From Anaerolineae bacterium (GTDB lineage: Bacteria > Chloroflexota > Anaerolineae > Aggregatilineales > Aggregatilineaceae): DNA of 64,000 nucleotides. The notes under the pieces were generated by a model. It worked only from the letters and a program-made list of their open reading frames with translations, was not told the DNA's origin and searched no databases. Location: positions 1-64,000 of the forward strand of contig JAHDLB010000045.1 in assembly GCA_018432315.1 (NCBI GenBank), given 5' to 3'. How positions within the stretch are numbered: position 1 is the first letter of the stretch; each line of letters starts with the position of its first letter. This document shows positions 1 through 64,000 of this stretch, piece after piece. The position numbers and the translations under genes are program-made.

Positions 1-492
1 CCAAACATTCGGCGCTCAGCGGGTAGTCGTCCGTCAGCGCGGTGATGGTCACCTGCTCGACCGAGGTGTTGTGGATGGTCAGGGTGAAGGTGAACTCGCC
101 GCCGGGTTCCGGCAGTGTGGCCGGGTCCGCCGCCTTCGTCAGTTCCACGCTCGGCGCGACGTCGGTCACGGTGACGGTTTCTTCGTCACTGTCGGAGGCC
201 TGACCACCCTCGTTGTCCTCGACCGTCACGTTGGCGACGTTGTCATAGGTGCCGGCGTCGGTGTGCGCGACGGTGTAAGTGCAGGCGGTGCTCTCGCCCG
301 CCGCCAGCGGGGTACCGACCAGCGCCAGACATTCGGCGCTCAGCGGGTAGTCGTCCGTCAGCGCGGTGATGGTCACCTGCTCGACCGAGGTGTTGTGGAT
401 GGTCAGGGTGAAGGTGAACTCGCCGCCGGGTTCCGGCAGTGTGGTCGGGTCCGCCGCCTTCGTCAGTTCCACGCTCGGCGCGACGTCGGTCA
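1..492. repeat. Tandem direct repeat inside the giant repeat gene, period 324 bp
   Basis: Bases 1-168 recur at 325-492 with two differences that I could find (an a/g near position 4/328 and c121 versus t445). The offset of 324 bp is exactly 108 codons, so the repeat is in frame and corresponds to one protein domain unit. DNA-level near-identity, including synonymous positions, points to recent duplication or gene conversion rather than ancient domain repetition. The first copy is cut by the window edge. Confidence 0.9.
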
Positions 493-3400
493 GCCAGACG
501 GTGACCTCGTTGGAGGAGGCGCTCACGTCCGCTCCATCCTCGTCTTCGGCGGTTACGAGAACCGTGTTGGTCCACGCGTCGCCCGCGTCGCCCAGGTGCT
601 CGACGGTGAAGATGCAGCTCAGGCTGACGCCGGGGCCGAGTTCGTACGGCAGGTCGATCACCCCGTTCGCGTCGGAGCACACCGGCAGCCCGTAGGTGTC
701 GCTGATGGCCGTGAGAATCGCCGCGTCCAGGGTGGAGGGGTTGGTGATGGTCGCGGCGTAGTAGAAGTCGCCACCCGGCTCGGGCAGAGTCTCGTACTCG
801 GTGTCCTTGACCACCATCAGCGCCGTCGAGACGTCGGTGAAGGTCACCGTTTCCTCGTCGGTGGCCGTGTCGGGATTCCCCTGGTCATCGGCCCCGGAGG
901 CTGTGACGACGTTGACGTGCGGAGCCAGGCTGCCACTTGCCAGGAACTCGGTGATGGAGCAGGCATAGGCGTCCCCTGCGGCGATCCCTTGCGGCAGTTC
1001 ACAGGTGCCCTGTCCGTCGAGATCCTCGAACACGTCGTCCACCAGCGAGGTCAGGTTGAACGCCTCACTGCTGGAGTTGGTCACCATGAAGGTGAACGTC
1101 ACGTCGCCGCCCGTCTCCGGGACGACCGCGGGGGTTACGCCGTTGTAGCTAGCAGTCTTGAGGACGGAGATGTCGGGCAGGATGTCCACCACGACAACCG
1201 CATCGTCCGTATCCGAAACCACCGTCTCGCCGAAGTTACCGGTGACATCCGCGACATTGGTGAAGCCGCTGGTCACGTTGTCGAGCGAGCAGGTGTAGCT
1301 GGTTTCTGCATCGACCGCCAGATCGCCGATCGTCGCCGCGCAGTCTGGCGCGAGGACATCGGTCACAGCGACGTTGGTCAGCGGCACGTTGCCAACGTTC
1401 TTCACGACGATCGTGAAGCTGGCCGCCTCACCATCGATCACCGTCTGTGTATCGGGCGATTTCTGGATATCGATGGCCGGATCGGCGCCGAAGTAGTGAG
1501 CGTCGTCGGTGTCGGAGGTGGTGCTGCCGCCGTACTCGCCGGTGGCGGTGGCCGTGTTCATATGTTGGTCTGCCGCCCAGGTGCCGGTCATCTCATACGC
1601 GACACTGGCGCCGGGAGCGAGCGGGTCGATCAGCGTCGCGATGGTGCCGTACACATCATCGGTCACGGTGACGTTGCTCAGCGCGACGTTGCCGATGTTG
1701 GTGACAACGAACTTAAACCGCGGAGCCGTGCCGGAGGACAGATACGGTCCCGGCTCGTCATCGGCATCGACCCAGGTCAGACCGCCATCAATTGAGACGT
1801 ACTTCTCGACGTCGATGGCCGGGTTCGTCGGCAACGAGACGGTTTCCTCGTCGGTGTCCGGCTCGCTCTCGTTGGAGTCCGCGGTCGCCGTGTTGGTGAC
1901 CGAACCGGCATCGATGTCGGCCTGGGTCACAGCGTAGGTGGCCGTGCACGTCATGTCCGCGCCGACGCCCAGCGTGGTCTGACCGCCGCAATCGATGGCC
2001 GACAGGCCGGGCAACGGGTCGGTGACGGTGATGCCCGTCAGCGTGACGTTGCCGCTGTTGGTGACCACGAACGTGTAGTTGATGATCTCGCCCGGTTGAG
2101 CGAGGCCATCTTCACCCGCGCCGAACGTGCCGGTTTTCTCCAGCAACAGGGCCGGGCTTTGGTCGGCGGTGACCGTCTCGGTGTCCGGGTTGGAGGTCGT
2201 GCCGCCCGCCGAGGCGGTCGCCACGTTGGTCACCGAGCCGGCGTTGAGGTCGGCCTGAGTCACCGCGTAGCTGGCCGTGCAGGTGATCGACTCGCCCGGA
2301 TCCAGGTACTCGTCCAGGTTGCCGACCGTGCTCACCGCCGGGCAGATCACGGTCGCCTTGTCGTCGTCGACCGTCACCGGTCCGAGCAGGCTGATGTTGC
2401 CCGAATTGGTCACCGCGTAGCTGTAGCTGATGACCTCACCCACGCTGTCGTAGGTGACCGGATTCGCCGTCTTGACCAGCGTCAGCGCCGGAGCGGCGCC
2501 GAAGTAGTGGGCGTCGTCGCTGTTGGAATAGGTGACGCCGCCGTACTCGCCGGTGGCGGTGGCCGTGTTCATATGTTGGTCTGCCGCCCAGGTGCCGGTC
2601 ATCTCATACGCGACACTGGCGCCGGGAGCGAGCGGGTCGACCAGCGTCGCGATGGTGCCGTACACGTCATCGGTCACAGTGACGTTGCTCAGCGCGACGT
2701 TGCCGGTGTTGGTGACAACGAACTTAAACCGCGGGTCCGTGAAGCTCATCAGGTACGGGCCGGGCGCGGTGTCGGCGTCGACCCAAGCCGTCCCGTCCCA
2801 GACATACTTCTCGACGTCGATCTTGGGATCAGCGCCGAAGTAGGAACTGGGATCGGTATCGGTTGCGGGCATGCCGGCGAAATCGCCGCTGGCGGTGCCG
2901 ATGTTGCTGTAGGCGCCGGCGACTGCCGTGCCAGTGGCCTCATAGATCCAGACCTCATCCAGATCGAGGATGCCGTCGTCATCGGTGTCGCCGGAGACGT
3001 AGACCGGGATCACGCCCTGGTCGTCCGTCACGGAGATGGTGCTGAGCGGGACGTTGCCCGTGTTGGTAACGGTGTACTGCCAGGTCACCGGGTCGCCCAC
3101 CAGGATGTCCGGCCCGTCAGAGCCGTTAGTGGTCTTAACGATCACAATCTCCGGTGTTGCCGTTACATCCGTTGGCTCGGAATCGCTGTTATTCGCCAGA
3201 TCAGGATCGTCGGTGAGCGCGGTCACGGAGACCGTGTTGCACAGGTCAATACCCGCCTGGCCCACCGTGCATATCCCTGTCTGGCCAGTGCCAGCCGTGG
3301 GCGCTGTGAGCGCAACCTGGACCGTAAGCGTGATCGTCGTTGTCTGCAGCGGCGCTATCGCGCCAACGTCACAGGTGACCACACCGCCACTCTCGGCGCA

Positions 3401-4321
3401 GATCGCACCTGAGGCCGAGACAAATGTGGTGTTGGGGTCGAGCGTGTCCGTTACGACCACCTCGTTCGCAACCACTAAAGGATCCAGGTTGGTGACTGTC
3501 AGCGTGTAGGTGAGCTGCGTGCCCGCGACCACCGGGTCCGGGCTGTCGCTCTTGGTCACTGAGAGGTCAGCCGATACCGAATCGAATGACCCGGCCCTCA
3601 GCAGTGGCACCGTCTGGGAACCCGTATTGATAGTGTCGCCGGTTGCCGTGTAAGCGTTCGTCAACCCAGAGGCGACAGTGCCGACAACCTTGTCGGGAAA
3701 AGTGGTGTCGAGCACAAGCCAGACCTCGACGACAACCACATCACCGTCGTCAAGGCCGATCAGATTGAACGTGCCTTGGATCATGGTGCCAGCGAGCGCC
3801 CAACTGAAGCTCTCGACGGTCGCGTCTGCACCAGGATCAACATGCGCGCCGTCGCCAGTGTCGACGAAAGCGGCATAGACACCATAGGTATCATCATAGC
3901 CAAAATCGCTGCCATTGGTCGTGACAGTAGACCAATCTGCGACGAATGTGATCGCGCCGTCTTCGGGTTCAGTCGTGCCACTGACCGAGATCTTGATCTC
4001 GAAGGGCACGATCTGGCCGAGCGCCATGTTTTCCGGTGCGAGCGATTCCACTTTGACATCGGAACCGCCAGGAGCCTGGAACCAGGCGTCGGGTATTGCC
4101 GTGTCGCCGTCCCCGCGACCCACAATGGGGCTGACGGTCACGGGGTACGGAATGGGCGGGATGTAAACTTTGGGATCGGCTGCTGAGAAATTGATAGCAT
4201 AAGATCCGCCTACAGCCAGGGCGGTTTGGTCCGCAGATGGGATCATCAGGTTGGCGATCGTCAGGGAGACGAGCGTCAGCACCGTCATGACCCCCCATAT
4301 GGTCGTTCGCTTCGTCCGCAT
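1..4321 (-). CDS. Giant exported repeat protein with DUF11-like/adhesion-type domains (partial, C-terminus beyond left edge)
   Basis: Reading from the ATG at 4321 leftward, the frame stays open for 1440 codons and leaves the window without a stop. The N-terminus (MRTKRTTIWGVMTVLTLVSL...) is a basic stretch plus hydrophobic segment, a signal peptide or anchor. An AAAGGAC ribosome site lies about 10 nt upstream. The rest is a series of roughly 100-residue beta-rich units with recurring phrases such as VTNTGNV, LTYTLTVTNLDP and VTDDVYGTI, typical of the DUF11/conserved-repeat family of bacterial surface proteins. Many units carry paired cysteines (for example ITCTA, DCGGQT). Two pairs of units are almost identical at DNA level. 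Likely role: cell-surface or sheath structure; no enzymatic motif was seen. The opposite strand also has long open frames, but these lack signal peptide, ribosome site or family resemblance. Confidence 0.85.
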   Translation of the reverse strand, partial: MRTKRTTIWGVMTVLTLVSLTIANLMIPSADQTALAVGGSYAINFSAADPKVYIPPIPYPVTVSPIVGRGDGDTAIPDAWFQAPGGSDVKVESLAPENMALGQIVPFEIKISVSGTTEPEDGAITFVADWSTVTTNGSDFGYDDTYGVYAAFVDTGDGAHVDPGADATVESFSWALAGTMIQGTFNLIGLDDGDVVVVEVWLVLDTTFPDKVVGTVASGLTNAYTATGDTINTGSQTVPLLRAGSFDSVSADLSVTKSDSPDPVVAGTQLTYTLTVTNLDPLVVANEVVVTDTLDPNTTFVSASGAICAESGGVVTCDVGAIAPLQTTTITLTVQVALTAPTAGTGQTGICTVGQAGIDLCNTVSVTALTDDPDLANNSDSEPTDVTATPEIVIVKTTNGSDGPDILVGDPVTWQYTVTNTGNVPLSTISVTDDQGVIPVYVSGDTDDDGILDLDEVWIYEATGTAVAGAYSNIGTASGDFAGMPATDTDPSSYFGADPKIDVEKYVWDGTAWVDADTAPGPYLMSFTDPRFKFVVTNTGNVALSNVTVTDDVYGTIATLVDPLAPGASVAYEMTGTWAADQHMNTATATGEYGGVTYSNSDDAHYFGAAPALTLVKTANPVTYDSVGEVISYSYAVTNSGNISLLGPVTVDDDKATVICPAVSTVGNLDEYLDPGESITCTASYAVTQADLNAGSVTNVATASAGGTTSNPDTETVTADQSPALLLEKTGTFGAGEDGLAQPGEIINYTFVVTNSGNVTLTGITVTDPLPGLSAIDCGGQTTLGVGADMTCTATYAVTQADIDAGSVTNTATADSNESEPDTDEETVSLPTNPAIDVEKYVSIDGGLTWVDADDEPGPYLSSGTAPRFKFVVTNIGNVALSNVTVTDDVYGTIATLIDPLAPGASVAYEMTGTWAADQHMNTATATGEYGGSTTSDTDDAHYFGADPAIDIQKSPDTQTVIDGEAASFTIVVKNVGNVPLTNVAVTDVLAPDCAATIGDLAVDAETSYTCSLDNVTSGFTNVADVTGNFGETVVSDTDDAVVVVDILPDISVLKTASYNGVTPAVVPETGGDVTFTFMVTNSSSEAFNLTSLVDDVFEDLDGQGTCELPQGIAAGDAYACSITEFLASGSLAPHVNVVTASGADDQGNPDTATDEETVTFTDVSTALMVVKDTEYETLPEPGGDFYYAATITNPSTLDAAILTAISDTYGLPVCSDANGVIDLPYELGPGVSLSCIFTVEHLGDAGDAWTNTVLVTAEDEDGADVSASSNEVTVWLTDVAPSVELTKAADPTTLPEPGGEFTFTLTIHNTSVEQVTITALTDDYPLSAECLALVGTPLAAGESTACTYTVAHTDAGTYDNVANVTVEDNEGGQASDSDEETVTVTDVAPSVELTKAADPATLPEPGGEFTFTLTIHNTSVEQVTITALTDDYPLSAECL
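1526..2734. repeat. Dispersed direct repeat inside the giant repeat gene (1526-1723 and 2537-2734)
   Basis: The 198-bp segments 1526-1723 and 2537-2734 match with only four differences seen. They lie 1011 bp (337 codons) apart, so the reading frame is kept. They encode the same unit (containing NTATATGEYGG and VALSNVTVTDD). The intervening units are much more diverged, so this looks like homogenisation of two non-adjacent domains. Confidence 0.88.
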
Positions 4322-4953
4322 AGCCGTTGTCCTTTATCGCATGCCGTCAATCAAGTTATCTATATCGTGCCCCGTACGCATCTGGCGTGGGCGAAAACCT
4401 GGGGAACTTACACAGTCCGGGTTGCCCTCCCGGTTGGTGAGTAATTTCACGAAAACTGAGGCCGTATACCCCATAGGCCCGCCACGCTCATACGAACGCG
4501 CGGCGGAAACAACTGTGGGTAGATTGAACAGCGAATATTGAGGCGAGTGCGGTTGTAGCAGCGACGATGAAGCGAAGGAGTGTGATGACCCGCGTGTCCC
4601 TACCCCCTAGAGACAAATTCCCCATTCACACCGTCCCCGCCCAGGGAAACGATGTGATTTTTTCGCGAGTTTGCCCTGTCCTTAATAGCTAAGACAAGTC
4701 AACCCTTTACATCTCAAAGTTTACAATCTTCCTGAATCGAAATCAACGAAAAATAATAAAAGACTTGAAAAAAATCCGCGCGACAAGTTAGGATTTATTA
4801 ATGTTGGGAAGTAATGCGTTTGATGTCCGTTTGTGAACGATATGCGCCCCGCTTGCCCGGCAGTGCGGAGGGCCCGTGACCGTGGTCGGGAACCGAATCG
4901 CGCCCGGCGGTGTATTGGTGACAGTGTAGCTTACAGCGAAAGGGGCTTGGCGC
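4322..4953. other. 632-bp intergenic region between divergent genes
   Basis: No convincing gene is seen. The part from about 4670 to 4800 is strikingly A+T-rich compared with the surroundings and should hold the promoters for the sigma factor operon (plus) and the giant repeat gene (minus). A TTGAAA at 4765-4770 is present, but no good -10 is correctly spaced from it, so no promoter is called. The sigma gene is preceded by GAAAGGGG at 4938-4945, a usable ribosome site. Confidence 0.5.
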
Positions 4954-5517
4954 GTGGAACAAGACCTGGTCCGTCGCGCGCAGGCAGGCGACGAGGACGC
5001 CTATACCGTCCTGGTTCGCCAACACGAGGAGGCGGTCTTCCGGCTGGCATACCTGATCGTGGGCGATGCCGACGACGCTGCCGACGTGGCGCAAGAGGCG
5101 TTCATCCGCGCCTACCGCCGCCTGGATCAGTTCGATACCAGCCGCCCGCTGCGACCCTGGCTGCTCCAGGTGGCGGCCAATCTCGCCCGCAACCGCCGGC
5201 GCACGCTGGGGCGTTACCGGGCCATGCTGGGGCGCGTGTTCATGCACACGCCGCGCGTCGCGCCCAGCGCCGAATCCGAAAACACCCGGTTCCAGCAGTC
5301 AGAGGCACTGTGGCAGGCCATCCACCGCCTGGACCAGCGCGACCAGGAGATCATCTATCTGCGCTACATGCTGGAGCTCTCGGTCCAGGAGACGGCGCAG
5401 GTGCTGGACGTCCGGCCCGGCACGGTGAAATCGCGCCTCAGCCGGGCGCTGGATCGCCTGCGCGGGGTAGTCCTGGCGGAGTTCCCGCTCTTAACCGAAG
5501 GACGGCGAAGAATATGA
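4954..5517 (+). CDS. ECF-type RNA polymerase sigma-70 family factor
   Basis: The product is 187 aa, the usual length for extracytoplasmic-function sigma factors. Region 2 is visible at about residues 15-60 (VRQHEEAVFRLAYLIVGD followed by DVAQEAFIRAYRRLDQFD). Region 4 lies at about 125-175, with the helix-turn-helix phrase QETAQVLDVRPGTVKSRLSR. The start is GTG at 4954 after GAAAGGGG. The stop overlaps the next gene's ATG (ATGA at 5514-5517), so sigma factor and anti-sigma-like protein are translationally coupled, as is normal for ECF pairs. The regulon cannot be read from this window; the exported protein two genes downstream is a possible target. Confidence 0.92.
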   Translation: MEQDLVRRAQAGDEDAYTVLVRQHEEAVFRLAYLIVGDADDAADVAQEAFIRAYRRLDQFDTSRPLRPWLLQVAANLARNRRRTLGRYRAMLGRVFMHTPRVAPSAESENTRFQQSEALWQAIHRLDQRDQEIIYLRYMLELSVQETAQVLDVRPGTVKSRLSRALDRLRGVVLAEFPLLTEGRRRI

Positions 5518-6227
5518 ACGATCCACAGTGGGAGGCTCAGGTAGAGGCGATGGCCCGCGAGTTCGAATTTCCCCCCACGCCCGACATTGCCGGGGCCGTC
5601 CACGACCGTATCGCGGCACCACGGCGCGGGATGGCATGGCAGCGCGCGCTGACAGTGGCCGCAGCAGGGCTGTTGGTGGCGCTCATCGCGGTGTTGGCCG
5701 TGCCGGACTGGCGCGCGCGGGCGCTGGACTGGCTGCAGATCGGCGCGGTCCGGCTGGTGGACGAGACCGAGACTCCGGCGGCGACGGTCACACCCCTGGA
5801 GTCGGTCCTGGTGCTGCCGGGCCGGACGACGCTGGAAAACGCGCAGGCGGCGGTCGACTTCCCGATCCGCCTGCCCGCCGGCCTGCCCGCGCCGGATGCC
5901 GTGTCCGTTCAACATTCCCCGTATCCGCTGGTGGTTCTCGTCTGGCTGGAGCCGGGCGCCCCGCCGCTGAGCGTGCACCAGATCGACACGCGCAACGTGG
6001 TGATCAAGGGGTATACCGGCGCGATTGAGCGCGTCGAGGTGAACGGCGCCGAAGGCGTATGGCTGTCCGGCCCGCACAACCTCGACATCCTGCCCGGCGA
6101 CAACACGCTCATCCGGCGCTACGTCGAGAGCCATGTTCTGTTGTGGGAAGAGAACGGCATCACCTACCGCGTCGAAGGCGATCTGGCGCTCGACGAAGCC
6201 GTCGCTATCGCGGAGTCGTTGGAATAG
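5514..6227 (+). CDS. Single-pass membrane protein, probable anti-sigma factor
   Basis: A 237-aa protein starts at the ATG that overlaps the sigma-factor stop. An N-terminal cytoplasmic segment of about 40 residues (QWEAQVEAMAREFEFPPTPD) is followed by one hydrophobic helix at about 44-63. An extracytoplasmic domain of about 170 residues contains VDFPIRLPAGLPAPDAV and GVEGVWLSGPH-like phrases, which resemble the DUF4367-type outer domains of anti-sigma proteins. No zinc-binding HxxxCxxC anti-sigma motif is present. The anti-sigma role is inferred from position, overlap and topology; the outer domain probably senses an envelope signal. Confidence 0.75.
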   Translation: MNDPQWEAQVEAMAREFEFPPTPDIAGAVHDRIAAPRRGMAWQRALTVAAAGLLVALIAVLAVPDWRARALDWLQIGAVRLVDETETPAATVTPLESVLVLPGRTTLENAQAAVDFPIRLPAGLPAPDAVSVQHSPYPLVVLVWLEPGAPPLSVHQIDTRNVVIKGYTGAIERVEVNGAEGVWLSGPHNLDILPGDNTLIRRYVESHVLLWEENGITYRVEGDLALDEAVAIAESLE

Positions 6228-6268
6228 ACCTGCGCACATCACATCGAAGACGACAAGGAGGCCCATCC

Positions 6269-7741
6269 ATGAAAACGCTACGTTTCGTTCTCTGCATCGC
6301 GATCGTCACTGCCGCCGGGCTGGCCGTTCTGCCCCGCGCGAGCGCCAAAGGCCCGGCGGACAGGGTCACCATTACCGGGCCGGGCCTGGACGAGATGATC
6401 GACATCACGGACCCGGACATCGTCGAACCGTTGTCGATGGCGATGCTCGAGGACTTCGAGCAGTCTATCAACATGCCGGAACGCCTCGGCCCCGGCTACG
6501 AGCTGACCCGGTATTTCCGGCTCGAAGACGGCACCTACCGCCCCATCGACCAGGTGGCATACTATCCCAACCTCTACGGTGGCAGCGGCTACGTCAACTA
6601 CATCGGCATTGTCAATGGCTGGTCGGGATATGATGGCGAGTGGTTCCGGGCACGGGAAGAGGCCGATCGGTTGATGCGACAGGTGCTGTTCGAGCACGAC
6701 ATCCTGCTGCCGGCCAACCTGCTGCCCGTCGAGCCATACCTGGCCGTGACCGGCAGCGGCGGCACGCTGCGCCTGCTGGACGCCGCGACGCTCGACGACG
6801 CGAGCGCGCTGCACCTGGACGACAAGGGCGCCTCGCTGGAAGGTGTGGTCGGCTCGCTGGATGGGCAGCGGTTGTACCTCTCGACCTCGAACGGCGCCGG
6901 GGTGACGGATCAGCGCGTCGTGAATCTGGCGTCCGCCCGCCGGAACTGCTTTGTCACCCAGGCGGGCCGCGCGCTGACGCTGACGTCCGGCGGGCATCAG
7001 TTGGTGGTCGAGAGTGGGGACACGCTCGAAATCCGCGGCGCGGAGGACCTGGACCTGCTGGCATCGATTCCCCTGTCCAAGCCGCTGCCCGACGCCGGGA
7101 CCTCGCGCCGCGCGTATTTCCCCTCACCGGACCGGCGCTGGTTGATTGTCCTGGTCTACGACGCCGAACAAGCGGCGATCCACCCCCTGGACCTGAACAC
7201 GGGCGAGTTCGCTTCGCCGGTGCTGCTGGACGCCCCGCCGCCCGGTGCGGTCTTCGTCGGGCAGTGGGAGGCTAACGGGGGGCGGTTCCACCTGTTCGAC
7301 GGCGAGCGCATCTATGCGATCGATGTGCGCAGGCAGCTCATCACGATTGAGCGCACGTACATCGGACGCGGCGAGGACGCGGTAAAGCTGGCCGATTTCG
7401 ACGGGCGGCTGGCCTTTGCCGGGGCGCGGCAGGAGCTGCTCTACCTGTACAGCCCGGCGGGGCCGGATGGCGGTGTGTTCGCCGTCCAGATCAGCGGCGG
7501 CCAACAGCGCCACCTCTGGCAGCCCGATCGCGTCTTCAGCTACGTGATCTACGGCGCCGGGCGGTTTTTCGCCGTCGAGGATGGCACCAACGAGCTGGTC
7601 GCGCTGGATGCGGACAGCGGCGCGGTCGTGGCGTCGCGCTCGCTGGAACCGGGCGAACGGCTGGCTGCCCTGGTCTGGCTCAGCCCGGAGTGGGTTGGGT
7701 CCGGCCCGGCAGAGGCGCTGGCGTGCATACCCCGGCAGTGA
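6269..7741 (+). CDS. Exported beta-propeller-like protein of unknown function
   Basis: The 490-aa product starts at the ATG at 6269, nine nt after AAGGAG (6255-6260). The N-terminus (MKTLRFVLCIAIVTAAGLAV, ending in ASAKG) is a classic signal peptide. From about residue 150 the sequence is made of repeated strand-turn units such as YLAVTGSGGTLRLLDAATL, LYLSTSNGAG and VALDADSGAVVASRSL, the pattern of WD40/YVTN-type propellers. It lies 41 bp behind the anti-sigma gene on the same strand and is probably part of that operon. It may be the sensor input or an effector of the sigma/anti-sigma pair. No catalytic residues recognised. Confidence 0.7.
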   Translation: MKTLRFVLCIAIVTAAGLAVLPRASAKGPADRVTITGPGLDEMIDITDPDIVEPLSMAMLEDFEQSINMPERLGPGYELTRYFRLEDGTYRPIDQVAYYPNLYGGSGYVNYIGIVNGWSGYDGEWFRAREEADRLMRQVLFEHDILLPANLLPVEPYLAVTGSGGTLRLLDAATLDDASALHLDDKGASLEGVVGSLDGQRLYLSTSNGAGVTDQRVVNLASARRNCFVTQAGRALTLTSGGHQLVVESGDTLEIRGAEDLDLLASIPLSKPLPDAGTSRRAYFPSPDRRWLIVLVYDAEQAAIHPLDLNTGEFASPVLLDAPPPGAVFVGQWEANGGRFHLFDGERIYAIDVRRQLITIERTYIGRGEDAVKLADFDGRLAFAGARQELLYLYSPAGPDGGVFAVQISGGQQRHLWQPDRVFSYVIYGAGRFFAVEDGTNELVALDADSGAVVASRSLEPGERLAALVWLSPEWVGSGPAEALACIPRQ

Positions 7742-7828
7742 CGATCGTGCGGGGGTCCGCCGCCGGGCCTCCGCATCCGTTTTCGCCAGGTGGGGGGCTC
7801 GACGCGCCGCTCCGCAATCACGCGAACA

Positions 7829-7855
7829 CACCCGGCGAGATCATTCTGCCGGGTG
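7829..7855. terminator. Hairpin between convergent genes, possible bidirectional terminator
   Basis: CACCCGGC (7829-7836) and GCCGGGTG (7848-7855) form a perfect 8-bp stem with an 11-nt loop. It sits in the 154-bp gap between two converging genes. No clear T-run follows on either strand, so efficiency as an intrinsic terminator is uncertain. Confidence 0.4.
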
Positions 7856-7895
7856 CGCACAGTGGGCAGTGGGCGAGGACGTCAGGGCGCGAGAA

Positions 7896-9173
7896 TCAGC
7901 GCGGCATCAGCGCGCCGTAGTCACGCACGGCGTCGTACATGGCGAGCAAATTCTCGACGGGCACCAGCGCCTGCACGTTGTGGCTGGGATTGAAGACGAA
8001 TCCCCCGCCGCGCCCGAAAATCTCCAGCCGCTCGCGCACTTCCTGACGCACCTCGTCCGGCGTGCCGAATGGCAGGGTATGCTGGGTGTCCACGCCGCCG
8101 CCCCAGAAGACCAGCCGGTCGCCGAACTCTGCCTTGAGCGTCGCGGGATCCATGTGAGCCGCCGACGTCTGCACGGGGTTCAGAATGTCGAAGCCCGCCT
8201 CGATGAACAGGGGAATGAGCGCCTTCACCGACCCGCACGAATGGATGAAGCGCTTCCAGGGCGTGTGCTCGGCGATCCAGTCGTTGACGCGCCGGTAAAA
8301 TGGCAGGTACAGATCGCGGAACGTGCGCGGCGAGATGAAGGGGCCGTTCTGCGCGCCAAAGTCCGTGCCGCTGATCCACACGGCTGCCACCCGGTCGCCC
8401 ACCGCCTCGTAAATTTTCGGCAGGTTGTCGAGCACGATCGCGCACTGGCGCTCGAAAATGGCGTGGATGTGGTCGCGCCGGCTGACGGTGCTGATGTACC
8501 ATTCCTGGATATCGCGGATGCCCTGCGGGTTCTTGAGGCTGGGGCCGGGCACAATCGCAATATCGCCGAAGCCCGCGCCGGGCAGCGTCAGCATGATCGC
8601 CTTGTCCGTCGTGTCGTACAACCGCCGCGATTCGCGGGCCAGGTGCGCCAGGTCCTCGCCGGAGATGGGGCCGAACTCCTCCAGGTTGTCTTCGACGCGC
8701 AGGTTGTCCTCGTCGATCGGCGGCTGGCGCATGATCGAGTCGAAATACCAGCCGCCAGCGGGCATCTTGGCGCTGGGAGGGAACGAGCGGTCGCCCTCGG
8801 CATACATCAGGATATCGCCGTTCGGCTCCGGCTCGGTGTTGAAATGCTCCGGGACCAGCACCGGCGTCCCGTCGTGAAACGTCCACGGTTTCCAGTTCTC
8901 GTTCTTGTAGCCGAACATGGTGGTCAAGACGCCGACGCCGACCACGTCGCCGCCCACGGCGTCGAGCAGATCGAGCTTGATCTCGCCCAGCATCTGGTAA
9001 GGCTCGATGACCTTCACCGGCGTCCCCGGCGCGTCGAGCCCCAACGCCTGGCGCAGCTTGTAGACGGTGCTGACGTACATGCCCGTCTGGCCGCACGCCC
9101 CCAGATCGAGCGGGACCCGATCCGGCTGTTGGTGGTTGAGGGCCAGCGTGACGCGTTCCCGTGATGTCAACAT
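7896..9173 (-). CDS. URO-D superfamily protein, cobamide/corrinoid methyltransferase-like
   Basis: The 425-aa product begins MLTSRERVTLALNHQQPDRV, the signature opening of the uroporphyrinogen decarboxylase-like superfamily that includes MtaA/MtbA methylcobamide methyltransferases. The motif RFIHSCGSV near residue 315 contains the His-x-Cys pair that binds zinc in MtaA/MtbA. The usual third Cys ligand (in a PGCG-like loop near the C-terminus) is replaced by NPSHNVQ. Heme-biosynthetic HemE is unlikely because HemE lacks HxC and no heme genes are near. The gene is the last of the minus-strand sugar-transporter cluster, 30 bp after the CBM9-like gene. It may handle a methylated or methoxylated substrate, which is inference. 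Confidence 0.8.
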   Translation of the reverse strand: MLTSRERVTLALNHQQPDRVPLDLGACGQTGMYVSTVYKLRQALGLDAPGTPVKVIEPYQMLGEIKLDLLDAVGGDVVGVGVLTTMFGYKNENWKPWTFHDGTPVLVPEHFNTEPEPNGDILMYAEGDRSFPPSAKMPAGGWYFDSIMRQPPIDEDNLRVEDNLEEFGPISGEDLAHLARESRRLYDTTDKAIMLTLPGAGFGDIAIVPGPSLKNPQGIRDIQEWYISTVSRRDHIHAIFERQCAIVLDNLPKIYEAVGDRVAAVWISGTDFGAQNGPFISPRTFRDLYLPFYRRVNDWIAEHTPWKRFIHSCGSVKALIPLFIEAGFDILNPVQTSAAHMDPATLKAEFGDRLVFWGGGVDTQHTLPFGTPDEVRQEVRERLEIFGRGGGFVFNPSHNVQALVPVENLLAMYDAVRDYGALMPR

Positions 9174-9203
9174 GATGCAGGTTCGTCCTTCGAATAATGG
9201 GCG

Positions 9204-10049
9204 CTATAGGTCTTCGACAAATGTCGCTGAGAAATCGACGTAGGGGAAACACTCGGGCCGGTGCGTATCGGCCACGCCGTGCCGGCTCCAGACCCAGGCC
9301 GGGTGCGGCTGGACCTCGACGCCGTTCGAGTTCAACTTCTCGAAGCGTCCGAAGAAGATCCGCCACGTATCCCCGTCTTTCGGCGGCAGCGACCTGCCGT
9401 TGGCTAACCACGTCATGCCCGCCCAGGGGAAGGCCAGCTCGACCGTCCAGCCCCGGTCGATGGCGCTGCGGTCGTTGAGGGCGCCATCCACGTGGACGGC
9501 GGCGCGCAGGCCGGGAAAGTCCCAGTCCAGGAAGGCCCAGCGGCCCTTGCGGGGATGGGTGCCCCACCAGAACGTTTCCGGCTGGCGGTCGTCATTTCCC
9601 CCAAACGACAGGGCCTTGCGGCTCAGCAGGTCGAACTCCGGCACGTCGAACCGGCTGCCCCGCGTGTACGCGTCCTGCCAGATGAAGAACACCTCGTAGA
9701 GGGTGCCCAGCGCGTTGATCTCGAATTCGTAATAGCAGTCTCTCCCGTCGATGAATACTTCGACGTCGTTTTCGTTGAAGATCAGGGCATCGCGCTCGGT
9801 GAGGGCCGCCTCGACGAACGGCTCTTCGAGCCAGAACGCGACGTAGAGGCACTCGTCGTCCCACAGCGCCGCCGCGCGGGTGTCGAAGTAGCCCGGATCG
9901 CCGGTGACCATATCCACGAAGCGCGGCGATTTGGGGGCCCGCCGCCAGGCGGATTCGCTGAGCGAACCGTCCACGCGCACCGGTCCTCGCGTCCGGTAAC
10001 AGGTGTAGCGCGCGACGTGGCTTTCCGGGCAGTCGGGTTGTACGGTCAT
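9204..10049 (-). CDS. CBM9-like (carbohydrate-binding family 9) domain protein
   Basis: The product is 281 aa from the ATG at 10049. An alternative ATG lies nine bases upstream at 10058, but the GGAG ribosome site directly abuts that codon while it lies 9 nt before 10049, so 10049 is chosen. The order of elements is that of CBM9_1-type domains: RVDGSLSESAWRRAPKSPRFVD, then RAAALWDDECLYVAFWLEEP, ENDVEVFIDG, YYEFEINALGTLYEVFF and a late WTVELAFPW. No signal peptide is evident, so this copy seems cytoplasmic. The cluster position between two URO-D-family genes behind a sugar transporter suggests a role in carbohydrate recognition or catabolism, but the ligand is unknown. Confidence 0.75.
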   Translation of the reverse strand: MTVQPDCPESHVARYTCYRTRGPVRVDGSLSESAWRRAPKSPRFVDMVTGDPGYFDTRAAALWDDECLYVAFWLEEPFVEAALTERDALIFNENDVEVFIDGRDCYYEFEINALGTLYEVFFIWQDAYTRGSRFDVPEFDLLSRKALSFGGNDDRQPETFWWGTHPRKGRWAFLDWDFPGLRAAVHVDGALNDRSAIDRGWTVELAFPWAGMTWLANGRSLPPKDGDTWRIFFGRFEKLNSNGVEVQPHPAWVWSRHGVADTHRPECFPYVDFSATFVEDL

Positions 10050-10098
10050 AGGTATCATCTCCGAGTCATCTCGTCGGGCGACGACCTGGGCCGGCGCG

Positions 10099-11199
10099 TC
10101 AGCGCCATTTCTCCAGGCGCTTGATGATGGCGAGCTGTTCGTCTTCGTCTTCGGTGCCCACCCACAGGAAGATCCCCTCCGGCGTCACGGCGTCGAGGAA
10201 GGCTTCCAGCTCGCCAACCTGCAGGTCCACGATCACGCCTTTGCCCGCCGCCTGGATCTTTTTGATGAGCGGCACCCACTGCATGATCGGACGGTCGTCG
10301 CCCATTTCCTGCACCCACTGGATGCCGTTGATCTCCGGCAGCGCCAGGATGTGATCGAGGTGCCGGGCGACGCCGCTGCCATCGACGTGGTAAACGTTGT
10401 GCGTCATCGGCTTGACCTCGCGCTGCAGCACCGGCAGGCTGAATTCGGCGAAATGCTGCGGGGAAATCATCGCGGAGAAATCGCAGCTTGGCACGTGGAA
10501 TTTGCCGAACGACGGCAGGCCGATCCAGCACATCGACGGCAGGCGGGCGGCCTTCAGGATGGCGTCGAAGTGATCGAAGATCGTGTGAAAGTCGGCGTAG
10601 GCGATCTCGATCAACTGCCGGGCCTGCTCGGGATAGTCGTACAGGTCCATGCAAAAACGCTCCGACCCGCGCCACGCCATCGCACAGTCTTCGCCGGGGT
10701 GGAGATCGGTGTAGCCCACCAGGAACTTGCCGGGACAGCGCTCGATGGCGCAGGCCATCAGCTCCTCGACCTTTTTGAAATACTCGTTTTGCATGTCGAG
10801 CTTGAGCTTCGCCATGTCGTCCCACTCGTGGATGACCGGGTGCGACCACGACGTCACCTCGCCGAAGGTCAGCTCGGCCCCATAGAATGAGGCGTACACG
10901 TCCGGCCCCAGGTTGGGATCGAACATGGGGAACGTCTCGCCGTGAAAGCGCTTGCCCTCGATCGACCGGGCGAACTCGTCGACGCGCCGCTCGACCTCGT
11001 ACCAGCGCTTTTTCTGTTCTTCGGGCGAGCGCCGGCCCTCGGTGCCGCCCAGGTTGAAGGCCGCGTTGTGCGCGACGAAGCGCACCGGCGCCCGGTCGAT
11101 GATCTCGCACGAATACCAGGCGTAGATTCGCTGCATCGCCATGTCGAAATCGGGCTTGCCTTCGAGCTCTAGCGTCCACCAGGGATCGGGAGTGGTCAT
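10099..11199 (-). CDS. Second, divergent URO-D superfamily protein
   Basis: The 366-aa product resembles the uroporphyrinogen decarboxylase-like fold (IHEWDDMAKLKL, YTDLHPGEDCAMAWRG, QWVQEMGDDRPIMQWVPLI, with a terminal EEQLAII-like helix). At the position where methylcobamide methyltransferases have His-x-Cys it has YHVDGSG, so the zinc-binding Cys is an Asp. It is therefore a different activity from, or a partner of, the 7896-9173 protein. It starts 10 nt after the permease stop and is clearly in the transporter operon. It is shorter than its paralogue and shares only the general fold. Substrate unknown. Confidence 0.7.
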   Translation of the reverse strand: MTTPDPWWTLELEGKPDFDMAMQRIYAWYSCEIIDRAPVRFVAHNAAFNLGGTEGRRSPEEQKKRWYEVERRVDEFARSIEGKRFHGETFPMFDPNLGPDVYASFYGAELTFGEVTSWSHPVIHEWDDMAKLKLDMQNEYFKKVEELMACAIERCPGKFLVGYTDLHPGEDCAMAWRGSERFCMDLYDYPEQARQLIEIAYADFHTIFDHFDAILKAARLPSMCWIGLPSFGKFHVPSCDFSAMISPQHFAEFSLPVLQREVKPMTHNVYHVDGSGVARHLDHILALPEINGIQWVQEMGDDRPIMQWVPLIKKIQAAGKGVIVDLQVGELEAFLDAVTPEGIFLWVGTEDEDEQLAIIKRLEKWR

Positions 11200-11209
11200 C
11201 GCGGGCGGT

Positions 11210-12073
11210 CTATCCTTTCACCGCGCCGGCCATCAGGCCGCGCACCAGGAAGCGCTGCAAGCCGATGAACAGGATCACAGTCGGGAGCGTCACCAGCACC
11301 GAGCCGGCGAACATATCGGACCATTTGTACTGGAACTCGCCGACGTAGGTCAGCAGGAAACCGGGCGGGATGGTGCGCATGTCGAGCCGGGTGGTCAGGC
11401 TCAGGGCGAACAGCAGGTTGTTCCAGGCGTTGAGGAACGAGAACAGCCCCACCGCGATCATCCCCGGGCGGATCAGCGGGATCACGATGCGCCACAGAAT
11501 GCCGATCCGGCTGCACCCATCGACGAACGCCGCCTCTTCGATCTCCTCCGGCACGCTCTCGCAAAAGCCGCGCAGCATCCACACGGAGAACGGGATGCTG
11601 AAGCTGGTGAAAGCCAGGATCAGCCCGGCGTAGGAGTCCAGCAGCTTGATCTCGCGGTAGAGCGAATACAGCGTGATCACGATGATCACCGCCGGGAACA
11701 TCTGCGACGCCAGGATGATCAGCAGCAGCGTCCGCTTGGCGCGGAAGCGCAGCCGCGCGAAAGCGTACCCGGCGGGCATCGCCACGATGATCGACACCAG
11801 CGCCGTGCCCAGCGACACGATCACGCCGTTCTGGAAATAGTTGCGAAAGCCGCTGCGGTCGTTGAGCTGCGTTTCGTAGTTCTTGAGCGTCACGGTTTCC
11901 GGTACCCACTTGGGCGGGACGGCGAAGGCGTCTTCGTTCGGCTTCAGGCTGGTCGAGAGCATCCAGAAGGTGGGGAAAAAGATGAACAGCATCATCACCA
12001 CCAGCAGGATCGCCATCGCCGTCGACTTGAAACGCGGGTACTGGTCCAGATCGAAGTCGAGTCGCGCGAGCAT
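11210..12073 (-). CDS. Sugar ABC transporter permease (MalG/UgpE type)
   Basis: The 287-aa inner-membrane protein has about six hydrophobic segments, beginning with MAILLVVMMLFIFFPTFWM. The cytoplasmic EAA loop is visible as EEAAFVDGCSRIG...IPL, the contact for the ATPase. It belongs to the CUT1 carbohydrate family, second-permease type. The start ATG lies 3 nt past the stop of the upstream permease, with GGAG inside that gene as ribosome site. No ATP-binding subunit is encoded in this cluster, so a shared MsmX/MalK-like ATPase elsewhere is expected. Confidence 0.9.
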   Translation of the reverse strand: MLARLDFDLDQYPRFKSTAMAILLVVMMLFIFFPTFWMLSTSLKPNEDAFAVPPKWVPETVTLKNYETQLNDRSGFRNYFQNGVIVSLGTALVSIIVAMPAGYAFARLRFRAKRTLLLIILASQMFPAVIIVITLYSLYREIKLLDSYAGLILAFTSFSIPFSVWMLRGFCESVPEEIEEAAFVDGCSRIGILWRIVIPLIRPGMIAVGLFSFLNAWNNLLFALSLTTRLDMRTIPPGFLLTYVGEFQYKWSDMFAGSVLVTLPTVILFIGLQRFLVRGLMAGAVKG

Positions 12074-12076
12074 GGC

Positions 12077-13006
12077 CTAGGACTCCATCGCCCGAATGTA
12101 GAAGTACGAAAACGCCAGCAGGCCCAGCAGCCACAGCACCGCGATCGCGCTGGCGTAGCCGGTCTGGAAGCTGATGAATGCCTGCCGGTAGGTGTAGACC
12201 GACAGCACCATCGTGGAGTTGACCGGGCCGCCCTGGGTGGTCGTCCAGATCAGGTCGAAGTTGTTGAAGTTCCAGATCACCATCAGCGCCGTGATGATCA
12301 TGATCACTTTGGACAGGTGGGGCAGCGTCACATAGCGGAACCGGGCCAGCGACCCCGCCCCGTCGATTTTGGCGGCTTCCATCAGGTCATCCGGGCAGGT
12401 TTGCAGCCCGGCCAGCAGCATCAGCATGTAGAAGGGCGTCTGGTTCCAGACATTCGCCACGATCACCGCCCACATGGCATGGTCCAGGCTGCCGAACCAG
12501 GGGATGTTCTCGTCGATGAGATCGAACGACCGGAGCGTGTAGTTGATCACGCCCACCTCGCCGTTGAACATGTAGAGCGTCATCAGGGCCACGATCACGC
12601 CCGGCACCACCCACGGGATGAGCGCGACGCCGCGCAGCACGTTGCGCAGCGGCAGTTTCTCGTTGAGGATCAGCGCCAGCATGAACCCGATCGAAAACCC
12701 GCCCGCGACGGACGCGAGCGTGAAAACGAGCGTATTCTTGACCGCGGTCTTGAAGATCTGGTCCTGGTTGATCAGGAAGTCGAAATTGTCCAGCCCGATG
12801 TACGTTTCGCGGTCGGGAAATAGCAGGTTGGCATTCGTGACGCTGTAGGCCAGCACGCGCCCCAGCGGGTAAAAGATGACGACCACGAGAATGATCAAGA
12901 CCGGCGCGAGAAACATCACCGCGTACATGCCGTCGCTGACGCGTCCCTGGCGCGACAGGAAGATGCGGTGCGCCAGGCGCCTGGTGAGTGATGCTGATGG
13001 TTGCAT
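12077..13006 (-). CDS. Sugar ABC transporter permease (MalF/UgpA type)
   Basis: The product is 309 aa if started at the ATG at 13006 (MQPSASLTRRLAHRIFLSRQ), which follows GAGGAAGG by a good spacing. A frame extension to 13069 adds a peptide with no ribosome site. The protein has about six membrane segments (MYAVMFLAPVLIILVVVIFY first) and the EAA loop MEAAKIDGAGSLARFRYVTL. It pairs with the permease at 11210-12073. The binding-protein gene ends 81 bp upstream. CUT1 family, probably for an oligosaccharide or glycoside. Confidence 0.9.
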   Translation of the reverse strand: MQPSASLTRRLAHRIFLSRQGRVSDGMYAVMFLAPVLIILVVVIFYPLGRVLAYSVTNANLLFPDRETYIGLDNFDFLINQDQIFKTAVKNTLVFTLASVAGGFSIGFMLALILNEKLPLRNVLRGVALIPWVVPGVIVALMTLYMFNGEVGVINYTLRSFDLIDENIPWFGSLDHAMWAVIVANVWNQTPFYMLMLLAGLQTCPDDLMEAAKIDGAGSLARFRYVTLPHLSKVIMIITALMVIWNFNNFDLIWTTTQGGPVNSTMVLSVYTYRQAFISFQTGYASAIAVLWLLGLLAFSYFYIRAMES

Positions 13007-13087
13007 CGGCCCCTTCCTCAAGGCAAACGACCGGGGGATGGGGCGGGTGCGCGCGCCGTGCCCGCACACCCGCCGCGATTGACGCTG

Positions 13088-14377
13088 TTACTGCTGGTAG
13101 AGGATCTGGAGCGTTTGAGTCAGGCTCTCCAGCGAGGCATCCACCGGGAAGCCAGCGACGGCCACTTCTTGCATGGCCTGGATCACGAACTGGGCAGCCG
13201 CGCCGTATTGCGGGTCGTAGGGTCCGCCGATCATCGACGGTAGAATCTCGTTGAGATACGCCTGGCTGACCGGGTCGCCCAGCAGGTCGCCGTAGGTATC
13301 CGCCGCGCTCTTCAGCGGGGGGATCATGCCCATCGGGACGGTGTACTCGGTGACGGCCACTTCGCTGGCGCAGAAGAACTCGATGAACTTCCACGCGACG
13401 TCGGGATGGTCGGTCTGGGCCGAGATGCCGATCTGGTGCAGGTCGGCCAGCGTCACCGGCGTTCCGTTGCCGCCATCCGGCACGGTCGTGACGGCAAACG
13501 TCTCATAGAAGGCGTCGCCTTCCAGGTCCGGGTTCAGGCTGCGCAGGATGCCCACGAAGTAGGGGCCGTCCAGCTTCATCGCGATCCGGTCTTTCGCCAT
13601 CAGCTCGCGCTCTTCCTTGATCTGCTGGCCGATAGGCGTGTATTCCTCGTCCGCGATCATCTTCAGCCAGTCGAACGCCTGCACGACTTCCGGCGTGGTG
13701 AAATCGTAGCTGCCGTCGTACATCGGGCGCGCGCCGGTGGTCAGGATCCACGGCCAGAAGCCGGTCAGCGCGTAATCGACCTTGGAGGTGTCGATGCCAA
13801 TCGCGTACACGTCGTCGGGCAGGTTGGCCTTGAGCGTCGCCATCACCTCGTTCAGTTCGTCCATGGTGCGCGGCGGCGACTCGGGATCGAGCCCGGCCTG
13901 CTCGAACAGCTTCTTGTTCCACCAAAAGCCGTGCGGCGTCATGCCCTGGGGCACGGCGTACAGCTTGCCCTCATAGGTGCCGGCCCCAAGCCCGCCTTCC
14001 CAGTTGTCGGCCAGGTATTCCGGCGGGGCGACGGTGTTCAGGTCCAGCAGCGCGCCCATGCCGCCCAGCTCGAACGGCCACGCGCCGTTCAACAGCATGA
14101 TGTCCGGCGGGTTGCCGCCGGCGGACATGGTAATCAACTGCTGGCGGACCTGATCGAACGGGATCGGGATGTTCTCGATCGTGACGCCCGGATTCTCGGC
14201 CTCGAACGCGGCGATGACGGTTTCGACGCGCTCGCGGCTGGCCTCTTCCGCCGACACCCAGTTGGCGAAACGCAGGACGATCTTATCCTGGGCGCGGGCG
14301 GTGACGATCGGGACGGCCAGGGTGGTGACCAGGGCGAGGAATACGATGGCGCTTAACAGGGTCTTTGCAGAACGCAT
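13088..14377 (-). CDS. Extracellular sugar-binding protein of ABC transporter (SBP family 1)
   Basis: The product is 429 aa from the ATG at 14377, which follows AGGAGA by 7 nt; a frame extension to 14395 is less well placed. The signal peptide (MRSAKTLLSAIVFLALVTT) ends near TARAQ. The mature protein shows the family order: VLRFANWVSAEEA, FEAENPGVTIE, a PPDIMLLNG loop, WNKKLFEQAGLDPESPP and WKFIEFFCASEVA. No lipobox Cys is present at the cleavage region. It is the first gene of the operon running to 7896, controlled probably by the AraC regulator immediately upstream. Confidence 0.9.
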   Translation of the reverse strand: MRSAKTLLSAIVFLALVTTLAVPIVTARAQDKIVLRFANWVSAEEASRERVETVIAAFEAENPGVTIENIPIPFDQVRQQLITMSAGGNPPDIMLLNGAWPFELGGMGALLDLNTVAPPEYLADNWEGGLGAGTYEGKLYAVPQGMTPHGFWWNKKLFEQAGLDPESPPRTMDELNEVMATLKANLPDDVYAIGIDTSKVDYALTGFWPWILTTGARPMYDGSYDFTTPEVVQAFDWLKMIADEEYTPIGQQIKEERELMAKDRIAMKLDGPYFVGILRSLNPDLEGDAFYETFAVTTVPDGGNGTPVTLADLHQIGISAQTDHPDVAWKFIEFFCASEVAVTEYTVPMGMIPPLKSAADTYGDLLGDPVSQAYLNEILPSMIGGPYDPQYGAAAQFVIQAMQEVAVAGFPVDASLESLTQTLQILYQQ

Positions 14378-14636
14378 GATGTATTCTCCTATCACTTAAG
14401 TGTACTACTTGGTTTTCAGGTACGATCAAACGGTTTGCGCCAGCAGACTTCTCCTTTCGCCAAACGCTTTGTCGGAATCGGGTTCTTAAGCTGTCATGTC
14501 AGTTCACATCGGAGCGATGTGTACGCGCGCGGTAACGAGGCGACGGTGTCCGAACATATCCTCTATAGATTATTGTGAGGTGAAAGGCGGGGTAAAGGCA
14601 ATAGAAAAAATGCCCATCTCATGGACTATCTTGTGA
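14378..14636. other. Regulatory region of the sugar-transporter operon
   Basis: This 259-bp gap holds the leader of the binding-protein gene. On the minus strand GCGAAAGGAG (14460 down to 14451) is a strong ribosome-site sequence 73 nt upstream of the real start, with no ATG or GTG just after it. A perfect inverted repeat lies at 14505-14521. A possible minus-strand promoter (TTTACC, 18 nt, TAATCT) lies near 14594-14565 but is weak and not called separately. Confidence 0.4.
14505..14521. promoter_or_regulatory. Perfect inverted repeat, candidate operator or leader hairpin
   Basis: CACATCG (14505-14511) and CGATGTG (14515-14521) are perfect inverted arms with a 3-nt GAG spacer. The site lies about 130 bp upstream of the binding-protein start and 116 bp downstream of the araC-type gene. 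It could be a regulator binding site or an RNA hairpin. Confidence 0.4.
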
Positions 14637-15572
14637 TCACCGCCAGGCTTGCCGGGCCTCGATCGCGGGCGCGTGCCCCTGATTTTGCTCCAGGCCGCTG
14701 CGGTACCCACTGGGGGAAATTCCGATCACCTTCTTGAATATGCGCGAGAAGTAGTACGGGTCGTCATAGCCCACCTCCAGGCCGATCTCGCGGTTGGTCT
14801 TGTCGGTCACCGAGAGCAGCATGCAGGCGTGCTGCATCTTCAGATGGATGAAGTAATCCACCGGCGAGTACCCGGTCTGCTCCTTGAACAGGCGGACGAA
14901 GTGCGACTTGGACAGCCCGGCGTGGTCCGCCATCTCGTCCAGCGAGATCGGGCGGTCCAGGTTCTGGCGCAAGAAGTCCACAGTCTCCTGGATGTTGTGA
15001 AAGCGGCTGGTGCGCAGCGTGGGCGAGAACGCGCGATTGTTGAAGAACAGGCTCCCCAGCAGGTGGTGCAGCGTCTGCGAGATGTAGATCATCCGCTGGA
15101 GCACGAAACTGCCCAGGAACGACTCGTAGCAGTCGCGGAACAGCCGGTCCAGGTCCGCGGCGGTCTGCGGATCGACGGCCAGGGAGTGCACGTCATCCGG
15201 CAGATGGTGCACGAAATAGTCCGCGCTCGCGCCGACGAAGTGAACCCAGTGGATCGACCACGGAGCCGCCTCGGACGCGCCGTAGACGTGCGGCGTGTTG
15301 CGCGGGATGATGACGGCCTCGTTTTTGCGCAGCGGGTGGCGGTCGCCCTTGATCTCGTACCAGCCTTCGCCATCCATGCACAGAATCAGAATATGTTCCG
15401 GTGCCCCGTTCTCGCGCTCGCAGTAATGATAGCGCGCGTTCGGGTACCAGCCGATGTCGGTAGGGACCAGGTGGTACAGCAGCGGGTGCCGGGACATACG
15501 CTCGAGTATCGGGCGCGGCACGACGTACAGAATCTGGTCGCGAAACCCCTCGCGGATCCGGATGGGACCCAT
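14637..15572 (-). CDS. AraC family transcriptional regulator
   Basis: The product is 311 aa from the ATG at 15572, nine nt after GGGAGG. The N-terminal half is a cupin-like ligand domain (HILILCMDGEGWYEIKGDRH, then EAVIIPRNTPHVYGASE, with WSIHWVHFVGA). The C-terminal 100 residues carry two helix-turn-helix motifs: ISLDEMADHAGLSKSHFVRL and NREIGLEVGYDDPYYFSRIF. It ends with the typical GISPSGYR. This is the size and layout of sugar-responsive AraC/XylS regulators. It precedes the sugar-transporter operon on the same strand and is divergent from the DUF5107-TPR gene. The same frame stays open far upstream, but that is an antisense artefact inside the next gene. Confidence 0.92.
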   Translation of the reverse strand: MGPIRIREGFRDQILYVVPRPILERMSRHPLLYHLVPTDIGWYPNARYHYCERENGAPEHILILCMDGEGWYEIKGDRHPLRKNEAVIIPRNTPHVYGASEAAPWSIHWVHFVGASADYFVHHLPDDVHSLAVDPQTAADLDRLFRDCYESFLGSFVLQRMIYISQTLHHLLGSLFFNNRAFSPTLRTSRFHNIQETVDFLRQNLDRPISLDEMADHAGLSKSHFVRLFKEQTGYSPVDYFIHLKMQHACMLLSVTDKTNREIGLEVGYDDPYYFSRIFKKVIGISPSGYRSGLEQNQGHAPAIEARQAWR

Positions 15573-15624
15573 GTGCTCACGCCTCCCTTCGCGCTCGTGA
15601 TTCGCAGGCATCACAATATAGTCC

Positions 15625-15630
15625 ATTATA
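15625..15630 (-). promoter_or_regulatory. Extended -10 promoter element of the araC-type gene
   Basis: On the minus strand a perfect TATAAT is preceded by TGA, giving the extended -10 motif TGATATAAT. It lies about 55 nt upstream of the start codon. No good -35 is found at 16-18 nt, which fits an extended -10 promoter. Confidence 0.6.
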
Positions 15631-15645
15631 TCACCGTTTTTTCCA

Positions 15646-15674
15646 TTGTTTGGCGTTCCGTTCCATGCTAGATT
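15646..15674 (+). promoter_or_regulatory. Putative promoter of the DUF5107-TPR gene
   Basis: TTGTTT (15646-15651) and TAGATT (15669-15674) are 17 nt apart, just upstream of the GGAAAGGAG ribosome site and ATG at 15699. It overlaps the divergent araC promoter zone, so both may be controlled together. Confidence 0.45.
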
Positions 15675-15698
15675 TCTCTTGAAGGAAAGGAGCAATCC

Positions 15699-18600
15699 AT
15701 GGCACACACCGACTACCAGCCGGCGCGGGCGTGGGAAGAAACCGTCATCATCCCGACATACGGGATCGGCCAGCGCGAGAAAAACCCCATGTTCCTCGAA
15801 AAGCGGGTGTACCAGGGCAGCAGCGGCGTGGTGTATCCGCACCCGATCATCGAGCGCGTGCTCGACGAGAAGCGCGACCAGGCCTACACCGCGATCTACC
15901 TGGAAAACCGCTATCTCAAGATCATGCTGCTGCCGGAGATCGGTGGGCGCGTGCAGATGGCGCTCGACAAGACGAACGGCTATCACTTCGTCTACTACAA
16001 CCGGGTGATCAAACCGGCGCTGGTCGGGCTGACCGGCCCCTGGATTTCGGGCGGCATCGAATTCAACTGGCCCCAACATCACCGGCCCAGCACGTTCGAG
16101 CCGGTGGATTATCGCATCCAGGCCAACCCGGACGGCAGCGCGACGGTGTGGATGGGCGAGATCGAGCGCATGTTCCGCACCAAGGGCATGGCCGGCTTCA
16201 CGCTCTATCCGGACCGGGCTTACCTGGAGATCGCCGTCCAGCTTTATAACCGCACCGCCGAGCCGCAGACGTTCATGTGGTGGGCCAATCCCGCCGTGGC
16301 CGTCAACGACGATTACCAGTCGGTGTTCCCGCCGGATGTCCACGCCGTGATGGATCACGGCAAGCGCGACGTCTCGACCTTCCCGATCGCGACCGGCACG
16401 TACTACAAGGTCGATTACTCGCCCGGCACCGACATTTCGCGTTACAAGAATATCCCCGTGCCGACGTCGTACATGGCTTACCATTCCGATTTCGACTTCC
16501 TGGGGTGCTACGATCACAGCGCCCAGGCGGGGATGCTGCACGTCGCCAATCACCACGTCGTGCCCGGCAAGAAGCAGTGGACATGGGGCTGCGGTGACTT
16601 CGGGCAGGCGTGGGATCGCCAGCTCACCGACGAGGACGGCCCTTACATCGAGCTGATGTGCGGCGCGTATACCGACAACCAGCCCGATTTCGCCTGGATC
16701 CAGCCGGGCGAGGAAAAGCGCTTCACGCAGGTCTTCATGCCGTACAAGCGCATCGGGCCGCCGAAGAACGCCTCGAAAGACGCCGCCATCAACCTGGAAG
16801 TGGACGGGGACCGGGTCCGGTACGGCGTGTATCTCACCGCCCCGCGAACGGTGCGCGTGCTGCTGCTGCACGGCAATTCCGCGCTGGTCGACCGGGTCTG
16901 CGAGCTGGCACCGGAAACGGCGCTGATCGACAGCGTGGGGCTGGACGCGCCGCCCCGCCCGCAGGACCTGACGCTGCGCGTGCTGGACGGCGCGCGCGAG
17001 CTGGTCGCCTTCACTCCCCTGCCGGACGAGAGGCCGGACGTGCCCGCCCCGGCGACCGCGGCCCGCCCGCCCGCCGAGATCACGTCCAACGAGGAGCTGT
17101 ATCTCAACGGCCTGCACCTGGAACAGTACCGTCACGCCACGTATGACCCGGAGCCGTATTATCAAGAGGCGCTGCGGCGCGATCCGCATGACAGCCGCTG
17201 CAACAACGCGCTGGGGCTGCTTCTGCTCCGGCGGGGCAAGTTCGCCGAGGCAGAGGCGTATTTCCGCCGCGCGATCGAACGGCTGACGCTGCGCAACCCC
17301 AACCCCTACGACGGCGAGCCGTATTACAACCTGGGGCTGGCGCTGCGCTGGCAGGGGCGCTGGGGCGAGGCGTTCGACGCGTTCTATAAAGCGACCTGGA
17401 ATGCGGCGTGGCAGCCCGCCGCGACCTTCGAACTGGCCCGGCTGGCGTGCCGCGCCGGGCGGCTAGGCGAGGCGCTGGAGCTGGCCGGGCAGGCGCTGGC
17501 AACTCGCGGAGACCATCACCAGGCGCGCCACCTGAAGATCGCCGTGCTGCGCCACCTGGGGCGGACGGATGACGCCCTGGACGAAATCGAGCAGGACCAG
17601 CAGCGCGATCCGCTGGACTTCGGCCCGGCTTACGAGCGCTTCCTGCTGGTGGGGGACGAGTCCTGGCGCGATCTGATGCGCGGCTGCGCGCACACCTTCA
17701 TCGAGATCGCGCTGGATTACGCCCACGCCGGGCTGTTCGCCGACGCGATCGGCCTGCTCGACGAGACCCCGCGCACCGACCCGATGGTCGCGTACTACCT
17801 GGGATGGCTCCATCTCCAGACCGGGGATGCCGGGGCGGCGGATCGCCATTTCCGGGGGGCGGCTGCCCTGGCGCCGGATTATTGCTTCCCGCACCGGCTC
17901 GAAGCCGTTCTCGCGCTCGAAGCGGCCATCGCGCGCCAGCCCGACGACGCGCGCGCGCCGTACTACCTGGGCAATTTCTGGTACGCGCACCGGCAGTACG
18001 AGGACGCCATCACGTGCTGGGAGATCGCCCGCGCCCTGGACCCGGCCTTCCCCACCGTTCACCGTAACCTGGGGCTGGCGTACATGAACAAACGCCGCGA
18101 TCCCGACCGCGCGCTGGCGTCATACGAGCGCGCGGTCGAGCTGGACCGGTCCGACGCGCGCGTGTTCTACGAGTTGGACCAGCTTCACAAGCAAATGGGC
18201 GGGCGGCCCGAAAAGCGGCTGGAGAGCCTCGAACAGCACCGCGATCTGGTCGATCAGCGCGACGACCTGACCATCGAACGCGTGACGCTGCTCAACCTGT
18301 TGGGCCGCCCCGCCGGGGCGCTCGACGCCCTGATGAGCCGCACGTTCCATCCCTGGGAAGGCGGCGAGGGCAGGGTCACCGGGCAGTACGTGATCGCGCT
18401 GGTCGAGCTGGCGAAGGACCGCCTGCACGCGCAGGACTATCGCGGCGCGATCGACATGTTGGAACGCGCCCGGGTCTACCCGCACAACCTGGGCGAGGGC
18501 AAGCTGGCGGGCGTGCAGGAAAACCACATTTTCTATTACCTGGCGCGCGCGTACGAGGGCCTGGGCCAGACCGGCGACGCGCGGCGCTGCGACGAGAAGG

Positions 18601-19004
18601 CCTCGGTTGGGTTGTCGGAACCGGCGTCGCCCCTGTACTACAACGACCAGCCGCCGGACATGATCTTCTACCAGGGATTGGCCCGCCAGAAGCGGGGGCA
18701 GACCGGCGAGGCGCGGTCGATCTTCCGGAAGCTGATCGACTACGGCGAGACGCACATCGACGACACCGTGACGATGGACTATTTCGCGGTCTCGCTGCCG
18801 GATTTTCTGGTCTTCGACGACGACCTCGCCCAGCGCAACCGGATCCATTGCCGGTACATGATGGCGCTCGGCCACCTGGGGCTGGGCAACGTCGAGGAAG
18901 CCGCGCAGCAGTTCGCGGCCATCCTGGAACAGGTCCCGCACCATCTCGGCGCGGCGATTCACCAGCGCCTGCTCGCGCAGATGCTGGCCGGAGAATCCCT
19001 GTGA
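15699..19004 (+). CDS. DUF5107 domain protein with TPR repeats
   Basis: The 1101-aa cytoplasmic protein starts at the ATG after GGAAAGGAG. Residues of about 10-350 form a DUF5107 domain, related to galactose-mutarotase-like folds (YLKIMLLPEIGGRVQMALDK, GGIEFNWPQHHRPSTF, WMGEIERM, WANPAVAVNDDYQ, KKQWTWGCGDFG). After a beta-rich linker, residues of about 450-1095 are tetratricopeptide repeats (PYYNLGLALRWQGRWGEAFD, YYLGNFWYAHRQYEDAITCW, HRNLGLAYMNKRRDPDRALA). This two-part architecture is known for the family; its function is not established, but sugar/glycoside binding is plausible. It is divergent from the AraC regulator and probably belongs to the same carbohydrate regulon. Confidence 0.85.
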   Translation: MAHTDYQPARAWEETVIIPTYGIGQREKNPMFLEKRVYQGSSGVVYPHPIIERVLDEKRDQAYTAIYLENRYLKIMLLPEIGGRVQMALDKTNGYHFVYYNRVIKPALVGLTGPWISGGIEFNWPQHHRPSTFEPVDYRIQANPDGSATVWMGEIERMFRTKGMAGFTLYPDRAYLEIAVQLYNRTAEPQTFMWWANPAVAVNDDYQSVFPPDVHAVMDHGKRDVSTFPIATGTYYKVDYSPGTDISRYKNIPVPTSYMAYHSDFDFLGCYDHSAQAGMLHVANHHVVPGKKQWTWGCGDFGQAWDRQLTDEDGPYIELMCGAYTDNQPDFAWIQPGEEKRFTQVFMPYKRIGPPKNASKDAAINLEVDGDRVRYGVYLTAPRTVRVLLLHGNSALVDRVCELAPETALIDSVGLDAPPRPQDLTLRVLDGARELVAFTPLPDERPDVPAPATAARPPAEITSNEELYLNGLHLEQYRHATYDPEPYYQEALRRDPHDSRCNNALGLLLLRRGKFAEAEAYFRRAIERLTLRNPNPYDGEPYYNLGLALRWQGRWGEAFDAFYKATWNAAWQPAATFELARLACRAGRLGEALELAGQALATRGDHHQARHLKIAVLRHLGRTDDALDEIEQDQQRDPLDFGPAYERFLLVGDESWRDLMRGCAHTFIEIALDYAHAGLFADAIGLLDETPRTDPMVAYYLGWLHLQTGDAGAADRHFRGAAALAPDYCFPHRLEAVLALEAAIARQPDDARAPYYLGNFWYAHRQYEDAITCWEIARALDPAFPTVHRNLGLAYMNKRRDPDRALASYERAVELDRSDARVFYELDQLHKQMGGRPEKRLESLEQHRDLVDQRDDLTIERVTLLNLLGRPAGALDALMSRTFHPWEGGEGRVTGQYVIALVELAKDRLHAQDYRGAIDMLERARVYPHNLGEGKLAGVQENHIFYYLARAYEGLGQTGDARRCDEKASVGLSEPASPLYYNDQPPDMIFYQGLARQKRGQTGEARSIFRKLIDYGETHIDDTVTMDYFAVSLPDFLVFDDDLAQRNRIHCRYMMALGHLGLGNVEEAAQQFAAILEQVPHHLGAAIHQRLLAQMLAGESL

Positions 19005-19340
19005 TGGCCGGCGCCCGGGTGGAACAGTCTGCCTGACACGGTCACCCTGCGCAGCGCGGCGGCGATAGGGCATGATTCCCCGGTCACGTTGCGCGTAACG
19101 TGTGCGTGTGGATGCCGCCGGCGGCTTGCCGGTGATTGTGAAATCGGCCTGAAAACGGCCCCGGTAAGCCCTCTAGAGAATTGTATTTTGGGATGCCAGA
19201 TGCTATCATACGCTTAATCGCGCATGATATCGATTACAGTTGGCGAGAATTCGCCACACAGTTGTTTTTTGCAGAACGGGTTAGGCGCAGCGCTCATCGC
19301 AGCAGACCAAACCGATAGTATTAGGAGTCTATCGCTCATC
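19005..19340. other. Intergenic region with promoter and long leader of the cold-shock-like gene
   Basis: The first half holds a GC-rich tail with a GCCGCCGGCGGC palindrome near 19113 but no gene. The second half is A+T-rich and contains a good promoter (19181-19209) followed by about 125 nt of untranslated leader before the ATG at 19341. Confidence 0.5.
19181..19209 (+). promoter_or_regulatory. Sigma-70-type promoter of the cold-shock-like gene
   Basis: TTGTAT (19181-19186), a 17-nt spacer and TATCAT (19204-19209). Predicted transcription start is near 19216, giving a leader of about 125 nt, long for a 71-codon gene but usual for cold-shock genes. Confidence 0.6.
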
Positions 19341-19556
19341 ATGGTGACATCGGAACGGTATCACGGCACTGTCAAAGCGTTCGACCTCTTCGGCGGACCC
19401 TGCACCATCGAACTCCCTGACGGGCGCGAAGTGTTCTTCCGGTACTCCGCGATCCGGGGTGAGGGTGTCCGCAAGCTCGCAAAAGGCGCTGCCGTCACCT
19501 TTCTGCTCGAAGAAACGCGGCGCGGCCTGTGTGCCGTGTGCGTGCAGGAAGAATGA
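19341..19556 (+). CDS. Cold-shock-domain-like small protein with degenerate RNA-binding motifs
   Basis: The product is 71 aa from the ATG at 19341; AGGAG lies 13 nt upstream. The sequence follows the cold-shock domain along its whole length (YHGTVKAFDLFGG, VFFRYSAIRGEGVRKLAKG, AAVTFLLEETRRGLCAV). The aromatic RNP1 motif (normally KGFGFI) is reduced to GGPCTI, and RNP2 (normally VFVHF) is VFFRY. It is probably an OB-fold nucleic-acid-binding protein with altered affinity. RNase J follows 193 bp downstream on the same strand, a suggestive RNA-metabolism pairing. An upstream extension of the frame to 19224 would include the promoter leader and is rejected. Confidence 0.75.
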   Translation: MVTSERYHGTVKAFDLFGGPCTIELPDGREVFFRYSAIRGEGVRKLAKGAAVTFLLEETRRGLCAVCVQEE

Positions 19557-19637
19557 CGGGCCCGGCGGCCTCATTCCTGTGCCTCGCTTGAGTGACCCTC
19601 CTTAGCCGGTCGTTCGGTCTGTCAGGGCGCCTTGCGC

Positions 19638-19743
19638 TACAATCCACGGTTGTCCATCTGGCCTTTCGCGGAGTCGGTCCTGACTCCGCTTGAAACGTTT
19701 GTCTATCCGAATCCACTATGGGGCACAGTTGTGCCCCGAGGAG
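19638..19743 (+). promoter_or_regulatory. Leader of RNase J with two hairpins abutting the ribosome site
   Basis: A -10-like TACAAT lies at 19638-19643. Downstream are CGGAGTC/GACTCCG (19669-19675 with 19682-19688, 6-nt loop) and GGGGCAC/GTGCCCC (19720-19726 with 19731-19737, 4-nt loop). The second hairpin ends directly before GAGGAG (19738-19743), the ribosome site for the ATG at 19750. Structures placed like this often control RNase genes that regulate their own mRNA. Confidence 0.5.
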
Positions 19744-19749
19744 CGATCC

Positions 19750-21393
19750 ATGCAACCTTTGCGACTCATCCCCCTGGGCGGCCTGGGGGAAATCGGCAAA
19801 AACATGATGCTGTTCGAGCATGGCGACGACGGGATGATCGTCGATGTGGGCATCATGTTCCCGGAAAACGATATGCTCGGCATCGACTACATCATCCCGG
19901 ACTTTCAGTACGCCGTGGACCGGATTCAGGAAGGGCTGACCATTCACGGCATCGTCGTCACGCACGGGCACGAGGACCACACCGGCGCGATCGGCCACGT
20001 GCTGGACGCGATCCCCGCGCCGGTCTATGCCACCTCGCTGACCGCCGGCCTGCTCGAAGTCAAGATGCGCCAGTCCGGCCATGCCGACCACCCGCTGCAC
20101 GTCTTCAAAGCCGGTGATACGCTGGCGCTCGGCCCGTACAGCGTCGAGACGTTCCACGTCTGCCACAGCATCCCGGACGGCGTCGGGCTGGGGATCAACA
20201 CGCCCATCGGCCTGGTCGTCCACTCCAGCGATTTCAAGTTCGATCACACGCCGGTCGACGGCTGGCCACCCGACTTCGCCAAGCTGGCCGAGTTCTCGCA
20301 GCGCGGCGTGCTGGCCCTGCTGTCCGACAGCACCAACGCCGACCGCGAGGGCTGGACGCCGTCGGAGACGGTCATCGATGCGGCGTTCGACAGCGTGTTC
20401 CAGGCGGCCGAGGGGCGGATCATCGTGGCGACCTTCGCCTCGCTGATCTCGCGCATCCAGCAGGTCGCGACGGCGACGCAGCGGTACGGGCGGAAGATGG
20501 CGGTGGCCGGCTTCAGCATGGCCGAGTACATCAAGGTCGCCACGCGCCTGGGCTACCTCAATCTGCCCAAAGACCTGCTGATCAGCATCGACCAGGCCAA
20601 GCAAATGGCGCCCCACCAGGTCGTGATCATGGCGACCGGCACCCAGGGCGAGCCGTCGGCGGTGCTGGGCCGCCTCGCCTGGGGCAGCCACCGCCAGCTC
20701 GAAGTCGAGCCGGGCGATACGGTCATCATGTCGGCCCACCCCATCCCCGGCAACGAGGAGCTGGTCCACCGCACGATCAACAAGCTGATCCAGCGCGGCG
20801 CCAACGTGATCTACGATCCGATCGCGCCGGTGCACGTCTCCGGCCACGCCCGCCGCGAGGAGCTGAAGCTGCTGCTCAACCTGATCCGGCCCAAGTTTTT
20901 CATCCCGGTGCACGGCGAGCTGCGGCACCTGCGCCAGCACAGCCTGCTGGCCCAACAGGTGGGCATCCCCGCCGAGCATATCGCCGTCGTCGAGAACGGG
21001 ACCGAGATCACGCTGACGCCAGATTCGCTGACCGTGGGCGAGCGCGTGCCGGGCGGGTACGTGTTCGTGGATGGGAAAGGCGTGGGCGACGTCGGCCCGA
21101 TCGTGATGCGCGACCGCGAGATCCTGGGACGCGACGGTTTCGTGACGGCGTTGGTGCTGATCGACAAGGACACGCGCGAGCTGGTAGAGCCGCCGGAGAT
21201 CATCTCGCGCGGGTTCGTGTACCTGCGCGAAGCCACCGACCTGATCGAGATGGCGCAGGAGCTGATCGAGGACGTGGTGGCCGATCACAGCAAAGGCAAC
21301 CTCACCACCGCCATCCAGGACGCGCTGGCGAAGATGTTCTACAACGAAACCAAGCGCCGGCCCATGACGTTCGCCTTCGTGCGCGAGGTCTGA
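19750..21393 (+). CDS. rnj: Ribonuclease J
   Basis: The 547-aa protein has the expected length for bacterial RNase J (about 555). It is a metallo-beta-lactamase/beta-CASP nuclease with endo- and 5'-3' exonuclease activity in mRNA turnover. The zinc motif HGHEDH is at residues 72-77. Other family landmarks are IPLGGLGEIGKNMM at the N-terminus, the beta-CASP phrases VIMATGTQGEPSA and SAHPIPGNE, PVHVSGHA and FIPVHGELRHL. The C-terminal domain ends normally. The start at 19750 is set by GAGGAG. A frame extension to 19690 would lie over the leader hairpin and is rejected. The presence of RNase J matters for the STAB-SD-like leaders elsewhere in the window. Confidence 0.97.
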   Translation: MQPLRLIPLGGLGEIGKNMMLFEHGDDGMIVDVGIMFPENDMLGIDYIIPDFQYAVDRIQEGLTIHGIVVTHGHEDHTGAIGHVLDAIPAPVYATSLTAGLLEVKMRQSGHADHPLHVFKAGDTLALGPYSVETFHVCHSIPDGVGLGINTPIGLVVHSSDFKFDHTPVDGWPPDFAKLAEFSQRGVLALLSDSTNADREGWTPSETVIDAAFDSVFQAAEGRIIVATFASLISRIQQVATATQRYGRKMAVAGFSMAEYIKVATRLGYLNLPKDLLISIDQAKQMAPHQVVIMATGTQGEPSAVLGRLAWGSHRQLEVEPGDTVIMSAHPIPGNEELVHRTINKLIQRGANVIYDPIAPVHVSGHARREELKLLLNLIRPKFFIPVHGELRHLRQHSLLAQQVGIPAEHIAVVENGTEITLTPDSLTVGERVPGGYVFVDGKGVGDVGPIVMRDREILGRDGFVTALVLIDKDTRELVEPPEIISRGFVYLREATDLIEMAQELIEDVVADHSKGNLTTAIQDALAKMFYNETKRRPMTFAFVREV

Positions 21394-21460
21394 CGCCGCG
21401 CGGGGCACACAGGCTGCATCATGGCGGGCGATGCGCTCCGGCGCCGCCCGCCGCTTTTCG

Positions 21461-21796
21461 CTACCGGTCGTCGCCGCTGCCGGAGAGGAGATCGCGCTGC
21501 TGGCGCGAGGCGAGCTTGCTCAGGTTGGCCTCGGCGACCTGCCCGAGGTCCAGCCCCAGCTCCGCCGCCAGCCGCGCCGCGTACCACAGCACGTCGCCCA
21601 GCTCTTTCTGGATGGCCGCCACCGCCTCCGCGCTGAACTGCCCGTTGCCGTCGCGCAGCACCTTTTTCACCTTTTCACACACTTCGCCGGCCTCCCCGGC
21701 CAGCCCCAGCGTGGGATAGATCGGGTTGCGGCCCACGTCGGGATAGATCGCCGTGTCGGCGGTGCGCCGCTGGTATTCGCTGAACGTGAGTGGCAT
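21461..21796 (-). CDS. MazG-like nucleotide pyrophosphohydrolase
   Basis: The 111-aa protein of the all-alpha NTP pyrophosphatase superfamily hydrolyses NTPs or dNTPs to NMP and PPi. The metal-binding pattern is visible as GLAGEAGEVCEKVKK at about 31-45 and KELGDVLWYAARLA at about 65-78 (EExxE...ExxD arrangement). It is a single-domain form, shorter than E. coli MazG. It lies 13 bp behind the ROK kinase and is probably the last gene of malQ-ROK-mazG. House-cleaning role inferred. Confidence 0.9.
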   Translation of the reverse strand: MPLTFSEYQRRTADTAIYPDVGRNPIYPTLGLAGEAGEVCEKVKKVLRDGNGQFSAEAVAAIQKELGDVLWYAARLAAELGLDLGQVAEANLSKLASRQQRDLLSGSGDDR

Positions 21797-21809
21797 GTTG
21801 GCTCCTCGG

Positions 21810-22709
21810 CTAATCTGCGGCCAGCGCGGCCTGCCCCAGCGCGATCGCGCCGCGCACGCCGGCGTCGTCGCCCAGGCCCGGCGGCACGATGTAGTCTTCG
21901 AGCGTCTCCAGCCGGGGATGGACCAGGTAATCGTTGAGCAGGGCGCGGACCTTCTGCCGGATCAGCGGGTAGAGCTGTCGCTGGTGCATCACGCTGCCGC
22001 CCAGGATGATCCCCTGAGGCGAGAGCGTGACCATGAAATCGACCAGGGCCAGCGCCAGGTAATGCGCCTCCAGGTCCCAGGCGGGATGGTCGGGCGCCAG
22101 CGTTTCGCCGGGCGCGTCCCAGCGCGCCTGGATCGCCGGGCCGCAGGCCAGCCCTTCCAGGCAGTTGGGATGGAACGGGCAGACGCCGCGCGCCAGCGGG
22201 TCGTCCTCGCGTACCGGCAGCAGGACGTGCCCCATCTCCGGGTGGATCAGCCCGTGGAGCATCCGGCCCGCCAGCATCCCCCCGCCGCCAATCCCCGTGC
22301 CGACGGTCAGGTAGATGAACGTGTCCCAGTCCTGGGCCGCGCCCCACCGCTGCTCGCCGAGCGCCGCCGTGTTCACGTCCGTATCGAAGCCGACCGGCAC
22401 GTCGGGGAACGCCTTCTGCACCGGCCCGGCCACGTCGGTGAACGCCCAGCCCTCTTTGGGCGTGCGCGTGATGTAGCCGTAGTGCTCCGAGGCCGGGTCG
22501 AGATCGACCGGGCCGAACGAGCCGATGCCGATCGCGGCCAGCCGCTCGTTGCGCAGCACTTCCTGCTTCTTGAAGAACGCGATCGCCGCGTCGAGCGTGT
22601 GGGCCGGGTCGATGGTGGGGATGCGCACCCACTGGTGAATCTGGCCCGCTTCGTCGCCCACCGCGCAGACGAACTTGGTCCCGCCGCCTTCGATTCCGCC
22701 AAACAGCAT
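21810..22709 (-). CDS. ROK family kinase, fructokinase-like
   Basis: The 299-aa sugar kinase starts MLFGGIEGGGTKFVCAVGD, the phosphate-binding loop typical of ROK fructokinases (ScrK/YdhR-type GIEAGGTKF). The zinc site is visible as IHPEMGHVLLPV followed by GVCPFHPNCLEGLACGPAI (H, C, H, C). The sugar-phosphate loop TVGTGIGGG and a C-terminal GGSVM ATP-site phrase are present. It sits 2 bp after malQ, so the pair is co-transcribed; together they would liberate and phosphorylate hexose from maltodextrin. Glucose or fructose specificity cannot be decided from sequence alone. Confidence 0.88.
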   Translation of the reverse strand: MLFGGIEGGGTKFVCAVGDEAGQIHQWVRIPTIDPAHTLDAAIAFFKKQEVLRNERLAAIGIGSFGPVDLDPASEHYGYITRTPKEGWAFTDVAGPVQKAFPDVPVGFDTDVNTAALGEQRWGAAQDWDTFIYLTVGTGIGGGGMLAGRMLHGLIHPEMGHVLLPVREDDPLARGVCPFHPNCLEGLACGPAIQARWDAPGETLAPDHPAWDLEAHYLALALVDFMVTLSPQGIILGGSVMHQRQLYPLIRQKVRALLNDYLVHPRLETLEDYIVPPGLGDDAGVRGAIALGQAALAAD

Positions 22710-22711
22710 GA

Positions 22712-24244
22712 TCACCTCTCCCCTGTGCCGGGAACGCGCCCGTGAGCTTCGGCCAGTGCTTTGAGCCGCTCCCAGGGCGCGTCTTCCATCTCTTCGGGCG
22801 TGCAGCGCCAGCGCCACTGGCCGGACGGCACGCCGGGTTTGTTCATGCGCGTGCTCGCGCCGCCGCCCAGCACGTCCTGCAGGGGGACGATGAAGGTGTG
22901 CGAGCGCGATTCCATGCCCAGCCCGATCAGTTCCCAATGCGGCTCGTCGACCCGATCCTTGCCGACGTATTCGCGCAGGCGGCGCCGGTCGTCCTCGCTC
23001 GATTCGCAGGCCCACCAGCCGAGCACGGTGTTGTTGTCGTGCGTGCCGGTGTAGACGATCGAGTTTTCCTCGTGATACTTCGGCAGGAAGCGGTTTTGCT
23101 CGCTCTCGTTGGCGCCGAACGCGAACTGGAGGATGCTCATGCCGGGCAGCTTGAGCGCCTTGCGCAGGTCGATCGCTTCGCCCAGGTCGTCGCCCAGGTC
23201 CTCGGCAATGATCGGCAGCTCGTCGAGCGCCTTGCCCAACCCCTGGCTGACCACGCGGAAGAAGTCGATCTTGGGCCCGTTGACCCAGCGCCCGCCCTGG
23301 GCCGTGCTGCGGCTGGCGGGGATCTTGTAGTAGCGGTCGAAGCCGCGGAAGTGATCGATGCGCACGATGTCCACCAGCCTGAGCGCGGCTTCCAGGCGTT
23401 TGATCCACCAGCGATAGCCGGTGGTGCGGTGCTCGTCCCACAGGTACAGCGGGTTGCCCCAGCGCTGGCCGGTGGAGCTGAAATAGTCCGGCGGCACGCC
23501 CGCGATGAAGTGAGGCCGCCCGTTGAAGTCCAGCTCGAACAGCTCCGGGCTGACCCACACGTCGCTGCTATCGTGCGCGACGTAGATCGGGATGTCGCCC
23601 ACGATGCGAATGCCCTTGCCGTTGGCGTAAGCGCGCAGCCGGTCCCACTGCGTATAGAACACCCACTGGCGGAAGCGGTGCTCGGCGATGCGGCAGGAAT
23701 GCATCACGCGGGCCGCGCCGAGCGCCTGTTTCTCGCGGAAGACCTCGCTCTCTTCCCAGTCCACCCAGGGGCGCCCGCCGTGAAATTCCTTGAGCGCGGC
23801 GAACAGCGCGAAGTCGTCCAGCCACCACCGCTCGGGGTCGGCGCACCACGCGTCGCACGCGGCGCGGTCGTCCGGGTTGGTGACGAAGCGGTCATAGGCC
23901 AGCGAGAGCATCTCGTCGTGGTACCGGATCGCCGTGTCGTAGTCGGCCTTACGGCGCGAGAAGTAGGGCCGGTCGGCCAGGTCGCTCGCGCGCAGCCAGC
24001 CCGCTTCGACCAGGTCGTCGAGGCTGATCAGGTTGGTGTTGCCGGCAAAGCTGGACAGGCTCTGGTAGGGCGACTCGGCGAACCCGGTCGGGCCGAGCGG
24101 CAGCACCTGCCAGACGGTCTGGCCCGCCGCGGCGAGCAGGTCCACGAAACGGGTCGCCGACCGGCCCAGGTCACCGATCCCATACGGGCCGGGCAGCGAG
24201 GTAGGGTGCAGCAAAATGCCGCTGGAACGTGGAAAGAGAGACAT
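22712..24244 (-). CDS. malQ: 4-alpha-glucanotransferase (amylomaltase, GH77)
   Basis: The 510-aa enzyme transfers alpha-1,4-glucan segments between maltodextrins and frees glucose. It starts at the ATG at 24244 (MSLFPRSSGILLHPTSLPGP); AAGGA is 8 nt upstream. The GTG six bases earlier is too close to that site. GH77 landmarks are the N-terminal GIGDLG, VWQVLPLGPTGFAESPYQ, VDIVRIDHFRGF (nucleophile Asp), PIIAEDLG (acid/base Glu), YTGTHDNNT (third Asp) and a terminal WRW. The length is as expected. First gene of the malQ-ROK-mazG operon. Confidence 0.96.
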   Translation of the reverse strand: MSLFPRSSGILLHPTSLPGPYGIGDLGRSATRFVDLLAAAGQTVWQVLPLGPTGFAESPYQSLSSFAGNTNLISLDDLVEAGWLRASDLADRPYFSRRKADYDTAIRYHDEMLSLAYDRFVTNPDDRAACDAWCADPERWWLDDFALFAALKEFHGGRPWVDWEESEVFREKQALGAARVMHSCRIAEHRFRQWVFYTQWDRLRAYANGKGIRIVGDIPIYVAHDSSDVWVSPELFELDFNGRPHFIAGVPPDYFSSTGQRWGNPLYLWDEHRTTGYRWWIKRLEAALRLVDIVRIDHFRGFDRYYKIPASRSTAQGGRWVNGPKIDFFRVVSQGLGKALDELPIIAEDLGDDLGEAIDLRKALKLPGMSILQFAFGANESEQNRFLPKYHEENSIVYTGTHDNNTVLGWWACESSEDDRRRLREYVGKDRVDEPHWELIGLGMESRSHTFIVPLQDVLGGGASTRMNKPGVPSGQWRWRCTPEEMEDAPWERLKALAEAHGRVPGTGER

Positions 24245-24313
24245 AGACACTATCCTTCTGCGTGTAATAAACGGTCGTCGTGGCGATCGTGATCCGAATC
24301 TATCAGCGCGCCG

Positions 24314-24907
24314 TCATGCTTCTGCCCGGCCCGCCGGATTGTCGAGAATGCCCACCACCTGGAACCATTCCGGCGCCGGGTCCGGGTGACGCTGCACGGT
24401 CATGCCCAGGCGCTGCATCACCGCGATCGAGGCGGTGTTGTCCTCCTCGGTCATCGCGACGATGCGCTTCAGGTGCAGGTGCGCGAACGCGAACGCGACC
24501 AGCGCGCGGGCCGCCTCGGTCGCATACCCTTGCCCGCGATAGGCCGTGGCCAACACCCAAAAGAGACCCACTTCGGGCGAAAACAGCCCGGTCGATGGCT
24601 CGGACGAGTGCGCGCGCAGAGTTGGCAACCGGTCGAATGGTCCGAAGCTCGGCACCAAACCCACCGCGCCGATCACCGCCCCGGTCGCCTGGAGCACAAT
24701 AGCCCGGTCGCCGTAGGGGGGCTGGTAAAGGCGGGCGAGCGCCCGATCGTTCCTGACGGTCCACTCCAGCCATTCCTGCCGTTCGGCGCGAGGGACTTCG
24801 CTGAACGCCTCGTTCAAGATGGCGTGAATGGCATCCAGGTCGTCAAGGGCGAATCGGCGAATGACGAGCCGTTCCGTTTCCAGGGTGACCGTGTCCGGTG
24901 CGCTCAT
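24314..24907 (-). CDS. GNAT family N-acetyltransferase
   Basis: The 197-aa protein of the RimJ/RimL-like GNAT group opens with LETERLVIRRFALDDLDAI. The acetyl-CoA loop is YRGQGYATEAARALVAFAF at about 130-148, with LKRIVAMTEEDNTASIAVMQRLGM after it. An acetyltransferase acting on a protein N-terminus, amino acid or small molecule is expected; the substrate is not readable. It follows the CYTH gene by 17 bp on the minus strand and is probably co-transcribed with it. Confidence 0.9.
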   Translation of the reverse strand: MSAPDTVTLETERLVIRRFALDDLDAIHAILNEAFSEVPRAERQEWLEWTVRNDRALARLYQPPYGDRAIVLQATGAVIGAVGLVPSFGPFDRLPTLRAHSSEPSTGLFSPEVGLFWVLATAYRGQGYATEAARALVAFAFAHLHLKRIVAMTEEDNTASIAVMQRLGMTVQRHPDPAPEWFQVVGILDNPAGRAEA

Positions 24908-24924
24908 GATCCCCGATCCGGGCC

Positions 24925-25536
24925 TCAGCCCAGCGGATAGAACGCGTCGAGCGGCACCTCGACGCCCTCGAAGTTGGCGAACGAGAGATCGTGCACGTCC
25001 AGGCCCAGCGCGCTTTTGACGCGCTCGAACAACTCCATGTAGCTTTCCGAGAAGCGCGGCGCGTCCGCCAGCGCGAGCGCCGCCAGCGCCGCCTCGATGG
25101 CGTGGGCCGGCCCCTCGATCTCCAGGAAGTCGCCGAACGGCATCTCGTCCAGCACGATCTCGACCTCGCCCAGCCGGTACGTCGTGCGGTATTTCTCGTA
25201 GACGACGAACGGGTGATAGCCCAGCCGCTGCAAGATCACGTCCATCGTGTCGAAATCGTCGACGGTGACCTCGGCCTCGAACCGGCTCTTGATCCCGTCG
25301 CGGGCGCCCGTCTCGTCCGGCAGGGGCGCCTTGTAGGTCAGGCGCGCGCGCGCATCCTGGCGCAGCCGCAGCACGATGCCCGCCGGGGTCAGCGTTTCGC
25401 CGTCGTCCTCGTAGCGGACGTTGTGTTCGTAGGTGCGCCCGACGGCGAGCGCAGCGCCCGCTTCATCCAGCCGGGCGAGGATCGCGGCCCGGTCCGAGAT
25501 GGCGATCTTGACCTCAGTTTCAACCAGGTTGCTCAT
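24925..25536 (-). CDS. CYTH domain protein (class IV adenylyl cyclase/thiamine triphosphatase-like)
   Basis: The 203-aa protein begins MSNLVETEVKIAI, with the diagnostic ExExK motif at residues 6-10. Further CYTH residues are the arginine/lysine strands (GIVLRLRQDARARLTYKAP), FEAEVTVDDF, YEKYRTTYRLGEVEIVLDEM and FLEIEGPAHAIEAAL. These form the tunnel fold that binds triphosphates or polyphosphate. Whether it is a cyclase (CyaB) or a triphosphatase cannot be told. It starts 6 bp after the stop of the GT-C membrane protein. Confidence 0.92.
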   Translation of the reverse strand: MSNLVETEVKIAISDRAAILARLDEAGAALAVGRTYEHNVRYEDDGETLTPAGIVLRLRQDARARLTYKAPLPDETGARDGIKSRFEAEVTVDDFDTMDVILQRLGYHPFVVYEKYRTTYRLGEVEIVLDEMPFGDFLEIEGPAHAIEAALAALALADAPRFSESYMELFERVKSALGLDVHDLSFANFEGVEVPLDAFYPLG

Positions 25537-25542
25537 GCTGAC

Positions 25543-27138
25543 TCACCCTCCCAGGCGATCCCATAGAATATTCGGCGAGTCGCGCAGCAGCCAGACGTTC
25601 CCATCTTTGGGCGGGAACCAGACCGGCTGGTAAGCGTCGTTGAGGTAGGGCCCGGCGTCCTGCTCCTGCACCCACAGCTCCAACACGACGTCGGGCCGCA
25701 GCTCGCCGATCGAATAGGCGTAATCCCACTTCATGTGGCCCGGCTTGAACTCCGGGATGATGGTCTGGTCCATCGCCATCCGCCCGATGACCTTGTCGTT
25801 CTTGCCCAACAGGTCCACGAAGGGCCGGTCTTCGGCGAAATAGGGCACGATCCCCGCCCCGGCGAGCGCGGTGCGCGCCTCCGGCGTGGTGATCGCTTCC
25901 AGCAGCAGCGCCCCCCGGACCTTGTCGCCGTTGCCCGCCGCGTAGAGCGACGGCTCGATCAACAGCCATTCTTTGAGCGCGCCGGTGCCATAGGTGTAAT
26001 TAAACGTGACGAACAGGAAAACGACAAACACCCCCAGCCCGGTCCACACCGCACGCGGCGAGGTTGCCAGGGCCGGATCGCGCAGCGCCAGCAGGCGGGC
26101 GGCCAGCGCGTCGAGCAGGATCCACAGCAGGACGAAGAACAGCGGCATGGCGATGCTCAGGTAGCGGTTGGCGCCGCCGTAGTGCTCCCACGCGTCGCCG
26201 CCGACGTAGATGTTGTAGACGACCTGGGTCACGAACAGCCACGCCAGCAGGCGCACGCCCCGGTCCTGCCGGAAGACGAAGACGCCGAAGGGCAGAATCC
26301 CGAAGCGGGCGAAGAACCGCCCGGACACCTCCAGCCCGTGCGTCACGCGCTTGACCAGCGGGTAGCCTTCCATCTTCAGATAGTACGTGTTGGGCAGCCA
26401 GTCGCCGTAATACCAGCGGCGGAAGATCATCTGCGGCGCGACGAACGCGGCCAGGATCAGCGGCCCGGCAGCGGCGTGACGCCAGCGGTGCGCCCGGTCC
26501 GCGAAGAACAGGAACGACCACACCGCCAGGAACGGCGCGGCCATGTCCAGCCGGACGAGTGTGCTGGCGCCGAGCAGCAGGTACGGCGCAACCGGAAACC
26601 GCCCGCGGTCCAGGTCGCGCAGGGTCCACCAGGCGGCGAGGCTGACGACCAGCGTCAGGATGCTGACCTCGGTCCCTTGCAAGCTCCAGGTGTTCAGCGG
26701 CAGGTAGAACGCGGTGAACAGCGCCGCGCCCAGCCCGACCAGCGGCCTGCCCGTCAGCCGGTCCGCGATGCGCCTGACGACGACCAGGTTGGCCGCCAGG
26801 AAGACCAGCGCGCTGAGCTGAATGGCGAGGCTGGTTTTCGACTCGTCGATGCCCAGCACGTGGAAGATCGCCATATAGCCCACCCACGCCGGGTTGGTGA
26901 AGCCTTCGACGCGCTCGCCGCCGGGGTTCCACACCAGCCCATAGCCATCGGCCAGATTGCGCGCGTAGCGCATCGAAATCATCGCGTCGTCGAACAGCAC
27001 GAAATAGCGCTTGCCCTCGGCGATGTAACTGGTGGGCTCGACGTTCGCGCTGGTGCGGGCGATGAACGCGGCCGCGTACAGGCAGTACGCGATCACGATG
27101 AGCGCGAATAGGGTCCGCGTCTGTTTGGGTGCGATCAT
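25543..27138 (-). CDS. Polytopic GT-C-type glycosyltransferase, AftB-like
   Basis: The 531-aa membrane protein has about nine to ten hydrophobic segments and a soluble C-terminal domain of about 120 residues. The first large loop has FDDAMISMRYARNLADGYGL followed by NPGGERVEGFTNPAW. This closely resembles the DDAFISYRYARNL/NPGxRVEGYTN signature of mycobacterial AftB-type arabinofuranosyltransferases and related GT-C proteins. The acidic DD pair after the first helix is the usual lipid-phosphate-sugar catalytic site. Donor and acceptor sugars are unknown; a role in cell-surface glycan decoration is inferred. It precedes the CYTH and GNAT genes in one minus-strand run. Confidence 0.75.
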   Translation of the reverse strand: MIAPKQTRTLFALIVIAYCLYAAAFIARTSANVEPTSYIAEGKRYFVLFDDAMISMRYARNLADGYGLVWNPGGERVEGFTNPAWVGYMAIFHVLGIDESKTSLAIQLSALVFLAANLVVVRRIADRLTGRPLVGLGAALFTAFYLPLNTWSLQGTEVSILTLVVSLAAWWTLRDLDRGRFPVAPYLLLGASTLVRLDMAAPFLAVWSFLFFADRAHRWRHAAAGPLILAAFVAPQMIFRRWYYGDWLPNTYYLKMEGYPLVKRVTHGLEVSGRFFARFGILPFGVFVFRQDRGVRLLAWLFVTQVVYNIYVGGDAWEHYGGANRYLSIAMPLFFVLLWILLDALAARLLALRDPALATSPRAVWTGLGVFVVFLFVTFNYTYGTGALKEWLLIEPSLYAAGNGDKVRGALLLEAITTPEARTALAGAGIVPYFAEDRPFVDLLGKNDKVIGRMAMDQTIIPEFKPGHMKWDYAYSIGELRPDVVLELWVQEQDAGPYLNDAYQPVWFPPKDGNVWLLRDSPNILWDRLGG

Positions 27139-27218
27139 GCTAGCTGGCTCTCGTGACTACCATCCGACCGGGGCGGATTGTACTCGATCGCCCGCGGACT
27201 AACCAGCCGGGGAAGGGG

Positions 27219-27689
27219 CTAGCTCTCGATCGGGCGGAGGGCCTCTTTGAGATGCTGGCGCAGGGCCAGGACCAGCTCGCGGTAAAAGCCGCGCGCGCTG
27301 TCGGGCGCCATCACCACGTCGTGGTAGAAACTGCCCGAGGCGCGCTCCACCAGCCACAGATCGACGCCGAAGTAGGGCACGTCGGGCTGGTCGTCCAGCT
27401 TGTCGAACTTCAACCGGCGGAGGCCGGTCAGCAGCGCCTGGTAGCGCTCGGCCTCGATCGGGTAGGTGAAGAACACGCTCTTGTTGGGCTTGTCGTAAAT
27501 GACTTTGAGCGTGGTGCCAGCGTGATCGCGCACCAGCGTGGCGACCTGGTTGGGGTGGCGCCCGTCGTGGTACTGGATGGTGACCCGGAAGACTTCGTTG
27601 ATGCCCGGCTGGTGCGTCAGGTGGCGCAGTTCGTTCTGCATCAGCCGCAGGGCGATCAGGCGAATGGGGTCGGCGCGTCGGGATTCCAT
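27219..27689 (-). CDS. Conserved-looking protein of unknown function
   Basis: The 156-aa protein is soluble, with no signal peptide, membrane segment or recognised motif. It has an alternating alpha/beta appearance (INEVFRVTIQYHDG, TLKVIYDKPNKSVFFTYPIE, KLDDQPDVPYFGVDLWLVER, SFYHDVVMAPDSARGFYREL). Codon use and its isolation from an opposing gene support it as real. It lies upstream of the GT-C gene, 80 bp away on the same strand, and could be first in that operon. I do not recognise the family. Confidence 0.65.
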   Translation of the reverse strand: MESRRADPIRLIALRLMQNELRHLTHQPGINEVFRVTIQYHDGRHPNQVATLVRDHAGTTLKVIYDKPNKSVFFTYPIEAERYQALLTGLRRLKFDKLDDQPDVPYFGVDLWLVERASGSFYHDVVMAPDSARGFYRELVLALRQHLKEALRPIES

Positions 27690-27872
27690 GAGGAAGGCGA
27701 GTCCTGATTATTCTTGTATAGATCAATCTTATACTGGAAAGCGGGTGAAACGCCAAAAATAGTACAAAAGTATGCCGTACTGCGCCGCGGGCCGCGCTCG
27801 CCGGGAACGAGGAAAACACCAATTTTAATCATACTAATAAACTTATCCGGCTGAATACGCGGCCTGTTTCGT

Positions 27873-27902
27873 TGACAGGTTATACCCTGCCCACCTATTA
27901 TG
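27873..27902 (+). promoter_or_regulatory. Strong sigma-70 promoter of the exported protease gene
   Basis: A consensus TTGACA (27873-27878), an 18-nt spacer and TATTAT (27897-27902). The predicted start near 27909 leaves a leader of about 63 nt to the ATG at 27972, with GGGGGAGGG as ribosome site. The gap 27690-27971 contains no gene. Confidence 0.7.
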
Positions 27903-27971
27903 AATTCACAAATTAGTTTTTCGATTACAACAATGGAATGAGCGGGATCAACCGCTCTGGGGGAGGGTAAA

Positions 27972-29864
27972 ATGAAACACCCTGTTTGTACGGCGTGGCT
28001 GGCGAGGCGCGCGCTGGGAACGGCGCTCATCCTCGCCACCGTTTTTGTATCGCTGCTCGGCTATGGCGCGCCCACTGCCGAAGCCCACGCGCCGGACGTC
28101 GCGGCACAGCTCACCGCGCAGGACGGATTCAATCCACACCAGCCGGTGTCGAACGGCACACCGGGCGAGCGAGCGCCGGTCGCGCTGGCGTCGAGCGCGC
28201 TCCCCGTCGAGGAGCGCGCGCTGTCGGACGTGCGCTCGACCCAGGCCGTCTACCTGCCCGACACCCGATCGCGCGTGTCGTCGCCCGCCAGCACGAGCTG
28301 GCGCTGGAACGTATATATCGAAGCCTACTGGCCGGGATACTACGTCACCTGCACGGGGTGGCTGGTCGGGCCGCATACCGTCATCACGGCGGGACACTGC
28401 GTCTACTGGCCGGGTGACGGCTGGGCGCTGGAGGTGATGGTCGCCCCGGCGCTCAACGGGAACAACGCGCCCTTTGGCGTGCAGTACTCGACCAACCTGC
28501 ATTCCGTCGCAGGCTGGACCGCGAGCGAGGACAGCCGCTACGACTACGGCGCCATCATCCTGCCCAACGACTCGCTGGGGAATGCCGTCGGCACCTTCAT
28601 GCCCTACGGCTATTTCAGCGACTCCTTCCTGTATACGAGCATCGGCACGCTCGCCATTTCGGGCTATCCCGCGGACAAGCTGTACAACGGAAGCTACGGC
28701 ACGACGCTGTGGGTTGGCCGGGGACGGCGCTTCACCTATCTCGAAGAGTCGATGGTCTACTACCAGGTCGATACCGAATGGGGCCAGTCCGGCGCTGCCG
28801 TGTGGACCACCTTCAAGGGCAACCGGTTCGCAACCGCGATCCACACCCAGGGCTACTGTGGCTGGTACGAAAACTGCGGAGTCCGCATCAACCAGTCTGT
28901 CGCCAACAACATCGTGGGATGGGGAGGCATTCCGCCGGTCACCGACCTGAACCCGGGGCCCGCGTTGATCGGGCCGGCGCCCGATCTGCTGACCAACACC
29001 CCGGTGACATTCAACTGGGCGACCATTCCCAGCGCGGCGAAATACGAGCTGGAGCTGTACAGGTGGGTGTGCAACTCGTTGGAGTGCACGTGGCGCGTCA
29101 CCTGGCGGAAGATCGGCTCGATGACGTCCATCACCAAGAACCTGCCGACGGGCTACTACTGGTGGCACGTGCGCGGCATCCAGGCGAACCAGATCCCCAC
29201 CCAGTGGAGCGAGTGGCGGTGGATCGAAGTCGACAAGAAACGGCCCGGCAGACCGGTCCCCTGGTATCCGCCGAAAGGGTACATCACCACCGACACCACA
29301 CCAACGTTTTATTGGGACTGGCCGCTGCGCGATACCGACATCAACTTCTTCGAGATTCAGGTCAGCCCCAGCGCCACGTTCACGAGCGTCCCTATCGGGG
29401 CGGTCACGGTCGATCCCTGGTTCGAGGTCCCTGTGCCGCTCGCGGCGGGCAAGTGGTACTGGCGCGTCCGGGCGACCGACTTTACGGGGAACGTCGGCGC
29501 CTGGTCGCCGGTGTGGAACGTGGTGATCGTCACGGTCACGGGCGAGGCGGAGAGCAAGACCAACCCCGCGCCAACGACCATCCTGACGCCCGAGCCGGTC
29601 GAGGTGCCATTCGTGCAACCGGCCCCGGTTGACAAGCAGATCCCGTCCGAGGACATCATCCCGGTCGGCCCCGTCCCCGTCGATCCCGCGCCGGTGACCG
29701 ACCCCAACGAACCGCCGCCGGTCACCCCGCCGCCCGCGCCTGAGGACCCGGTCGAGCCGCCGCCCGTCGAGCTGCCGCCGGTCGAGGCGCCGCGCGAGCC
29801 GCCACCCGCCGAGCCCGATCCGGGTGTGCTGCCGCCCGGTGAAGAGCCACCCGTGGCGCAGTAA
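27972..29864 (+). CDS. Exported V8-like (S1B) serine protease with Fn3-like domains and a proline-rich tail
   Basis: The 630-aa product starts at the ATG at 27972. A signal peptide of about 40 residues ends at AEAHA. The protease domain spans about 105-315 with the trypsin-fold triad at His142 (VITAGHC), Asp191 (RYDYGAII) and Ser273 (WGQSGAAVW). The TAGHC and GQSG phrases match glutamyl-endopeptidase/V8-type enzymes. About 320-525 are two beta-sandwich units with WWHVRGIQ and WYWRVRATDFTGNVG, Fn3-like. The last 90 residues are Pro/Glu/Val-rich (repeated PPPVE-like), probably a cell-wall spanning or spacer tail. Secreted or surface proteolysis is inferred; no propeptide boundary can be fixed. 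Confidence 0.88.
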   Translation: MKHPVCTAWLARRALGTALILATVFVSLLGYGAPTAEAHAPDVAAQLTAQDGFNPHQPVSNGTPGERAPVALASSALPVEERALSDVRSTQAVYLPDTRSRVSSPASTSWRWNVYIEAYWPGYYVTCTGWLVGPHTVITAGHCVYWPGDGWALEVMVAPALNGNNAPFGVQYSTNLHSVAGWTASEDSRYDYGAIILPNDSLGNAVGTFMPYGYFSDSFLYTSIGTLAISGYPADKLYNGSYGTTLWVGRGRRFTYLEESMVYYQVDTEWGQSGAAVWTTFKGNRFATAIHTQGYCGWYENCGVRINQSVANNIVGWGGIPPVTDLNPGPALIGPAPDLLTNTPVTFNWATIPSAAKYELELYRWVCNSLECTWRVTWRKIGSMTSITKNLPTGYYWWHVRGIQANQIPTQWSEWRWIEVDKKRPGRPVPWYPPKGYITTDTTPTFYWDWPLRDTDINFFEIQVSPSATFTSVPIGAVTVDPWFEVPVPLAAGKWYWRVRATDFTGNVGAWSPVWNVVIVTVTGEAESKTNPAPTTILTPEPVEVPFVQPAPVDKQIPSEDIIPVGPVPVDPAPVTDPNEPPPVTPPPAPEDPVEPPPVELPPVEAPREPPPAEPDPGVLPPGEEPPVAQ

Positions 29865-29900
29865 TCCCGGCTGAGCATCCCCTGCCGCGCCGGTGACAGC

Positions 29901-29939
29901 CCTGGGCCTTCTGCGCGCACATTCGCCAGAGGGCCCAGG
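29901..29939 (+). terminator. Hairpin after the protease gene
   Basis: CCTGGGCC (29901-29908) pairs with GGCCCAGG in 29932-29939, about 37 nt after the stop, with partial pairing inside the loop. No T-run follows, so it is a probable but weak terminator. Confidence 0.4.
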
Positions 29940-29974
29940 TCGCGCGCGGCCCTGCGATCGCGGCAGATGGGGAT

Positions 29975-29988
29975 CCTATCATGATAGG
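29975..29988. promoter_or_regulatory. 14-bp perfect palindrome upstream of the ribose-type transporter
   Basis: CCTATCATGATAGG is fully self-complementary. It lies 41 bp before the -35 of the promoter at 30029-30057 and is a candidate operator for control of the transporter operon. Confidence 0.45.
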
Positions 29989-30028
29989 TAAAGTGACCAA
30001 CGAAGGTCTTTTTTCGTGACCATCAGAC

Positions 30029-30057
30029 TTGCTCTGTCCCATAATCCGGAATATGAT
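30029..30057 (+). promoter_or_regulatory. Promoter of the ribose-type sugar transporter operon
   Basis: TTGCTC (30029-30034), 17-nt spacer, TATGAT (30052-30057). The leader contains a 7-bp hairpin (CGGTGGA 30081-30087 with TCCACCG 30106-30112). Confidence 0.6.
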
Positions 30058-30195
30058 GATGCATAGTGCACGTTAAAGGGCGGTGGAAAAAGGACATCTT
30101 CTACATCCACCGGCGATTTCATGGCGCCCCGGCATCACGGCACTTCGCCGACAACGACCCCGCAGATAGATTTGGATGGAAGGATCGAGAGTATT

Positions 30196-30984
30196 GTGGT
30201 TGAGAAATCAGATCACCCCTATGCCCTGCAAATGGTCAACATCGAGAAATACTTCGGCCTGGTGTGCGCGCTCAAGAACATCAATCTACAGGTAGGCCGC
30301 AACGAGATCGTCGGGCTTATCGGTGACAACGGCGCGGGTAAGTCCACCATGGTCAAAATCCTCACCGGCGTCCACCAGCCCACCCGTGGGGAGCTTTACG
30401 TGGCTGGGCGGAAGGTCGATCTCAAGCGATACAACGTCAAGACGGCCCACGAATACGGGATCGAAACCGTATACCAGGATAAATCCCTGGGCGAAAAGCA
30501 GGTGTTGTGGCGCAATTTCTTCATCGGGCGCCAGATCACCCGGCGTTTTGGGTTCATCGACGTGAAGAAGGAAAAGGAAATCGCCAACGAGATCATGCTC
30601 AATACCATCGGGTTCCGGGGCAAGGGCATCACGGTGGACTCGAAAGTCAACAAACTGTCCGGCGGCGAGCGCCAGGGGGTCGCGATCGGGCGGGCCATGC
30701 ACTTCGAGGCCGAGCTGATCGTGCTGGACGAGCCGACGGTGGCCCTCTCGCTGAAAGAGGTCCGCAAGGTCCTCAACTTCGTGCACAAGATCAAAGAAGC
30801 CGGCAAAGCCTGCATCTACATCTCGCATAACCTCCAGGACGTGTACGAGATCTCCGACCGTTTCGTCGTCCTGGATCGCGGAGAGATCGTCGCCAGCATC
30901 GAGAAGAAAGACACCTCTCTCCAGGATTTGGATGACTTCCTGCTCACATACGCTCATGGCCTGAAAGACAAAAGAGAATCATGA
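30196..30984 (+). CDS. Sugar ABC transporter ATP-binding protein (single-domain, CUT2/ribose type)
   Basis: A 262-aa ATPase, taking the GTG at 30196, which follows GGAAGGA by 11 nt. An ATG at 30121 would add 25 residues of unlike composition with no ribosome site, but cannot be excluded. Motifs in order: Walker A GDNGAGKST, signature LSGGERQGVAI, Walker B LIVLDEPTVALS, and the switch His in ISHNLQD. It is a half-length protein, not the double-cassette RbsA type, so it must dimerise, as FrcA/GguA-like half proteins do. Its stop overlaps the permease start (ATGA at 30981-30984). Confidence 0.9.
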   Translation: MVEKSDHPYALQMVNIEKYFGLVCALKNINLQVGRNEIVGLIGDNGAGKSTMVKILTGVHQPTRGELYVAGRKVDLKRYNVKTAHEYGIETVYQDKSLGEKQVLWRNFFIGRQITRRFGFIDVKKEKEIANEIMLNTIGFRGKGITVDSKVNKLSGGERQGVAIGRAMHFEAELIVLDEPTVALSLKEVRKVLNFVHKIKEAGKACIYISHNLQDVYEISDRFVVLDRGEIVASIEKKDTSLQDLDDFLLTYAHGLKDKRES

Positions 30985-32093
30985 ACCGAACGCGCTCCAT
31001 CATAAAAATCCTCGGCAAGATCGAAGGGCTGCCGGTAGCGACCGTTTTGGTGGTGCTGATCATCGCCTTCATGATCACGGCGCCCGACGTGTTTTTGAAG
31101 TGGCGTATTTACATGTCCTTCCTGCAGACGGTGGCCCCGCCGCTGATCCTGGGCCTGGGGCTGACGTTCGTCATCACGGCAGGCGAGATCGACCTGAGCT
31201 TCCCGGCGACGGTGGCCTTTGCGGGCTACGTGTTCACCTGGAGTTTCAAGAACTTCGGCGAGAGCATGGATCCCTCGCTGGCCGCGGCAGGCGGGCTCGT
31301 GCTCGCTCTGCTGGCCGGGGGCATGGTGGGGTACATCAACGGCGTGATCGTGGCCAAGCTGAACGTGCCCTCGATCATGGTCACCCTCGCCGCGCAGTTC
31401 TTCTGGTACGGCGTCACGGTGCTGCTGGCCGGGGGCCTGCAGGCGGCGCTGACCACCATCGAGAACAACCACATTCACAGCCTGTTCGTGGGCCGGATCT
31501 ACGGGGTCATCCCCGACCCGGCGCGAGGCCGGATCGGCATCCCGGTCCAGGCGCTGTGGGCGCTGGCGCTCACCGTGTTCCTGTGGTTCATCCTCAACAG
31601 GCACAAGTTCGGCGAGGCGGTCATGTTCATCGGCGACAACCCCAACGTGGCGCGCGTGATGGGCATCAACGTCGAGGCGACGCGCATCCAGCTTTTCACG
31701 CTGATGGGCGTCATCTCCGCGTTTGCGGGCGTGATCCTCACGCTGGAAATGCGAGTCTTCTACCCCACCCAGGGCCAGGGCATGCTCTTGCCGGTGATGG
31801 CGGCGGTCTTCATCGGCGGCACCTCGATCGCGGGCGGCGTGGGGATCATTGTCGGCACGTTCTTCGGGTCGTACATTATCGGCTCGCTGGAAGCCGGCGT
31901 CGTCGCCACGGGGATCAGCGGCTTTTGGGTCCAGTTGGTGCAGGGGCTGGTGATGGGCGGCTCGATCATCCTCAACACGCTGCTCATCGAGGGGCGGCTC
32001 AACGTGCTCGGCCAGCGGTTTCGCCAGTGGGGGATGCCCGTGGGGACGGGGTACACCCCCGAGGGCCAAATTCCACCCCAAAGTGGGGATTGA
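30981..32093 (+). CDS. Sugar ABC transporter permease (RbsC/CUT2 family)
   Basis: The 370-aa membrane protein has eight to ten hydrophobic segments. Family phrases are LGLTFVITAGEIDLSFPAT (GEIDLS, typical of BPD_transp_2), NVPSIMVTLAAQFFWYG, ARVMGINVEATRIQLFTLMG and MAAVFIGGTSIAGGVG. CUT2 permeases import monosaccharides such as ribose, xylose or rhamnose. It is translationally coupled to the ATPase by the ATGA overlap. The binding protein gene follows after 133 bp. Confidence 0.93.
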   Translation: MNRTRSIIKILGKIEGLPVATVLVVLIIAFMITAPDVFLKWRIYMSFLQTVAPPLILGLGLTFVITAGEIDLSFPATVAFAGYVFTWSFKNFGESMDPSLAAAGGLVLALLAGGMVGYINGVIVAKLNVPSIMVTLAAQFFWYGVTVLLAGGLQAALTTIENNHIHSLFVGRIYGVIPDPARGRIGIPVQALWALALTVFLWFILNRHKFGEAVMFIGDNPNVARVMGINVEATRIQLFTLMGVISAFAGVILTLEMRVFYPTQGQGMLLPVMAAVFIGGTSIAGGVGIIVGTFFGSYIIGSLEAGVVATGISGFWVQLVQGLVMGGSIILNTLLIEGRLNVLGQRFRQWGMPVGTGYTPEGQIPPQSGD

Positions 32094-32226
32094 CTCATTC
32101 GAGCAGGCGGCATAGCGCCGGTGATATCCGCAGGAAGGGGGTGACCTATCGCGCATCCGGAGAGGCGCCGGCTCGACCGGCACAATAACCTACATCTATA
32201 GATTGACGAGAAAAAAGGAGTTTGAC

Positions 32227-33222
32227 GTGAAACGTTTAGTGAGTTTGATCATTGTTGTGACCGTGATTGCGATGGCTCTGGCGATCGCCCTCCCGGCCCG
32301 GCCTGCGCTGGCCCAGGACGATGAGAAGATCGTCGTCTACATGCAGATGGGCGGCACGCAAGGCGACGGCACGACGCTGGCCCGCACGAATGGCGCCATC
32401 GCCGCCGCCGAAGCCCTCGGCATCGAGCTGCACGAGCAGTACTCGAGCTGGGATCAGCAGACCATGATCAACCAGTTCAACGAAGCGCTGGCCGCCGACC
32501 CGGATGGCATCGTCATCATGGGGCACCCCGGCGAAGACGCGTTTGCTCCCCTGGTGGAAGAAGCGATCAGCCGGGGCATCATCGTCACCAGCGGCAACAA
32601 CCCCTTCCCCACCCTTGAGCCGATGTACCAGGCCCAGGGCTTCGGCTATGCCGGGGCGGACCTGTACCAGGGCGGCTATCTGACCGGCCAGGCGATGGTC
32701 GCCGCCGGTCTGCAGGCCGGTGACACGGCGCTGGTGTACGACATCTGGCACGAAGAGCTCCGCAGCCGCAGCCCCCAGGGCATCAAGGACGCCCTGGAAG
32801 AGGCCGGCGTGATCGTGGATACGCTCGACGTCTCGCAGGAAGTCAACTCGGATGTCTCGCTGGCGACCCCGATCCTGACGGCCTATCTGGAAGCGCACCC
32901 CGATCTGAAGGCGATCGGCACCCAGCATGGCAACATCACTGCTGCGCTGGTGAACGTGCTGAAGGCGAACGGCTATGAGCCCGGCGACATCATCATCGGC
33001 GGCATCGATCTCTCGCCCGCCACGGTGGCCGGCGTTCAGGAAGGCTACATCAGCGCGACGTTCGACCAGGTGCTGTACCTGCAGGGCTACATGCCCATTC
33101 TGCAGATCTGGCTGACCCACAACTACAAGATCCCCGGGCTGCACATCAACACCGGCGTTGGCGTGGTGACCCCCGACAACGTCGCGGAGATCGTGCCCCT
33201 GATCGAGCAGGGCATCCGTTAG
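32227..33222 (+). CDS. Periplasmic-type sugar-binding protein (Peripla_BP_4, CUT2)
   Basis: A 331-aa exported protein starting at the GTG at 32227, six nt after AAGGAG; a TTG start at 32203 has no ribosome site. The signal peptide (VKRLVSLIIVVTVIAMALAI) ends near PALAQ. The mature chain shows the RbsB/LsrB-like type I fold: QGDGTTLARTNGAIAAAEAL, NQFNEALAADPDGIVIMGHP, GFGYAGADLYQGGYLTGQAM, and IGGIDLSPATVAGVQEGYIS. In this operon the binding protein is last, after ATPase and permease, and probably gets extra expression from its own leader. Substrate unknown, likely a monosaccharide. Confidence 0.92.
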   Translation: MKRLVSLIIVVTVIAMALAIALPARPALAQDDEKIVVYMQMGGTQGDGTTLARTNGAIAAAEALGIELHEQYSSWDQQTMINQFNEALAADPDGIVIMGHPGEDAFAPLVEEAISRGIIVTSGNNPFPTLEPMYQAQGFGYAGADLYQGGYLTGQAMVAAGLQAGDTALVYDIWHEELRSRSPQGIKDALEEAGVIVDTLDVSQEVNSDVSLATPILTAYLEAHPDLKAIGTQHGNITAALVNVLKANGYEPGDIIIGGIDLSPATVAGVQEGYISATFDQVLYLQGYMPILQIWLTHNYKIPGLHINTGVGVVTPDNVAEIVPLIEQGIR

Positions 33223-33254
33223 TCTCGCCCGTTGGGCAACTCTCGAAACAGCAG

Positions 33255-33280
33255 CGCCCCTGTCTTCTCCGGCAGGGGCG
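33255..33280 (+). terminator. Probable terminator of the ribose-type transporter operon
   Basis: CGCCCCTG (33255-33262) and CAGGGGCG (33273-33280) form a perfect 8-bp stem with a 10-nt loop, 32 nt after the stop, followed by TTGTCTGT, a weak T-rich tail. Confidence 0.6.
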
Positions 33281-33318
33281 TTGTCTGTGGCGCGGGCTGC
33301 GCTTCGCTGCCGGGAACG

Positions 33319-33891
33319 TTACCCCGCCAGCTCGCCATAGCGAAAGCAACCGGTCGTGTGGTCGTTCACCATCCCGCACGCCTGCATGAAGGCATAGCAG
33401 ATCGTCGGGCCGACGAAGGTGAACCCGCGCTTTTTCAGGTCCTTGCTCATCGCGCGCGCCTCGTCCGTCTGGGCGGGGACGTCGGCCAGCGATGCCCACG
33501 CGTTGACCTTCGGCTGGCCGCCCACGAACTGCCAGATGTACGCGTCGAAGCTGCCGAATGCCTGCTGCACGGCCAGGAAGGCGCGCGCGTTGGTGATGAA
33601 CGCCGCCACCTTCAGCCGGTTGCGAATGATGCCGGGATCGGCCAGCAGCGCCGCCGTCTTGGCCTCGTCGTAGGCGGCGATCTTGACCGGGTCGAAATCG
33701 TCGAACGCGGCGCGGTAGCTCTCGCGCCGCTTGAGGATCGTCAGCCAGCTCAAACCGGCCTGCGCGCCCTCCAACAGCAGCATCTCGAACAGCTTGCGGT
33801 CGTCATGCTGGGGCACGCCCCATTCCTCGTCGTGATACGTCACGTACAGCGGATGGGTATTGCCCCACGGGCAGCGGGTTGGCTCGGTCAT
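33319..33891 (-). CDS. tag: DNA-3-methyladenine glycosylase I
   Basis: The 190-aa enzyme removes 3-methyladenine from alkylated DNA. It starts at the ATG at 33891 after GAAAGGAG. The zinc ligands of the Tag family are visible: Cys7 in TRCPWGN, His20 in YHDEEWGVP, and His/Cys in NDHTTGCFRY near the C-terminus. Conserved active-site phrases are LFEMLLLEGAQAGLSWLTIL and RNRLKVAAFITNARAF. The length matches E. coli Tag (187). Convergent with the sugar-transporter operon; likely a single gene. Confidence 0.97.
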   Translation of the reverse strand: MTEPTRCPWGNTHPLYVTYHDEEWGVPQHDDRKLFEMLLLEGAQAGLSWLTILKRRESYRAAFDDFDPVKIAAYDEAKTAALLADPGIIRNRLKVAAFITNARAFLAVQQAFGSFDAYIWQFVGGQPKVNAWASLADVPAQTDEARAMSKDLKKRGFTFVGPTICYAFMQACGMVNDHTTGCFRYGELAG

Positions 33892-33955
33892 GGTGGGAGT
33901 CTCCTTTCGCGGTTGGCGACGGGTCATGCGCCGATTATACCCGAACATGCGTTCG

Positions 33956-34720
33956 CTAGCCACGGGGCTGCAAAAACACCGTCTGCCGCTTGCCCAGCGA
34001 GAACCTGCCCGCTCGCCGGTAGCCCTCGTGCTCGATACGGGTTCGCTTGGTGGCGGCGACGGCCACGACCGCCCCCGGCGCCAGGACCGGCAGCAGCGAG
34101 TCCAGCATTTGGCGGACGGGGTCCTGGGCCGCGTTGAGAGCCACGGTGTCGGCATGCCACCGCGAGCGCTGGCCGTACGGCAGGTCCGTGATCACGATGT
34201 CGACCGCTGTGCCGGCCAGCCCGGCCCTGACGGCATTTTGGTCGGTCGCATCCGCGCGGAACGTTCGCGTTTCGACCGGGTGGTCGCGGGTGAACGCCAC
34301 CAGCCGCCGCCTGAGGATTCGCGCGTTCTCCAGCGCCGTGGCGTGCGACGCTTTGCCGAACTGCCGGAACAGGTCGTCGAGCTCCGCGATCCGCCGATCC
34401 AGCCCATCGACGGTGAGCAGGGACAGGTTGCGGGCGCCCAGCGCCAGGATATCGGGGTCGATGTCGGACGCCGCGATGCGCGCGAGCCTGTCCCACTGGA
34501 AGTAAGCCAGGGTTGCCAGGTGATAGGCGCCGCCACAGCAGGGATCGTACAGCGTGCAGCGGCGCCCTTCCCCGTCGGCGTCCCACAGGGCCATGCAGCG
34601 TCCGAAAATCTCGTTGGCGAGCCGGACGGGGAACGCCGCGTGGCCGGGGGCGGAATAGAACACGCCACCGCTGGCGTATAGCTCGTAGTTCTCGCGATCG
34701 CGGGCGAACCTGTACGGCAT
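33956..34720 (-). CDS. SAM-dependent methyltransferase, AviRa-like 23S rRNA methylase
   Basis: A 254-aa protein from the ATG at 34720 after GAGGTGAGGG. The N-terminus (YRFARDRENYELYASGGVFY, then GHAAFPVRLANEIFGR) and the SAM site TLYDPCCGGAYHLATLAYF with IAASDIDPDILALGARNLSLL strongly recall AviRa, the avilamycin/orthosomycin-resistance enzyme that methylates a guanine of 23S rRNA. DIVITDLPYG is the catalytic-loop motif, and a terminal rRNA-methylase-like strand VAVAATKRTRIEHEGYRRAG follows. Ribosomal RNA is the likely target; a resistance role is inference, since housekeeping homologues may exist. Its start faces away from the GDPD locus. Confidence 0.78.
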   Translation of the reverse strand: MPYRFARDRENYELYASGGVFYSAPGHAAFPVRLANEIFGRCMALWDADGEGRRCTLYDPCCGGAYHLATLAYFQWDRLARIAASDIDPDILALGARNLSLLTVDGLDRRIAELDDLFRQFGKASHATALENARILRRRLVAFTRDHPVETRTFRADATDQNAVRAGLAGTAVDIVITDLPYGQRSRWHADTVALNAAQDPVRQMLDSLLPVLAPGAVVAVAATKRTRIEHEGYRRAGRFSLGKRQTVFLQPRG

Positions 34721-34817
34721 GATTTCCCTCACCTCGTGCAGATCGATTGTCCTCGAATGGGGGGCATCCTGCCAATACCCAACCGCCGCCCCGGTCGCCG
34801 GGAAGCGCGCGCGTGTA

Positions 34818-34846
34818 TTGATTCCGGTTCCGTTCGTCAGTACAAT
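34818..34846 (+). promoter_or_regulatory. Promoter of the GDPD gene (module A)
   Basis: TTGATT (34818-34823), 17-nt spacer, TACAAT (34841-34846). The promoter before ugpB (36366-36394) differs in a single -35 base and has the same spacing, and both are followed at 17-18 nt by the same leader block. Confidence 0.72.
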
Positions 34847-34863
34847 AATTTCATACCGCACAT

Positions 34864-34958
34864 GATGCGCCGGTCTTCGTCGGGGATGGCCGGGCATCGC
34901 CTTTCAGCGAATCGGCGTGCCGCACGGCTGCCGCCTATCGAATCGAAAGGAGGATCGC
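34864..34958 (+). ncRNA. 5' leader RNA element A (paired with element B before ugpB)
   Basis: The block begins GATGCGCCGG, continues with TTCGTCGGGGATGGCCGGGC, and ends with GAAAGGAGGATCGC (34945-34958). The first part can fold: GATGC and CCGG pair with CCGG and GCATC around a 16-nt loop. The middle part can form a second stem with GGCG/CGCC. The corresponding element at 36413-36501 keeps the first and last parts nearly unchanged but has a different middle sequence that again forms a stem. The terminal GGAGG lies 63 nt before the real start at 35022 and has no start codon after it. Function unknown; a regulatory or mRNA-stabilising leader is inferred. Confidence 0.6.
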
Positions 34959-35021
34959 GTCTTCAGAAATACCGCCGTTTACTCCCCAGCCCGCCAAAGA
35001 AATTTATGAAAGGACTGTCAC

Positions 35022-36311
35022 ATGTATCGCAACTCCAAACGTGTTTCACTCGGTTTCGTGACTCTGGCCCTCGTGGTCGCGCTGGCGCTCGCCGGGGCGC
35101 TCGCGGTCGACCGCTCGGCGAGCGCGCAGGGCCCGGAAGACGATACCCGCGTGCAGCTTGGCCCGCGCCCCTTCTTCCTGGTCGACAACATGGACGAAGG
35201 CGAGCTCAAGACCGCGCTCCAGCAGTGTGTCGATGGGCCGTTCTACAAGACCGATTTTTCGATCGGCCATCGCGGCGCCGCCTTGCAGTTCCCCGAGCAT
35301 ACACGGGAGTCCTACGTGGCAGCGGCGCGTATGGGCGCTGGCATCGTGGAGTGTGACGTCACCTTCACCAGCGACCGCGAGTTGGTGTGCCGCCATTCGC
35401 AGTGTGACCTGCACACCACGACCAACATCCTCGCCATCCCGGAGCTGGCGGCCAAGTGCACGCAGCCGTTCACGCCCGCGGTGATCGATCCGGAAACGGG
35501 CGAGGTCGTCGAGCGGGCGTCGGCGATGTGCTGCACCAGCGACATCACGCTCGAAGAATTCAGGATGCTCACCGGCAAGATGGACGCATCCAACCCCGCC
35601 GCCACGACCGTCGAGGAGTACCTGGGCGGCACCGCGAACTGGCGCACCGATCTGTACGCGACCCAGGGCGGCACGGTGATGACTCACGCCGAGAGCATCG
35701 CGCTCTTCCAGGAACTGGGCGTGAAGATGACGCCGGAACTCAAGGCGCCCAGCGTCGAGATGCCGTTCGACGGCGACTACACGCAGGAAGCCTACGCCCA
35801 ACAGATGATCGACGAATACAAGGCGGCGGGCGTCCCGCCTGAGGACGTGTTCGCGCAGTCGTTCAACCTGGACGACGTGCTATACTGGATCGAGAACGAG
35901 CCGGAGTTCGGCGCGCAGGGCGTCTTCCTCGATGGCCGCTCGCTCGATCCGAGCGATCCCGCCACCTGGGACCCGGACATGGGGGCGCTGGCCGATATGG
36001 GCGTGCGGATCGTCGCGCCACCGATGCAGATGCTGGTGACCCTGGACGAGAACGACCAGATCGTGCCTTCGGCCTACGCGCTGGCGGCGAAAGAGGCCGG
36101 GCTCGACATCATCACCTGGACGCTGGAGCGCTCTGGCCCCTTGCAGACCGGGGGCGGGAGCTACTACGGCAACGTCACCGACGTGATCAACAACGACGGA
36201 GACATGCTGACGGTGCTCGACGTGCTGGCCCAGGACGTGGGCATCCTCGGCATCTTCTCGGACTGGCCGGCCACTGTCACGTTTTACGCGAACTGCATGG
36301 GCCTCGAATAG
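35022..36311 (+). CDS. Exported glycerophosphodiester phosphodiesterase family protein
   Basis: The 429-aa protein starts at the ATG at 35022 after GAAAGGA. The signal peptide ([20 protein letters not shown]) ends near ASAQG. The catalytic core of GDPD is visible: [19 protein letters not shown] (HRG...PE), [20 protein letters not shown] (E-x-D), then [12 protein letters not shown], where the usual HD is HS. Late strands [10 protein letters not shown] and [16 protein letters not shown] close the TIM barrel. It would release glycerol-3-phosphate from glycerophosphodiesters outside the membrane for import by the downstream Ugp system. Larger than cytoplasmic UgpQ (247 aa), it is related to the exported GlpQ-type group. 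Confidence 0.88.
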
Positions 36312-36324
36312 CCCAGCCATCCGC

Positions 36325-36351
36325 CAGGCGGGGCGCCGGACGCCCCGCCTG
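36325..36351 (+). terminator. 11-bp hairpin after the GDPD gene
   Basis: CAGGCGGGGCG (36325-36335) pairs perfectly with CGCCCCGCCTG (36341-36351) around a 5-nt loop, 13 nt after the stop. There is no T-run, so it may terminate weakly or protect the mRNA 3' end. The next promoter begins at 36366. Confidence 0.5.
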
Positions 36352-36365
36352 CAAACGAGGTAGAT

Positions 36366-36394
36366 TTGATCCCGATTCAGTTAGCGATTACAAT
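36366..36394 (+). promoter_or_regulatory. Promoter of ugpB (module B)
   Basis: TTGATC (36366-36371), 17-nt spacer, TACAAT (36389-36394). Near copy of the promoter at 34818-34846, indicating co-regulation of the GDPD and ugp genes. Confidence 0.72.
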
Positions 36395-36412
36395 GTCTAT
36401 ACAACCAGCTAA

Positions 36413-36501
36413 GATGCGCCGGTTTTCGTCGGGGATGACCGGGCACCATACAGTTTGACAATGGGTTCGCGGTTGGGAGTAGAATCCGAAAGGAGGATCG
36501 C
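36413..36501 (+). ncRNA. 5' leader RNA element B upstream of ugpB
   Basis: The element starts GATGCGCCGG at 36413, continues TTTTCGTCGGGGATGACCGG and ends GAAAGGAGGATCGC at 36488-36501. Compared with element A, the first 30 bases differ at very few positions and the last 14 are identical. The middle differs but forms a stem GGGTTC/GAATCC. The GGAGG motif is 66 nt before the ugpB ATG, which has its own AAAAGGAG. A 14-codon reading frame can be drawn from the first ATG but ends at once and is not shared with element A. Confidence 0.6.
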
Positions 36502-36567
36502 TTCCCTAGACCAGTTTTGCCATCCATTCCTCTTTTCGCAAGATGACTTTTACAAAAGGAGCACAGC

Positions 36568-37887
36568 ATGTCGAATAAATCTCGTCGCATTTTGTTTACT
36601 CTGCTGAGCCTGACCCTGTTGATCGCTATGGCACTCCCCGGCCTGGCGACCGCGCAGGACCCGACCCAGATCACGTTCTGGCACGCGATGAGCGGCAGCC
36701 GGGGCGAGGTCGTCCAGGCGATCGTGGACTCCTTCAACGAGGCCAATCCCGACGTGAACCTGGTGGCCGAGTTCACCGGCAGCTACGCCGAAACCCTCAC
36801 CAAGGCCCTGACCGCCTACAGCGCGGGCGAAGCGCCCAACATCGTGCAGGTCTACGAAGTGGGCACCCGCACCATGCTCGACTCCGGCGCGATCGTGCCG
36901 GTGATGGAAGTGAGCGGCGGGGAGCTGGATCAGAGCCAGTTCGTCGAGCCGATCCTCAACTACTACGCCATCGATGATGAGCTGCGCTGCATGCCGTTCA
37001 ACAGCTCGACCGCGATGCTGTACTACAACAAGGACATGTTCGAGGCGGCGGGCCTGGATCCCGAAGTGCCCCCGGCCACCTTCTCCGAGCTGTACGAGAT
37101 GGGCCAGCAGATCATCGAGTCCGGTGTGGCCCCGAACGTGATCTCGTTCGGCTGGCCGGCCTGGATCCTCGAGCAGATGTACGCCATGCACGACCAGTTG
37201 CTGGCGAACGAGGACAATGGCCGCAGCGGCCTGGCGACCGAAACTTACTGGAACAGCGAGTTCGGCGTGCAAGTTCTGACCGAGTGGCAGAAGTGGGCGC
37301 AGGACGGCATCCTGTTCTACGGTGGGCGCGAATACTCGGCTAACGACCCGTTCATCGCGGGCGAGTTCGCCATGCTGGTCCAGAGCACGTCCAGCCTGGG
37401 CGGCATCCAGCGCGCGGTCGAGTTCGACCTGGGCACCGCTTTCCTGCCCACGCTCGATGGCTACGAGCGCAATGGCAACAACGTGGTTGGCGGCGGCTGC
37501 CTGTGGACCATGGCCGGCAAGCAGGACGCCGAATACGACGCCGTGTGGCGCTTCTTCCAGCACCTGTCCTCGGTCGAGCAGGACATCTTCTGGCACAAGG
37601 GCACCGGCTACTTCCCGGCCAGCAATGCCGCAGTAGAAGCGCTGGAGGCTGAGGGCTGGTTCGAGGAAAACCCGAACTTCCGCACCGCCTTCGACCAGAT
37701 TCTGGCCGGTAACGACACCATCGCGGCGCGCGGTGTGCTGTTGGGTGACTTCGTGATCATCCGGGATGTCGTTGGCGCGGCGATCGAGGATGCCGTCGTC
37801 AACGGGGTAGACCCGCAACAGGCGCTCGACGTCGCCACCGAGGAGTCTAACCAGATCCTGGAAGACTATGCGAGCTTGATCGAGTAA
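36568..37887 (+). CDS. ugpB: Glycerol-3-phosphate ABC transporter substrate-binding protein
   Basis: A 439-aa exported protein; the signal peptide (MSNKSRRILFTLLSLTLLIA) ends near LATAQD. It resembles E. coli UgpB throughout: ITFWHAMSGSRGEVVQAIVD, NEANPDVNLVAEFTGSYAET, APNIVQVYEVGTRTMLDSGA, FNSSTAMLYYNKDMFEAAGL, VGGGCLWTMAGKQD and FWHKGTGYFPAS. It binds sn-glycerol-3-phosphate or glycerophosphodiesters and delivers them to UgpAE. The start is fixed by AAAAGGAG. An inverted repeat follows before ugpA, which would allow higher expression of the binding protein than of the permeases. Confidence 0.93.
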   Translation: MSNKSRRILFTLLSLTLLIAMALPGLATAQDPTQITFWHAMSGSRGEVVQAIVDSFNEANPDVNLVAEFTGSYAETLTKALTAYSAGEAPNIVQVYEVGTRTMLDSGAIVPVMEVSGGELDQSQFVEPILNYYAIDDELRCMPFNSSTAMLYYNKDMFEAAGLDPEVPPATFSELYEMGQQIIESGVAPNVISFGWPAWILEQMYAMHDQLLANEDNGRSGLATETYWNSEFGVQVLTEWQKWAQDGILFYGGREYSANDPFIAGEFAMLVQSTSSLGGIQRAVEFDLGTAFLPTLDGYERNGNNVVGGGCLWTMAGKQDAEYDAVWRFFQHLSSVEQDIFWHKGTGYFPASNAAVEALEAEGWFEENPNFRTAFDQILAGNDTIAARGVLLGDFVIIRDVVGAAIEDAVVNGVDPQQALDVATEESNQILEDYASLIE

Positions 37888-37903
37888 TCACCGCTCATTT
37901 TGC

Positions 37904-37929
37904 GGGGCTGCGGAACGTTTCGCAGCCCC
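37904..37929 (+). terminator. Intercistronic hairpin between ugpB and ugpA
   Basis: GGGGCTGCG (37904-37912) and CGCAGCCCC (37921-37929) make a 9-bp stem with 8-nt loop, then CGTTTCAT. Position and weak T-run fit partial termination or 3'-end protection of the ugpB message, as between malE and malF. Confidence 0.65.
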
Positions 37930-37957
37930 CGTTTCATGACTCATTGAGGAACGTCCA

Positions 37958-38839
37958 TTGAACACCGTTTTTCCAAATCGAATATTGCCTTACCTGCTAC
38001 TGGCTCCCAGCATCATTCTCGTGCTGGTCTTTTTCATTTATCCAGCAGCTCAAAGCGTGGAGCTGAGCCTGTACCGGGTGAACCGCGTGCGCGATGTCCA
38101 GGTGTACGTCGGGCTGGAGAATTTCGAGCGCCTCTTCCATTCCGACAGCTACATCAACTCGCTGACGGTGAGCGCTAAATTCACAGTCGCGGTGGTTGTC
38201 GCCGCGCTGACGATCAGCCTGGCGCTGGCCGTGGGCGCCAGCCTGCCGATCCGGGGGTTCGGCGTCTACCGCACCCTCCTGATCTGGACCTACGCGCTTT
38301 CACCGGCCATCGCCGGCGTGATCTGGGCGCTGCTCACCGACCCGGCCATCGGCGTGCTGACCGACCTGTTGAAAGCGATCGGCGTGAATTTCAACTGGCG
38401 CCAAAGCCCGAACGACGCCCTGATCTTTCTGGTCATGGCGGCCACGTGGAAAATTCTGGGCTACGACATCCTGTTCTTCCTGGCCGGGCTGAAGAACATC
38501 CCGCACGACGTGCTCGAGGCGGCGGCGCTGGACGGGGCCAATTCGTGGACGCGCTTCTGGCGCATGGTGCTGCCCCTGCTGCGGCCCACGCTCCTGTTCC
38601 TGCTGATCATGAACACGCTCTACGCCAGCTTCGAGACGTTCGGCCTGATCGACATTACCACCCAGGGAGGGCCGGGTCGCGCGACGAACCTGCTGATTTA
38701 TGAGCTGTACCAGGACGGCTTCAAGAGTTCCAGCCGCATCGGGCTGGCCTCGGCCCAGTCGCTGGTGCTGCTCGCCATTGTCGCGACTCTCACCTTCATC
38801 CAGTACCGGTTCATCAGCCGCAGGACGTTTTACCAATGA
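37958..38839 (+). CDS. ugpA: Glycerol-3-phosphate ABC transporter permease
   Basis: The 293-aa protein starts with TTG at 37958, placed 8 nt after GAGGA; no ATG is suitably placed. It has six hydrophobic segments (LPYLLLAPSIILVLVFFIYP first) and the EAA loop LEAAALDGANSWTRFWRMVL. Phrases RVNRVRDVQVYVGLENF and FGLIDITTQGGPGRATNLL match UgpA/MalF-type CUT1 permeases. Its stop overlaps the ugpE ATG by four bases, so the two permeases are translationally coupled and form the heterodimeric channel. Confidence 0.92.
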   Translation: MNTVFPNRILPYLLLAPSIILVLVFFIYPAAQSVELSLYRVNRVRDVQVYVGLENFERLFHSDSYINSLTVSAKFTVAVVVAALTISLALAVGASLPIRGFGVYRTLLIWTYALSPAIAGVIWALLTDPAIGVLTDLLKAIGVNFNWRQSPNDALIFLVMAATWKILGYDILFFLAGLKNIPHDVLEAAALDGANSWTRFWRMVLPLLRPTLLFLLIMNTLYASFETFGLIDITTQGGPGRATNLLIYELYQDGFKSSSRIGLASAQSLVLLAIVATLTFIQYRFISRRTFYQ

Positions 38840-39699
38840 GCGCCATATCCGCATCCACGACCGAGACCGCTATCATTTACGAGGGGCGCTGGCGGCGCCG
38901 GTTCTACCCGATCATCATGCATGGCGTGATGCTCACCGCCGTGTTCCTGGTGACCTTCCCGTTGATCTACACGCTGATCCTCAGCACGCAGGGCACCGGG
39001 CTGGGCAGCCTGCGGCCCGGCACGGCGATCGTCGAGAATTACAGCGACGCCTGGAGCCGCGCCCAGATGGACATGCTGATCCGCAACACGCTGATCGTCG
39101 CGCTGGCTGTTGCCCTTGGCAAGATCGTGCTGAGCATCATGGGCGCCTATGCCCTGATTTATTTCCGGGTGCGCGGGGGGATGATCCTGCTGGCGGTGGT
39201 CATGCTCACCCACCTGCTGCCGCTGCCGGTGCGCATCGTCCCGACTTATGACCTGCTCACGGACCTGGGCTGGGTCGATACCTTCAAGGGGCTGACGATC
39301 CCCTTCTTCGCCAGCGCGACCGGCCTGCTGTTGTTCCAGCAGTTTTTCCGCACCGTGCCGACCGACCTGGCCGACGCCGCGCGGGTGGACGGCGCGGGAC
39401 CGTTCCGGTTCCTGGTCAGCATCCTGATCCCCGTGTCGCGGACCAACATCGGCGCGCTGTTCCTGATCGAGTTCATCTACATGTGGAACCAGTACCTGTG
39501 GCCGCTGATCGTGGCGAACTCGGCCCGGACGCGCCAGGTCCAGATCGGCATCAAGCAGCTTGTGGCAACCGACGCCGTGATCGAGTGGGGCATTCTGACG
39601 GCGGGCGCCATCACCGTGATCATCCCGCCGCTGATCGTGCTGCTGGTGCTCCAGCGGAGCCTGATGTCCGGGCTGTCGGCCTCCACCGAAGATTTCTAG
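38836..39699 (+). CDS. ugpE: Glycerol-3-phosphate ABC transporter permease
   Basis: The 287-aa membrane protein of MalG type has the EAA loop ADAARVDGAGPFRFLVSILI and the typical TFKGLTIPFFASATGLLLFQ segment; IEFIYMWNQYLWPLI is close to UgpE. It is the last gene of the locus and is followed by a strong terminator. No ugpC ATPase follows, so energy must come from a shared MalK/MsmX-like ATPase encoded elsewhere. Confidence 0.92.
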   Translation: MSAISASTTETAIIYEGRWRRRFYPIIMHGVMLTAVFLVTFPLIYTLILSTQGTGLGSLRPGTAIVENYSDAWSRAQMDMLIRNTLIVALAVALGKIVLSIMGAYALIYFRVRGGMILLAVVMLTHLLPLPVRIVPTYDLLTDLGWVDTFKGLTIPFFASATGLLLFQQFFRTVPTDLADAARVDGAGPFRFLVSILIPVSRTNIGALFLIEFIYMWNQYLWPLIVANSARTRQVQIGIKQLVATDAVIEWGILTAGAITVIIPPLIVLLVLQRSLMSGLSASTEDF

Positions 39700-39726
39700 T
39701 CCCCACCCCTTTCACACGGTTACCAA

Positions 39727-39758
39727 CCCGCCCGGCCAACGCAACCGGGCGGGTTTTT
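39727..39758 (+). terminator. Intrinsic terminator of the ugp operon
   Basis: CCCGCCCGG (39727-39735) pairs with CCGGGCGGG (39745-39753) around a 9-nt loop and is followed by TTTTT (39754-39758). This is the best classic rho-independent terminator in the window. Confidence 0.9.
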
Positions 39759-39791
39759 CGATCTCCGGCGCGCGCGGTCGGGCGGAGGAAT

Positions 39792-42179
39792 TCAGGGGAT
39801 CAGGCCCCATTCGCGCGCGCGGGCGACCGCCTGCGTGCGGCTGCTGACGCCCAGCTTGCCGTATACCTGGCTGAGGTACCATTTCACCGTCCCGGTGGAT
39901 AGGATCAGCCGCTCGGCGACGGCACGGTTGGACAGCCCTTCGGCCACCAGGGCCAGGATCTCGACCTCGCGCTCGGTCAGCTCCCCGGCGCCGTGGGGCG
40001 GCGCGTCATCGCGGGCCGGGCTGGATGGCGCGGCAAGACCGGCCAGCAGCGCCTTGAGCGTCGCGACCGGGTCGAGCGATTTTGCGCGCCGCACGACGCG
40101 GTCGTACTCGTCCGGCGGCAGTTCCGCCGCGAGATCGATGTCGTGGGGCGTTCCCTTCGGGACCTGTGTGAAATGGCACGCCACGGCGTAGAATTCGCGA
40201 GCGCGGTCGATCTGTCCCTGGGCGGCGAGGGCCTGCGCCAGCCCGTGTGCGCCATAGGCCATGAAGCGCGGCAGGCGGATGTCGAGCGCGATCCGCGACG
40301 CCTGCTCGTAAGCGGCGCTGGCCCGGTCGTAGGCACCCCGCGCGTGCTCGATGAAGCCGATCACCCGGTAGGCCATCGCCACGCCCCAGGGAATGCCGAC
40401 CTCGCGGCAGAGCGCGATGCCGTCCCGCGCGGTGCGCAGCGCGGCCTCGATGTCGCCCTCGGAGAACAGGACGAATCCCTTGCTCGACGCGACGAACGCC
40501 GCGCCCCACCGGCTGTCCAGCTCGCGGAAGATCGCCTCGCTGGCCTGGATGAGCGCCTTGCGCCGGGACAGGTCGCGGGTGAGCAGGCCCAGCCAGTTGA
40601 GCACGTAGGCTTCGCCCCAGCGGTTGCCCGCCTGCTGGAACAGCGCGAGGCTCGCCGTGAAGTGGCGGAGCGCCTCGTCGTCCTTCGCCTGGAACGAGGC
40701 CACCTCGCCCAGCCGCTCCAGCGCAAAGGCGGCATCGTCGACGGCGCCCAGCGCCTCGCTGATCGCCAGGCTTTCGTCGAGCAGGGCGCGCGCCCGGTCG
40801 TGCCACGTCAGGCTGCTGCACAACATGCCTTGCCGCGCCAGCAGCCGGGCCAGCAGGGGCGAGCGCGCGGGATCGGCGCTGGCGGTGCGCACCGCGTCGA
40901 CACCCATCGACAACACCTTCTCGCCCTCCTGGTACCAGCCGCGCGTGTCGTAGAAGAACGCCAGGCTGTCCAGGCCGCGCCGGAGATCGTCTTCCAGGAC
41001 CATCACCGTGGCCCATCCCCAGGCGACACGCACGTTCTTGATCTCCATCTCGATGGCCTGGAGCGCCTCGCGCGGGCGGCTGCCGAGCAGGTCGCCCCAC
41101 TGCTGGCCCAGGAACGTCAGGTAAAAGTGGGAGTGGCGGTCCCGCGTCTCGACGCTGTCCTCCATCGCGGCGTTCAGGTGGCGCTCGGCGTACTGCCGCA
41201 CCATCTCGTGCAGTTCGTAGCGACCGGCGGCGTCGCGCTGTACCAGCGACTTGTCAACCAGCGCCGACAACGTCGCCAGCGACGCCCCGGCGACGTGAGA
41301 GGCGGCAGCGAACGTGAAGCTGCCGCGAAACACCGCCAGCCGCTTGAACACGTCCTGCTCGGCCTCGCACAGCAGCTTCCACGAATGATCGAGCACGCCG
41401 CGTATGTCGCGGTGGCGCTCCTCGACGTTGCGCGCCCGCGTTCGCAGAAAGTCGAGGTTGCGCTCGATCTCGGTGGCGATGTCCGCGCACGACAGCACGC
41501 GCACCCAGGCCGCCGCCAGCTCGATGCCCAGCGGCATCCCATCGACCAGGGCGCAGATCCGCGCGACGCCCTCGCGTTCGTCGTCCAGCGAAAAGTCCGG
41601 GCGAATGCGCTGCGCGCTCTGGACGAACAACTGCACGGCGCTGTACGACGCGAGCGAATCGCCGTTCGCGTCGTGGAGCGCGTCCGGCGCGGGATAGGGC
41701 AGGCCGCCGACGGTCCACAGCCATTCTTCGCGCAGGTTGAGCGCCTCGCGCGAGGTCGCCAGAACCTTGACGCGGGGCGCCGCCGCCAGGATGTCGCTGA
41801 CGATGTTGGCGTCGGCCAGCAGGTGCTCGAAGTTGTCGAGGATCAGCAGCAGCCTGCGATCGCTGAGGTGCGCCAGAAGCTGTTCGACGGTGTCGCACGT
41901 CTGGTTGGCCGGAGGGCCCATCGCGTCCGCGACGGCGCACACGATCAGGTCGGGCGAGTCGAGCGTTTGGAGCGGGACGAACGCGATCCGGTCGGGATAG
42001 GCGTCCGCCAGGCGGGCGGCGGCTTCGAGCGCCAGGCGCGTCTTGCCGATGCCGCCCGGCCCGGCCAGCGTCAACAGGCGGCAGGCGGGGTTGCGCAGCC
42101 GCGCGTCAATCTCCCTCAGATCGTCCAGCCGGCCCACGAACGGCGTGGTTTGGGCCGGCAGGTAACTCGATCCGCCCAC
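39792..42179 (-). CDS. LuxR family regulator with NB-ARC-type ATPase and TPR-like region
   Basis: The 795-aa product starts at the GTG at 42179, which follows GGGAGGA; an upstream ATG at 42272 has no ribosome site. The N-terminal STAND/NB-ARC ATPase has FVGRLDDL, Walker A LAGPGGIGKTR at about 39-48 and Walker B RRLLLILDNFEHLL. A helical repeat region of about 400 residues (SLALFQQAGNRWGEAYVLNW and similar) follows. The C-terminal 65 residues are a LuxR/GerE helix-turn-helix (LTEREVEILALVAEGLSNRA, then STGTVKWYLSQVYGKLGVSS). It lacks the N-terminal BTAD/winged domain of AfsR/SARP. It is divergent from the ScyD/E-like gene and may control it. Confidence 0.9.
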   Translation of the reverse strand: MGGSSYLPAQTTPFVGRLDDLREIDARLRNPACRLLTLAGPGGIGKTRLALEAAARLADAYPDRIAFVPLQTLDSPDLIVCAVADAMGPPANQTCDTVEQLLAHLSDRRLLLILDNFEHLLADANIVSDILAAAPRVKVLATSREALNLREEWLWTVGGLPYPAPDALHDANGDSLASYSAVQLFVQSAQRIRPDFSLDDEREGVARICALVDGMPLGIELAAAWVRVLSCADIATEIERNLDFLRTRARNVEERHRDIRGVLDHSWKLLCEAEQDVFKRLAVFRGSFTFAAASHVAGASLATLSALVDKSLVQRDAAGRYELHEMVRQYAERHLNAAMEDSVETRDRHSHFYLTFLGQQWGDLLGSRPREALQAIEMEIKNVRVAWGWATVMVLEDDLRRGLDSLAFFYDTRGWYQEGEKVLSMGVDAVRTASADPARSPLLARLLARQGMLCSSLTWHDRARALLDESLAISEALGAVDDAAFALERLGEVASFQAKDDEALRHFTASLALFQQAGNRWGEAYVLNWLGLLTRDLSRRKALIQASEAIFRELDSRWGAAFVASSKGFVLFSEGDIEAALRTARDGIALCREVGIPWGVAMAYRVIGFIEHARGAYDRASAAYEQASRIALDIRLPRFMAYGAHGLAQALAAQGQIDRAREFYAVACHFTQVPKGTPHDIDLAAELPPDEYDRVVRRAKSLDPVATLKALLAGLAAPSSPARDDAPPHGAGELTEREVEILALVAEGLSNRAVAERLILSTGTVKWYLSQVYGKLGVSSRTQAVARAREWGLIP

Positions 42180-42296
42180 TGAAAAATCCTCCCTGGTGAA
42201 TGTCCGTGCATAACTATAACGCGGCCCGCGCCAAAATGGGAACAGGCGTTCGCGGCCCTCCCGGCGCGGCATGTCTCGCTGAACGAGCGCGCCAGT

Positions 42297-42318
42297 TGTC
42301 TAGACAGGTCGCTTGACA
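42297..42318 (+). promoter_or_regulatory. Palindrome and -35 element upstream of the ScyD/E-like gene
   Basis: TGTCTAGACA (42297-42306) is a perfect 10-bp palindrome, followed six bases later by a consensus -35 TTGACA (42313-42318). The region after it is A+T-rich, but the -10 (TAGTTT at 42336-42341, 17-nt spacing) is poor. A repressor or activator site for a weak promoter is plausible. Confidence 0.45.
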
Positions 42319-42388
42319 TTGTTTAGATATTTTGTTAGTTTATCTTGTTATTAGCCGGTCTTTTTCTACAGAAAAGGAACTCTCCTAC

Positions 42389-43531
42389 ATGAGAACCGTA
42401 AAATTCATCGCAGCCCTTCTCATCATTTTGAGCGTCAGCCCCCTGGCTTTCGCTCAGCCGCCCCTGCCCGACATTCCGGGCGGGACGATCGTCGCGTCGG
42501 GGTTCACCGGCCCGCAGGGCGTCCTGGTCGATCCGGACGGCAGCCTGTGGGTCATCGACAGCGGTGCCGGCGGCGACGAAATCATTCAGGTGCCGCGTGA
42601 AAACGACACGATAGTGGACCTGACGATGGGCATGACCGCGCGCATCGTCCAGGTGGCGCCCGATGGCGCGCAGACCGACGTCGCGATGCTGCCGTCGTTG
42701 TTCCTCGCCGAGCGGCAGGAAAGCACCGGCGGCGCGCGGCTGGCGCTGGTCGATGGCGTGCTATATGCCACCAGCGGCGGCTGGGAGAGCGACGGGAGCG
42801 CCGATCCGCCGGCCCTGGTGGGGACGATCGTGCGGGTGGATGATGGCGACGTCACCACGGTGGCCGACACGTGGGCGTATGAAAATGCGAACAACCCGGA
42901 CGGCTTGATCCTCGAAACCCACCCCTACGGCATGGCTGCCGGGCCGGACGGCTGGCTGTGGGTGGCGGATGCCGGGGCCAACGATCTGCTGCGCGTGAAC
43001 CCCGAAACGGGCGAGATTGAGCTGGTGGCGGTGTTCGATGGACTGCCGGGCGCGTTCCCCAACCCGCGCCGGGGCGACGCGGTTGAGGCGGACCCGGTGC
43101 CGACCGGCGTGGCCCTCGACGACGCGGGCAACGCCTACGTCGCGCTGTTGAGCGGCGCGCCGTTCATTCCGGGCAGCGCGAAAGTGCTCATGATCACGCC
43201 TGAGGGCGAGGTCAGCGATTACGCGACCGGGCTGACGACGCTCACCGACCTGACGCGCGGGCCGGACGGCCAGCTCTACGCGATTCAGTTCGGCCTGTTC
43301 TCCGAGCAAGGCCCCGCGCCGGACTCCGGCGCCGTGGTGCGCGTCCACGAGGGCGGCGCGTCCGAGGTGGTCGTTGGCGGGCTGCCGTTCCCCACGGGCA
43401 TCGCGTTCGACGCTGACGGCAACGCCTACGTGACCGTCAACGGCGTCGGCGCGCCGGGGTCGGGCGCGGTGGTGCGCTTCGACGCGCTCACCGAGATGGA
43501 AGGCGAGCCGGTGCCCGCCATGGCCGGGTAA
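42389..43531 (+). CDS. Exported ScyD/ScyE family (SMP-30/NHL-like propeller) protein
   Basis: A 380-aa protein from the ATG at 42389 after AAAAGGAA. The signal peptide (MRTVKFIAALLIILSVSPLA) ends near AFAQP. The mature protein is a six-bladed propeller of the ScyD/ScyE type: GFTGPQGVLVDPDGSLWVID, MAAGPDGWLWVADAGANDLL, GVALDDAGNAYVALLSG, DLTRGPDGQLYAIQFGL and GIAFDADGNAYVTVNGVG. The family is named after cyanobacterial scytonemin genes but is widespread; no scytonemin genes are nearby, so the function here is open. Confidence 0.88.
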   Translation: MRTVKFIAALLIILSVSPLAFAQPPLPDIPGGTIVASGFTGPQGVLVDPDGSLWVIDSGAGGDEIIQVPRENDTIVDLTMGMTARIVQVAPDGAQTDVAMLPSLFLAERQESTGGARLALVDGVLYATSGGWESDGSADPPALVGTIVRVDDGDVTTVADTWAYENANNPDGLILETHPYGMAAGPDGWLWVADAGANDLLRVNPETGEIELVAVFDGLPGAFPNPRRGDAVEADPVPTGVALDDAGNAYVALLSGAPFIPGSAKVLMITPEGEVSDYATGLTTLTDLTRGPDGQLYAIQFGLFSEQGPAPDSGAVVRVHEGGASEVVVGGLPFPTGIAFDADGNAYVTVNGVGAPGSGAVVRFDALTEMEGEPVPAMAG

Positions 43532-43643
43532 GTCCCCTCTAACCTCTGCTGGCGCGTGCAGGCCCTGCGCGCGCCAGTTTGTCCCCCAGTTTTCTCTGTT
43601 CTTTCGTCAGGCGAACAAGATCGGCCCACTGCCCGGCCTGGGG

Positions 43644-45041
43644 TTACCGGTGCGGCGTGGAGTCATAAACCGGGATGTTCAGCGGCGCGCGGTAATGCGG
43701 CGGCGGTGGCTCTTCCGGGGATGCGGGGGACGCCCGGTGCGGCAGGGTGACCGGCGGCTCCTGGGCCGGGATGGCGGCATCGCTGCCGTTGCGCAGCGCC
43801 GTATAGGCCGGCGACATGATCTCGACGCCCGCGGTGTGGAACGAGTCCTGGATATTCTGGTGCAGCTCGGAGAGCGTGCCGGCCATCAGGTCGGCCCGGC
43901 TGGTGTAGGCGTTGATCTCGTAGGCGACGTAATAGTCGTCCAGGCTGGTTTGCAGCACGAACGGCTGCGGCGTCTCGATGATATGTGTCGTGCGCAGCGC
44001 GGCGGCGATCAGCAGGTCGTGCACCTGCCGCCAATCGACGTCGTACCCGATCGTCACGCTGGTATGCAGGATCAGCCCTTGCGTCCGGGCCTGGGTGCTG
44101 TAGTTGACGATGTTGCTGTCCAGCACGGTGCCGTTCGGGATCGTGATCTGCTCGTTCTTGATCGTGTTGAGCCGCGTGACGAACAGGCTCTTGTCCAGCA
44201 CGTCACCCACCGACTCCCCGATCCGGATGCGATCCCCGATCTGGAACGAGCGCGTATAGGTCAGCACCATCCCGGCGGTCATGTTCTTGATGGCCGACGT
44301 CGAGCCGAGCGACACCAGCAGCCCGATGAAGAACGAGATCTCCTCGAAAAACTGCGAGTTGGCGCCGGGCAGCAGCGGCAGAATCGCGAACGGGATGAAC
44401 ACCAGCACCACCAGCCGCACGATCTTGTAAGTCGGCTCGGACCAGTCGGGGTAAAAGTCCGGAATGACGATGATTCCCGCGTCGATGGCGTGGAAAAACA
44501 GGTGAATCAGCTTGAGCGCGTAGCGCGTGATCAACAGGATGATGATGATCTGGATCAGGTTCGGCAGATAGTCGATCACGGCCTGCCCGATCATGTTCAG
44601 CGGGTTGATCACCATCAGCCGGAGCTCGTTCGCCACCGGGCCGGCTTCCGGGAACAGGCTCAGGATCCGCGAGATGTAGATGCTCAACGTGACGAGCAGA
44701 ATCCCCGACCGCGCCAGCCGCGCCGCCGACAGCATGGCATCGCGGATCTGCTGGGCGGAGACGACCTCCAGCCGCTGGATTTTCAGCGCCTGGTGGATGG
44801 GGGCGTGCCAGCGGTCGATGGCGCCGTTCAGCCGCCGGAAGATCGATCCGACGGCGATCCAGGCCAGGACGAGCGCGCCGGTCGCAATGCCGCCGAACAG
44901 GATTTTGGTTTCGGTCGGGTCGTGGGTGATCGGATCGGCGGCAGTCGGGTCACTTTTCGAGGTGAGCAGCGCCTCGAGGGCCGCCAGGATCAACACCAGG
45001 ACCAGGGTCAGGAAAAACACAATTCGACGCCGGTTAAGCAT
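43644..45041 (-). CDS. MscS family mechanosensitive ion channel
   Basis: The 465-aa protein starts at the ATG at 45041 after AAAGGAGAAG. There are about five hydrophobic segments. The pore-lining helix and beta-domain that define MscS are visible: LVSLGSTSAIKNMTAGMVLT, YTRSFQIGDRIRIGESVGDV, and ITIPNGTVLDSNIVNYS. The last 60 residues are a Pro-rich cytoplasmic tail. It is longer than E. coli MscS (286), in the range of MscK/YnaI-like members. It releases solutes on hypo-osmotic shock. Monocistronic, with its own promoter at 45276-45304. Confidence 0.93.
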   Translation of the reverse strand: MLNRRRIVFFLTLVLVLILAALEALLTSKSDPTAADPITHDPTETKILFGGIATGALVLAWIAVGSIFRRLNGAIDRWHAPIHQALKIQRLEVVSAQQIRDAMLSAARLARSGILLVTLSIYISRILSLFPEAGPVANELRLMVINPLNMIGQAVIDYLPNLIQIIIILLITRYALKLIHLFFHAIDAGIIVIPDFYPDWSEPTYKIVRLVVLVFIPFAILPLLPGANSQFFEEISFFIGLLVSLGSTSAIKNMTAGMVLTYTRSFQIGDRIRIGESVGDVLDKSLFVTRLNTIKNEQITIPNGTVLDSNIVNYSTQARTQGLILHTSVTIGYDVDWRQVHDLLIAAALRTTHIIETPQPFVLQTSLDDYYVAYEINAYTSRADLMAGTLSELHQNIQDSFHTAGVEIMSPAYTALRNGSDAAIPAQEPPVTLPHRASPASPEEPPPPHYRAPLNIPVYDSTPHR

Positions 45042-45275
45042 ACGCTTCTCCTTTAGCGCGAATGGTCGGGCAAGGTGGCTCTGTGATAGCTCGATGGTCG
45101 TGCTGCCGTCCGGTGAGTCTCCTGGGGTCTAGGCGCGAATGCGCTGGTGCTGGCGCGAAATGGCAGGGCGCAGCTCGTCCCCACCCCGGCAGGGTGGCCT
45201 GGCCGGCGGCGGGGGCGGCTCTTCAAAACAGGGCGTGCGTGGTGCGAACCTTTACAAATTTCATAATTGAAACCG

Positions 45276-45304
45276 ACTATACAGACGGTCTCCGAGCGAG
45301 ACAA
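45276..45304 (-). promoter_or_regulatory. Promoter of the mscS-type gene
   Basis: On the minus strand TTGTCT (complement of 45299-45304), a 17-nt spacer and TATAGT (complement of 45276-45281). The leader to the ATG at 45041 would be about 225 nt; the 323-bp gap 45042-45364 contains no gene. Confidence 0.6.
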
Positions 45305-45364
45305 TAGGATCACTTTCCCACGTTTTATGAGTATTACATGAGACGGGGCGCGCCCGGAGGCGGT

Positions 45365-47611
45365 TTATCCGGCAGCGGGGCCGAAGCCGCCGGGCGGGCC
45401 CGGCAGCGTGAAGAAGAACAGGCTGCCCTGGCCGATCGCGCTTTCTACACCGACCTCGCCGTTCAGCCGCTCGGCGATGCGGTGCACGATCGACAGGCCC
45501 AGGCCGTGCCCGTCGGCGCGGGTTTTGTCCAGCCGGGTGAAGGGGTGAAACAGTATCGCCTGGCTTTCGGGGCTCAGGCCGGGGCCGTTGTCCTTGACCC
45601 AGAACCGGACCTGGCCGTTGGTCAGGCGGTCGCTGCCCAGCTCGATGTGCGGCGGGTACCCGCCGTATTTGATCGCGTTGGACAGGTAGTTGACCCAGAT
45701 CTCTTCGATCCAGGGGGCGTAGCCCATGGCGACCGGCCACTGGTCGGGCCGGGTGATCTCGGCCTGGTGCTCCTCGATCATCTTCGCCAGCCGGTCGCAT
45801 ACCTCACCCACGATCGCGCCCATGTCGAGCGGGACGGGGTCTGCGCGGTCGACAGACCGCACGCTCGCCAGCAGCAGCAGCGCGTCGATGATGGCGCGCG
45901 CTTTTTCGGTGCTGCGCCGGATGGCGTCGAATGCTTCGATCATCTGGTCGAGCGGCCAGCTTTCGGGGGCCTCCAACAACATCTCGACATACCCCGTGAT
46001 GACGTGCAGCGGGTTCTTGAGATCGTGCGCGACGGTGTGCGCGAAGGCGTCCAGCTCGTTGACCAGTTTCTGGCGCTCCTCGTAGATATACGCGTTGTCG
46101 ATGGCGGTTGCCACGCGCGCGGCCAACAGTTTGACCGTCTCGAAGATGTCCGGCGTGAACCGCTGGGGGTGCCGCGATTCGAGGTTGATCACGCCGATCA
46201 GCCGGGAGCCGGACAGCAGCGGGACGGTGATCTGGGCCTGCACCCCCGGACTCAGCTCGAAGTAATCCGGGTCCTGAGCGACGCTGGTCACCAACTCGGC
46301 CTCGCCCGTCTCGATCACGCGGGCCAGGATGCCCGTCTGGGGCGGGATGAGCTGGCCGGTCAGGTCGTCCGGAAACGCGCCCAGCTTGTGGATGATCCGC
46401 ATCCCGGCATCTTCCGCCAGCCCGATGAACGCGGCATCGGGCACGGTCAGGCGCATGGCGGCATCGAGCGCCATCGTTGCCACGTAGGTCACGTCGAGCT
46501 TGCGGCTGATCTCGGCATCCACGCGGCGCAGGGTCGCCAGGCGGTGATTGCTCTCTTTGAGCGCCTGCTCGGCCCGCACGCGGTCGGTGATGTCGCGCAG
46601 CACGATCAGGCAGCCCTCGGGTTTTTCGCGGCGGCAGCGTAAGGCCGACGTGCGCATGTCGTACGTGCGCGTCTCGCCCGCCGCCTCGATCGCGATCTCG
46701 ACGGGCCCGTCCGCCGGGATGTTGCACGCATCCACGATATCCGGCCAGGGGGCGAGGACTTCGGTGGCGGACCGCCCGATGCTCGCCTGGGGCGAGAGCC
46801 GCAGCAGCTTTTGGGCCGCGTTGTTCAGGTCCACCAGCCGCATGTGCTCATCCACGACCAGGATCGCGTCGCTCATGCTGGAGACGATCATCTCCCGCGC
46901 GACGGGCATGATGTCCAGCAGGCGGTAGTAGAAAATCCCCCAGGCGAGCACGGTGCCCGTCCCGGCGAGCGCGTACGGCGACAGGTCGATCGGGATGGGG
47001 AAGATCCCCGCGAGGTACGCGATCAGCGAGACGAGCGGCAGCAGCATCCCCGCCAGGAAGATGTTGACCTGTTTGCGGTACAGCCCCACCACTTTTCGCC
47101 ACTGGCCGATCAACAGCCACACGCCGGCGCCCAGGCATCCCCAGATGAACACGATGTGGACCCAATACCACGGGCCACGCGTGAATTCGACGAGAAAGGG
47201 CGGCTCGGTGTCATTGAGGGCCATGTCCTGCCAGATGAGCTCGTGCCTGCCGTTCGTCCAGGCAAAGATGAGGGTGATAGCCGGGATCACGAGCAGCAGG
47301 GCCACGTTCAGCGGGGTGTGCAGCCGCTGCTGGCCCGCGTAGACGGTGATCACCAGGAAGATGAAGAGCGGCGCCAGCGTCACGCCGATATACTCGACTT
47401 TGAGCCAGAACTGAACAGCCGACAGCGTCGGGCTGCCCAGCTCGAACGCATAGCCCAGGGTGTAAAAGAGCGTCGTCCCGCTGGTGAGCGCCAGGTAGCG
47501 GGCGCCGCGGGCGGTTCGTTTTTGCACGGAGATGATCACCACGCCGAGCAGAATCACAGAGCCGATGAAGAGGGGAATTGCGTAGGGCGTGAACTGCCAG
47601 TCCGCCAGCAT
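45365..47611 (-). CDS. Orphan sensor histidine kinase: 7TM-PAS-GAF-HisKA-HATPase
   Basis: The 748-aa product starts at the ATG at 47611 (MLADWQFTPYAIPLFIGSVI), the usual N-terminus of 7TM-sensor kinases; a GTG at 47650 has no ribosome site. Domains in order: seven membrane helices (about 10-215), PAS (about 240-345, SMSDAILVVDEHMRLVDLNN), GAF (about 365-510), HisKA with FAHTVAHDLKNPLHV, and HATPase with N box WVNYLSNAIKYGG and G boxes DNGPGLS and GHGLGLSI. No response regulator lies next to it, so it is an orphan. The kinase/regulator pair on the other strand begins 161 bp away, divergently. Confidence 0.9.
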   Translation of the reverse strand: MLADWQFTPYAIPLFIGSVILLGVVIISVQKRTARGARYLALTSGTTLFYTLGYAFELGSPTLSAVQFWLKVEYIGVTLAPLFIFLVITVYAGQQRLHTPLNVALLLVIPAITLIFAWTNGRHELIWQDMALNDTEPPFLVEFTRGPWYWVHIVFIWGCLGAGVWLLIGQWRKVVGLYRKQVNIFLAGMLLPLVSLIAYLAGIFPIPIDLSPYALAGTGTVLAWGIFYYRLLDIMPVAREMIVSSMSDAILVVDEHMRLVDLNNAAQKLLRLSPQASIGRSATEVLAPWPDIVDACNIPADGPVEIAIEAAGETRTYDMRTSALRCRREKPEGCLIVLRDITDRVRAEQALKESNHRLATLRRVDAEISRKLDVTYVATMALDAAMRLTVPDAAFIGLAEDAGMRIIHKLGAFPDDLTGQLIPPQTGILARVIETGEAELVTSVAQDPDYFELSPGVQAQITVPLLSGSRLIGVINLESRHPQRFTPDIFETVKLLAARVATAIDNAYIYEERQKLVNELDAFAHTVAHDLKNPLHVITGYVEMLLEAPESWPLDQMIEAFDAIRRSTEKARAIIDALLLLASVRSVDRADPVPLDMGAIVGEVCDRLAKMIEEHQAEITRPDQWPVAMGYAPWIEEIWVNYLSNAIKYGGYPPHIELGSDRLTNGQVRFWVKDNGPGLSPESQAILFHPFTRLDKTRADGHGLGLSIVHRIAERLNGEVGVESAIGQGSLFFFTLPGPPGGFGPAAG

Positions 47612-47772
47612 GGTGTTGCCTATCTCTAACCAGTACCAAAACGTCTCCACTATACCATTTTATGCGCGGCGCCGCCCGTGACATACAGCATCTTTTTCCC
47701 CGGCGGGCACAGCCGCCCGGCGCGGTTATAATCGACTCATCACGATATCACAGGATGAAAGGATCGGAGCGG

Positions 47773-49371
47773 ATGCGCAGGCTGTGGCGCACGACCGTCT
47801 GGCCGGCGCTGGGCGCCGTGCCGCTGGGCGTCAAAATCATGGGCATCGTCGTCTTTCCCATGGTGGTGATGGGCGGCGCGGTGATGCTCTACGCCCGCGA
47901 CGAGATTCTGGCGCTGGCCCGCCCGGCCCCCATCTACGACGACCTGTACGCGCTGCTCACACAGCGGCTGGCGTTGACCGTCGGCGTGCTGGCCGTTGCC
48001 GGGATCGCGCTGGCCCTGGGCCTGAGCTACATCCTCGTGCGCCCCCTGCGCCAGCTTCTGGACGTCATCCGCCGGGTGGAAAACGGCGATCTCTCGGCGC
48101 GGGTGCCCGTCTGGGCGTCCGACGAGATCGGGCAGGTGCAGGGCGCGTTCAACCGCATGACCGGAGAGTTGGAGCGCTCGCTCGGCGCGCTGGCCCGCCG
48201 CAACGACGAGCTGGCCGGGCTGGACGTGCTGTCCGAGTGGATCGCGCTCAACCAGGACCTGGACCGCGTGCTGGAGCGGGCGCTGGACCGGATCGCGGGC
48301 CTGATGGACAGCGACGTCGGCACGCTCCACCTGCTGGAGCCGGACGGCAGATTTTTGCGCGAGCGCGTGGTGCGCGGGCAGATGTCCGACGCGCTGGCGG
48401 ATGCCTCGCGCCGCATCCGCACCGGGGAAACGCCGCTGCGCCAGGCGCTCGTCCAGCAGCGACCGGTCGCGCTGGACGACGTGAGCGCCGCGCCGGAGCT
48501 TCCCGCCGAAACCGCCGCGGCCCTGCGGAAGGAGGGCTTCGGGGCCTGGGCGTCGGCGCCGCTGGTGGTCCGCGGCCAGGTGATCGGGACGATCAGCCTC
48601 GCGCGCCGCACCAACCGCCCCTTCGGCCCGGACGATCTGCGGCTGCTGGGCATGATCGGCAACGTGATCGGGACGGGCGTCGCCAACGCCCAACTCGTCG
48701 CCGACCTGCGCCACAAGGAAACCGAGCTGCGCTGGGCGCTGCAAAAGTCCGTCCAGGCCCAGGAGGAGGAGCGCCGCCGGCTGGCGCGCGAGCTGCACGA
48801 CGAGGCGGGCCAGGCCCTGACCGCGATTCTGATCCGGCTCCACACCCTGCAAAGCGAGTCCGACCCCGAAACCATCACCAGCCGGATCGAGGGGCTGCGC
48901 CTGCTGACCATGCAGACGCTCGACGACCTGCGGCGGCTGTCGATGGACCTGCGCCCGGCGGCGCTGGACAGCCTGGGCCTGCTGCCGACGCTGCGCTGGT
49001 ACATCGACCAGTGCGCGCGCAGCACGGACCTGCCGATCACGTTCTACAGCCCGGATGACCTGGAACGCCTGCCCACCGAGATCGAGGTCGCGCTGTACCG
49101 CATCGCCCAGGAAGCGCTGACCAACGCCATCCGCCACAGCGGGGCCGGGGCGATCGACGTGCTGCTCGAGCGCCAGCCGGCGGCGATGTGGCTGACCATC
49201 AGCGACGACGGGCGCGGCTTCGACCCGGCGGAGGCAGGGCACAGCGGCCTGGGCCTGATCGGCATCCGCGAGCGGGTCGGCGCGCTCGACGGCACCCTGA
49301 CGCTGGAGACGGCGCCCGGCGCCGGGACGCGCCTGTCGGTTCAGATTCCCTTGAAGGAGGTGCCGCTGTGA
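47773..49371 (+). CDS. NarX-like sensor histidine kinase (HAMP-GAF-HisKA_3)
   Basis: A 532-aa kinase from the ATG at 47773, nine nt after AAAGGA. Two membrane helices (about 20-40 and 65-90) enclose a very short outer loop. HAMP (LVRPLRQLLDVIRRVENGDL), GAF (about 155-305), HisKA_3 with phospho-acceptor His in RRRLARELHDEAGQALTAIL and a HATPase (EALTNAIRHSG, DDGRGFDPAE, GLGLIGIRERV) follow. It lacks a real periplasmic sensor domain, so the signal may be cytoplasmic or via the GAF domain. The response-regulator start overlaps its stop, forming a cognate pair. Confidence 0.92.
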   Translation: MRRLWRTTVWPALGAVPLGVKIMGIVVFPMVVMGGAVMLYARDEILALARPAPIYDDLYALLTQRLALTVGVLAVAGIALALGLSYILVRPLRQLLDVIRRVENGDLSARVPVWASDEIGQVQGAFNRMTGELERSLGALARRNDELAGLDVLSEWIALNQDLDRVLERALDRIAGLMDSDVGTLHLLEPDGRFLRERVVRGQMSDALADASRRIRTGETPLRQALVQQRPVALDDVSAAPELPAETAAALRKEGFGAWASAPLVVRGQVIGTISLARRTNRPFGPDDLRLLGMIGNVIGTGVANAQLVADLRHKETELRWALQKSVQAQEEERRRLARELHDEAGQALTAILIRLHTLQSESDPETITSRIEGLRLLTMQTLDDLRRLSMDLRPAALDSLGLLPTLRWYIDQCARSTDLPITFYSPDDLERLPTEIEVALYRIAQEALTNAIRHSGAGAIDVLLERQPAAMWLTISDDGRGFDPAEAGHSGLGLIGIRERVGALDGTLTLETAPGAGTRLSVQIPLKEVPL

Positions 49372-50015
49372 TCGACGGGATGCGCATTCTGCTGGTGGAC
49401 GATCACGCCGTCGTGCGCAGCAGCCTGGGCGTGCTGCTGGCGTCGCATGGGGCGCAGGTCGTCGGCGAGGCTGCCGATGGGGCGACGGCGGTCGCGCTGG
49501 CGCTCGAACTGCGCCCGGACATCATCCTGATGGACATCACCCTGCCCGACATGGACGGCGTCCAGGCGACGCGGGCGATCTGCGCGGAATGGCCGGGCGC
49601 CCGCATCCTGGCGCTGACCATGCACAGCGAGGAGCTGTACCTCGTGCCGTTCCTGGAGGCGGGCGGGGTGGGATACGTCCAGAAATCCGTCGCCGATCAC
49701 GAGGTCCTGCAGGCGATTCAGCGCATCTACCAGGGCGAGACGTTCATCCACGAGGACGGCGTCGACGCGCTGATCCGCCAGCACCGGCCCGCCAGCCCGC
49801 CGGACGACGCGCCGGGACCGGAGGTCCTCTCGGAGCGCGAGCGCGCCGTGCTCGAACAGACGGTGCGCGGCTACACCAACCGCGAGATCGCCGCCCAGTT
49901 CCACATCAGCCCGCGCACGGTGGACACCTACCGCGCGCGCGTCATGGAGAAGCTGGGCCTCAACCACCGCCACGAGCTGGTCGATTACGCGCTGCGCCAC
50001 CGCCTGCTCGATTGA
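49368..50015 (+). CDS. NarL/FixJ family response regulator
   Basis: The 215-aa product starts at the GTG at 49368, seven nt after AAGGAGG; the ATG at 49380 is less well spaced. The receiver has acidic pair LLVDDHAVVRSSL, phospho-acceptor Asp in IILMDITLPDMDG and Lys in GYVQKSVAD. The C-terminal LuxR-type helix-turn-helix is visible in LSERERAVLEQTVRGYTNRE and HISPRTVDTYRARVMEKLGL. It is paired with the kinase at 47773 and sits 131 bp upstream of the receiver-fused molybdoenzyme, which is a likely target. Confidence 0.95.
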   Translation: MIDGMRILLVDDHAVVRSSLGVLLASHGAQVVGEAADGATAVALALELRPDIILMDITLPDMDGVQATRAICAEWPGARILALTMHSEELYLVPFLEAGGVGYVQKSVADHEVLQAIQRIYQGETFIHEDGVDALIRQHRPASPPDDAPGPEVLSERERAVLEQTVRGYTNREIAAQFHISPRTVDTYRARVMEKLGLNHRHELVDYALRHRLLD

Positions 50016-50146
50016 TCCCCGCTCGACACCCCTCTCTGTAGTGTAAAACCGCACACCGGTTGACGAGGGATTGCGGACAGACAGGCCATCCCCGCCGGGC
50101 TACAATGGCGCGTAAATGACAATTACCTTTTGACGCGACCAACCTG

Positions 50147-53068
50147 ATGCCCTTCACCCGACCATCACCCGACACGAACCCCGCGCCGCCCGTCAAGATC
50201 GTGGTGGCCGTGCGCAATCGCTGCCTGTACGACACGCTCGCCCAGATTTTGGGGCGCGTGTCTCCCCCGCCGGACCTGGTCCGCGCGACATCCCCCGCCG
50301 ACATCTGCGCGGCGGTGGCGGAGCGTCCCGCGCTGATCGTGGCCGACCCGTTCGCGCTGCTCGAAGCGCACGCGCTCCACGAGCTGCACACGCTCAAACG
50401 CTGCGCGGGAGTCACGCCGCTGCTGGCGCTGCTCCCGGCGGACACGCGGGAATACCGCGACGTCGCGGTGCGGTTGGGCGCCAACGGGGTCGTCGTCGTC
50501 GAGCGCTCGGCGACCGACCTGCTGCCGGCGGTCGAGCGCCTCTTGCAGCCCGCGCCCCTGGTCGATGGTGTGGCGCGGCGCATTTCATCCACCGCCCGGC
50601 ACAGCGCGCCCGCCGGCGAGGCCGCCTATTTCGAAGCGTCCGGCGACCTGAGCCACCTGGAGAATCTCACCCGGCGCACGGTGGAAGCGCTCGATCCGGC
50701 GCTGGGCATAGCCGGCGCGCCCCCCGTCTCCGACGCCGGCAGCCTGTCGCCCGACGGCGGGCGCACGTTTCTGCGCGGGCTGACGCTCACGGCGGCGGCG
50801 CCGTCCGGCACGGCGGGCCAGCCGTGGCACGCGCGCACGGCGTGTAACCTCAACTGCGGCGCGCACTTCTGCGGGCTGGACGTGACCGTGCGCGACGGCC
50901 AGATCGTCAAGATCGAGCCGGCGGACTTCCCCGACGATCGCTACCGGCGCGTCTGCCTGAAGGGGATCAGCTACGTGCAGATGGTCGCCCATCCGGACCG
51001 GCTGACGCACCCGCTCAAGCGGATCGGCCCGCGCGGCGAAGGGCGCTGGGAGCGGATCTCGTGGGAGCGCGCCCTGGACGAGATCGCGGCCCGACTGCAA
51101 CGCACGATCGACGCGCACGGCGCGGAAAGCCTGATGTTCTTCCCCTATTCCGGCCAGTTGAGCGCCCTCAACGGCATGAGCGGGGTGTATCTGCGCCTCG
51201 CCAGCCTGTTGGGCGCGTCCGCCACCGATCTCAACCAGTTCGGGCTGGACAGCGCCGTGCCCAGCGGCATTCAGGACACGTTCGGGACGGGCACGGGCTA
51301 TCTGGCGAACGACTACGCCGACCTGCCGAACTCGCGGCTGGTGTTGATCTGGGGCGCCAACCCGGTGCACAGCCGGATGAACTGGTGGCCGTTCTTCCTC
51401 GACGCCAAACGGAGCGGGACGGCGCTGATCACGATCGATCCCCGCTACAGCGCGACCGCGGCCAAGAGCGACGCGTGGCTGCCGATCCGTCCGGGCGCGG
51501 ACCTGTACCTGGCGCTGGCCCTGCTGAACGTCATCGTCGCGCGCGACTGGATCGACCGGGAGGCCGTGCTGGGGCACACCGTCGCCCCGCTGCTGGTCCG
51601 CGACGACGACGGGCGCTACCTGCGCGGGGCAGGCGACAGCCCGCTGGCGTGGGACGAAGCCCAGGCGCGCGCGGTCCCGGCGGCGGCGGCGCGCCAGCCC
51701 GCCCTGAGCGGCGTGTACAGCGTCAAGGGGGTGACCTGCCGCCCGGCTTACGCCCTGCTGCGCGATATGCTGGCGCCCTACACGCCGGACGCCGTGGCGG
51801 ACAAGGTCGGGCTGGGGGCGGCGCGCATCGTCGAGCTGGCCTACCGCTACGCCACGACCAAACCGGCGCGCATCTTCACGCTCTACGGGATCGACCGCTG
51901 GCACCACGGCGCGACGTTCGGGCGGCTGATCGCCACGCTGGCGGCGCTGACCGGCAACGTGGGCCTTCCCGGCGGCGGCGCGGGCGTGGATGGCTTTTGC
52001 GAGGGCGCCCTGTTCGTCAGCGATTTCACCTACCCGGACGGCAAAGCGTACCGGCCCCTCAACCCGGCGGGCCTGCCCGGCCAGATTTTGTCCGGCCACC
52101 CGCACCCGATCAAAGCGGTGATGGTCGCCTTCAACAACTGGCTCAACCAGTGGCCCGATCAAACCCGCATGTGCCAGGACGTGCTGCCCCGGCTCGACCT
52201 GCTGGTGACCGCCGATCACTTCATGACCGAGACGGCGCGCTGGTCGGACTACGTGCTGCCCGCGGCGATGCTGTTCGAGCGCGAGGACATGGTCAAGGGG
52301 CCGGGCCCGTTCGTCCAGTACCAGCCCGCCATCGTGCCGCCGCCCGGCGAGTGCCGCTCGGACATGGCGATTGCCGCCGGGCTGGCCGAGCGGCTGGGCC
52401 TGGGCGACTATTTCGCGCGTCCCACCATCGAGTACCTGGACGAGGTGCTCGCCAGCAGCGGGCCGGAGACGGCAGGGCTGTCGGCGCGGAACCTGCGCGA
52501 GCGGGGCGTGCTGCGCAAAAACGTGCCCGACGCGCCGCCGGTCGCGCACGCCGGGGGCCGCTTCTCCACCCCGTCCGGGCGCATCGAGTTCTACGTCGAG
52601 CGGCTGCTGCCCTACGGGCGCGCCCTGCCGGACTACGAGCCGCCCGTCGAGGCGCACCCCGGCGGCAGGTTGGCGCGGCGCTTCCCGCTCGTCTGCCTGA
52701 CCGAGCACAGCCGCTACCGCGTGCATTCCACCTTCGGGAACGTCCCGTGGCTGCGCGAGCTGGACCGCGAGCCGGAAGCCCTGCTCCACCCGTCGGAGGC
52801 GCGCTCGCGCGGGATCGCCAACGGCGACCTGGTGCGCATTTTCAACGACCGGGGCTACGTCGTGCTGCGGGCCCGGTTGAGCCAGGCCGCGCCGCCCGGC
52901 GCAGTGTATCTCACCCAGGGATGGCAGTCGCGCGATTTCCTGGAGGGCCATCCCCAGTCGCTGACTCACGACCGGGTCAACCCGGCCAACGCGCTGGGGC
53001 CCAACTGCTCGTTTTCGGACGTGCTGGTCGAGATCGCCAAAGAGAGGTACGAGCATGTCCCGCGCTAA
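50147..53068 (+). CDS. Molybdopterin oxidoreductase with N-terminal degenerate receiver-like domain
   Basis: The 973-aa product has residues of about 16-134 that follow the five-strand response-regulator receiver pattern: VKIVVAVRNRCLYDTLAQIL, PALIVADPF, TPLLALLPADTREYRDVAVR, LGANGVVVVERSATDLLPAV. The acidic pair is V22/R23, Asp67 occupies the acceptor position, and the Thr and Lys are lost. After a linker, the DMSO-reductase-family catalytic chain starts near 228, with a [4Fe-4S] motif C233, C237, C242, C270, RISWERALDEIAARL, LIWGANPVHSRM and DPRYSATAAKSDAWLPIRPG. The probable Mo-ligand region is DLNQFGLDSAVPSG (Ser). There is no twin-arginine signal, so the enzyme should be cytoplasmic. It overlaps the Fe-S subunit gene by 14 bp. 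Substrate unknown. Confidence 0.85.
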   Translation: MPFTRPSPDTNPAPPVKIVVAVRNRCLYDTLAQILGRVSPPPDLVRATSPADICAAVAERPALIVADPFALLEAHALHELHTLKRCAGVTPLLALLPADTREYRDVAVRLGANGVVVVERSATDLLPAVERLLQPAPLVDGVARRISSTARHSAPAGEAAYFEASGDLSHLENLTRRTVEALDPALGIAGAPPVSDAGSLSPDGGRTFLRGLTLTAAAPSGTAGQPWHARTACNLNCGAHFCGLDVTVRDGQIVKIEPADFPDDRYRRVCLKGISYVQMVAHPDRLTHPLKRIGPRGEGRWERISWERALDEIAARLQRTIDAHGAESLMFFPYSGQLSALNGMSGVYLRLASLLGASATDLNQFGLDSAVPSGIQDTFGTGTGYLANDYADLPNSRLVLIWGANPVHSRMNWWPFFLDAKRSGTALITIDPRYSATAAKSDAWLPIRPGADLYLALALLNVIVARDWIDREAVLGHTVAPLLVRDDDGRYLRGAGDSPLAWDEAQARAVPAAAARQPALSGVYSVKGVTCRPAYALLRDMLAPYTPDAVADKVGLGAARIVELAYRYATTKPARIFTLYGIDRWHHGATFGRLIATLAALTGNVGLPGGGAGVDGFCEGALFVSDFTYPDGKAYRPLNPAGLPGQILSGHPHPIKAVMVAFNNWLNQWPDQTRMCQDVLPRLDLLVTADHFMTETARWSDYVLPAAMLFEREDMVKGPGPFVQYQPAIVPPPGECRSDMAIAAGLAERLGLGDYFARPTIEYLDEVLASSGPETAGLSARNLRERGVLRKNVPDAPPVAHAGGRFSTPSGRIEFYVERLLPYGRALPDYEPPVEAHPGGRLARRFPLVCLTEHSRYRVHSTFGNVPWLRELDREPEALLHPSEARSRGIANGDLVRIFNDRGYVVLRARLSQAAPPGAVYLTQGWQSRDFLEGHPQSLTHDRVNPANALGPNCSFSDVLVEIAKERYEHVPR

Positions 53069-53684
53069 ATACTACGTCATGATCATCGACCTGCAAGCCT
53101 GCACCGGCTGCGATACGTGTTCCGTCGCCTGCAAGCAAGAGAACAACCTGCCGGAAGACGTCTGGTGGACGCGCGTCATCACCGTGAGCGCGAACGGCGA
53201 GGCGAACAACGGCCACGCCTATCCGGACGTGCGCCTGGACTACCTGCCGCTGGGCTGCCAGCACTGCGCCGAAGGCCCGTGCGTGGACGTCTGCCCGACT
53301 GCCGCGACCTACCGCCACCCGGAGTTCGGCTTCGTGATGCAGGACCCCAGCCTGTGCATCGGCTGCCGGTACTGCACGATCGTCTGCCCGTTCACGGGCG
53401 TGCGCGTGTATGCGCAGGACCAGCCGCGCTACGCGCTGCCCTTTCCGACCGGCGACAACGCCATCGTTCACCGCGCCCAGACGGTCGAAAAGTGCACGTT
53501 CTGCGCCCACCGGCTGGCCCAGGGCCTGGAACCGGCGTGCGTGGTGGCGTGCCCGACGCGCGCGCGCACGTTCGGCGATCTCAACGATCCGGACAGCGCG
53601 GTAGCCGAGCTGCTGCGCACGCGCGCGCACTTCCAGCTTCTGCCCGAAAAGGGCACTGAGCCATCGGTGTACTACCTGACATGA
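53055..53684 (+). CDS. Four-cluster [4Fe-4S] electron-transfer subunit (DmsB/NrfC family)
   Basis: The 209-aa ferredoxin-like beta subunit of the molybdoenzyme encoded just upstream has its start inside that gene's last codons. Four cysteine groups are visible: CTGCDTCSVACK, CQHCAEGPCVDVCP, CIGCRYCTIVCP and CTFCAHRLAQG followed by PACVVACP. These carry four [4Fe-4S] clusters between the quinone/partner side and the Mo site. Its stop overlaps the TorD-like gene (ATGA). No anchor subunit follows, unlike the dms operon downstream. Confidence 0.94.
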   Translation: MSRAKYYVMIIDLQACTGCDTCSVACKQENNLPEDVWWTRVITVSANGEANNGHAYPDVRLDYLPLGCQHCAEGPCVDVCPTAATYRHPEFGFVMQDPSLCIGCRYCTIVCPFTGVRVYAQDQPRYALPFPTGDNAIVHRAQTVEKCTFCAHRLAQGLEPACVVACPTRARTFGDLNDPDSAVAELLRTRAHFQLLPEKGTEPSVYYLT

Positions 53685-54391
53685 GCGAAGAACAGCGCCT
53701 TCACAGCGCAAGCCCGCGCACCCGATCGTTCGCCATCCTGGCCCGCGTCGCCCACTTCCGGAGCCAGCTTTACCGCTGGCTGGCGCTGGGATTCTTCCCC
53801 CCGGACGACGCACTGGCCGGCGCACTGGAGTCCGGCGCGATGCTGGACGAGATGAACGCCGCCACGCTCTGGCTGGGCGACGACCGGGCGCGGCTGGCGG
53901 CGGGCCTGGACGAGATCGACCGCCTGGGACCAGTCGCGCTGGGAACGCTCCAGGCGGATTACGAGCGGTTCTTCGGCAAGAGCGTCGACCGCGTGCCCGA
54001 TCGCGAATCGGCTTACCGCTGGCGCGACGTGTCGGACGTGGTGGGCGCGTCCGGCGACGTGGCGCGCGCGCTGCGCCAGCAGTACCGCCAGTGCGGTGCG
54101 GCAGCGGCGGCGCCGGGCAGCGAGGATCACGTCGCCGTCGAGCTGGAGTTCATGGCCTACCTGTGCGCGCGCGAGGCCGGGGCGTGGGGCGCCGAAACGC
54201 CCGAAACGGCGCGCCAGCTCCGGCGCCAGCAGGGCAACTTTCTCGACGATCACCTGGGGCGCTGGCTGCCCGACTTCTGCCGCCAGATCGAGGGGCGCCG
54301 GGGCGAGTCGTTCTACATCTGCCTGGCGCGGCTGTGCGATAGCTGGATGCGCATCGAGCACGGGCCGGGCTACGTGGCAGGGAGCCGGTGA
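53681..54391 (+). CDS. TorD/DmsD-like molybdoenzyme chaperone
   Basis: A 236-aa all-helical protein of the TorD family. Landmarks are the N-terminal RSQLYRWLALGFFPPDDAL, LQADYERFFGKSV and the conserved DHVAVELEFMAYLCAREAG at about 147-166, then NFLDDHLGRWLPDFCRQIE. Such chaperones bind apo-molybdoenzymes and help cofactor insertion. Here the client has no Tat signal, so the role would be maturation rather than export proofreading. It overlaps the Fe-S gene by four bases and the kinase gene by one. Confidence 0.92.
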   Translation: MSEEQRLHSASPRTRSFAILARVAHFRSQLYRWLALGFFPPDDALAGALESGAMLDEMNAATLWLGDDRARLAAGLDEIDRLGPVALGTLQADYERFFGKSVDRVPDRESAYRWRDVSDVVGASGDVARALRQQYRQCGAAAAAPGSEDHVAVELEFMAYLCAREAGAWGAETPETARQLRRQQGNFLDDHLGRWLPDFCRQIEGRRGESFYICLARLCDSWMRIEHGPGYVAGSR

Positions 54392-56301
54392 TGCTGGCGG
54401 TCTATTTTGCTTACGGGCTGGCGTTCTTTGCCCTGGGCGGGGCGGCCCTGCTGGAAGGACGCCAGTCGAGCAAGCTGTCGCTGGGGCGACAGCTTCCCTG
54501 GCTGGCCGCGTTCGGGTTCACGCACAGCCTCGTCGAGTGGTGCGACATGTTCCTGCTGGCATCGATCGCGCCCGAAGTCGAGGCGGCGCTGCTGGCGGCC
54601 CGGACGATCCTGCTGCCCGTGTCGGCCCTGCTGCTGATCCGTTTCGGCGCGGGGCTGGTGGGCGAGGTGGGGCCGCTGCCGGGCTGGGTGCCCTACGCGC
54701 GGGTGGTGCTGCTCACGCCGGTCACCCTGATCGTGGCCTACGCGCTGGTTGTCGTGCTCACCGAGGGCCAGACGGCCACCGGCGCGGACGTCTGGTCGCG
54801 CTACCTGCTGTTTTTTCCGGGCGGGCTGCTGGTGGCCTTCGGGTTCTTCCGTCACTGGCGGCGGCTACCGCACACGGGCCTGCTGGGGACGCACTATTCG
54901 CTGTTGGGCGCGGGCGTGGCCTTCACGCTGTACGCCATCGTGGCCGGGCTGATCGTGCCCGAAACGTCGTATGGCCTGTCGCCCTGGCTGAACGACGAGG
55001 CGATTCGGGACGCAACCGGCCTCCCGGTCCAGGTCTGGCGGATGGCGGTGGCGCTGGTGGTGATGGCGTCGGTCGTCCGCGCGATGGGCGTCTTCAGCGC
55101 CGAGCGCGAGCAGCAGCTCGCCCGGCTGCGCGCCGAGCGCGAACGCGCCCAGGCCGACGCGCTGGCCGCCCAGCGTGACGCGCGCCACATGGCCGAAGCC
55201 TGGATCGAGACGCTGGTCCAGATCACCCGCCAGATCGCCATGCTCGAAGGGCTGGACCAGGTGCTGGCCCAGATCGTCGAGCGGGCGCGAACGCTGCTGG
55301 GGGCCGATGCGGCGGCGCTGGCGCTGTGGGACGAAACCGGCGACGCGCTCATCGTCAAGGCGTTTGCCGGGCCGGACGGCGGCGGCATGGAGTCGCTGCG
55401 CAGCGACACGATCCGGTCGGGCGTGATTTTCGACCACACCCGCGCCCGCCAGATGCGCTTGCTGGCGCCCGGCGAGGGCTGGCGCTGCTCGGTGCTGGAC
55501 GCGCGCGTCCAGGCCGGGGCCATCGCGCCGCTGGTTTTCGAGGAGGAGTCGGTGGGCGTGCTGTGGGTGGTCAGCCGCCAGCCGGACCGGTTCAGCCAGG
55601 GCGATCTCGACCGGCTGGGCCACCTGAGCGACCAGGCTGTGATCGCGATCCAGCACACGCTGATGGCCGGGCGGCTGCAATCGCTGGCGGTCATCGAGGA
55701 GCGCGCGCGCATCGCCCGCGAGATGCACGACGGGCTGGCGCAGATTCTCGGCTACCTGAGCCTGGAGGTGCAGACGCTCGACGCGCTGGTGCGCCAGGGC
55801 GACACTGAGGCGACCCTCGGCGAGCTGCGGCAGGCGCGCGAGCGGATCACCGCCGCCCAGGCGGACGTGCGCGAGAACATTCTCAGCCTGCGCACCACCC
55901 TGGCCGGCGATGCCGGGCTGATGCCCGCGCTGGAACGGTACGTCGAGGAGTTCAGCGTCCAGACCGGGATCGACGCGCACGTCGCGAGCGAAATCGACGC
56001 CAGCCGGCTGTCGCCCCTGGCCGAGACGCAGTTGGTGCGTATCGTGCAGGAAGCGCTGGCGAACGTGCGCAAGCACGCCGCCGCCCGCCAGGTCCAGATC
56101 CGGCTGGTGGCGCGCGACGGGTGCCTGGGCGTGACGGTCACCGACGACGGCGTCGGCTTCGACCGCGTGCCCAACGGGACGCATTTCGGGCTGCAAACGA
56201 TGCGCGAGCGCGCCGAGAGCGTCGGCGGCGGGCTGACCGTGACATCGGTCCCCGCCAAAGGGACGCAGGTGACCTTCTGGCTGCCGCTGGCCCAGCCGTG
56301 A
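54391..56301 (+). CDS. Sensor histidine kinase: 7TM-GAF-HisKA_3 (NarX/DegS-like)
   Basis: The 636-aa product starts at the ATG at 54391, six nt after AGGGAG and overlapping the chaperone stop. About 1-230 has seven hydrophobic segments (AVYFAYGLAFFALGGAALLE, ARVVLLTPVTLIVAYALVVV and others). A coiled-coil-like linker rich in Arg/Glu (EREQQLARLRAERERAQADA), a GAF domain (about 285-430), HisKA_3 with His in RARIAREMHDGLAQILGYLS, and a HATPase (EALANVRKHAA, DDGVGFD) follow. It is co-transcribed with the molybdoenzyme genes and followed by its response regulator, so it may report membrane redox or quinone state; this is inferred. Confidence 0.9.
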   Translation: MLAVYFAYGLAFFALGGAALLEGRQSSKLSLGRQLPWLAAFGFTHSLVEWCDMFLLASIAPEVEAALLAARTILLPVSALLLIRFGAGLVGEVGPLPGWVPYARVVLLTPVTLIVAYALVVVLTEGQTATGADVWSRYLLFFPGGLLVAFGFFRHWRRLPHTGLLGTHYSLLGAGVAFTLYAIVAGLIVPETSYGLSPWLNDEAIRDATGLPVQVWRMAVALVVMASVVRAMGVFSAEREQQLARLRAERERAQADALAAQRDARHMAEAWIETLVQITRQIAMLEGLDQVLAQIVERARTLLGADAAALALWDETGDALIVKAFAGPDGGGMESLRSDTIRSGVIFDHTRARQMRLLAPGEGWRCSVLDARVQAGAIAPLVFEEESVGVLWVVSRQPDRFSQGDLDRLGHLSDQAVIAIQHTLMAGRLQSLAVIEERARIAREMHDGLAQILGYLSLEVQTLDALVRQGDTEATLGELRQARERITAAQADVRENILSLRTTLAGDAGLMPALERYVEEFSVQTGIDAHVASEIDASRLSPLAETQLVRIVQEALANVRKHAAARQVQIRLVARDGCLGVTVTDDGVGFDRVPNGTHFGLQTMRERAESVGGGLTVTSVPAKGTQVTFWLPLAQP

Positions 56302-56357
56302 ACGGGGCGCCGGATACGTAGTGTGAGAACGGTTCATTTATCGAAAGAGGGGCGTAG

Positions 56358-57023
56358 ATGCGAGCCTTACCTTTGAGAGTGCTGGTTGCCGACGATCACC
56401 GCCTGTTCCGGCAGGGGCTGATCAGTCTGATGAACACGCGCCGCGATCTCGTCGAGGTGATCGGCGAGGCCGAGACGGGCCGCGAGGCGATCACGCTGGT
56501 CGAGCGCTGCCGCCCCGACGTCGTGCTGATGGACATCAAGATGCCGGACGTGGACGGGCTGCAGGCGGCGGTGCACATTCGCCGGTCCTTCCCCGCCGTG
56601 GACGTGATCATGCTGACCGCCTCGGAGCTGAACGAGCACGTGTACGAAGCGGTGCGGCTGGGCGCGGCGGGCTACCTGCTCAAGAGCCTGGACGCCGTCG
56701 AGCTGTTCGACCTGCTGCAGGCGGTCGCCGCTGACGAGGCCGTCCTGACGCGGGCGGTTGCCGCGCGCCTGCTGCGCGACATCGGCGACAGCGGGGGCGT
56801 GGGCGGCGAGATCGGCGGCGAGGCGCTCACCGAGCGCGAGATCGAGGTGCTCAACCTGGTGGCCCACGGCGCCAGCAACCCGCAGATCGCCGGCAGCCTG
56901 TGCATCACCGTGAACACGGTCAAGGTCCATCTGCGCAACATTCTGTCGAAGCTCCAGGTCGAAAACCGCACGCAGGCCGCGGCGCTGGCCGTTCAATCCG
57001 GTCTCATCCAGCCGCCATCCTAA
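56358..57023 (+). CDS. NarL family response regulator
   Basis: The 221-aa product starts at the ATG after GAAAGAGGGG. The receiver domain is intact: LVADDHRLFRQGLISLM (acidic pair), VVLMDIKMPDVDGLQ (acceptor Asp) and GYLLKSLDA (Lys). The LuxR-type helix-turn-helix is seen in LTEREIEVLNLVAHGASNPQ and CITVNTVKVHLRNILSKLQV. It is the partner of the kinase at 54391-56301. It sits immediately before the dms operon, whose upstream region has an 18-bp palindrome that may be its binding site. Confidence 0.95.
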   Translation: MRALPLRVLVADDHRLFRQGLISLMNTRRDLVEVIGEAETGREAITLVERCRPDVVLMDIKMPDVDGLQAAVHIRRSFPAVDVIMLTASELNEHVYEAVRLGAAGYLLKSLDAVELFDLLQAVAADEAVLTRAVAARLLRDIGDSGGVGGEIGGEALTEREIEVLNLVAHGASNPQIAGSLCITVNTVKVHLRNILSKLQVENRTQAAALAVQSGLIQPPS

Positions 57024-57043
57024 CCCGGTAAGAGTTCGTGATA

Positions 57044-57061
57044 ATCGCCCACCTGGGTGAT
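57044..57061. promoter_or_regulatory. Imperfect 18-bp palindrome upstream of the dms operon
   Basis: ATCGCCCA (57044-57051), CC, TGGGTGAT (57054-57061): the arms match in seven of eight positions. It is 120 bp before the dmsA start and 20 bp after the response-regulator stop, a likely operator for a dimeric NarL-type regulator. Confidence 0.45.
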
Positions 57062-57180
57062 GTGGGCCGGTGGGGTGGCATAGTACGCTAGTAACGTCTG
57101 GCGAGGCGTTTCGCCCGGCCAACACATCACTGAGCGTATCACAGCAAGGATTGAGACTATGGTTAATGGAGGAGCGTCAC

Positions 57181-59616
57181 ATGGGTGAGCAAAACTTCCT
57201 CGTGAACGCCGTGACCAACACAGTCCTCAACCGGCGCAGCTTCCTCAAGTGGAACGCGGCGTTGGGGGGGACGGCTGTGCTGGCGAAAGGCGGCCTGTCG
57301 TTCGGGCTGGAAAAATCCGACAAGGCAGCCGCCCAGGCGGATGAGAAGATCGTTTGGAGCGCCTGCCTGGTCAACTGCGGCAGCCGCTGCCCGCTGCGCC
57401 TGCACGTGCGCGATGGCGAGATCGTGCGGGTCGAGACCGACGACACCGGCGATGCCGAATACGGCACGCACCAGCTCCGCTGCTGCGTGCGTGGCCGGTC
57501 GATCCGCCAGCGCGTCTACAACCCCGACCGGCTCAAATACCCGATGAAGCGCGTCGGCAAGCGCGGCGAGGGCAAATTCGAGCGCATTTCCTGGGAAGAG
57601 GCGTACGACACCATCGCCAGCGAGCTGCAGCGCATCATCGATGAATACGGCAACGAAGCCGTGTACATCAACTATGCGACCGGCGCGCTGGGCGGCACCG
57701 TCGCCAAGTCGTGGCCGCCTGGGTCAAGCCCCATCGCCCGCCTGATGAACTGCGTGGGCGGCTACCTGAACCACTACGGCACCTACAGCTCGGCCCAGAT
57801 GTCGACCGCCATGCCCTACACCTATGGCAGCCGCAGCAGCAACAGCATCGAAGACATCATCAACACCAAGCTGGTCGTCATGTTTGGCAACAACATCTGC
57901 GAAACGAGCATGGGCGGCGGTGGCGGTAAGGTTTTCGCCCTGCAGGCCATGAAAGAGCAGAGCGGCGCCAAGTTCATCCTGTTCGACCCGCGCTACAGCG
58001 AAACCGCGGTGTCGGTGGTGGACGAGTGGATTCCGATCCGGCCCGGCACGGACGCGGCGCTGGTGGCGGCTATGGCGTACGTCATGATCACCGAGGACCT
58101 GCACGACCAGGAATTTCTCGACGAGTACTGCGTCGGGTTCGATGAAGATCACATGCCCGAAGACGTGCCCGCCGGCCTGTCGTACAAGTCCTACGTGATG
58201 GGCGACGGCGAAGACGGCATGCCCAAGACGCCCGAATGGGCCGCCAAGATCACCGGTGTGCCCGCCGAAACCATCGTGCGCGTGGCGCGCGAGATCGCCC
58301 TCACCAAGCCGTGCTTCATCACCCAGGGCCTCGGCCCGCAGCGCCAGGCGAACGGCGAGCAGAACTGCCGCGCCATCGCCATGCTGCCGATCCTGACCGG
58401 CAACGTGGGCATTCACGGCGGCAACACCGGCGTGAGCGAAGGCGGGTACGGCATCCGCGTGATGGGCTTTCCCACGCTCGACAACCCGGTGAAAGCGTCG
58501 ATCTCGGTCTTCATGTGGTACGAGGCCATCCTGCGCGGCGCCGAAATGACCGCCCTGGCCGACGGCGTGCGCGGCGTGGACCAGCTCCCTGCGCCGATCA
58601 AGTTCATGTGGAACTACGCGGGCAACACCATCGTCAACCAGCACTCGGACTCGAACGCGACGGTCAAGCAGTTGGAAGACGACTCGCTGTGCGAGATGAT
58701 CGTCGTCATCGAAAACCACATGACCCCCAGCGCCAAGCTGGCCGACATCCTGCTGCCCGACATCACCAACTTCGAGCAGAACGAGATCACCAGCGGCAGC
58801 GCGGGTAACACCGGCTACGCGATCGCGCTCAGCCAAGCGATCGAGCCGCAGTTCGAATGCCGCCCGATCTACGAGATGTGCGCCGAGATCGCCAAGCGGC
58901 TGGGCGTCGAAGAGGAATTCACCGAGGGCCGCACGCACGACGAATGGCTGGAGTGGGTGGTCGAAGAGACGCGCAAGAACAACCCCGACTTCCCGGACTA
59001 CGAAACGTTCCGCGAGATGGGCATCTACAAGGTGACCAACCCCGGCGAGCCGTCGGTGGCCTATGCGGACTTCCGCGAAGACCCGGAAGCCAACCCCCTC
59101 AGCACGCCGTCGGGCAAGATCGAGATCTTCTCGAAGGATCTGTACGACATCGCCAACACCTGGGAAATTCCGGAAGGCGACGTCATCACCGGCATCCCCG
59201 TGTACGCGGCGACCTGGGAAGGCTACGAAGATCCGCTGCGCGAGAAATACCCGCTGCAAATGATCGGCCACCACTACAAGGCGCGCACGCACTCCAGCTA
59301 TCACAACGTGGAATGGCTGCGCAAGGCGGCGCCCCAAGAGGTGTGGATGAACCCGCTCGACGCGGAAGAGCGCGGCCTGGAACTCGGCGACATGGTGCAT
59401 GTCTACAACGATCGCGGCAGGCTCAAGCTGCCGGTCAAGGTGACGCCGCGCATCGCGCCCGGCGTGATCTCGGTGCCCCAGGGCGCGTGGTACGAGCCCA
59501 ACAAGGACGGGGTCGACGAAGGCGGCTGTGTGAACACACTGACGGCGTTGCGGCCTTCACCGCTGGCGAAAGCCAACCCGCAGCATACCAACCTGGTCCA
59601 GGTTGAGAAGGCGTAG
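57181..59616 (+). CDS. dmsA: Tat-exported DMSO reductase-type molybdopterin oxidoreductase, catalytic subunit
   Basis: The 811-aa product starts at the ATG at 57181, six to seven nt after GGAGGAG; an upstream frame extension to 57070 is rejected. The twin-arginine signal NRRSFLKWNAALGGTAVL is at residues 17-34. The [4Fe-4S] site has C62, C66, C70 and a Cys at 101/102. MGD-binding phrases are KLVVMFGNNICETSMGG, LFDPRYSETAVSVVDEWIPI, GGNTGVSEGG and the C-terminal MIGHHYKARTHSSYHNVEWL. LNHYGTYSSAQMS matches the Ser-ligand region of DmsA. Length and layout match DmsA (about 780-815). It reduces DMSO, TMAO or a related terminal acceptor outside the membrane; exact substrate uncertain. Confidence 0.92.
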   Translation: MGEQNFLVNAVTNTVLNRRSFLKWNAALGGTAVLAKGGLSFGLEKSDKAAAQADEKIVWSACLVNCGSRCPLRLHVRDGEIVRVETDDTGDAEYGTHQLRCCVRGRSIRQRVYNPDRLKYPMKRVGKRGEGKFERISWEEAYDTIASELQRIIDEYGNEAVYINYATGALGGTVAKSWPPGSSPIARLMNCVGGYLNHYGTYSSAQMSTAMPYTYGSRSSNSIEDIINTKLVVMFGNNICETSMGGGGGKVFALQAMKEQSGAKFILFDPRYSETAVSVVDEWIPIRPGTDAALVAAMAYVMITEDLHDQEFLDEYCVGFDEDHMPEDVPAGLSYKSYVMGDGEDGMPKTPEWAAKITGVPAETIVRVAREIALTKPCFITQGLGPQRQANGEQNCRAIAMLPILTGNVGIHGGNTGVSEGGYGIRVMGFPTLDNPVKASISVFMWYEAILRGAEMTALADGVRGVDQLPAPIKFMWNYAGNTIVNQHSDSNATVKQLEDDSLCEMIVVIENHMTPSAKLADILLPDITNFEQNEITSGSAGNTGYAIALSQAIEPQFECRPIYEMCAEIAKRLGVEEEFTEGRTHDEWLEWVVEETRKNNPDFPDYETFREMGIYKVTNPGEPSVAYADFREDPEANPLSTPSGKIEIFSKDLYDIANTWEIPEGDVITGIPVYAATWEGYEDPLREKYPLQMIGHHYKARTHSSYHNVEWLRKAAPQEVWMNPLDAEERGLELGDMVHVYNDRGRLKLPVKVTPRIAPGVISVPQGAWYEPNKDGVDEGGCVNTLTALRPSPLAKANPQHTNLVQVEKA

Positions 59617-59630
59617 AGGAGGTAAACAGC

Positions 59631-60251
59631 ATGGCTAACCAGCTTGCATTCTATTTCGACGTAGCGCGCTGCACCGGCTGCAAAGCATGCCAGGTCGCGT
59701 GCCAGGACAAGCACGACCTCCCCGCCGACATGCGCTGGCGGCGGGTGGCGGAATACAGCGGCGGCGAGTGGGTTCGCAACCAGGACGGGTCGTTCACGCA
59801 GAACGTGTTCGCGTACTACGTGTCGGTTGCGTGCAATCACTGCGAAAAACCGATCTGCCAGGAAGTGTGCCCGGCCAGCGCGATCACCAAGCGCGACGAT
59901 GGCATCGTGCTCATCGACGAAGACAAGTGCATCGGCTGCCGGTACTGCGAGTGGGCCTGCCCCTACGCGGCCCCGCAGTTCGACGAAGACTCGGGCACGA
60001 TGAGCAAATGCACGTTGTGTGTCGACTACATCGACGCGGGCCAGCTTCCGGCCTGTGTGGCGGCCTGCCCGTCGCGCGCGCTGGAAGTGGGCGAGTTGAG
60101 CGAGCTGCGCGCCAAGTACGGCGATCTCGCCGAAGTGGCGCCGTTACCCGAAGCAAAACTGACTGAGCCTGCCATGATCATCAAACCGAACGCCAAGACG
60201 AAACCCGTTCTGGCGAAGGCGGGCCGGCTTGCCAACCCGGAGGAGGTTTAA
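59631..60251 (+). CDS. dmsB: DmsB-type four-cluster [4Fe-4S] subunit
   Basis: A 206-aa electron-transfer subunit, ATG after GAGGAGG, 14 bp behind dmsA. Cysteine groups in order: CTGCKACQVACQDKHDLP, CNHCEKPICQEVCP, CIGCRYCEWACP and CTLCVDYIDAGQLPACVAACPS. The opening NQLAFYFDVARCTGCKACQ is very close to E. coli DmsB. It passes electrons from the DmsC quinol site to the Mo centre and is exported with DmsA by the twin-arginine route. Confidence 0.95.
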   Translation: MANQLAFYFDVARCTGCKACQVACQDKHDLPADMRWRRVAEYSGGEWVRNQDGSFTQNVFAYYVSVACNHCEKPICQEVCPASAITKRDDGIVLIDEDKCIGCRYCEWACPYAAPQFDEDSGTMSKCTLCVDYIDAGQLPACVAACPSRALEVGELSELRAKYGDLAEVAPLPEAKLTEPAMIIKPNAKTKPVLAKAGRLANPEEV

Positions 60252-60253
60252 TC

Positions 60254-61177
60254 ATGGACGTTCGCGAGTGGGCGCTGATAGCATTCACGATTCTCAGCCA
60301 GATGGCGGTAGGCTCGTTCATTATCCTCGGCATCGTCTACTTCTTCGCCGCGCGCAAGTGGGGCGAGGAAGAGGCTGACCGGCTGAGCGACCGCGCGCTG
60401 CTGGCGATCGGGCCGGTCCTGGTGCTGGGCACGCTGGCCTCGCTGTTCCACCTGGGCAACCCGCTGAACGCCTACCGGGCGATCGCCAACGTGGGATCGT
60501 CGTGGCTCAGCCGCGAGATTCTCGCCAACGTGCTGTTCATCGGCGTGGGCGCGGTCTTCGCCTTCATGCAGTGGCGCAAGATCAGCACCTCGGCCACGCG
60601 GAACGTCGTCGCGCTGGTCGCGGCGGCCATCGGCGTGGTGCTGGTCTTCAGCATGTCGCAGATTTACATGCTGCGCACCGCCCCGGCCTGGGACACCATC
60701 GCCACCCCGATCACGTTCTTCACCACGACGTTCCTGCTGGGCGCGCTGGCAGTGGGGGCGGCCTACGTCGCCAACTACGCCTACGTCCAGCGCAAGGAGC
60801 CGGGCTGCGCCGATACGCAGTGCGAGATCATGCGCAGCACGCTGCGCTGGCTGGCGCTGGCGTCGGTGGTCCTGGTGGGCGTGCACCTGGTCGTCCTGCC
60901 GCTGTACGTGGCCTATCTCGCCAGCAGCGACGTGGCCGCGGCCAACGACGCGGTCAACGTCCTGATGGGCGACTACGGCGTGGTGTTCGCGCTGCGGCTG
61001 GTGCTGGTCTTCGTGGGCGCGGGCATCCTGGGCGCGTTCCTATATCGCAACGCCAGCAGCCCGGGCCGCGAGAAAATCCTGGGCAACCTGGCTTACGCCG
61101 CGTTCGCGGTGGTGCTGGTGGCCGAGGTGATGGGGCGCTTCCTGTTCTACGCCATGCAGACACGCATCGGCTTGTAG
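60254..61177 (+). CDS. dmsC: DmsC-type membrane anchor and quinol-oxidising subunit
   Basis: The 307-aa polytopic protein has eight predicted membrane helices (EWALIAFTILSQMAVGSFII first, GVVFALRLVLVFVGAGILGA late). The phrase LFHLGNPLNAYRAIANVGSS with SWLSREIL is diagnostic of the DmsC family. It starts after AGGAGG two bases past the dmsB stop. It anchors DmsAB and takes electrons from menaquinol. The conserved acid/His residues for quinol binding cannot be assigned with certainty here. Confidence 0.93.
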   Translation: MDVREWALIAFTILSQMAVGSFIILGIVYFFAARKWGEEEADRLSDRALLAIGPVLVLGTLASLFHLGNPLNAYRAIANVGSSWLSREILANVLFIGVGAVFAFMQWRKISTSATRNVVALVAAAIGVVLVFSMSQIYMLRTAPAWDTIATPITFFTTTFLLGALAVGAAYVANYAYVQRKEPGCADTQCEIMRSTLRWLALASVVLVGVHLVVLPLYVAYLASSDVAAANDAVNVLMGDYGVVFALRLVLVFVGAGILGAFLYRNASSPGREKILGNLAYAAFAVVLVAEVMGRFLFYAMQTRIGL

Positions 61178-61206
61178 GCGAGCGTCTCGCTTGCCGTACC
61201 GTATAG

Positions 61207-61236
61207 GCCGGGGGTGCCCGCGCGGGCATCCCCGGC
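61207..61236 (+). repeat. Near-perfect 30-bp inverted repeat between dmsC and the chaperone gene
   Basis: GCCGGGGGTGCCCGC (61207-61221) and GCGGGCATCCCCGGC (61222-61236) are inverted copies with a single G-T mismatch, which is a wobble pair in RNA. No T-run follows. It probably forms a very stable intercistronic hairpin that sets expression of dmsABC apart from the maturation genes. Confidence 0.7.
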
Positions 61237-61273
61237 ACACCGCAGCATATCGACAGTATCGGAAGGACAACGG

Positions 61274-61969
61274 ATGGGTACCAACGGTCGTTATAACTTC
61301 GATGAATGGCAGATCACGCTCACCGCGCACGCGCTGGCCTATGGATTCCTGAGCAAAGCCCTGTACAACGAGCCATCGGCGGACTTTCTGGCGCCGCTGT
61401 TCGACGAGAACCTGTTCGCCGAATGGCCGCTCGACACGGACGTCGAGCACACGCGCCGGGGGATCGACCTGCTGGCGGCGTTTGGCGCGGCGTGGACGCC
61501 GGACCAGCTCGCCCTGCTGAAATCGGACTATAACGCGCTGTTCGTGGGGGCGGGCCCGCTGCTGGCCCATCCCTGGGAATCCGTCTATCTGAGCGAGGAA
61601 CACCTGATCTTCGACGTGCAGACGCTCGAAGTGCGCGAGATTTACCGCCGCTTTGGGCTGCAAGCCCCGTCGTCTGTGCGCGAGCCGGACGATCACATCG
61701 GCCTGGAGCTGGCCTTCCTGGTACACCTGTGCAGCCTGGGGCTGGACGCCGCCGAGCGGGGCGACATCGACGCGTTCGAGAGCAGCCTGCAAGCCCAGCG
61801 CGGTTTTCTGGGCGATCACGTGCTGCGCTGGGCGCCCACCTTCATGCAGCGGGTCATCGAGCACGCCGCGACGGATTACTACCGGGGCGTGGCGTACCTG
61901 GGCCTGGGCACGCTGGAGACGGTCGCCCGCGTTTTCGACCTGGCCGTCCAGCCGGTGGGGCAGGGGTAG
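61274..61969 (+). CDS. Second TorD/DmsD-like chaperone
   Basis: A 231-aa protein from the ATG at 61274 after GGAAGGA. TorD-family phrases: LAYGFLSKALYNEPSADFLA, LLKSDYNALFVGAGPLLAHP and PDDHIGLELAFLVHLCSLGL, then GFLGDHVLRWAPTFMQRVIE. It is the expected export/maturation chaperone for the Tat-dependent DmsA upstream. It is clearly diverged from the chaperone at 53681, so each molybdoenzyme has its own helper. Confidence 0.92.
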   Translation: MGTNGRYNFDEWQITLTAHALAYGFLSKALYNEPSADFLAPLFDENLFAEWPLDTDVEHTRRGIDLLAAFGAAWTPDQLALLKSDYNALFVGAGPLLAHPWESVYLSEEHLIFDVQTLEVREIYRRFGLQAPSSVREPDDHIGLELAFLVHLCSLGLDAAERGDIDAFESSLQAQRGFLGDHVLRWAPTFMQRVIEHAATDYYRGVAYLGLGTLETVARVFDLAVQPVGQG

Positions 61970-61972
61970 GCG

Positions 61973-63184
61973 ATGCTGGCGGCGATCGAGCGTTTCGCGC
62001 ACGTTGACGGCGCCGCGATCGCGTTCGATCCGGAGCGGTGCCTGCGCGCGCGGGACCGGTTTTCGACGTGCGACCTGTGCGCGGCGCGCTGCCCGGCGGG
62101 GGCGGTGCGCGTCGAGGACGGCGGCGCCGCCTTCGACCCGGCGGCCTGTGCCCTGTGCGGGCTGTGCCTGCACCTGTGCCCGGTCGGCGCGTTCGCGGGC
62201 GACACCGGCGCCAACGACATCCTGCGCTGCGCCGCGCAGATCGACGACCTGGACGCACTCGAGCTGATCTGCCCGGCGCATCCGGCCCCGGCCACCGGCC
62301 CCGCCCGGATCGACGCGGCGATCGGCCATGCCGGCTGCCTGGCGTCACTGGGGCCGTCGGCGTATATCAGCCTGATGGCTTGCGGGCTTTCGCGCGTGGC
62401 GGTCCGCCTGGACGCCTGCCACGAATGCCCGCTGAGCCAGGTGGCAGCAGACATCCGGCAAACGATCGACAAGGCACGGCGCGTGCTGGCGTCGTGGGAC
62501 ATGGCCGGGCATGTGGACGTTGTAGAAGAAAGTTCGTCGGAGGATGGGCAGGCCCGCCCGGTCTACCCGGCCAGCCGCCCGCCGGTATCGCGGCGCAAGC
62601 TGTTCCGGCGCCTCACGTCCGCCCCCACCGAGACGATCGACGCAGCCCTGCTCGTGGACGAAGCGCCGTCACCCGCGAAGAGACAACTCCCCGCCGAGCG
62701 CCGCCGCCTTTTGCACGCGCTGGACCTGCTGCCACCTGTCCCCCCGACCGCGTTGTGCCCCGCGCCGGACGCCGGGCAGGCGTTCGTGCTGCTGGGCGTA
62801 GACGAGCGCTGTACCGCCTGCGGGGTGTGCGCGCACGCCTGCCCCACCGGCGCGCTCGACGTGATCTACGACGACGAGTTGCGTTGTTTCGAGATTCAGT
62901 TCGAGCCGCGCGCGTGTACCGGCTGCGAGGCGTGCCTGCACGTCTGCGACCCGGCGGCGCTGCACTGGCGGCGCGTGCCCCTGTTCCGCGAGTTCCTGGC
63001 GGCGGGGCCGGGCCGGGTCCATCGCGGCGTGTTCCACGTGTGCGAGGACTGCGGCGCGCGCTTTGCGGGCGAGCCGTCGGCGCGGGGCTTCTGCCCGACG
63101 TGCGACTTTCGGCGGCAAAATCCATTCGGGTATAAGATTCCCCCCAGAATGCTCGAACGCCGTGTGGAGGTGCGCCAGGACTGA
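61973..63184 (+). CDS. Polyferredoxin-like [4Fe-4S] protein with C-terminal zinc-ribbon-like motif
   Basis: A 403-aa soluble protein, 3 bp behind the chaperone. The N-terminal ferredoxin pair has CDLCAARCPAGAV and CALCGLCLHLCPVGAF. The middle part has scattered cysteines (GCLASLG, LMACGLSRVAVRLDACHECP). The second pair lies near the C-terminus: CTACGVCAHACPTGAL and CTGCEACLHVCDPAAL. The end carries CEDCGARF...CPTCDFRR, a four-Cys zinc-ribbon-like arrangement. The linker from about 185 to 260 is low-complexity. Similar polyferredoxins accompany molybdoenzymes as electron carriers or maturation factors; the exact role is unknown. Cytoplasmic: no signal peptide. Confidence 0.8.
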   Translation: MLAAIERFAHVDGAAIAFDPERCLRARDRFSTCDLCAARCPAGAVRVEDGGAAFDPAACALCGLCLHLCPVGAFAGDTGANDILRCAAQIDDLDALELICPAHPAPATGPARIDAAIGHAGCLASLGPSAYISLMACGLSRVAVRLDACHECPLSQVAADIRQTIDKARRVLASWDMAGHVDVVEESSSEDGQARPVYPASRPPVSRRKLFRRLTSAPTETIDAALLVDEAPSPAKRQLPAERRRLLHALDLLPPVPPTALCPAPDAGQAFVLLGVDERCTACGVCAHACPTGALDVIYDDELRCFEIQFEPRACTGCEACLHVCDPAALHWRRVPLFREFLAAGPGRVHRGVFHVCEDCGARFAGEPSARGFCPTCDFRRQNPFGYKIPPRMLERRVEVRQD

Positions 63185-63207
63185 TCCGCGAACACTGACA
63201 ATCGATT

Positions 63208-63347
63208 CTCCGAGTCTGCTGGACCTACGACCACCGCGTTACGGCCAGCAGGCCGACCTCGACGATGGGCGAGGGCCCGCCTGTGTGGGCGGGTTAGGGT
63301 TGCATGTGGAAACGCCGCGGCCTCCCGACGTCCGGATGCCCCCGGAC
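63208..63347 (+). ncRNA. Structured leader, candidate molybdenum-cofactor-type riboswitch
   Basis: The 252-bp gap before the FmdE-like gene is richly self-complementary. CGAG (63211-63214) pairs with CTCG (63258-63261) outside CTGCTGG/CCAGCAG (63216-63222 with 63245-63251). CCCGCC/GGCGGG (63276-63281 with 63288-63293) forms a second hairpin, and GTCCGG/CCGGAC (63330-63335 with 63342-63347) a third. Single-stranded patches such as CTCCGAG and GGAAACGCC resemble what I remember of Moco riboswitches, and FmdE and molybdoenzyme genes are typical Moco-RNA neighbours. The assignment is from memory of the family and not a model match. Confidence 0.45.
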
Positions 63348-63367
63348 TGACTTGGTAAGGAGAACCT

Positions 63368-63418
63368 GTGTGCCGTTCGACGACCGTCGCCAGCTTCTCT
63401 GCTGGCGATTGTGTTTGA
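63368..63418 (+). CDS. Possible 16-codon leader peptide in the fmdE leader
   Basis: GTG at 63368 follows a strong AAGGAG (63357-63362) by 5 nt and opens a 16-codon frame (MCRSTTVASFSAGDCV) that stops at 63416-63418, 18 nt before the FmdE-like ATG. The frame spans the terminator-like hairpin at 63387-63408, so translation would disrupt that structure. It may be a real leader peptide, or the AAGGAG may serve only in regulation. Confidence 0.35.
   Translation: MCRSTTVASFSAGDCV
63387..63415 (+). terminator. Terminator-like hairpin in the fmdE leader (expression platform)
   Basis: TCGCCAGC (63387-63394) and GCTGGCGA (63401-63408) form a perfect 8-bp stem with a 6-nt loop, followed by TTGTGTT. 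It lies between the folded leader and the start codon, where a riboswitch would place a terminator or ribosome-site-masking stem. Confidence 0.5.
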
Positions 63419-63436
63419 GGTGAAAGAGACCAACCG

Positions 63437-64000
63437 ATGCCATCACTGAGCGAATTTCTCCAGGCCAGCGCCGCCCACCACAAGCACCTCTGCCCGCGCC
63501 AGGTATTGGGCGTGCGCATGGGAATGCGCGCCGCGCTCGAACTGGGGCTGGACCTGCCGCAGACTAACAAGCGGCTGTACGCGTTCGTCGAGACCGACGG
63601 CTGCCTGGTGGATGGCGTGATCGCCGCGACGGGCTGCAACGTGGGGCGCCGCACCCTGCAGATCGTGGACTTCGGCAAAGTGGCCGCGACGTTCGTCGAC
63701 ACGACGACGGGGACCGCGATTCGCATCTTCCCGCATCCCGACGCCCGCCAGACCGCGCCGCTGTTCGCGCCCGGCGAGCGCGATCGCTGGCACGCCCAAC
63801 TGGCCGGCTACCAGGCCATGCCCGACGAGGCGCTGCTGGTCGTCCAGCCGGTGGAGCTGAGCGTGTCGATGGCGGCGATCATCAGCCGGCCCGGCGTGCG
63901 CACCGCCTGCGCGCAGTGCGGCGAGGAGATCATCAACGAGCGCGAAGTGGTGCGCGGCGGGATCGTGCTGTGCCGGGCCTGCGCGGGCGAGAGCTATTAC
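63437..64000 (+). CDS. FmdE family protein (formylmethanofuran dehydrogenase subunit E-like), partial
   Basis: The frame opens at the ATG at 63437 and is still open at the window end (188 codons). The N-terminal FmdE domain is recognisable: FLQASAAHHKHLCPRQVLGV (His/Cys), ETDGCLVDGVIAATGCNVGR (two Cys) and the following DFGKVAATFVDTTTGTAI. The C-terminal part begins a zinc-finger-like region, CAQCGEEIINE ... LCRACAG. Despite the name, FmdE proteins occur widely without methanofuran metabolism, often near molybdoenzymes. A role in molybdenum or tungsten enzyme maturation is inferred from context. Confidence 0.88.
   Translation, partial: MPSLSEFLQASAAHHKHLCPRQVLGVRMGMRAALELGLDLPQTNKRLYAFVETDGCLVDGVIAATGCNVGRRTLQIVDFGKVAATFVDTTTGTAIRIFPHPDARQTAPLFAPGERDRWHAQLAGYQAMPDEALLVVQPVELSVSMAAIISRPGVRTACAQCGEEIINEREVVRGGIVLCRACAGESYY

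Follow-up and report, generated by a model that had tools for sequence, protein, structure and literature searches.

Residues 1–134 of a 973-residue protein from an Anaerolineae bacterium form a pseudo-receiver, computed to be a receiver without the key catalytic residues. The domain is fused to a DMSO-reductase-family catalytic chain. The fusion is interpreted as a cytoplasmic "regulatory molybdoenzyme" that would pass its state through the pseudo-receiver to the kinase-regulator pair HK1-RR1 (probability about 0.5). The window, the whole stretch of DNA analysed, comprises 64,000 nt of assembly GCA_018432315.1 (contig JAHDLB010000045.1, positions 1–64,000, forward strand). The features concerned are as follows.

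47662..49371, + strand: HK1, histidine kinase, 569 aa; hydrophobic N-terminal region, HAMP, GAF, HisKA_3, HATPase (Pfam).
49368..50015, + strand: RR1, NarL-type response regulator, 215 aa (Pfam); DD, D, T, K intact (alignment).
50147..53068, + strand: fusion ORF, 973 aa, ATG start, no internal stops.
50147..50548, + strand: pseudo-receiver domain, fusion residues 1–134 (profiles, fold; ten homologues aligned).
50549..50755, + strand: linker, fusion residues 135–203 (alignment and AlphaFold model).
50756..50782, + strand: GGRTFLRGL, residues 204–212, possible decayed Tat signal, inferred by comparison with Tat signals.
50834..53068, + strand: DMSO-reductase-family catalytic chain, residues 230–973 (Pfam, PDB alignments, conservation).
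53055..53684, + strand: Fe-S electron-transfer subunit, 4Fe-4S dicluster domains.
53681..54391, + strand: TorD-type chaperone (PF02613; TIGR03482 below cut-off).
54388..56301, + strand: HK2; polytopic N-terminus, GAF, HisKA_3, HATPase.
56358..57023, + strand: RR2, NarL-type response regulator (Pfam and alignment).
57070..61177, + strand: dmsA-dmsB-dmsC respiratory operon (TIGR02166 and TIGR02951 over cut-off; PF04976).

The start of the Fe-S subunit gene overlaps the end of the fusion gene by 14 nt. A membrane-anchor gene is absent from the fusion enzyme's own cluster, and the dmsC of the 57070..61177 operon is the only one found in the window genome. The two kinase-regulator pairs that the first-pass annotation placed on either side of the fusion gene are real by Pfam.

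The N-terminal domain belongs to the receiver superfamily by fold and homology, as its beta-alpha pattern had led the first-pass annotation to propose. Pfam gives no domain match on residues 1–229, and the window copy alone does not match PF00072; it is recognised as a receiver by profile and fold. Searching the PDB with the window N-terminus alone yields chance-level matches only, one of them a response regulator (E 1.6). Profiles detect the relationship. A profile of four orthologous N-termini reaches receivers in other genomes of the class at E 1e-8 to 1e-12 among the matches listed, and the 22 fetched loci of such matches (L019–L040) are receiver sequences as judged by eye. Compared profile to profile with five local response regulators, the domain scores 96.5% probability (E 7.9e-10), and a ten-sequence profile matches solved response regulators, with E 6.9e-10 to 4e7o. 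Of the ten aligned members, seven match PF00072 with E no higher than 1, the lowest being 2.1e-5. The AlphaFold model of the domain has five beta-alpha units in a CheY-like fold (three-sequence alignment; mean pLDDT 57.9, 52–84 per ten-residue block over residues 11–130). Each of its best 50 structural matches is a receiver according to its title or chain name (Z 14.7–16.0), with 1nxt at Z 16.0 and rmsd 2.1 over 113 residues. The model of the full-length fusion (pLDDT 36.5, pTM 0.28) is not used. Origin by duplication of RR1 is unsupported: in a quick tree without bootstrap, pseudo-receivers, RR1 and RR2 each group apart (SH-aLRT 88, 99 and 99). The four top-scoring other receivers are short single-domain frames with at most 64 bits, against at least 164 for the pseudo-receivers.

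The acid pair, Thr and Lys, reported lost from the window copy, are missing in 10/10 aligned pseudo-receivers, so a phosphorylatable receiver is rejected on residues. In the L005 pseudo-receiver, only the second member of the pair is acidic, and Arg stands where Lys is expected. The acceptor Asp, D67, is present in the window copy as described, but is unconserved (D in five of ten, E in two, T in two, A in one); the importance implied for it is unsupported.

The start codon is supported. The extension is conserved in all eight close homologues and is coding-like, which rules out a wrong start (GC3 is 0.91 in the N-terminal region, 0.94 over the enzyme and 0.58 in the gap before the gene). Neither condition that the first-pass annotation set for refutation, a fold unlike CheY or an extension missing from every homologue, applies. 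An internal second start is likewise ruled out: from residue 116 up to the Fe-S domain, none of the eight window-type genes has a start that is preceded by a ribosome-binding site. The search for the same fusion elsewhere finds it conserved in Anaerolineae, in all eight genomes found with this enzyme type (G000, G007, G182=L009, G186, G214, G249, G378, L008) and over several families. L011 and L009 are one identical sequence from two collections, counted once as G182. G249, with a catalytic frame that breaks near residue 600, probably by assembly error, is counted for its N-terminal part. Loci repeating the window or counted places are left out (L001–L003, L011, L012, L049–L054, L057–L066, L068–L072). 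A 35% relative, G086, has no N-terminal extension; in L067 (G332, 38%) the 5' end is cut off and the N-terminus is not in the sequence. Window-type fusions occur in 6/396 genomes of the class, with two more in a DmsA form, in 2/101 relatives, in 3/400 genomes of the phylum and, by order, in 2/20, 2/201, 0/7 (two with the DmsA form) and 1/5. The order scans overlap the class scan and the phylum scan overlaps the others; absences are not firm in the class, phylum and order-of-G186 scans, where scoring covered the top 2 to 15 candidates in each genome. The complete order HK1-RR1-fusion-FeS-TorD-HK2-RR2 is present in six loci (window, L008, L043–L046). The cluster usually lies near dmsABC: dmsC is about 3–7 kb from RR2 or the pseudo-receiver in eight of nine genomes searched (all but G007), and in four of the nine it is the only dmsC found.

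The enzyme half is a full DMSO-reductase-family chain, as first described. PF04879, PF00384 and PF01568 are all over cut-off and in order (Molybdop_Fe4S4 230–280, Molybdopterin 285–749, Molydop_binding 849–946), and four Fe-S cysteines are present. The closest solved sequence relatives are PDB 4ydd and 5e7o, which we take to be the perchlorate reductase PcrA, a type II DMSO reductase; the solved relatives listed catalyse differing reactions. The candidate Mo ligand, D368, is paired in the alignment with an Asp in 4ydd, presumably the Mo ligand there, and is invariant in 8/8 window-type enzymes (alignment only). The catalytic part is similar to type II DMSO reductases. It differs from 4ydd/5e7o in scoring far below the cut-off of TIGR03479, the type II model (347.4 bits against 984.75), in having no Tat signal and in carrying an N-terminal receiver. 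The linker has a conserved SAPAGEAA-like stretch and helices predicted at low confidence. The absence of a Tat signal, noted for the window copy, extends to the group: (F/Y)L(R/K) is kept in 7/8 fusions and the twin Arg of the Tat-like motif in 0/8. Some copies have RR pairs elsewhere in residues 100–180, with no Tat motif after them by eye; in the window copy RR pairs outside the motif are at 144–145 and 176–177. Tat signals are intact in DmsA-type neighbours, including the window DmsA (NRRSFLKW), and in L007, the nearest receiver-less relative with a complete N-terminus. Lacking the twin arginine, the (F/Y)L(R/K)GL motif may be what is left of a Tat signal.

The first-pass annotation's idea that the domain connects the enzyme with an adjacent two-component pair has indirect support. 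Gene order and natural losses point to the upstream HK1-RR1 (47662–50015) as the partner of the pseudo-receiver. Nine of ten pseudo-receivers sit directly after HK1-RR1, and in G007, where the pair is missing from the locus, the domain has lost conserved positions despite retained HK2-RR2. HK2-RR2, also conserved beside the fusion, could be the partner. Six HK1 orthologues are 391–437 aa long; the three scanned (L008, L009, L045) have HAMP-HisKA_3-HATPase only, with no sensor domain, and input from a partner is therefore plausible. The G007 assembly is 98% complete in 5 contigs, and its best RR1-like protein genome-wide has 45% identity, against 58–65% between the window RR1 and RR1 of other loci. 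Its pseudo-receiver, still fused to the enzyme, has 20–26% identity to the other seven, which share 32–45% apart from two close pairs. The G007 linker is not unusual (28–37%), and its enzyme has 61–70% identity against 67–75% for the others. It retains 11/21 conserved pseudo-receiver columns, where the others retain 18–21 of 21–25 (leave-one-out). The ten lost positions lie mostly on one face, core columns among the 21 being assigned by residue type and position after the result was seen, not by computed burial. The loss of HK1-RR1 together with conserved positions is a single event. G230 and G262 keep HK1-RR1 and the pseudo-receiver though the enzyme is not found: with all candidates scored, the best enzyme match is 32–41%, against at least 64% among orthologues. 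This absence is uncertain, the assemblies being 90% complete in 600 contigs and 87% complete in 710, respectively. Their pseudo-receiver lies in frame ahead of a Tat-type DmsA that has its own ribosome-binding site. At dN/dS 0.40 in G230/G262, where the enzyme has 0.14, the domain evolves faster and may be decaying. In the two closest window-type pairs (dS 0.9–1.1) dN/dS is 0.13 and 0.12 for the pseudo-receiver and 0.10 and 0.09 for the enzyme. Other pseudo-receiver pairs give 0.45 (window/L009), 0.22 (L009/L014) and 0.17 (window/L016), at dS 1.3–3.4, near saturation.

In the proposed mechanism, a respiratory relative of the type II DMSO reductases, once exported by Tat, would have lost its signal peptide, and the fusion, its Fe-S subunit and the chaperone would remain in the cytoplasm. 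The conserved face of the pseudo-receiver (beta3-alpha3 loop P68 and F69; beta4-alpha4 loop and alpha4 P97, T100, D102, Y103, R104 and A106) would dock on the HK1-RR1 pair. The simplest site would be the phosphotransfer domain of HK1, with the pseudo-receiver as a non-phosphorylatable mimic of RR1. Substrate or redox state of the enzyme would tip HK1 between kinase and phosphatase, setting RR1~P. The adjacent dmsABC operon, the probable regulatory target, is the likely output. The complete scheme, a molybdoenzyme captured as a two-component sensory subunit, with the pseudo-receiver as a plug that shows the Mo/Fe-S centre to HK1-RR1 and dmsABC following its state, is tentative, at somewhat less than even odds.

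The pseudo-receiver might instead serve structure or oligomerisation in an ordinary cytoplasmic reductase, without signalling, with the kinase pairs just regulating transcription of the operon. The CheY-like wing domain of inducible amino-acid decarboxylases has such a role, and the genes for regulators of respiratory enzymes often lie next to the enzyme genes. The enzyme domains are intact in the window, the candidate Mo ligand is invariant and the enzyme looks catalytically intact, leaving room for an ordinary metabolic role, and the G007 domain remains fused without HK1-RR1. This explanation deserves weight but is unlikely: G007 loses the conserved face while the enzyme is still present, and HK1-RR1 and the pseudo-receiver are kept together where the enzyme is not found. 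The same gene order and G007 loss would fit docking of HK1 or HK2 on the pseudo-receiver to regulate the enzyme or bring it to the membrane, and a kinase that sits in the membrane could localise a soluble enzyme. That direction is improbable, since the domain has no phosphorylation chemistry and the scanned HK1 orthologues, without a recognisable sensor domain, seem to need input more.

A gene-fusion accident, in which a stop codon was lost and a functionless N-terminal domain drifts, is more improbable again. It agrees with G230 and G262, where the reading frame passes from the domain into DmsA over an internal ribosome-binding site, as a deletion would leave it, with their relaxed dN/dS, and with the 0.45 of the distant window/L009 pair. 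It is opposed by the low dN/dS of the two closest window-type pairs, by retention of the fusion over several families and by the lack of an internal start with a ribosome-binding site in all eight window-type genes. Least credible is that the domain can be phosphorylated as a true receiver, its active-site residues being unusual: half of the ten members have Asp at the acceptor position, but the other half have E, A or T, and the remaining active-site residues are gone in all.

Pseudo-receivers or aspartate-less receivers are described in FrzS, CikA, RitR and CmrT (PMC12632262, PMC4395418). The window domain shares with them a receiver fold without phosphotransfer residues and, with CmrT, a place beside a complete kinase-regulator pair; for CmrT, binding to the adjacent kinase or regulator is proposed (PMC12632262, PMC4395418). 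It differs from them in its partner module, a molybdopterin oxidoreductase. Among enzyme outputs these articles name DsbA, pyruvate phosphate dikinase, HDOD and second-messenger enzymes, and "molybd" does not occur in their main texts (PMC12632262, PMC4395418). The open-access papers searched gave none on a receiver-molybdoenzyme fusion. PruR is a molybdopterin-oxidoreductase-like pterin sensor, some relatives of which are paired with sensor-kinase proteins (PMC13259868). The window fusion resembles it in a molybdoenzyme-related fold with a putative sensing use; PruR differs in being of the sulfite-oxidase type, periplasmic and without the Mo-ligand cysteine, and its description in PMC13259868 mentions no receiver fusion. 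In the hydrogen-sensing regulatory hydrogenase HoxBC a cytoplasmic redox enzyme acts through the kinase HoxJ and the regulator HoxA on the genes of the working hydrogenases (PMC10073562, PMC6978683). By analogy the fusion would be a cytoplasmic redox enzyme signalling via kinase and regulator; HoxBC is of a different enzyme class, and a receiver domain is not mentioned in the accounts of it in PMC10073562 and PMC6978683.

A 2025 review calls it a mystery how pseudo-receivers are turned on and off (PMC12632262). The fusion ties a pseudo-receiver covalently to a redox enzyme beside a probable kinase-regulator pair, and natural loss variants in both directions make the question directly testable. 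If the plug scheme is true, G007 is a plug without socket whose plug face is gone, a natural knock-out of one half, and G230 and G262 are plug and socket without enzyme, a natural knock-out of the other. In this group of Chloroflexota, an ancestral respiratory enzyme may have become a sensor inside the cell, which, if true, would be a molybdenum counterpart of the regulatory hydrogenase.

The gene and its neighbours are arranged as follows.

47662-50015: kinase/regulator pair HK1-RR1.
50147-53068: the fusion, 973 residues, comprising a pseudo-receiver (residues 1-134), a linker and a molybdoenzyme chain.
Between the fusion and HK2: genes of an Fe-S electron-transfer subunit (FeS) and the chaperone TorD.
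54388-57023: kinase/regulator pair HK2-RR2.
After RR2: respiratory operon dmsABC.

Residues 1-134 of the fusion are a receiver, in agreement with the first-pass annotation. Pfam gives no match to residues 1-229 alone. A four-sequence profile (A2) matches receivers of other Anaerolineae genomes (E 1e-8 to 1e-12 among the rows listed; 22 loci inspected), and comparison with five local response regulators by hhalign yields 96.5% (E 7.9e-10). With a ten-sequence profile (A6), response regulators in the PDB are reached at E 6.9e-10, and seven of the ten pseudo-receivers score E 1 or lower against PF00072. Modelled by AlphaFold from a three-sequence alignment (mean pLDDT 57.9, 52-84 per block inside the domain), residues 1-232 have the element order b1-a1-b2-a2-b3-a3-b4-a4-b5-a5. 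The comparison with receiver folds proposed at first pass, made with Foldseek and VIA-align, returns response regulators (1nxt, Z 16.0, rmsd 2.1 over 113 residues). The kinase-receiver complexes 3dge, 3gl9 and 5uht are among the top structural matches.

The same fusion, sought in other genomes, is present in eight including the window's: G000 (window), G007, G182 (locus L009), G186, G214, G249, G378 and the MAG of locus L008. Among 396 genomes of the class (two candidates scored in each, E 1e-90), catalytic relatives of 64-100% identity occur in six, all as fusions; one further relative in these genomes (38% identity) has its N-terminus cut off. In two more genomes, G230 and G262, the pseudo-receiver stands in frame ahead of a different enzyme (DmsA'). 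With the best candidates per genome scored, it is seen in 8 of the 396.

Acid pair (end of b1), Thr (b4) and Lys (b5), described as lost in the window, are present in none of the ten pseudo-receivers; locus L005 has one acid at the acid-pair site and Arg at the Lys site. The Asp reported as kept at the acceptor position (D67) is not conserved: the position is D in five members, E in two (L014, L015), T in two (L017 of G230, L018 of G262) and A in one (L016). Conserved in at least eight of the nine HK1-RR1-linked members are 21 columns, 11 of them I, L, A or P, most within core strands or helices. The remaining ten are Q33, P68, F69, P97, T100, D102, Y103, R104, A106 and G111. Eight of these map to a4 or to the loops b3-a3 and b4-a4, around what was once the active site. 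The kinase adjoins this face of the receiver in solved complexes of the two.

The catalytic half is a complete DMSO-reductase-family chain over residues 230-973, as first claimed. Its best solved relative is 4ydd/5e7o, a perchlorate reductase whose entry is listed under type II DMSO reductase subunits. The candidate Mo ligand D368 aligns opposite the Asp that binds Mo in 4ydd/5e7o, and is invariant with the surrounding G-x-D-S-A-(V/I)-P-S-G in all eight fusions. With the type II model the window's chain scores 347 bits, far below the cut-off of 984.75, and is therefore a relative, not a member, of the curated type II subfamily. Tat signals, (S/N)RRxF(L/I)K, occur in the DmsA-type neighbours and in L007, the nearest receiver-free relative with a complete N-terminus, whose Tat region matches PF10518. 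At the equivalent place before the Fe-S domain, seven of the eight fusions have (F/Y)L(R/K)GL and L009 has VLHGL. No twin arginine is found at this motif in the eight fusions compared, in line with the lack of a Tat signal noted in the window; RR pairs elsewhere in some copies are without Tat-like context. The short motif is read as a decayed Tat signal buried within the fusion, and the enzyme looks cytoplasmic. Elsewhere in the window's genome, a molybdopterin oxidoreductase frame (G000:C32:924-3044) contains one in-frame TGA, possibly selenocysteine, as in formate dehydrogenases.

Both flanking kinase/regulator pairs are confirmed, and the complete order HK1-RR1-fusion-FeS-TorD-HK2-RR2 occurs in the window, L008, L043, L044, L045 and L046. 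Genes overlap by 14 nt (fusion/Fe-S), 4 nt (Fe-S/TorD) and 4 nt (TorD/HK2). From HK1 to RR2 the window has no gene for a membrane anchor. HK1 is 391-437 aa long in six orthologues, with two main hydrophobic regions (simple hydropathy scan). In the three scanned with Pfam, HAMP, HisKA_3 and HATPase are detected, and a sensor domain is not. In the window, HK1 (47662-49371, 569 aa) has an extra GAF between HAMP and HisKA_3, absent in these three. The polytopic membrane N-terminus of HK2 (window 54388-55080, about 230 residues) is conserved in six orthologues compared, with no Pfam match. In L043 (G249:C12), molybdoenzyme and DmsA matches are each in two pieces (near 4530 and 11340-11420), probably through sequencing errors.

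The dmsABC operon lies downstream of RR2 in the window, G249, G214, G378 and G186. In a DmsC family search of nine genomes, dmsC lies about 3-7 kb from RR2 or the pseudo-receiver in eight; in G182 it is on contig C1293, which carries the C-terminal piece of the enzyme. This nearby copy is the sole dmsC found in G000, G186, G378 and G262. The exception is G007, with dmsC genes about 190 kb or more distant. L008, outside this search, has a DmsA-like match (33% identity) 3 kb past RR2. In 57070-57190, dmsA of the window is listed with a GTG start (57070) well ahead of its Tat signal; the internal ATG that opens MGEQNFLVNAV... is the likelier start. A 403-residue ferredoxin-like protein with several Fer4 domains (window 61973-63184) recurs by these clusters, directly 3' of RR2 in L045 and L047 and near RR2 in L046.

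In G230 and G262 the order is HK1-RR1-pseudo-receiver, then directly dmsA'-dmsB-dmsC, HK1 being cut by the contig end. The window-type enzyme is counted as not found in these fragmented assemblies (90% and 87% complete) because the scoring of all candidates gave best matches of only 32-41% identity. Pseudo-receiver and DmsA' form a single stop-free frame (G230:C300, G262:C5); an AGGAGG and ATG of DmsA' precede its Tat signal, and long and short products are therefore possible. The DmsA' is 56-59% identical to the post-RR2 DmsA' of G214/G249 and about 35% to the window's DmsA, and in the tree both pseudo-receivers are nested in window-type ones, beside L009 (SH-aLRT 85). Shared frame, DmsA' kinship and nesting thus fit a deletion from the pseudo-receiver end to the dmsA' start. 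In close pairs the pseudo-receiver is under constraint: domain dN/dS is 0.13 (L014/L015) and 0.12 (L008/L013), with 0.10 and 0.09 for the enzyme; in L017/L018 it is 0.40 versus 0.14. Distant pairs (0.45 window/L009, 0.22 L009/L014, 0.17 window/L016) are little informative, synonymous sites being near saturation.

HK1-RR1 is not found upstream of the fusion in G007 (assembly 98% complete, 5% contamination, 5 contigs). The best RR1-like protein genome-wide is 45% identical, versus 58-65% among RR1 orthologues, and RR1 therefore appears to be missing; HK2-RR2 is kept (61% and 69% identity). Identity of the G007 pseudo-receiver to the other seven is 20-26%, compared with 32-45% among those seven, two close pairs aside. 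The linker shows nothing unusual (28-37%) and the enzyme part stands at 61-70% versus 67-75%, which places the acceleration specifically in the pseudo-receiver. The 11 of the 21 conserved columns that G007 keeps hold hydrophobic or small residues, and all ten from Q33 to G111 are lost; in leave-one-out comparison every other member retains 18-21 of 21-25. Core and face columns were separated post hoc, by residue type and position, and the loss is one event. In the same genome L007 (G007:C3, about 2,235,700-2,238,500) is a Tat-type paralogue with an in-frame 80-residue N-terminal extension, directly following a sigma-factor-like gene (by eye). Its Tat signal and an internal ATG are preceded by AAGGAAA; possibly the 80 residues are a regulator in their own right that shares the reading frame.

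Pseudo-receivers form an established class about whose control little is known (PMC12632262), and aspartate-less receivers have been surveyed (PMC4395418); in the parts of these two sources available, no receiver fused to a molybdoenzyme is found. Nor was a report of this architecture found in the open-access papers searched. For the proposed signalling, the regulatory hydrogenase HoxBC with HoxJ-HoxA is the working parallel (PMC10073562, PMC6978683); the molybdoenzyme-like sensor PruR is a looser one (PMC13259868). The receiver fold has precedent, and so does the concept of an enzyme that senses for a kinase. Not described in the sources consulted is a pseudo-receiver on a de-exported molybdoenzyme, kept by its probable signalling partner.

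The pseudo-receiver follows HK1-RR1 directly in nine of ten loci, is kept with it without the enzyme, and loses its conserved face without it; HK1-RR1 is for these reasons most likely its natural partner. Rival readings give the pseudo-receiver a structural role or place the enzyme under control of the kinase. The simplest account, from gene order and conservation, is sensory input to HK1-RR1. The cytoplasmic enzyme-FeS complex would be the input module, docked by the pseudo-receiver on HK1 (or RR1), and would report substrate or redox state to the pair, with dmsABC as the likely output.
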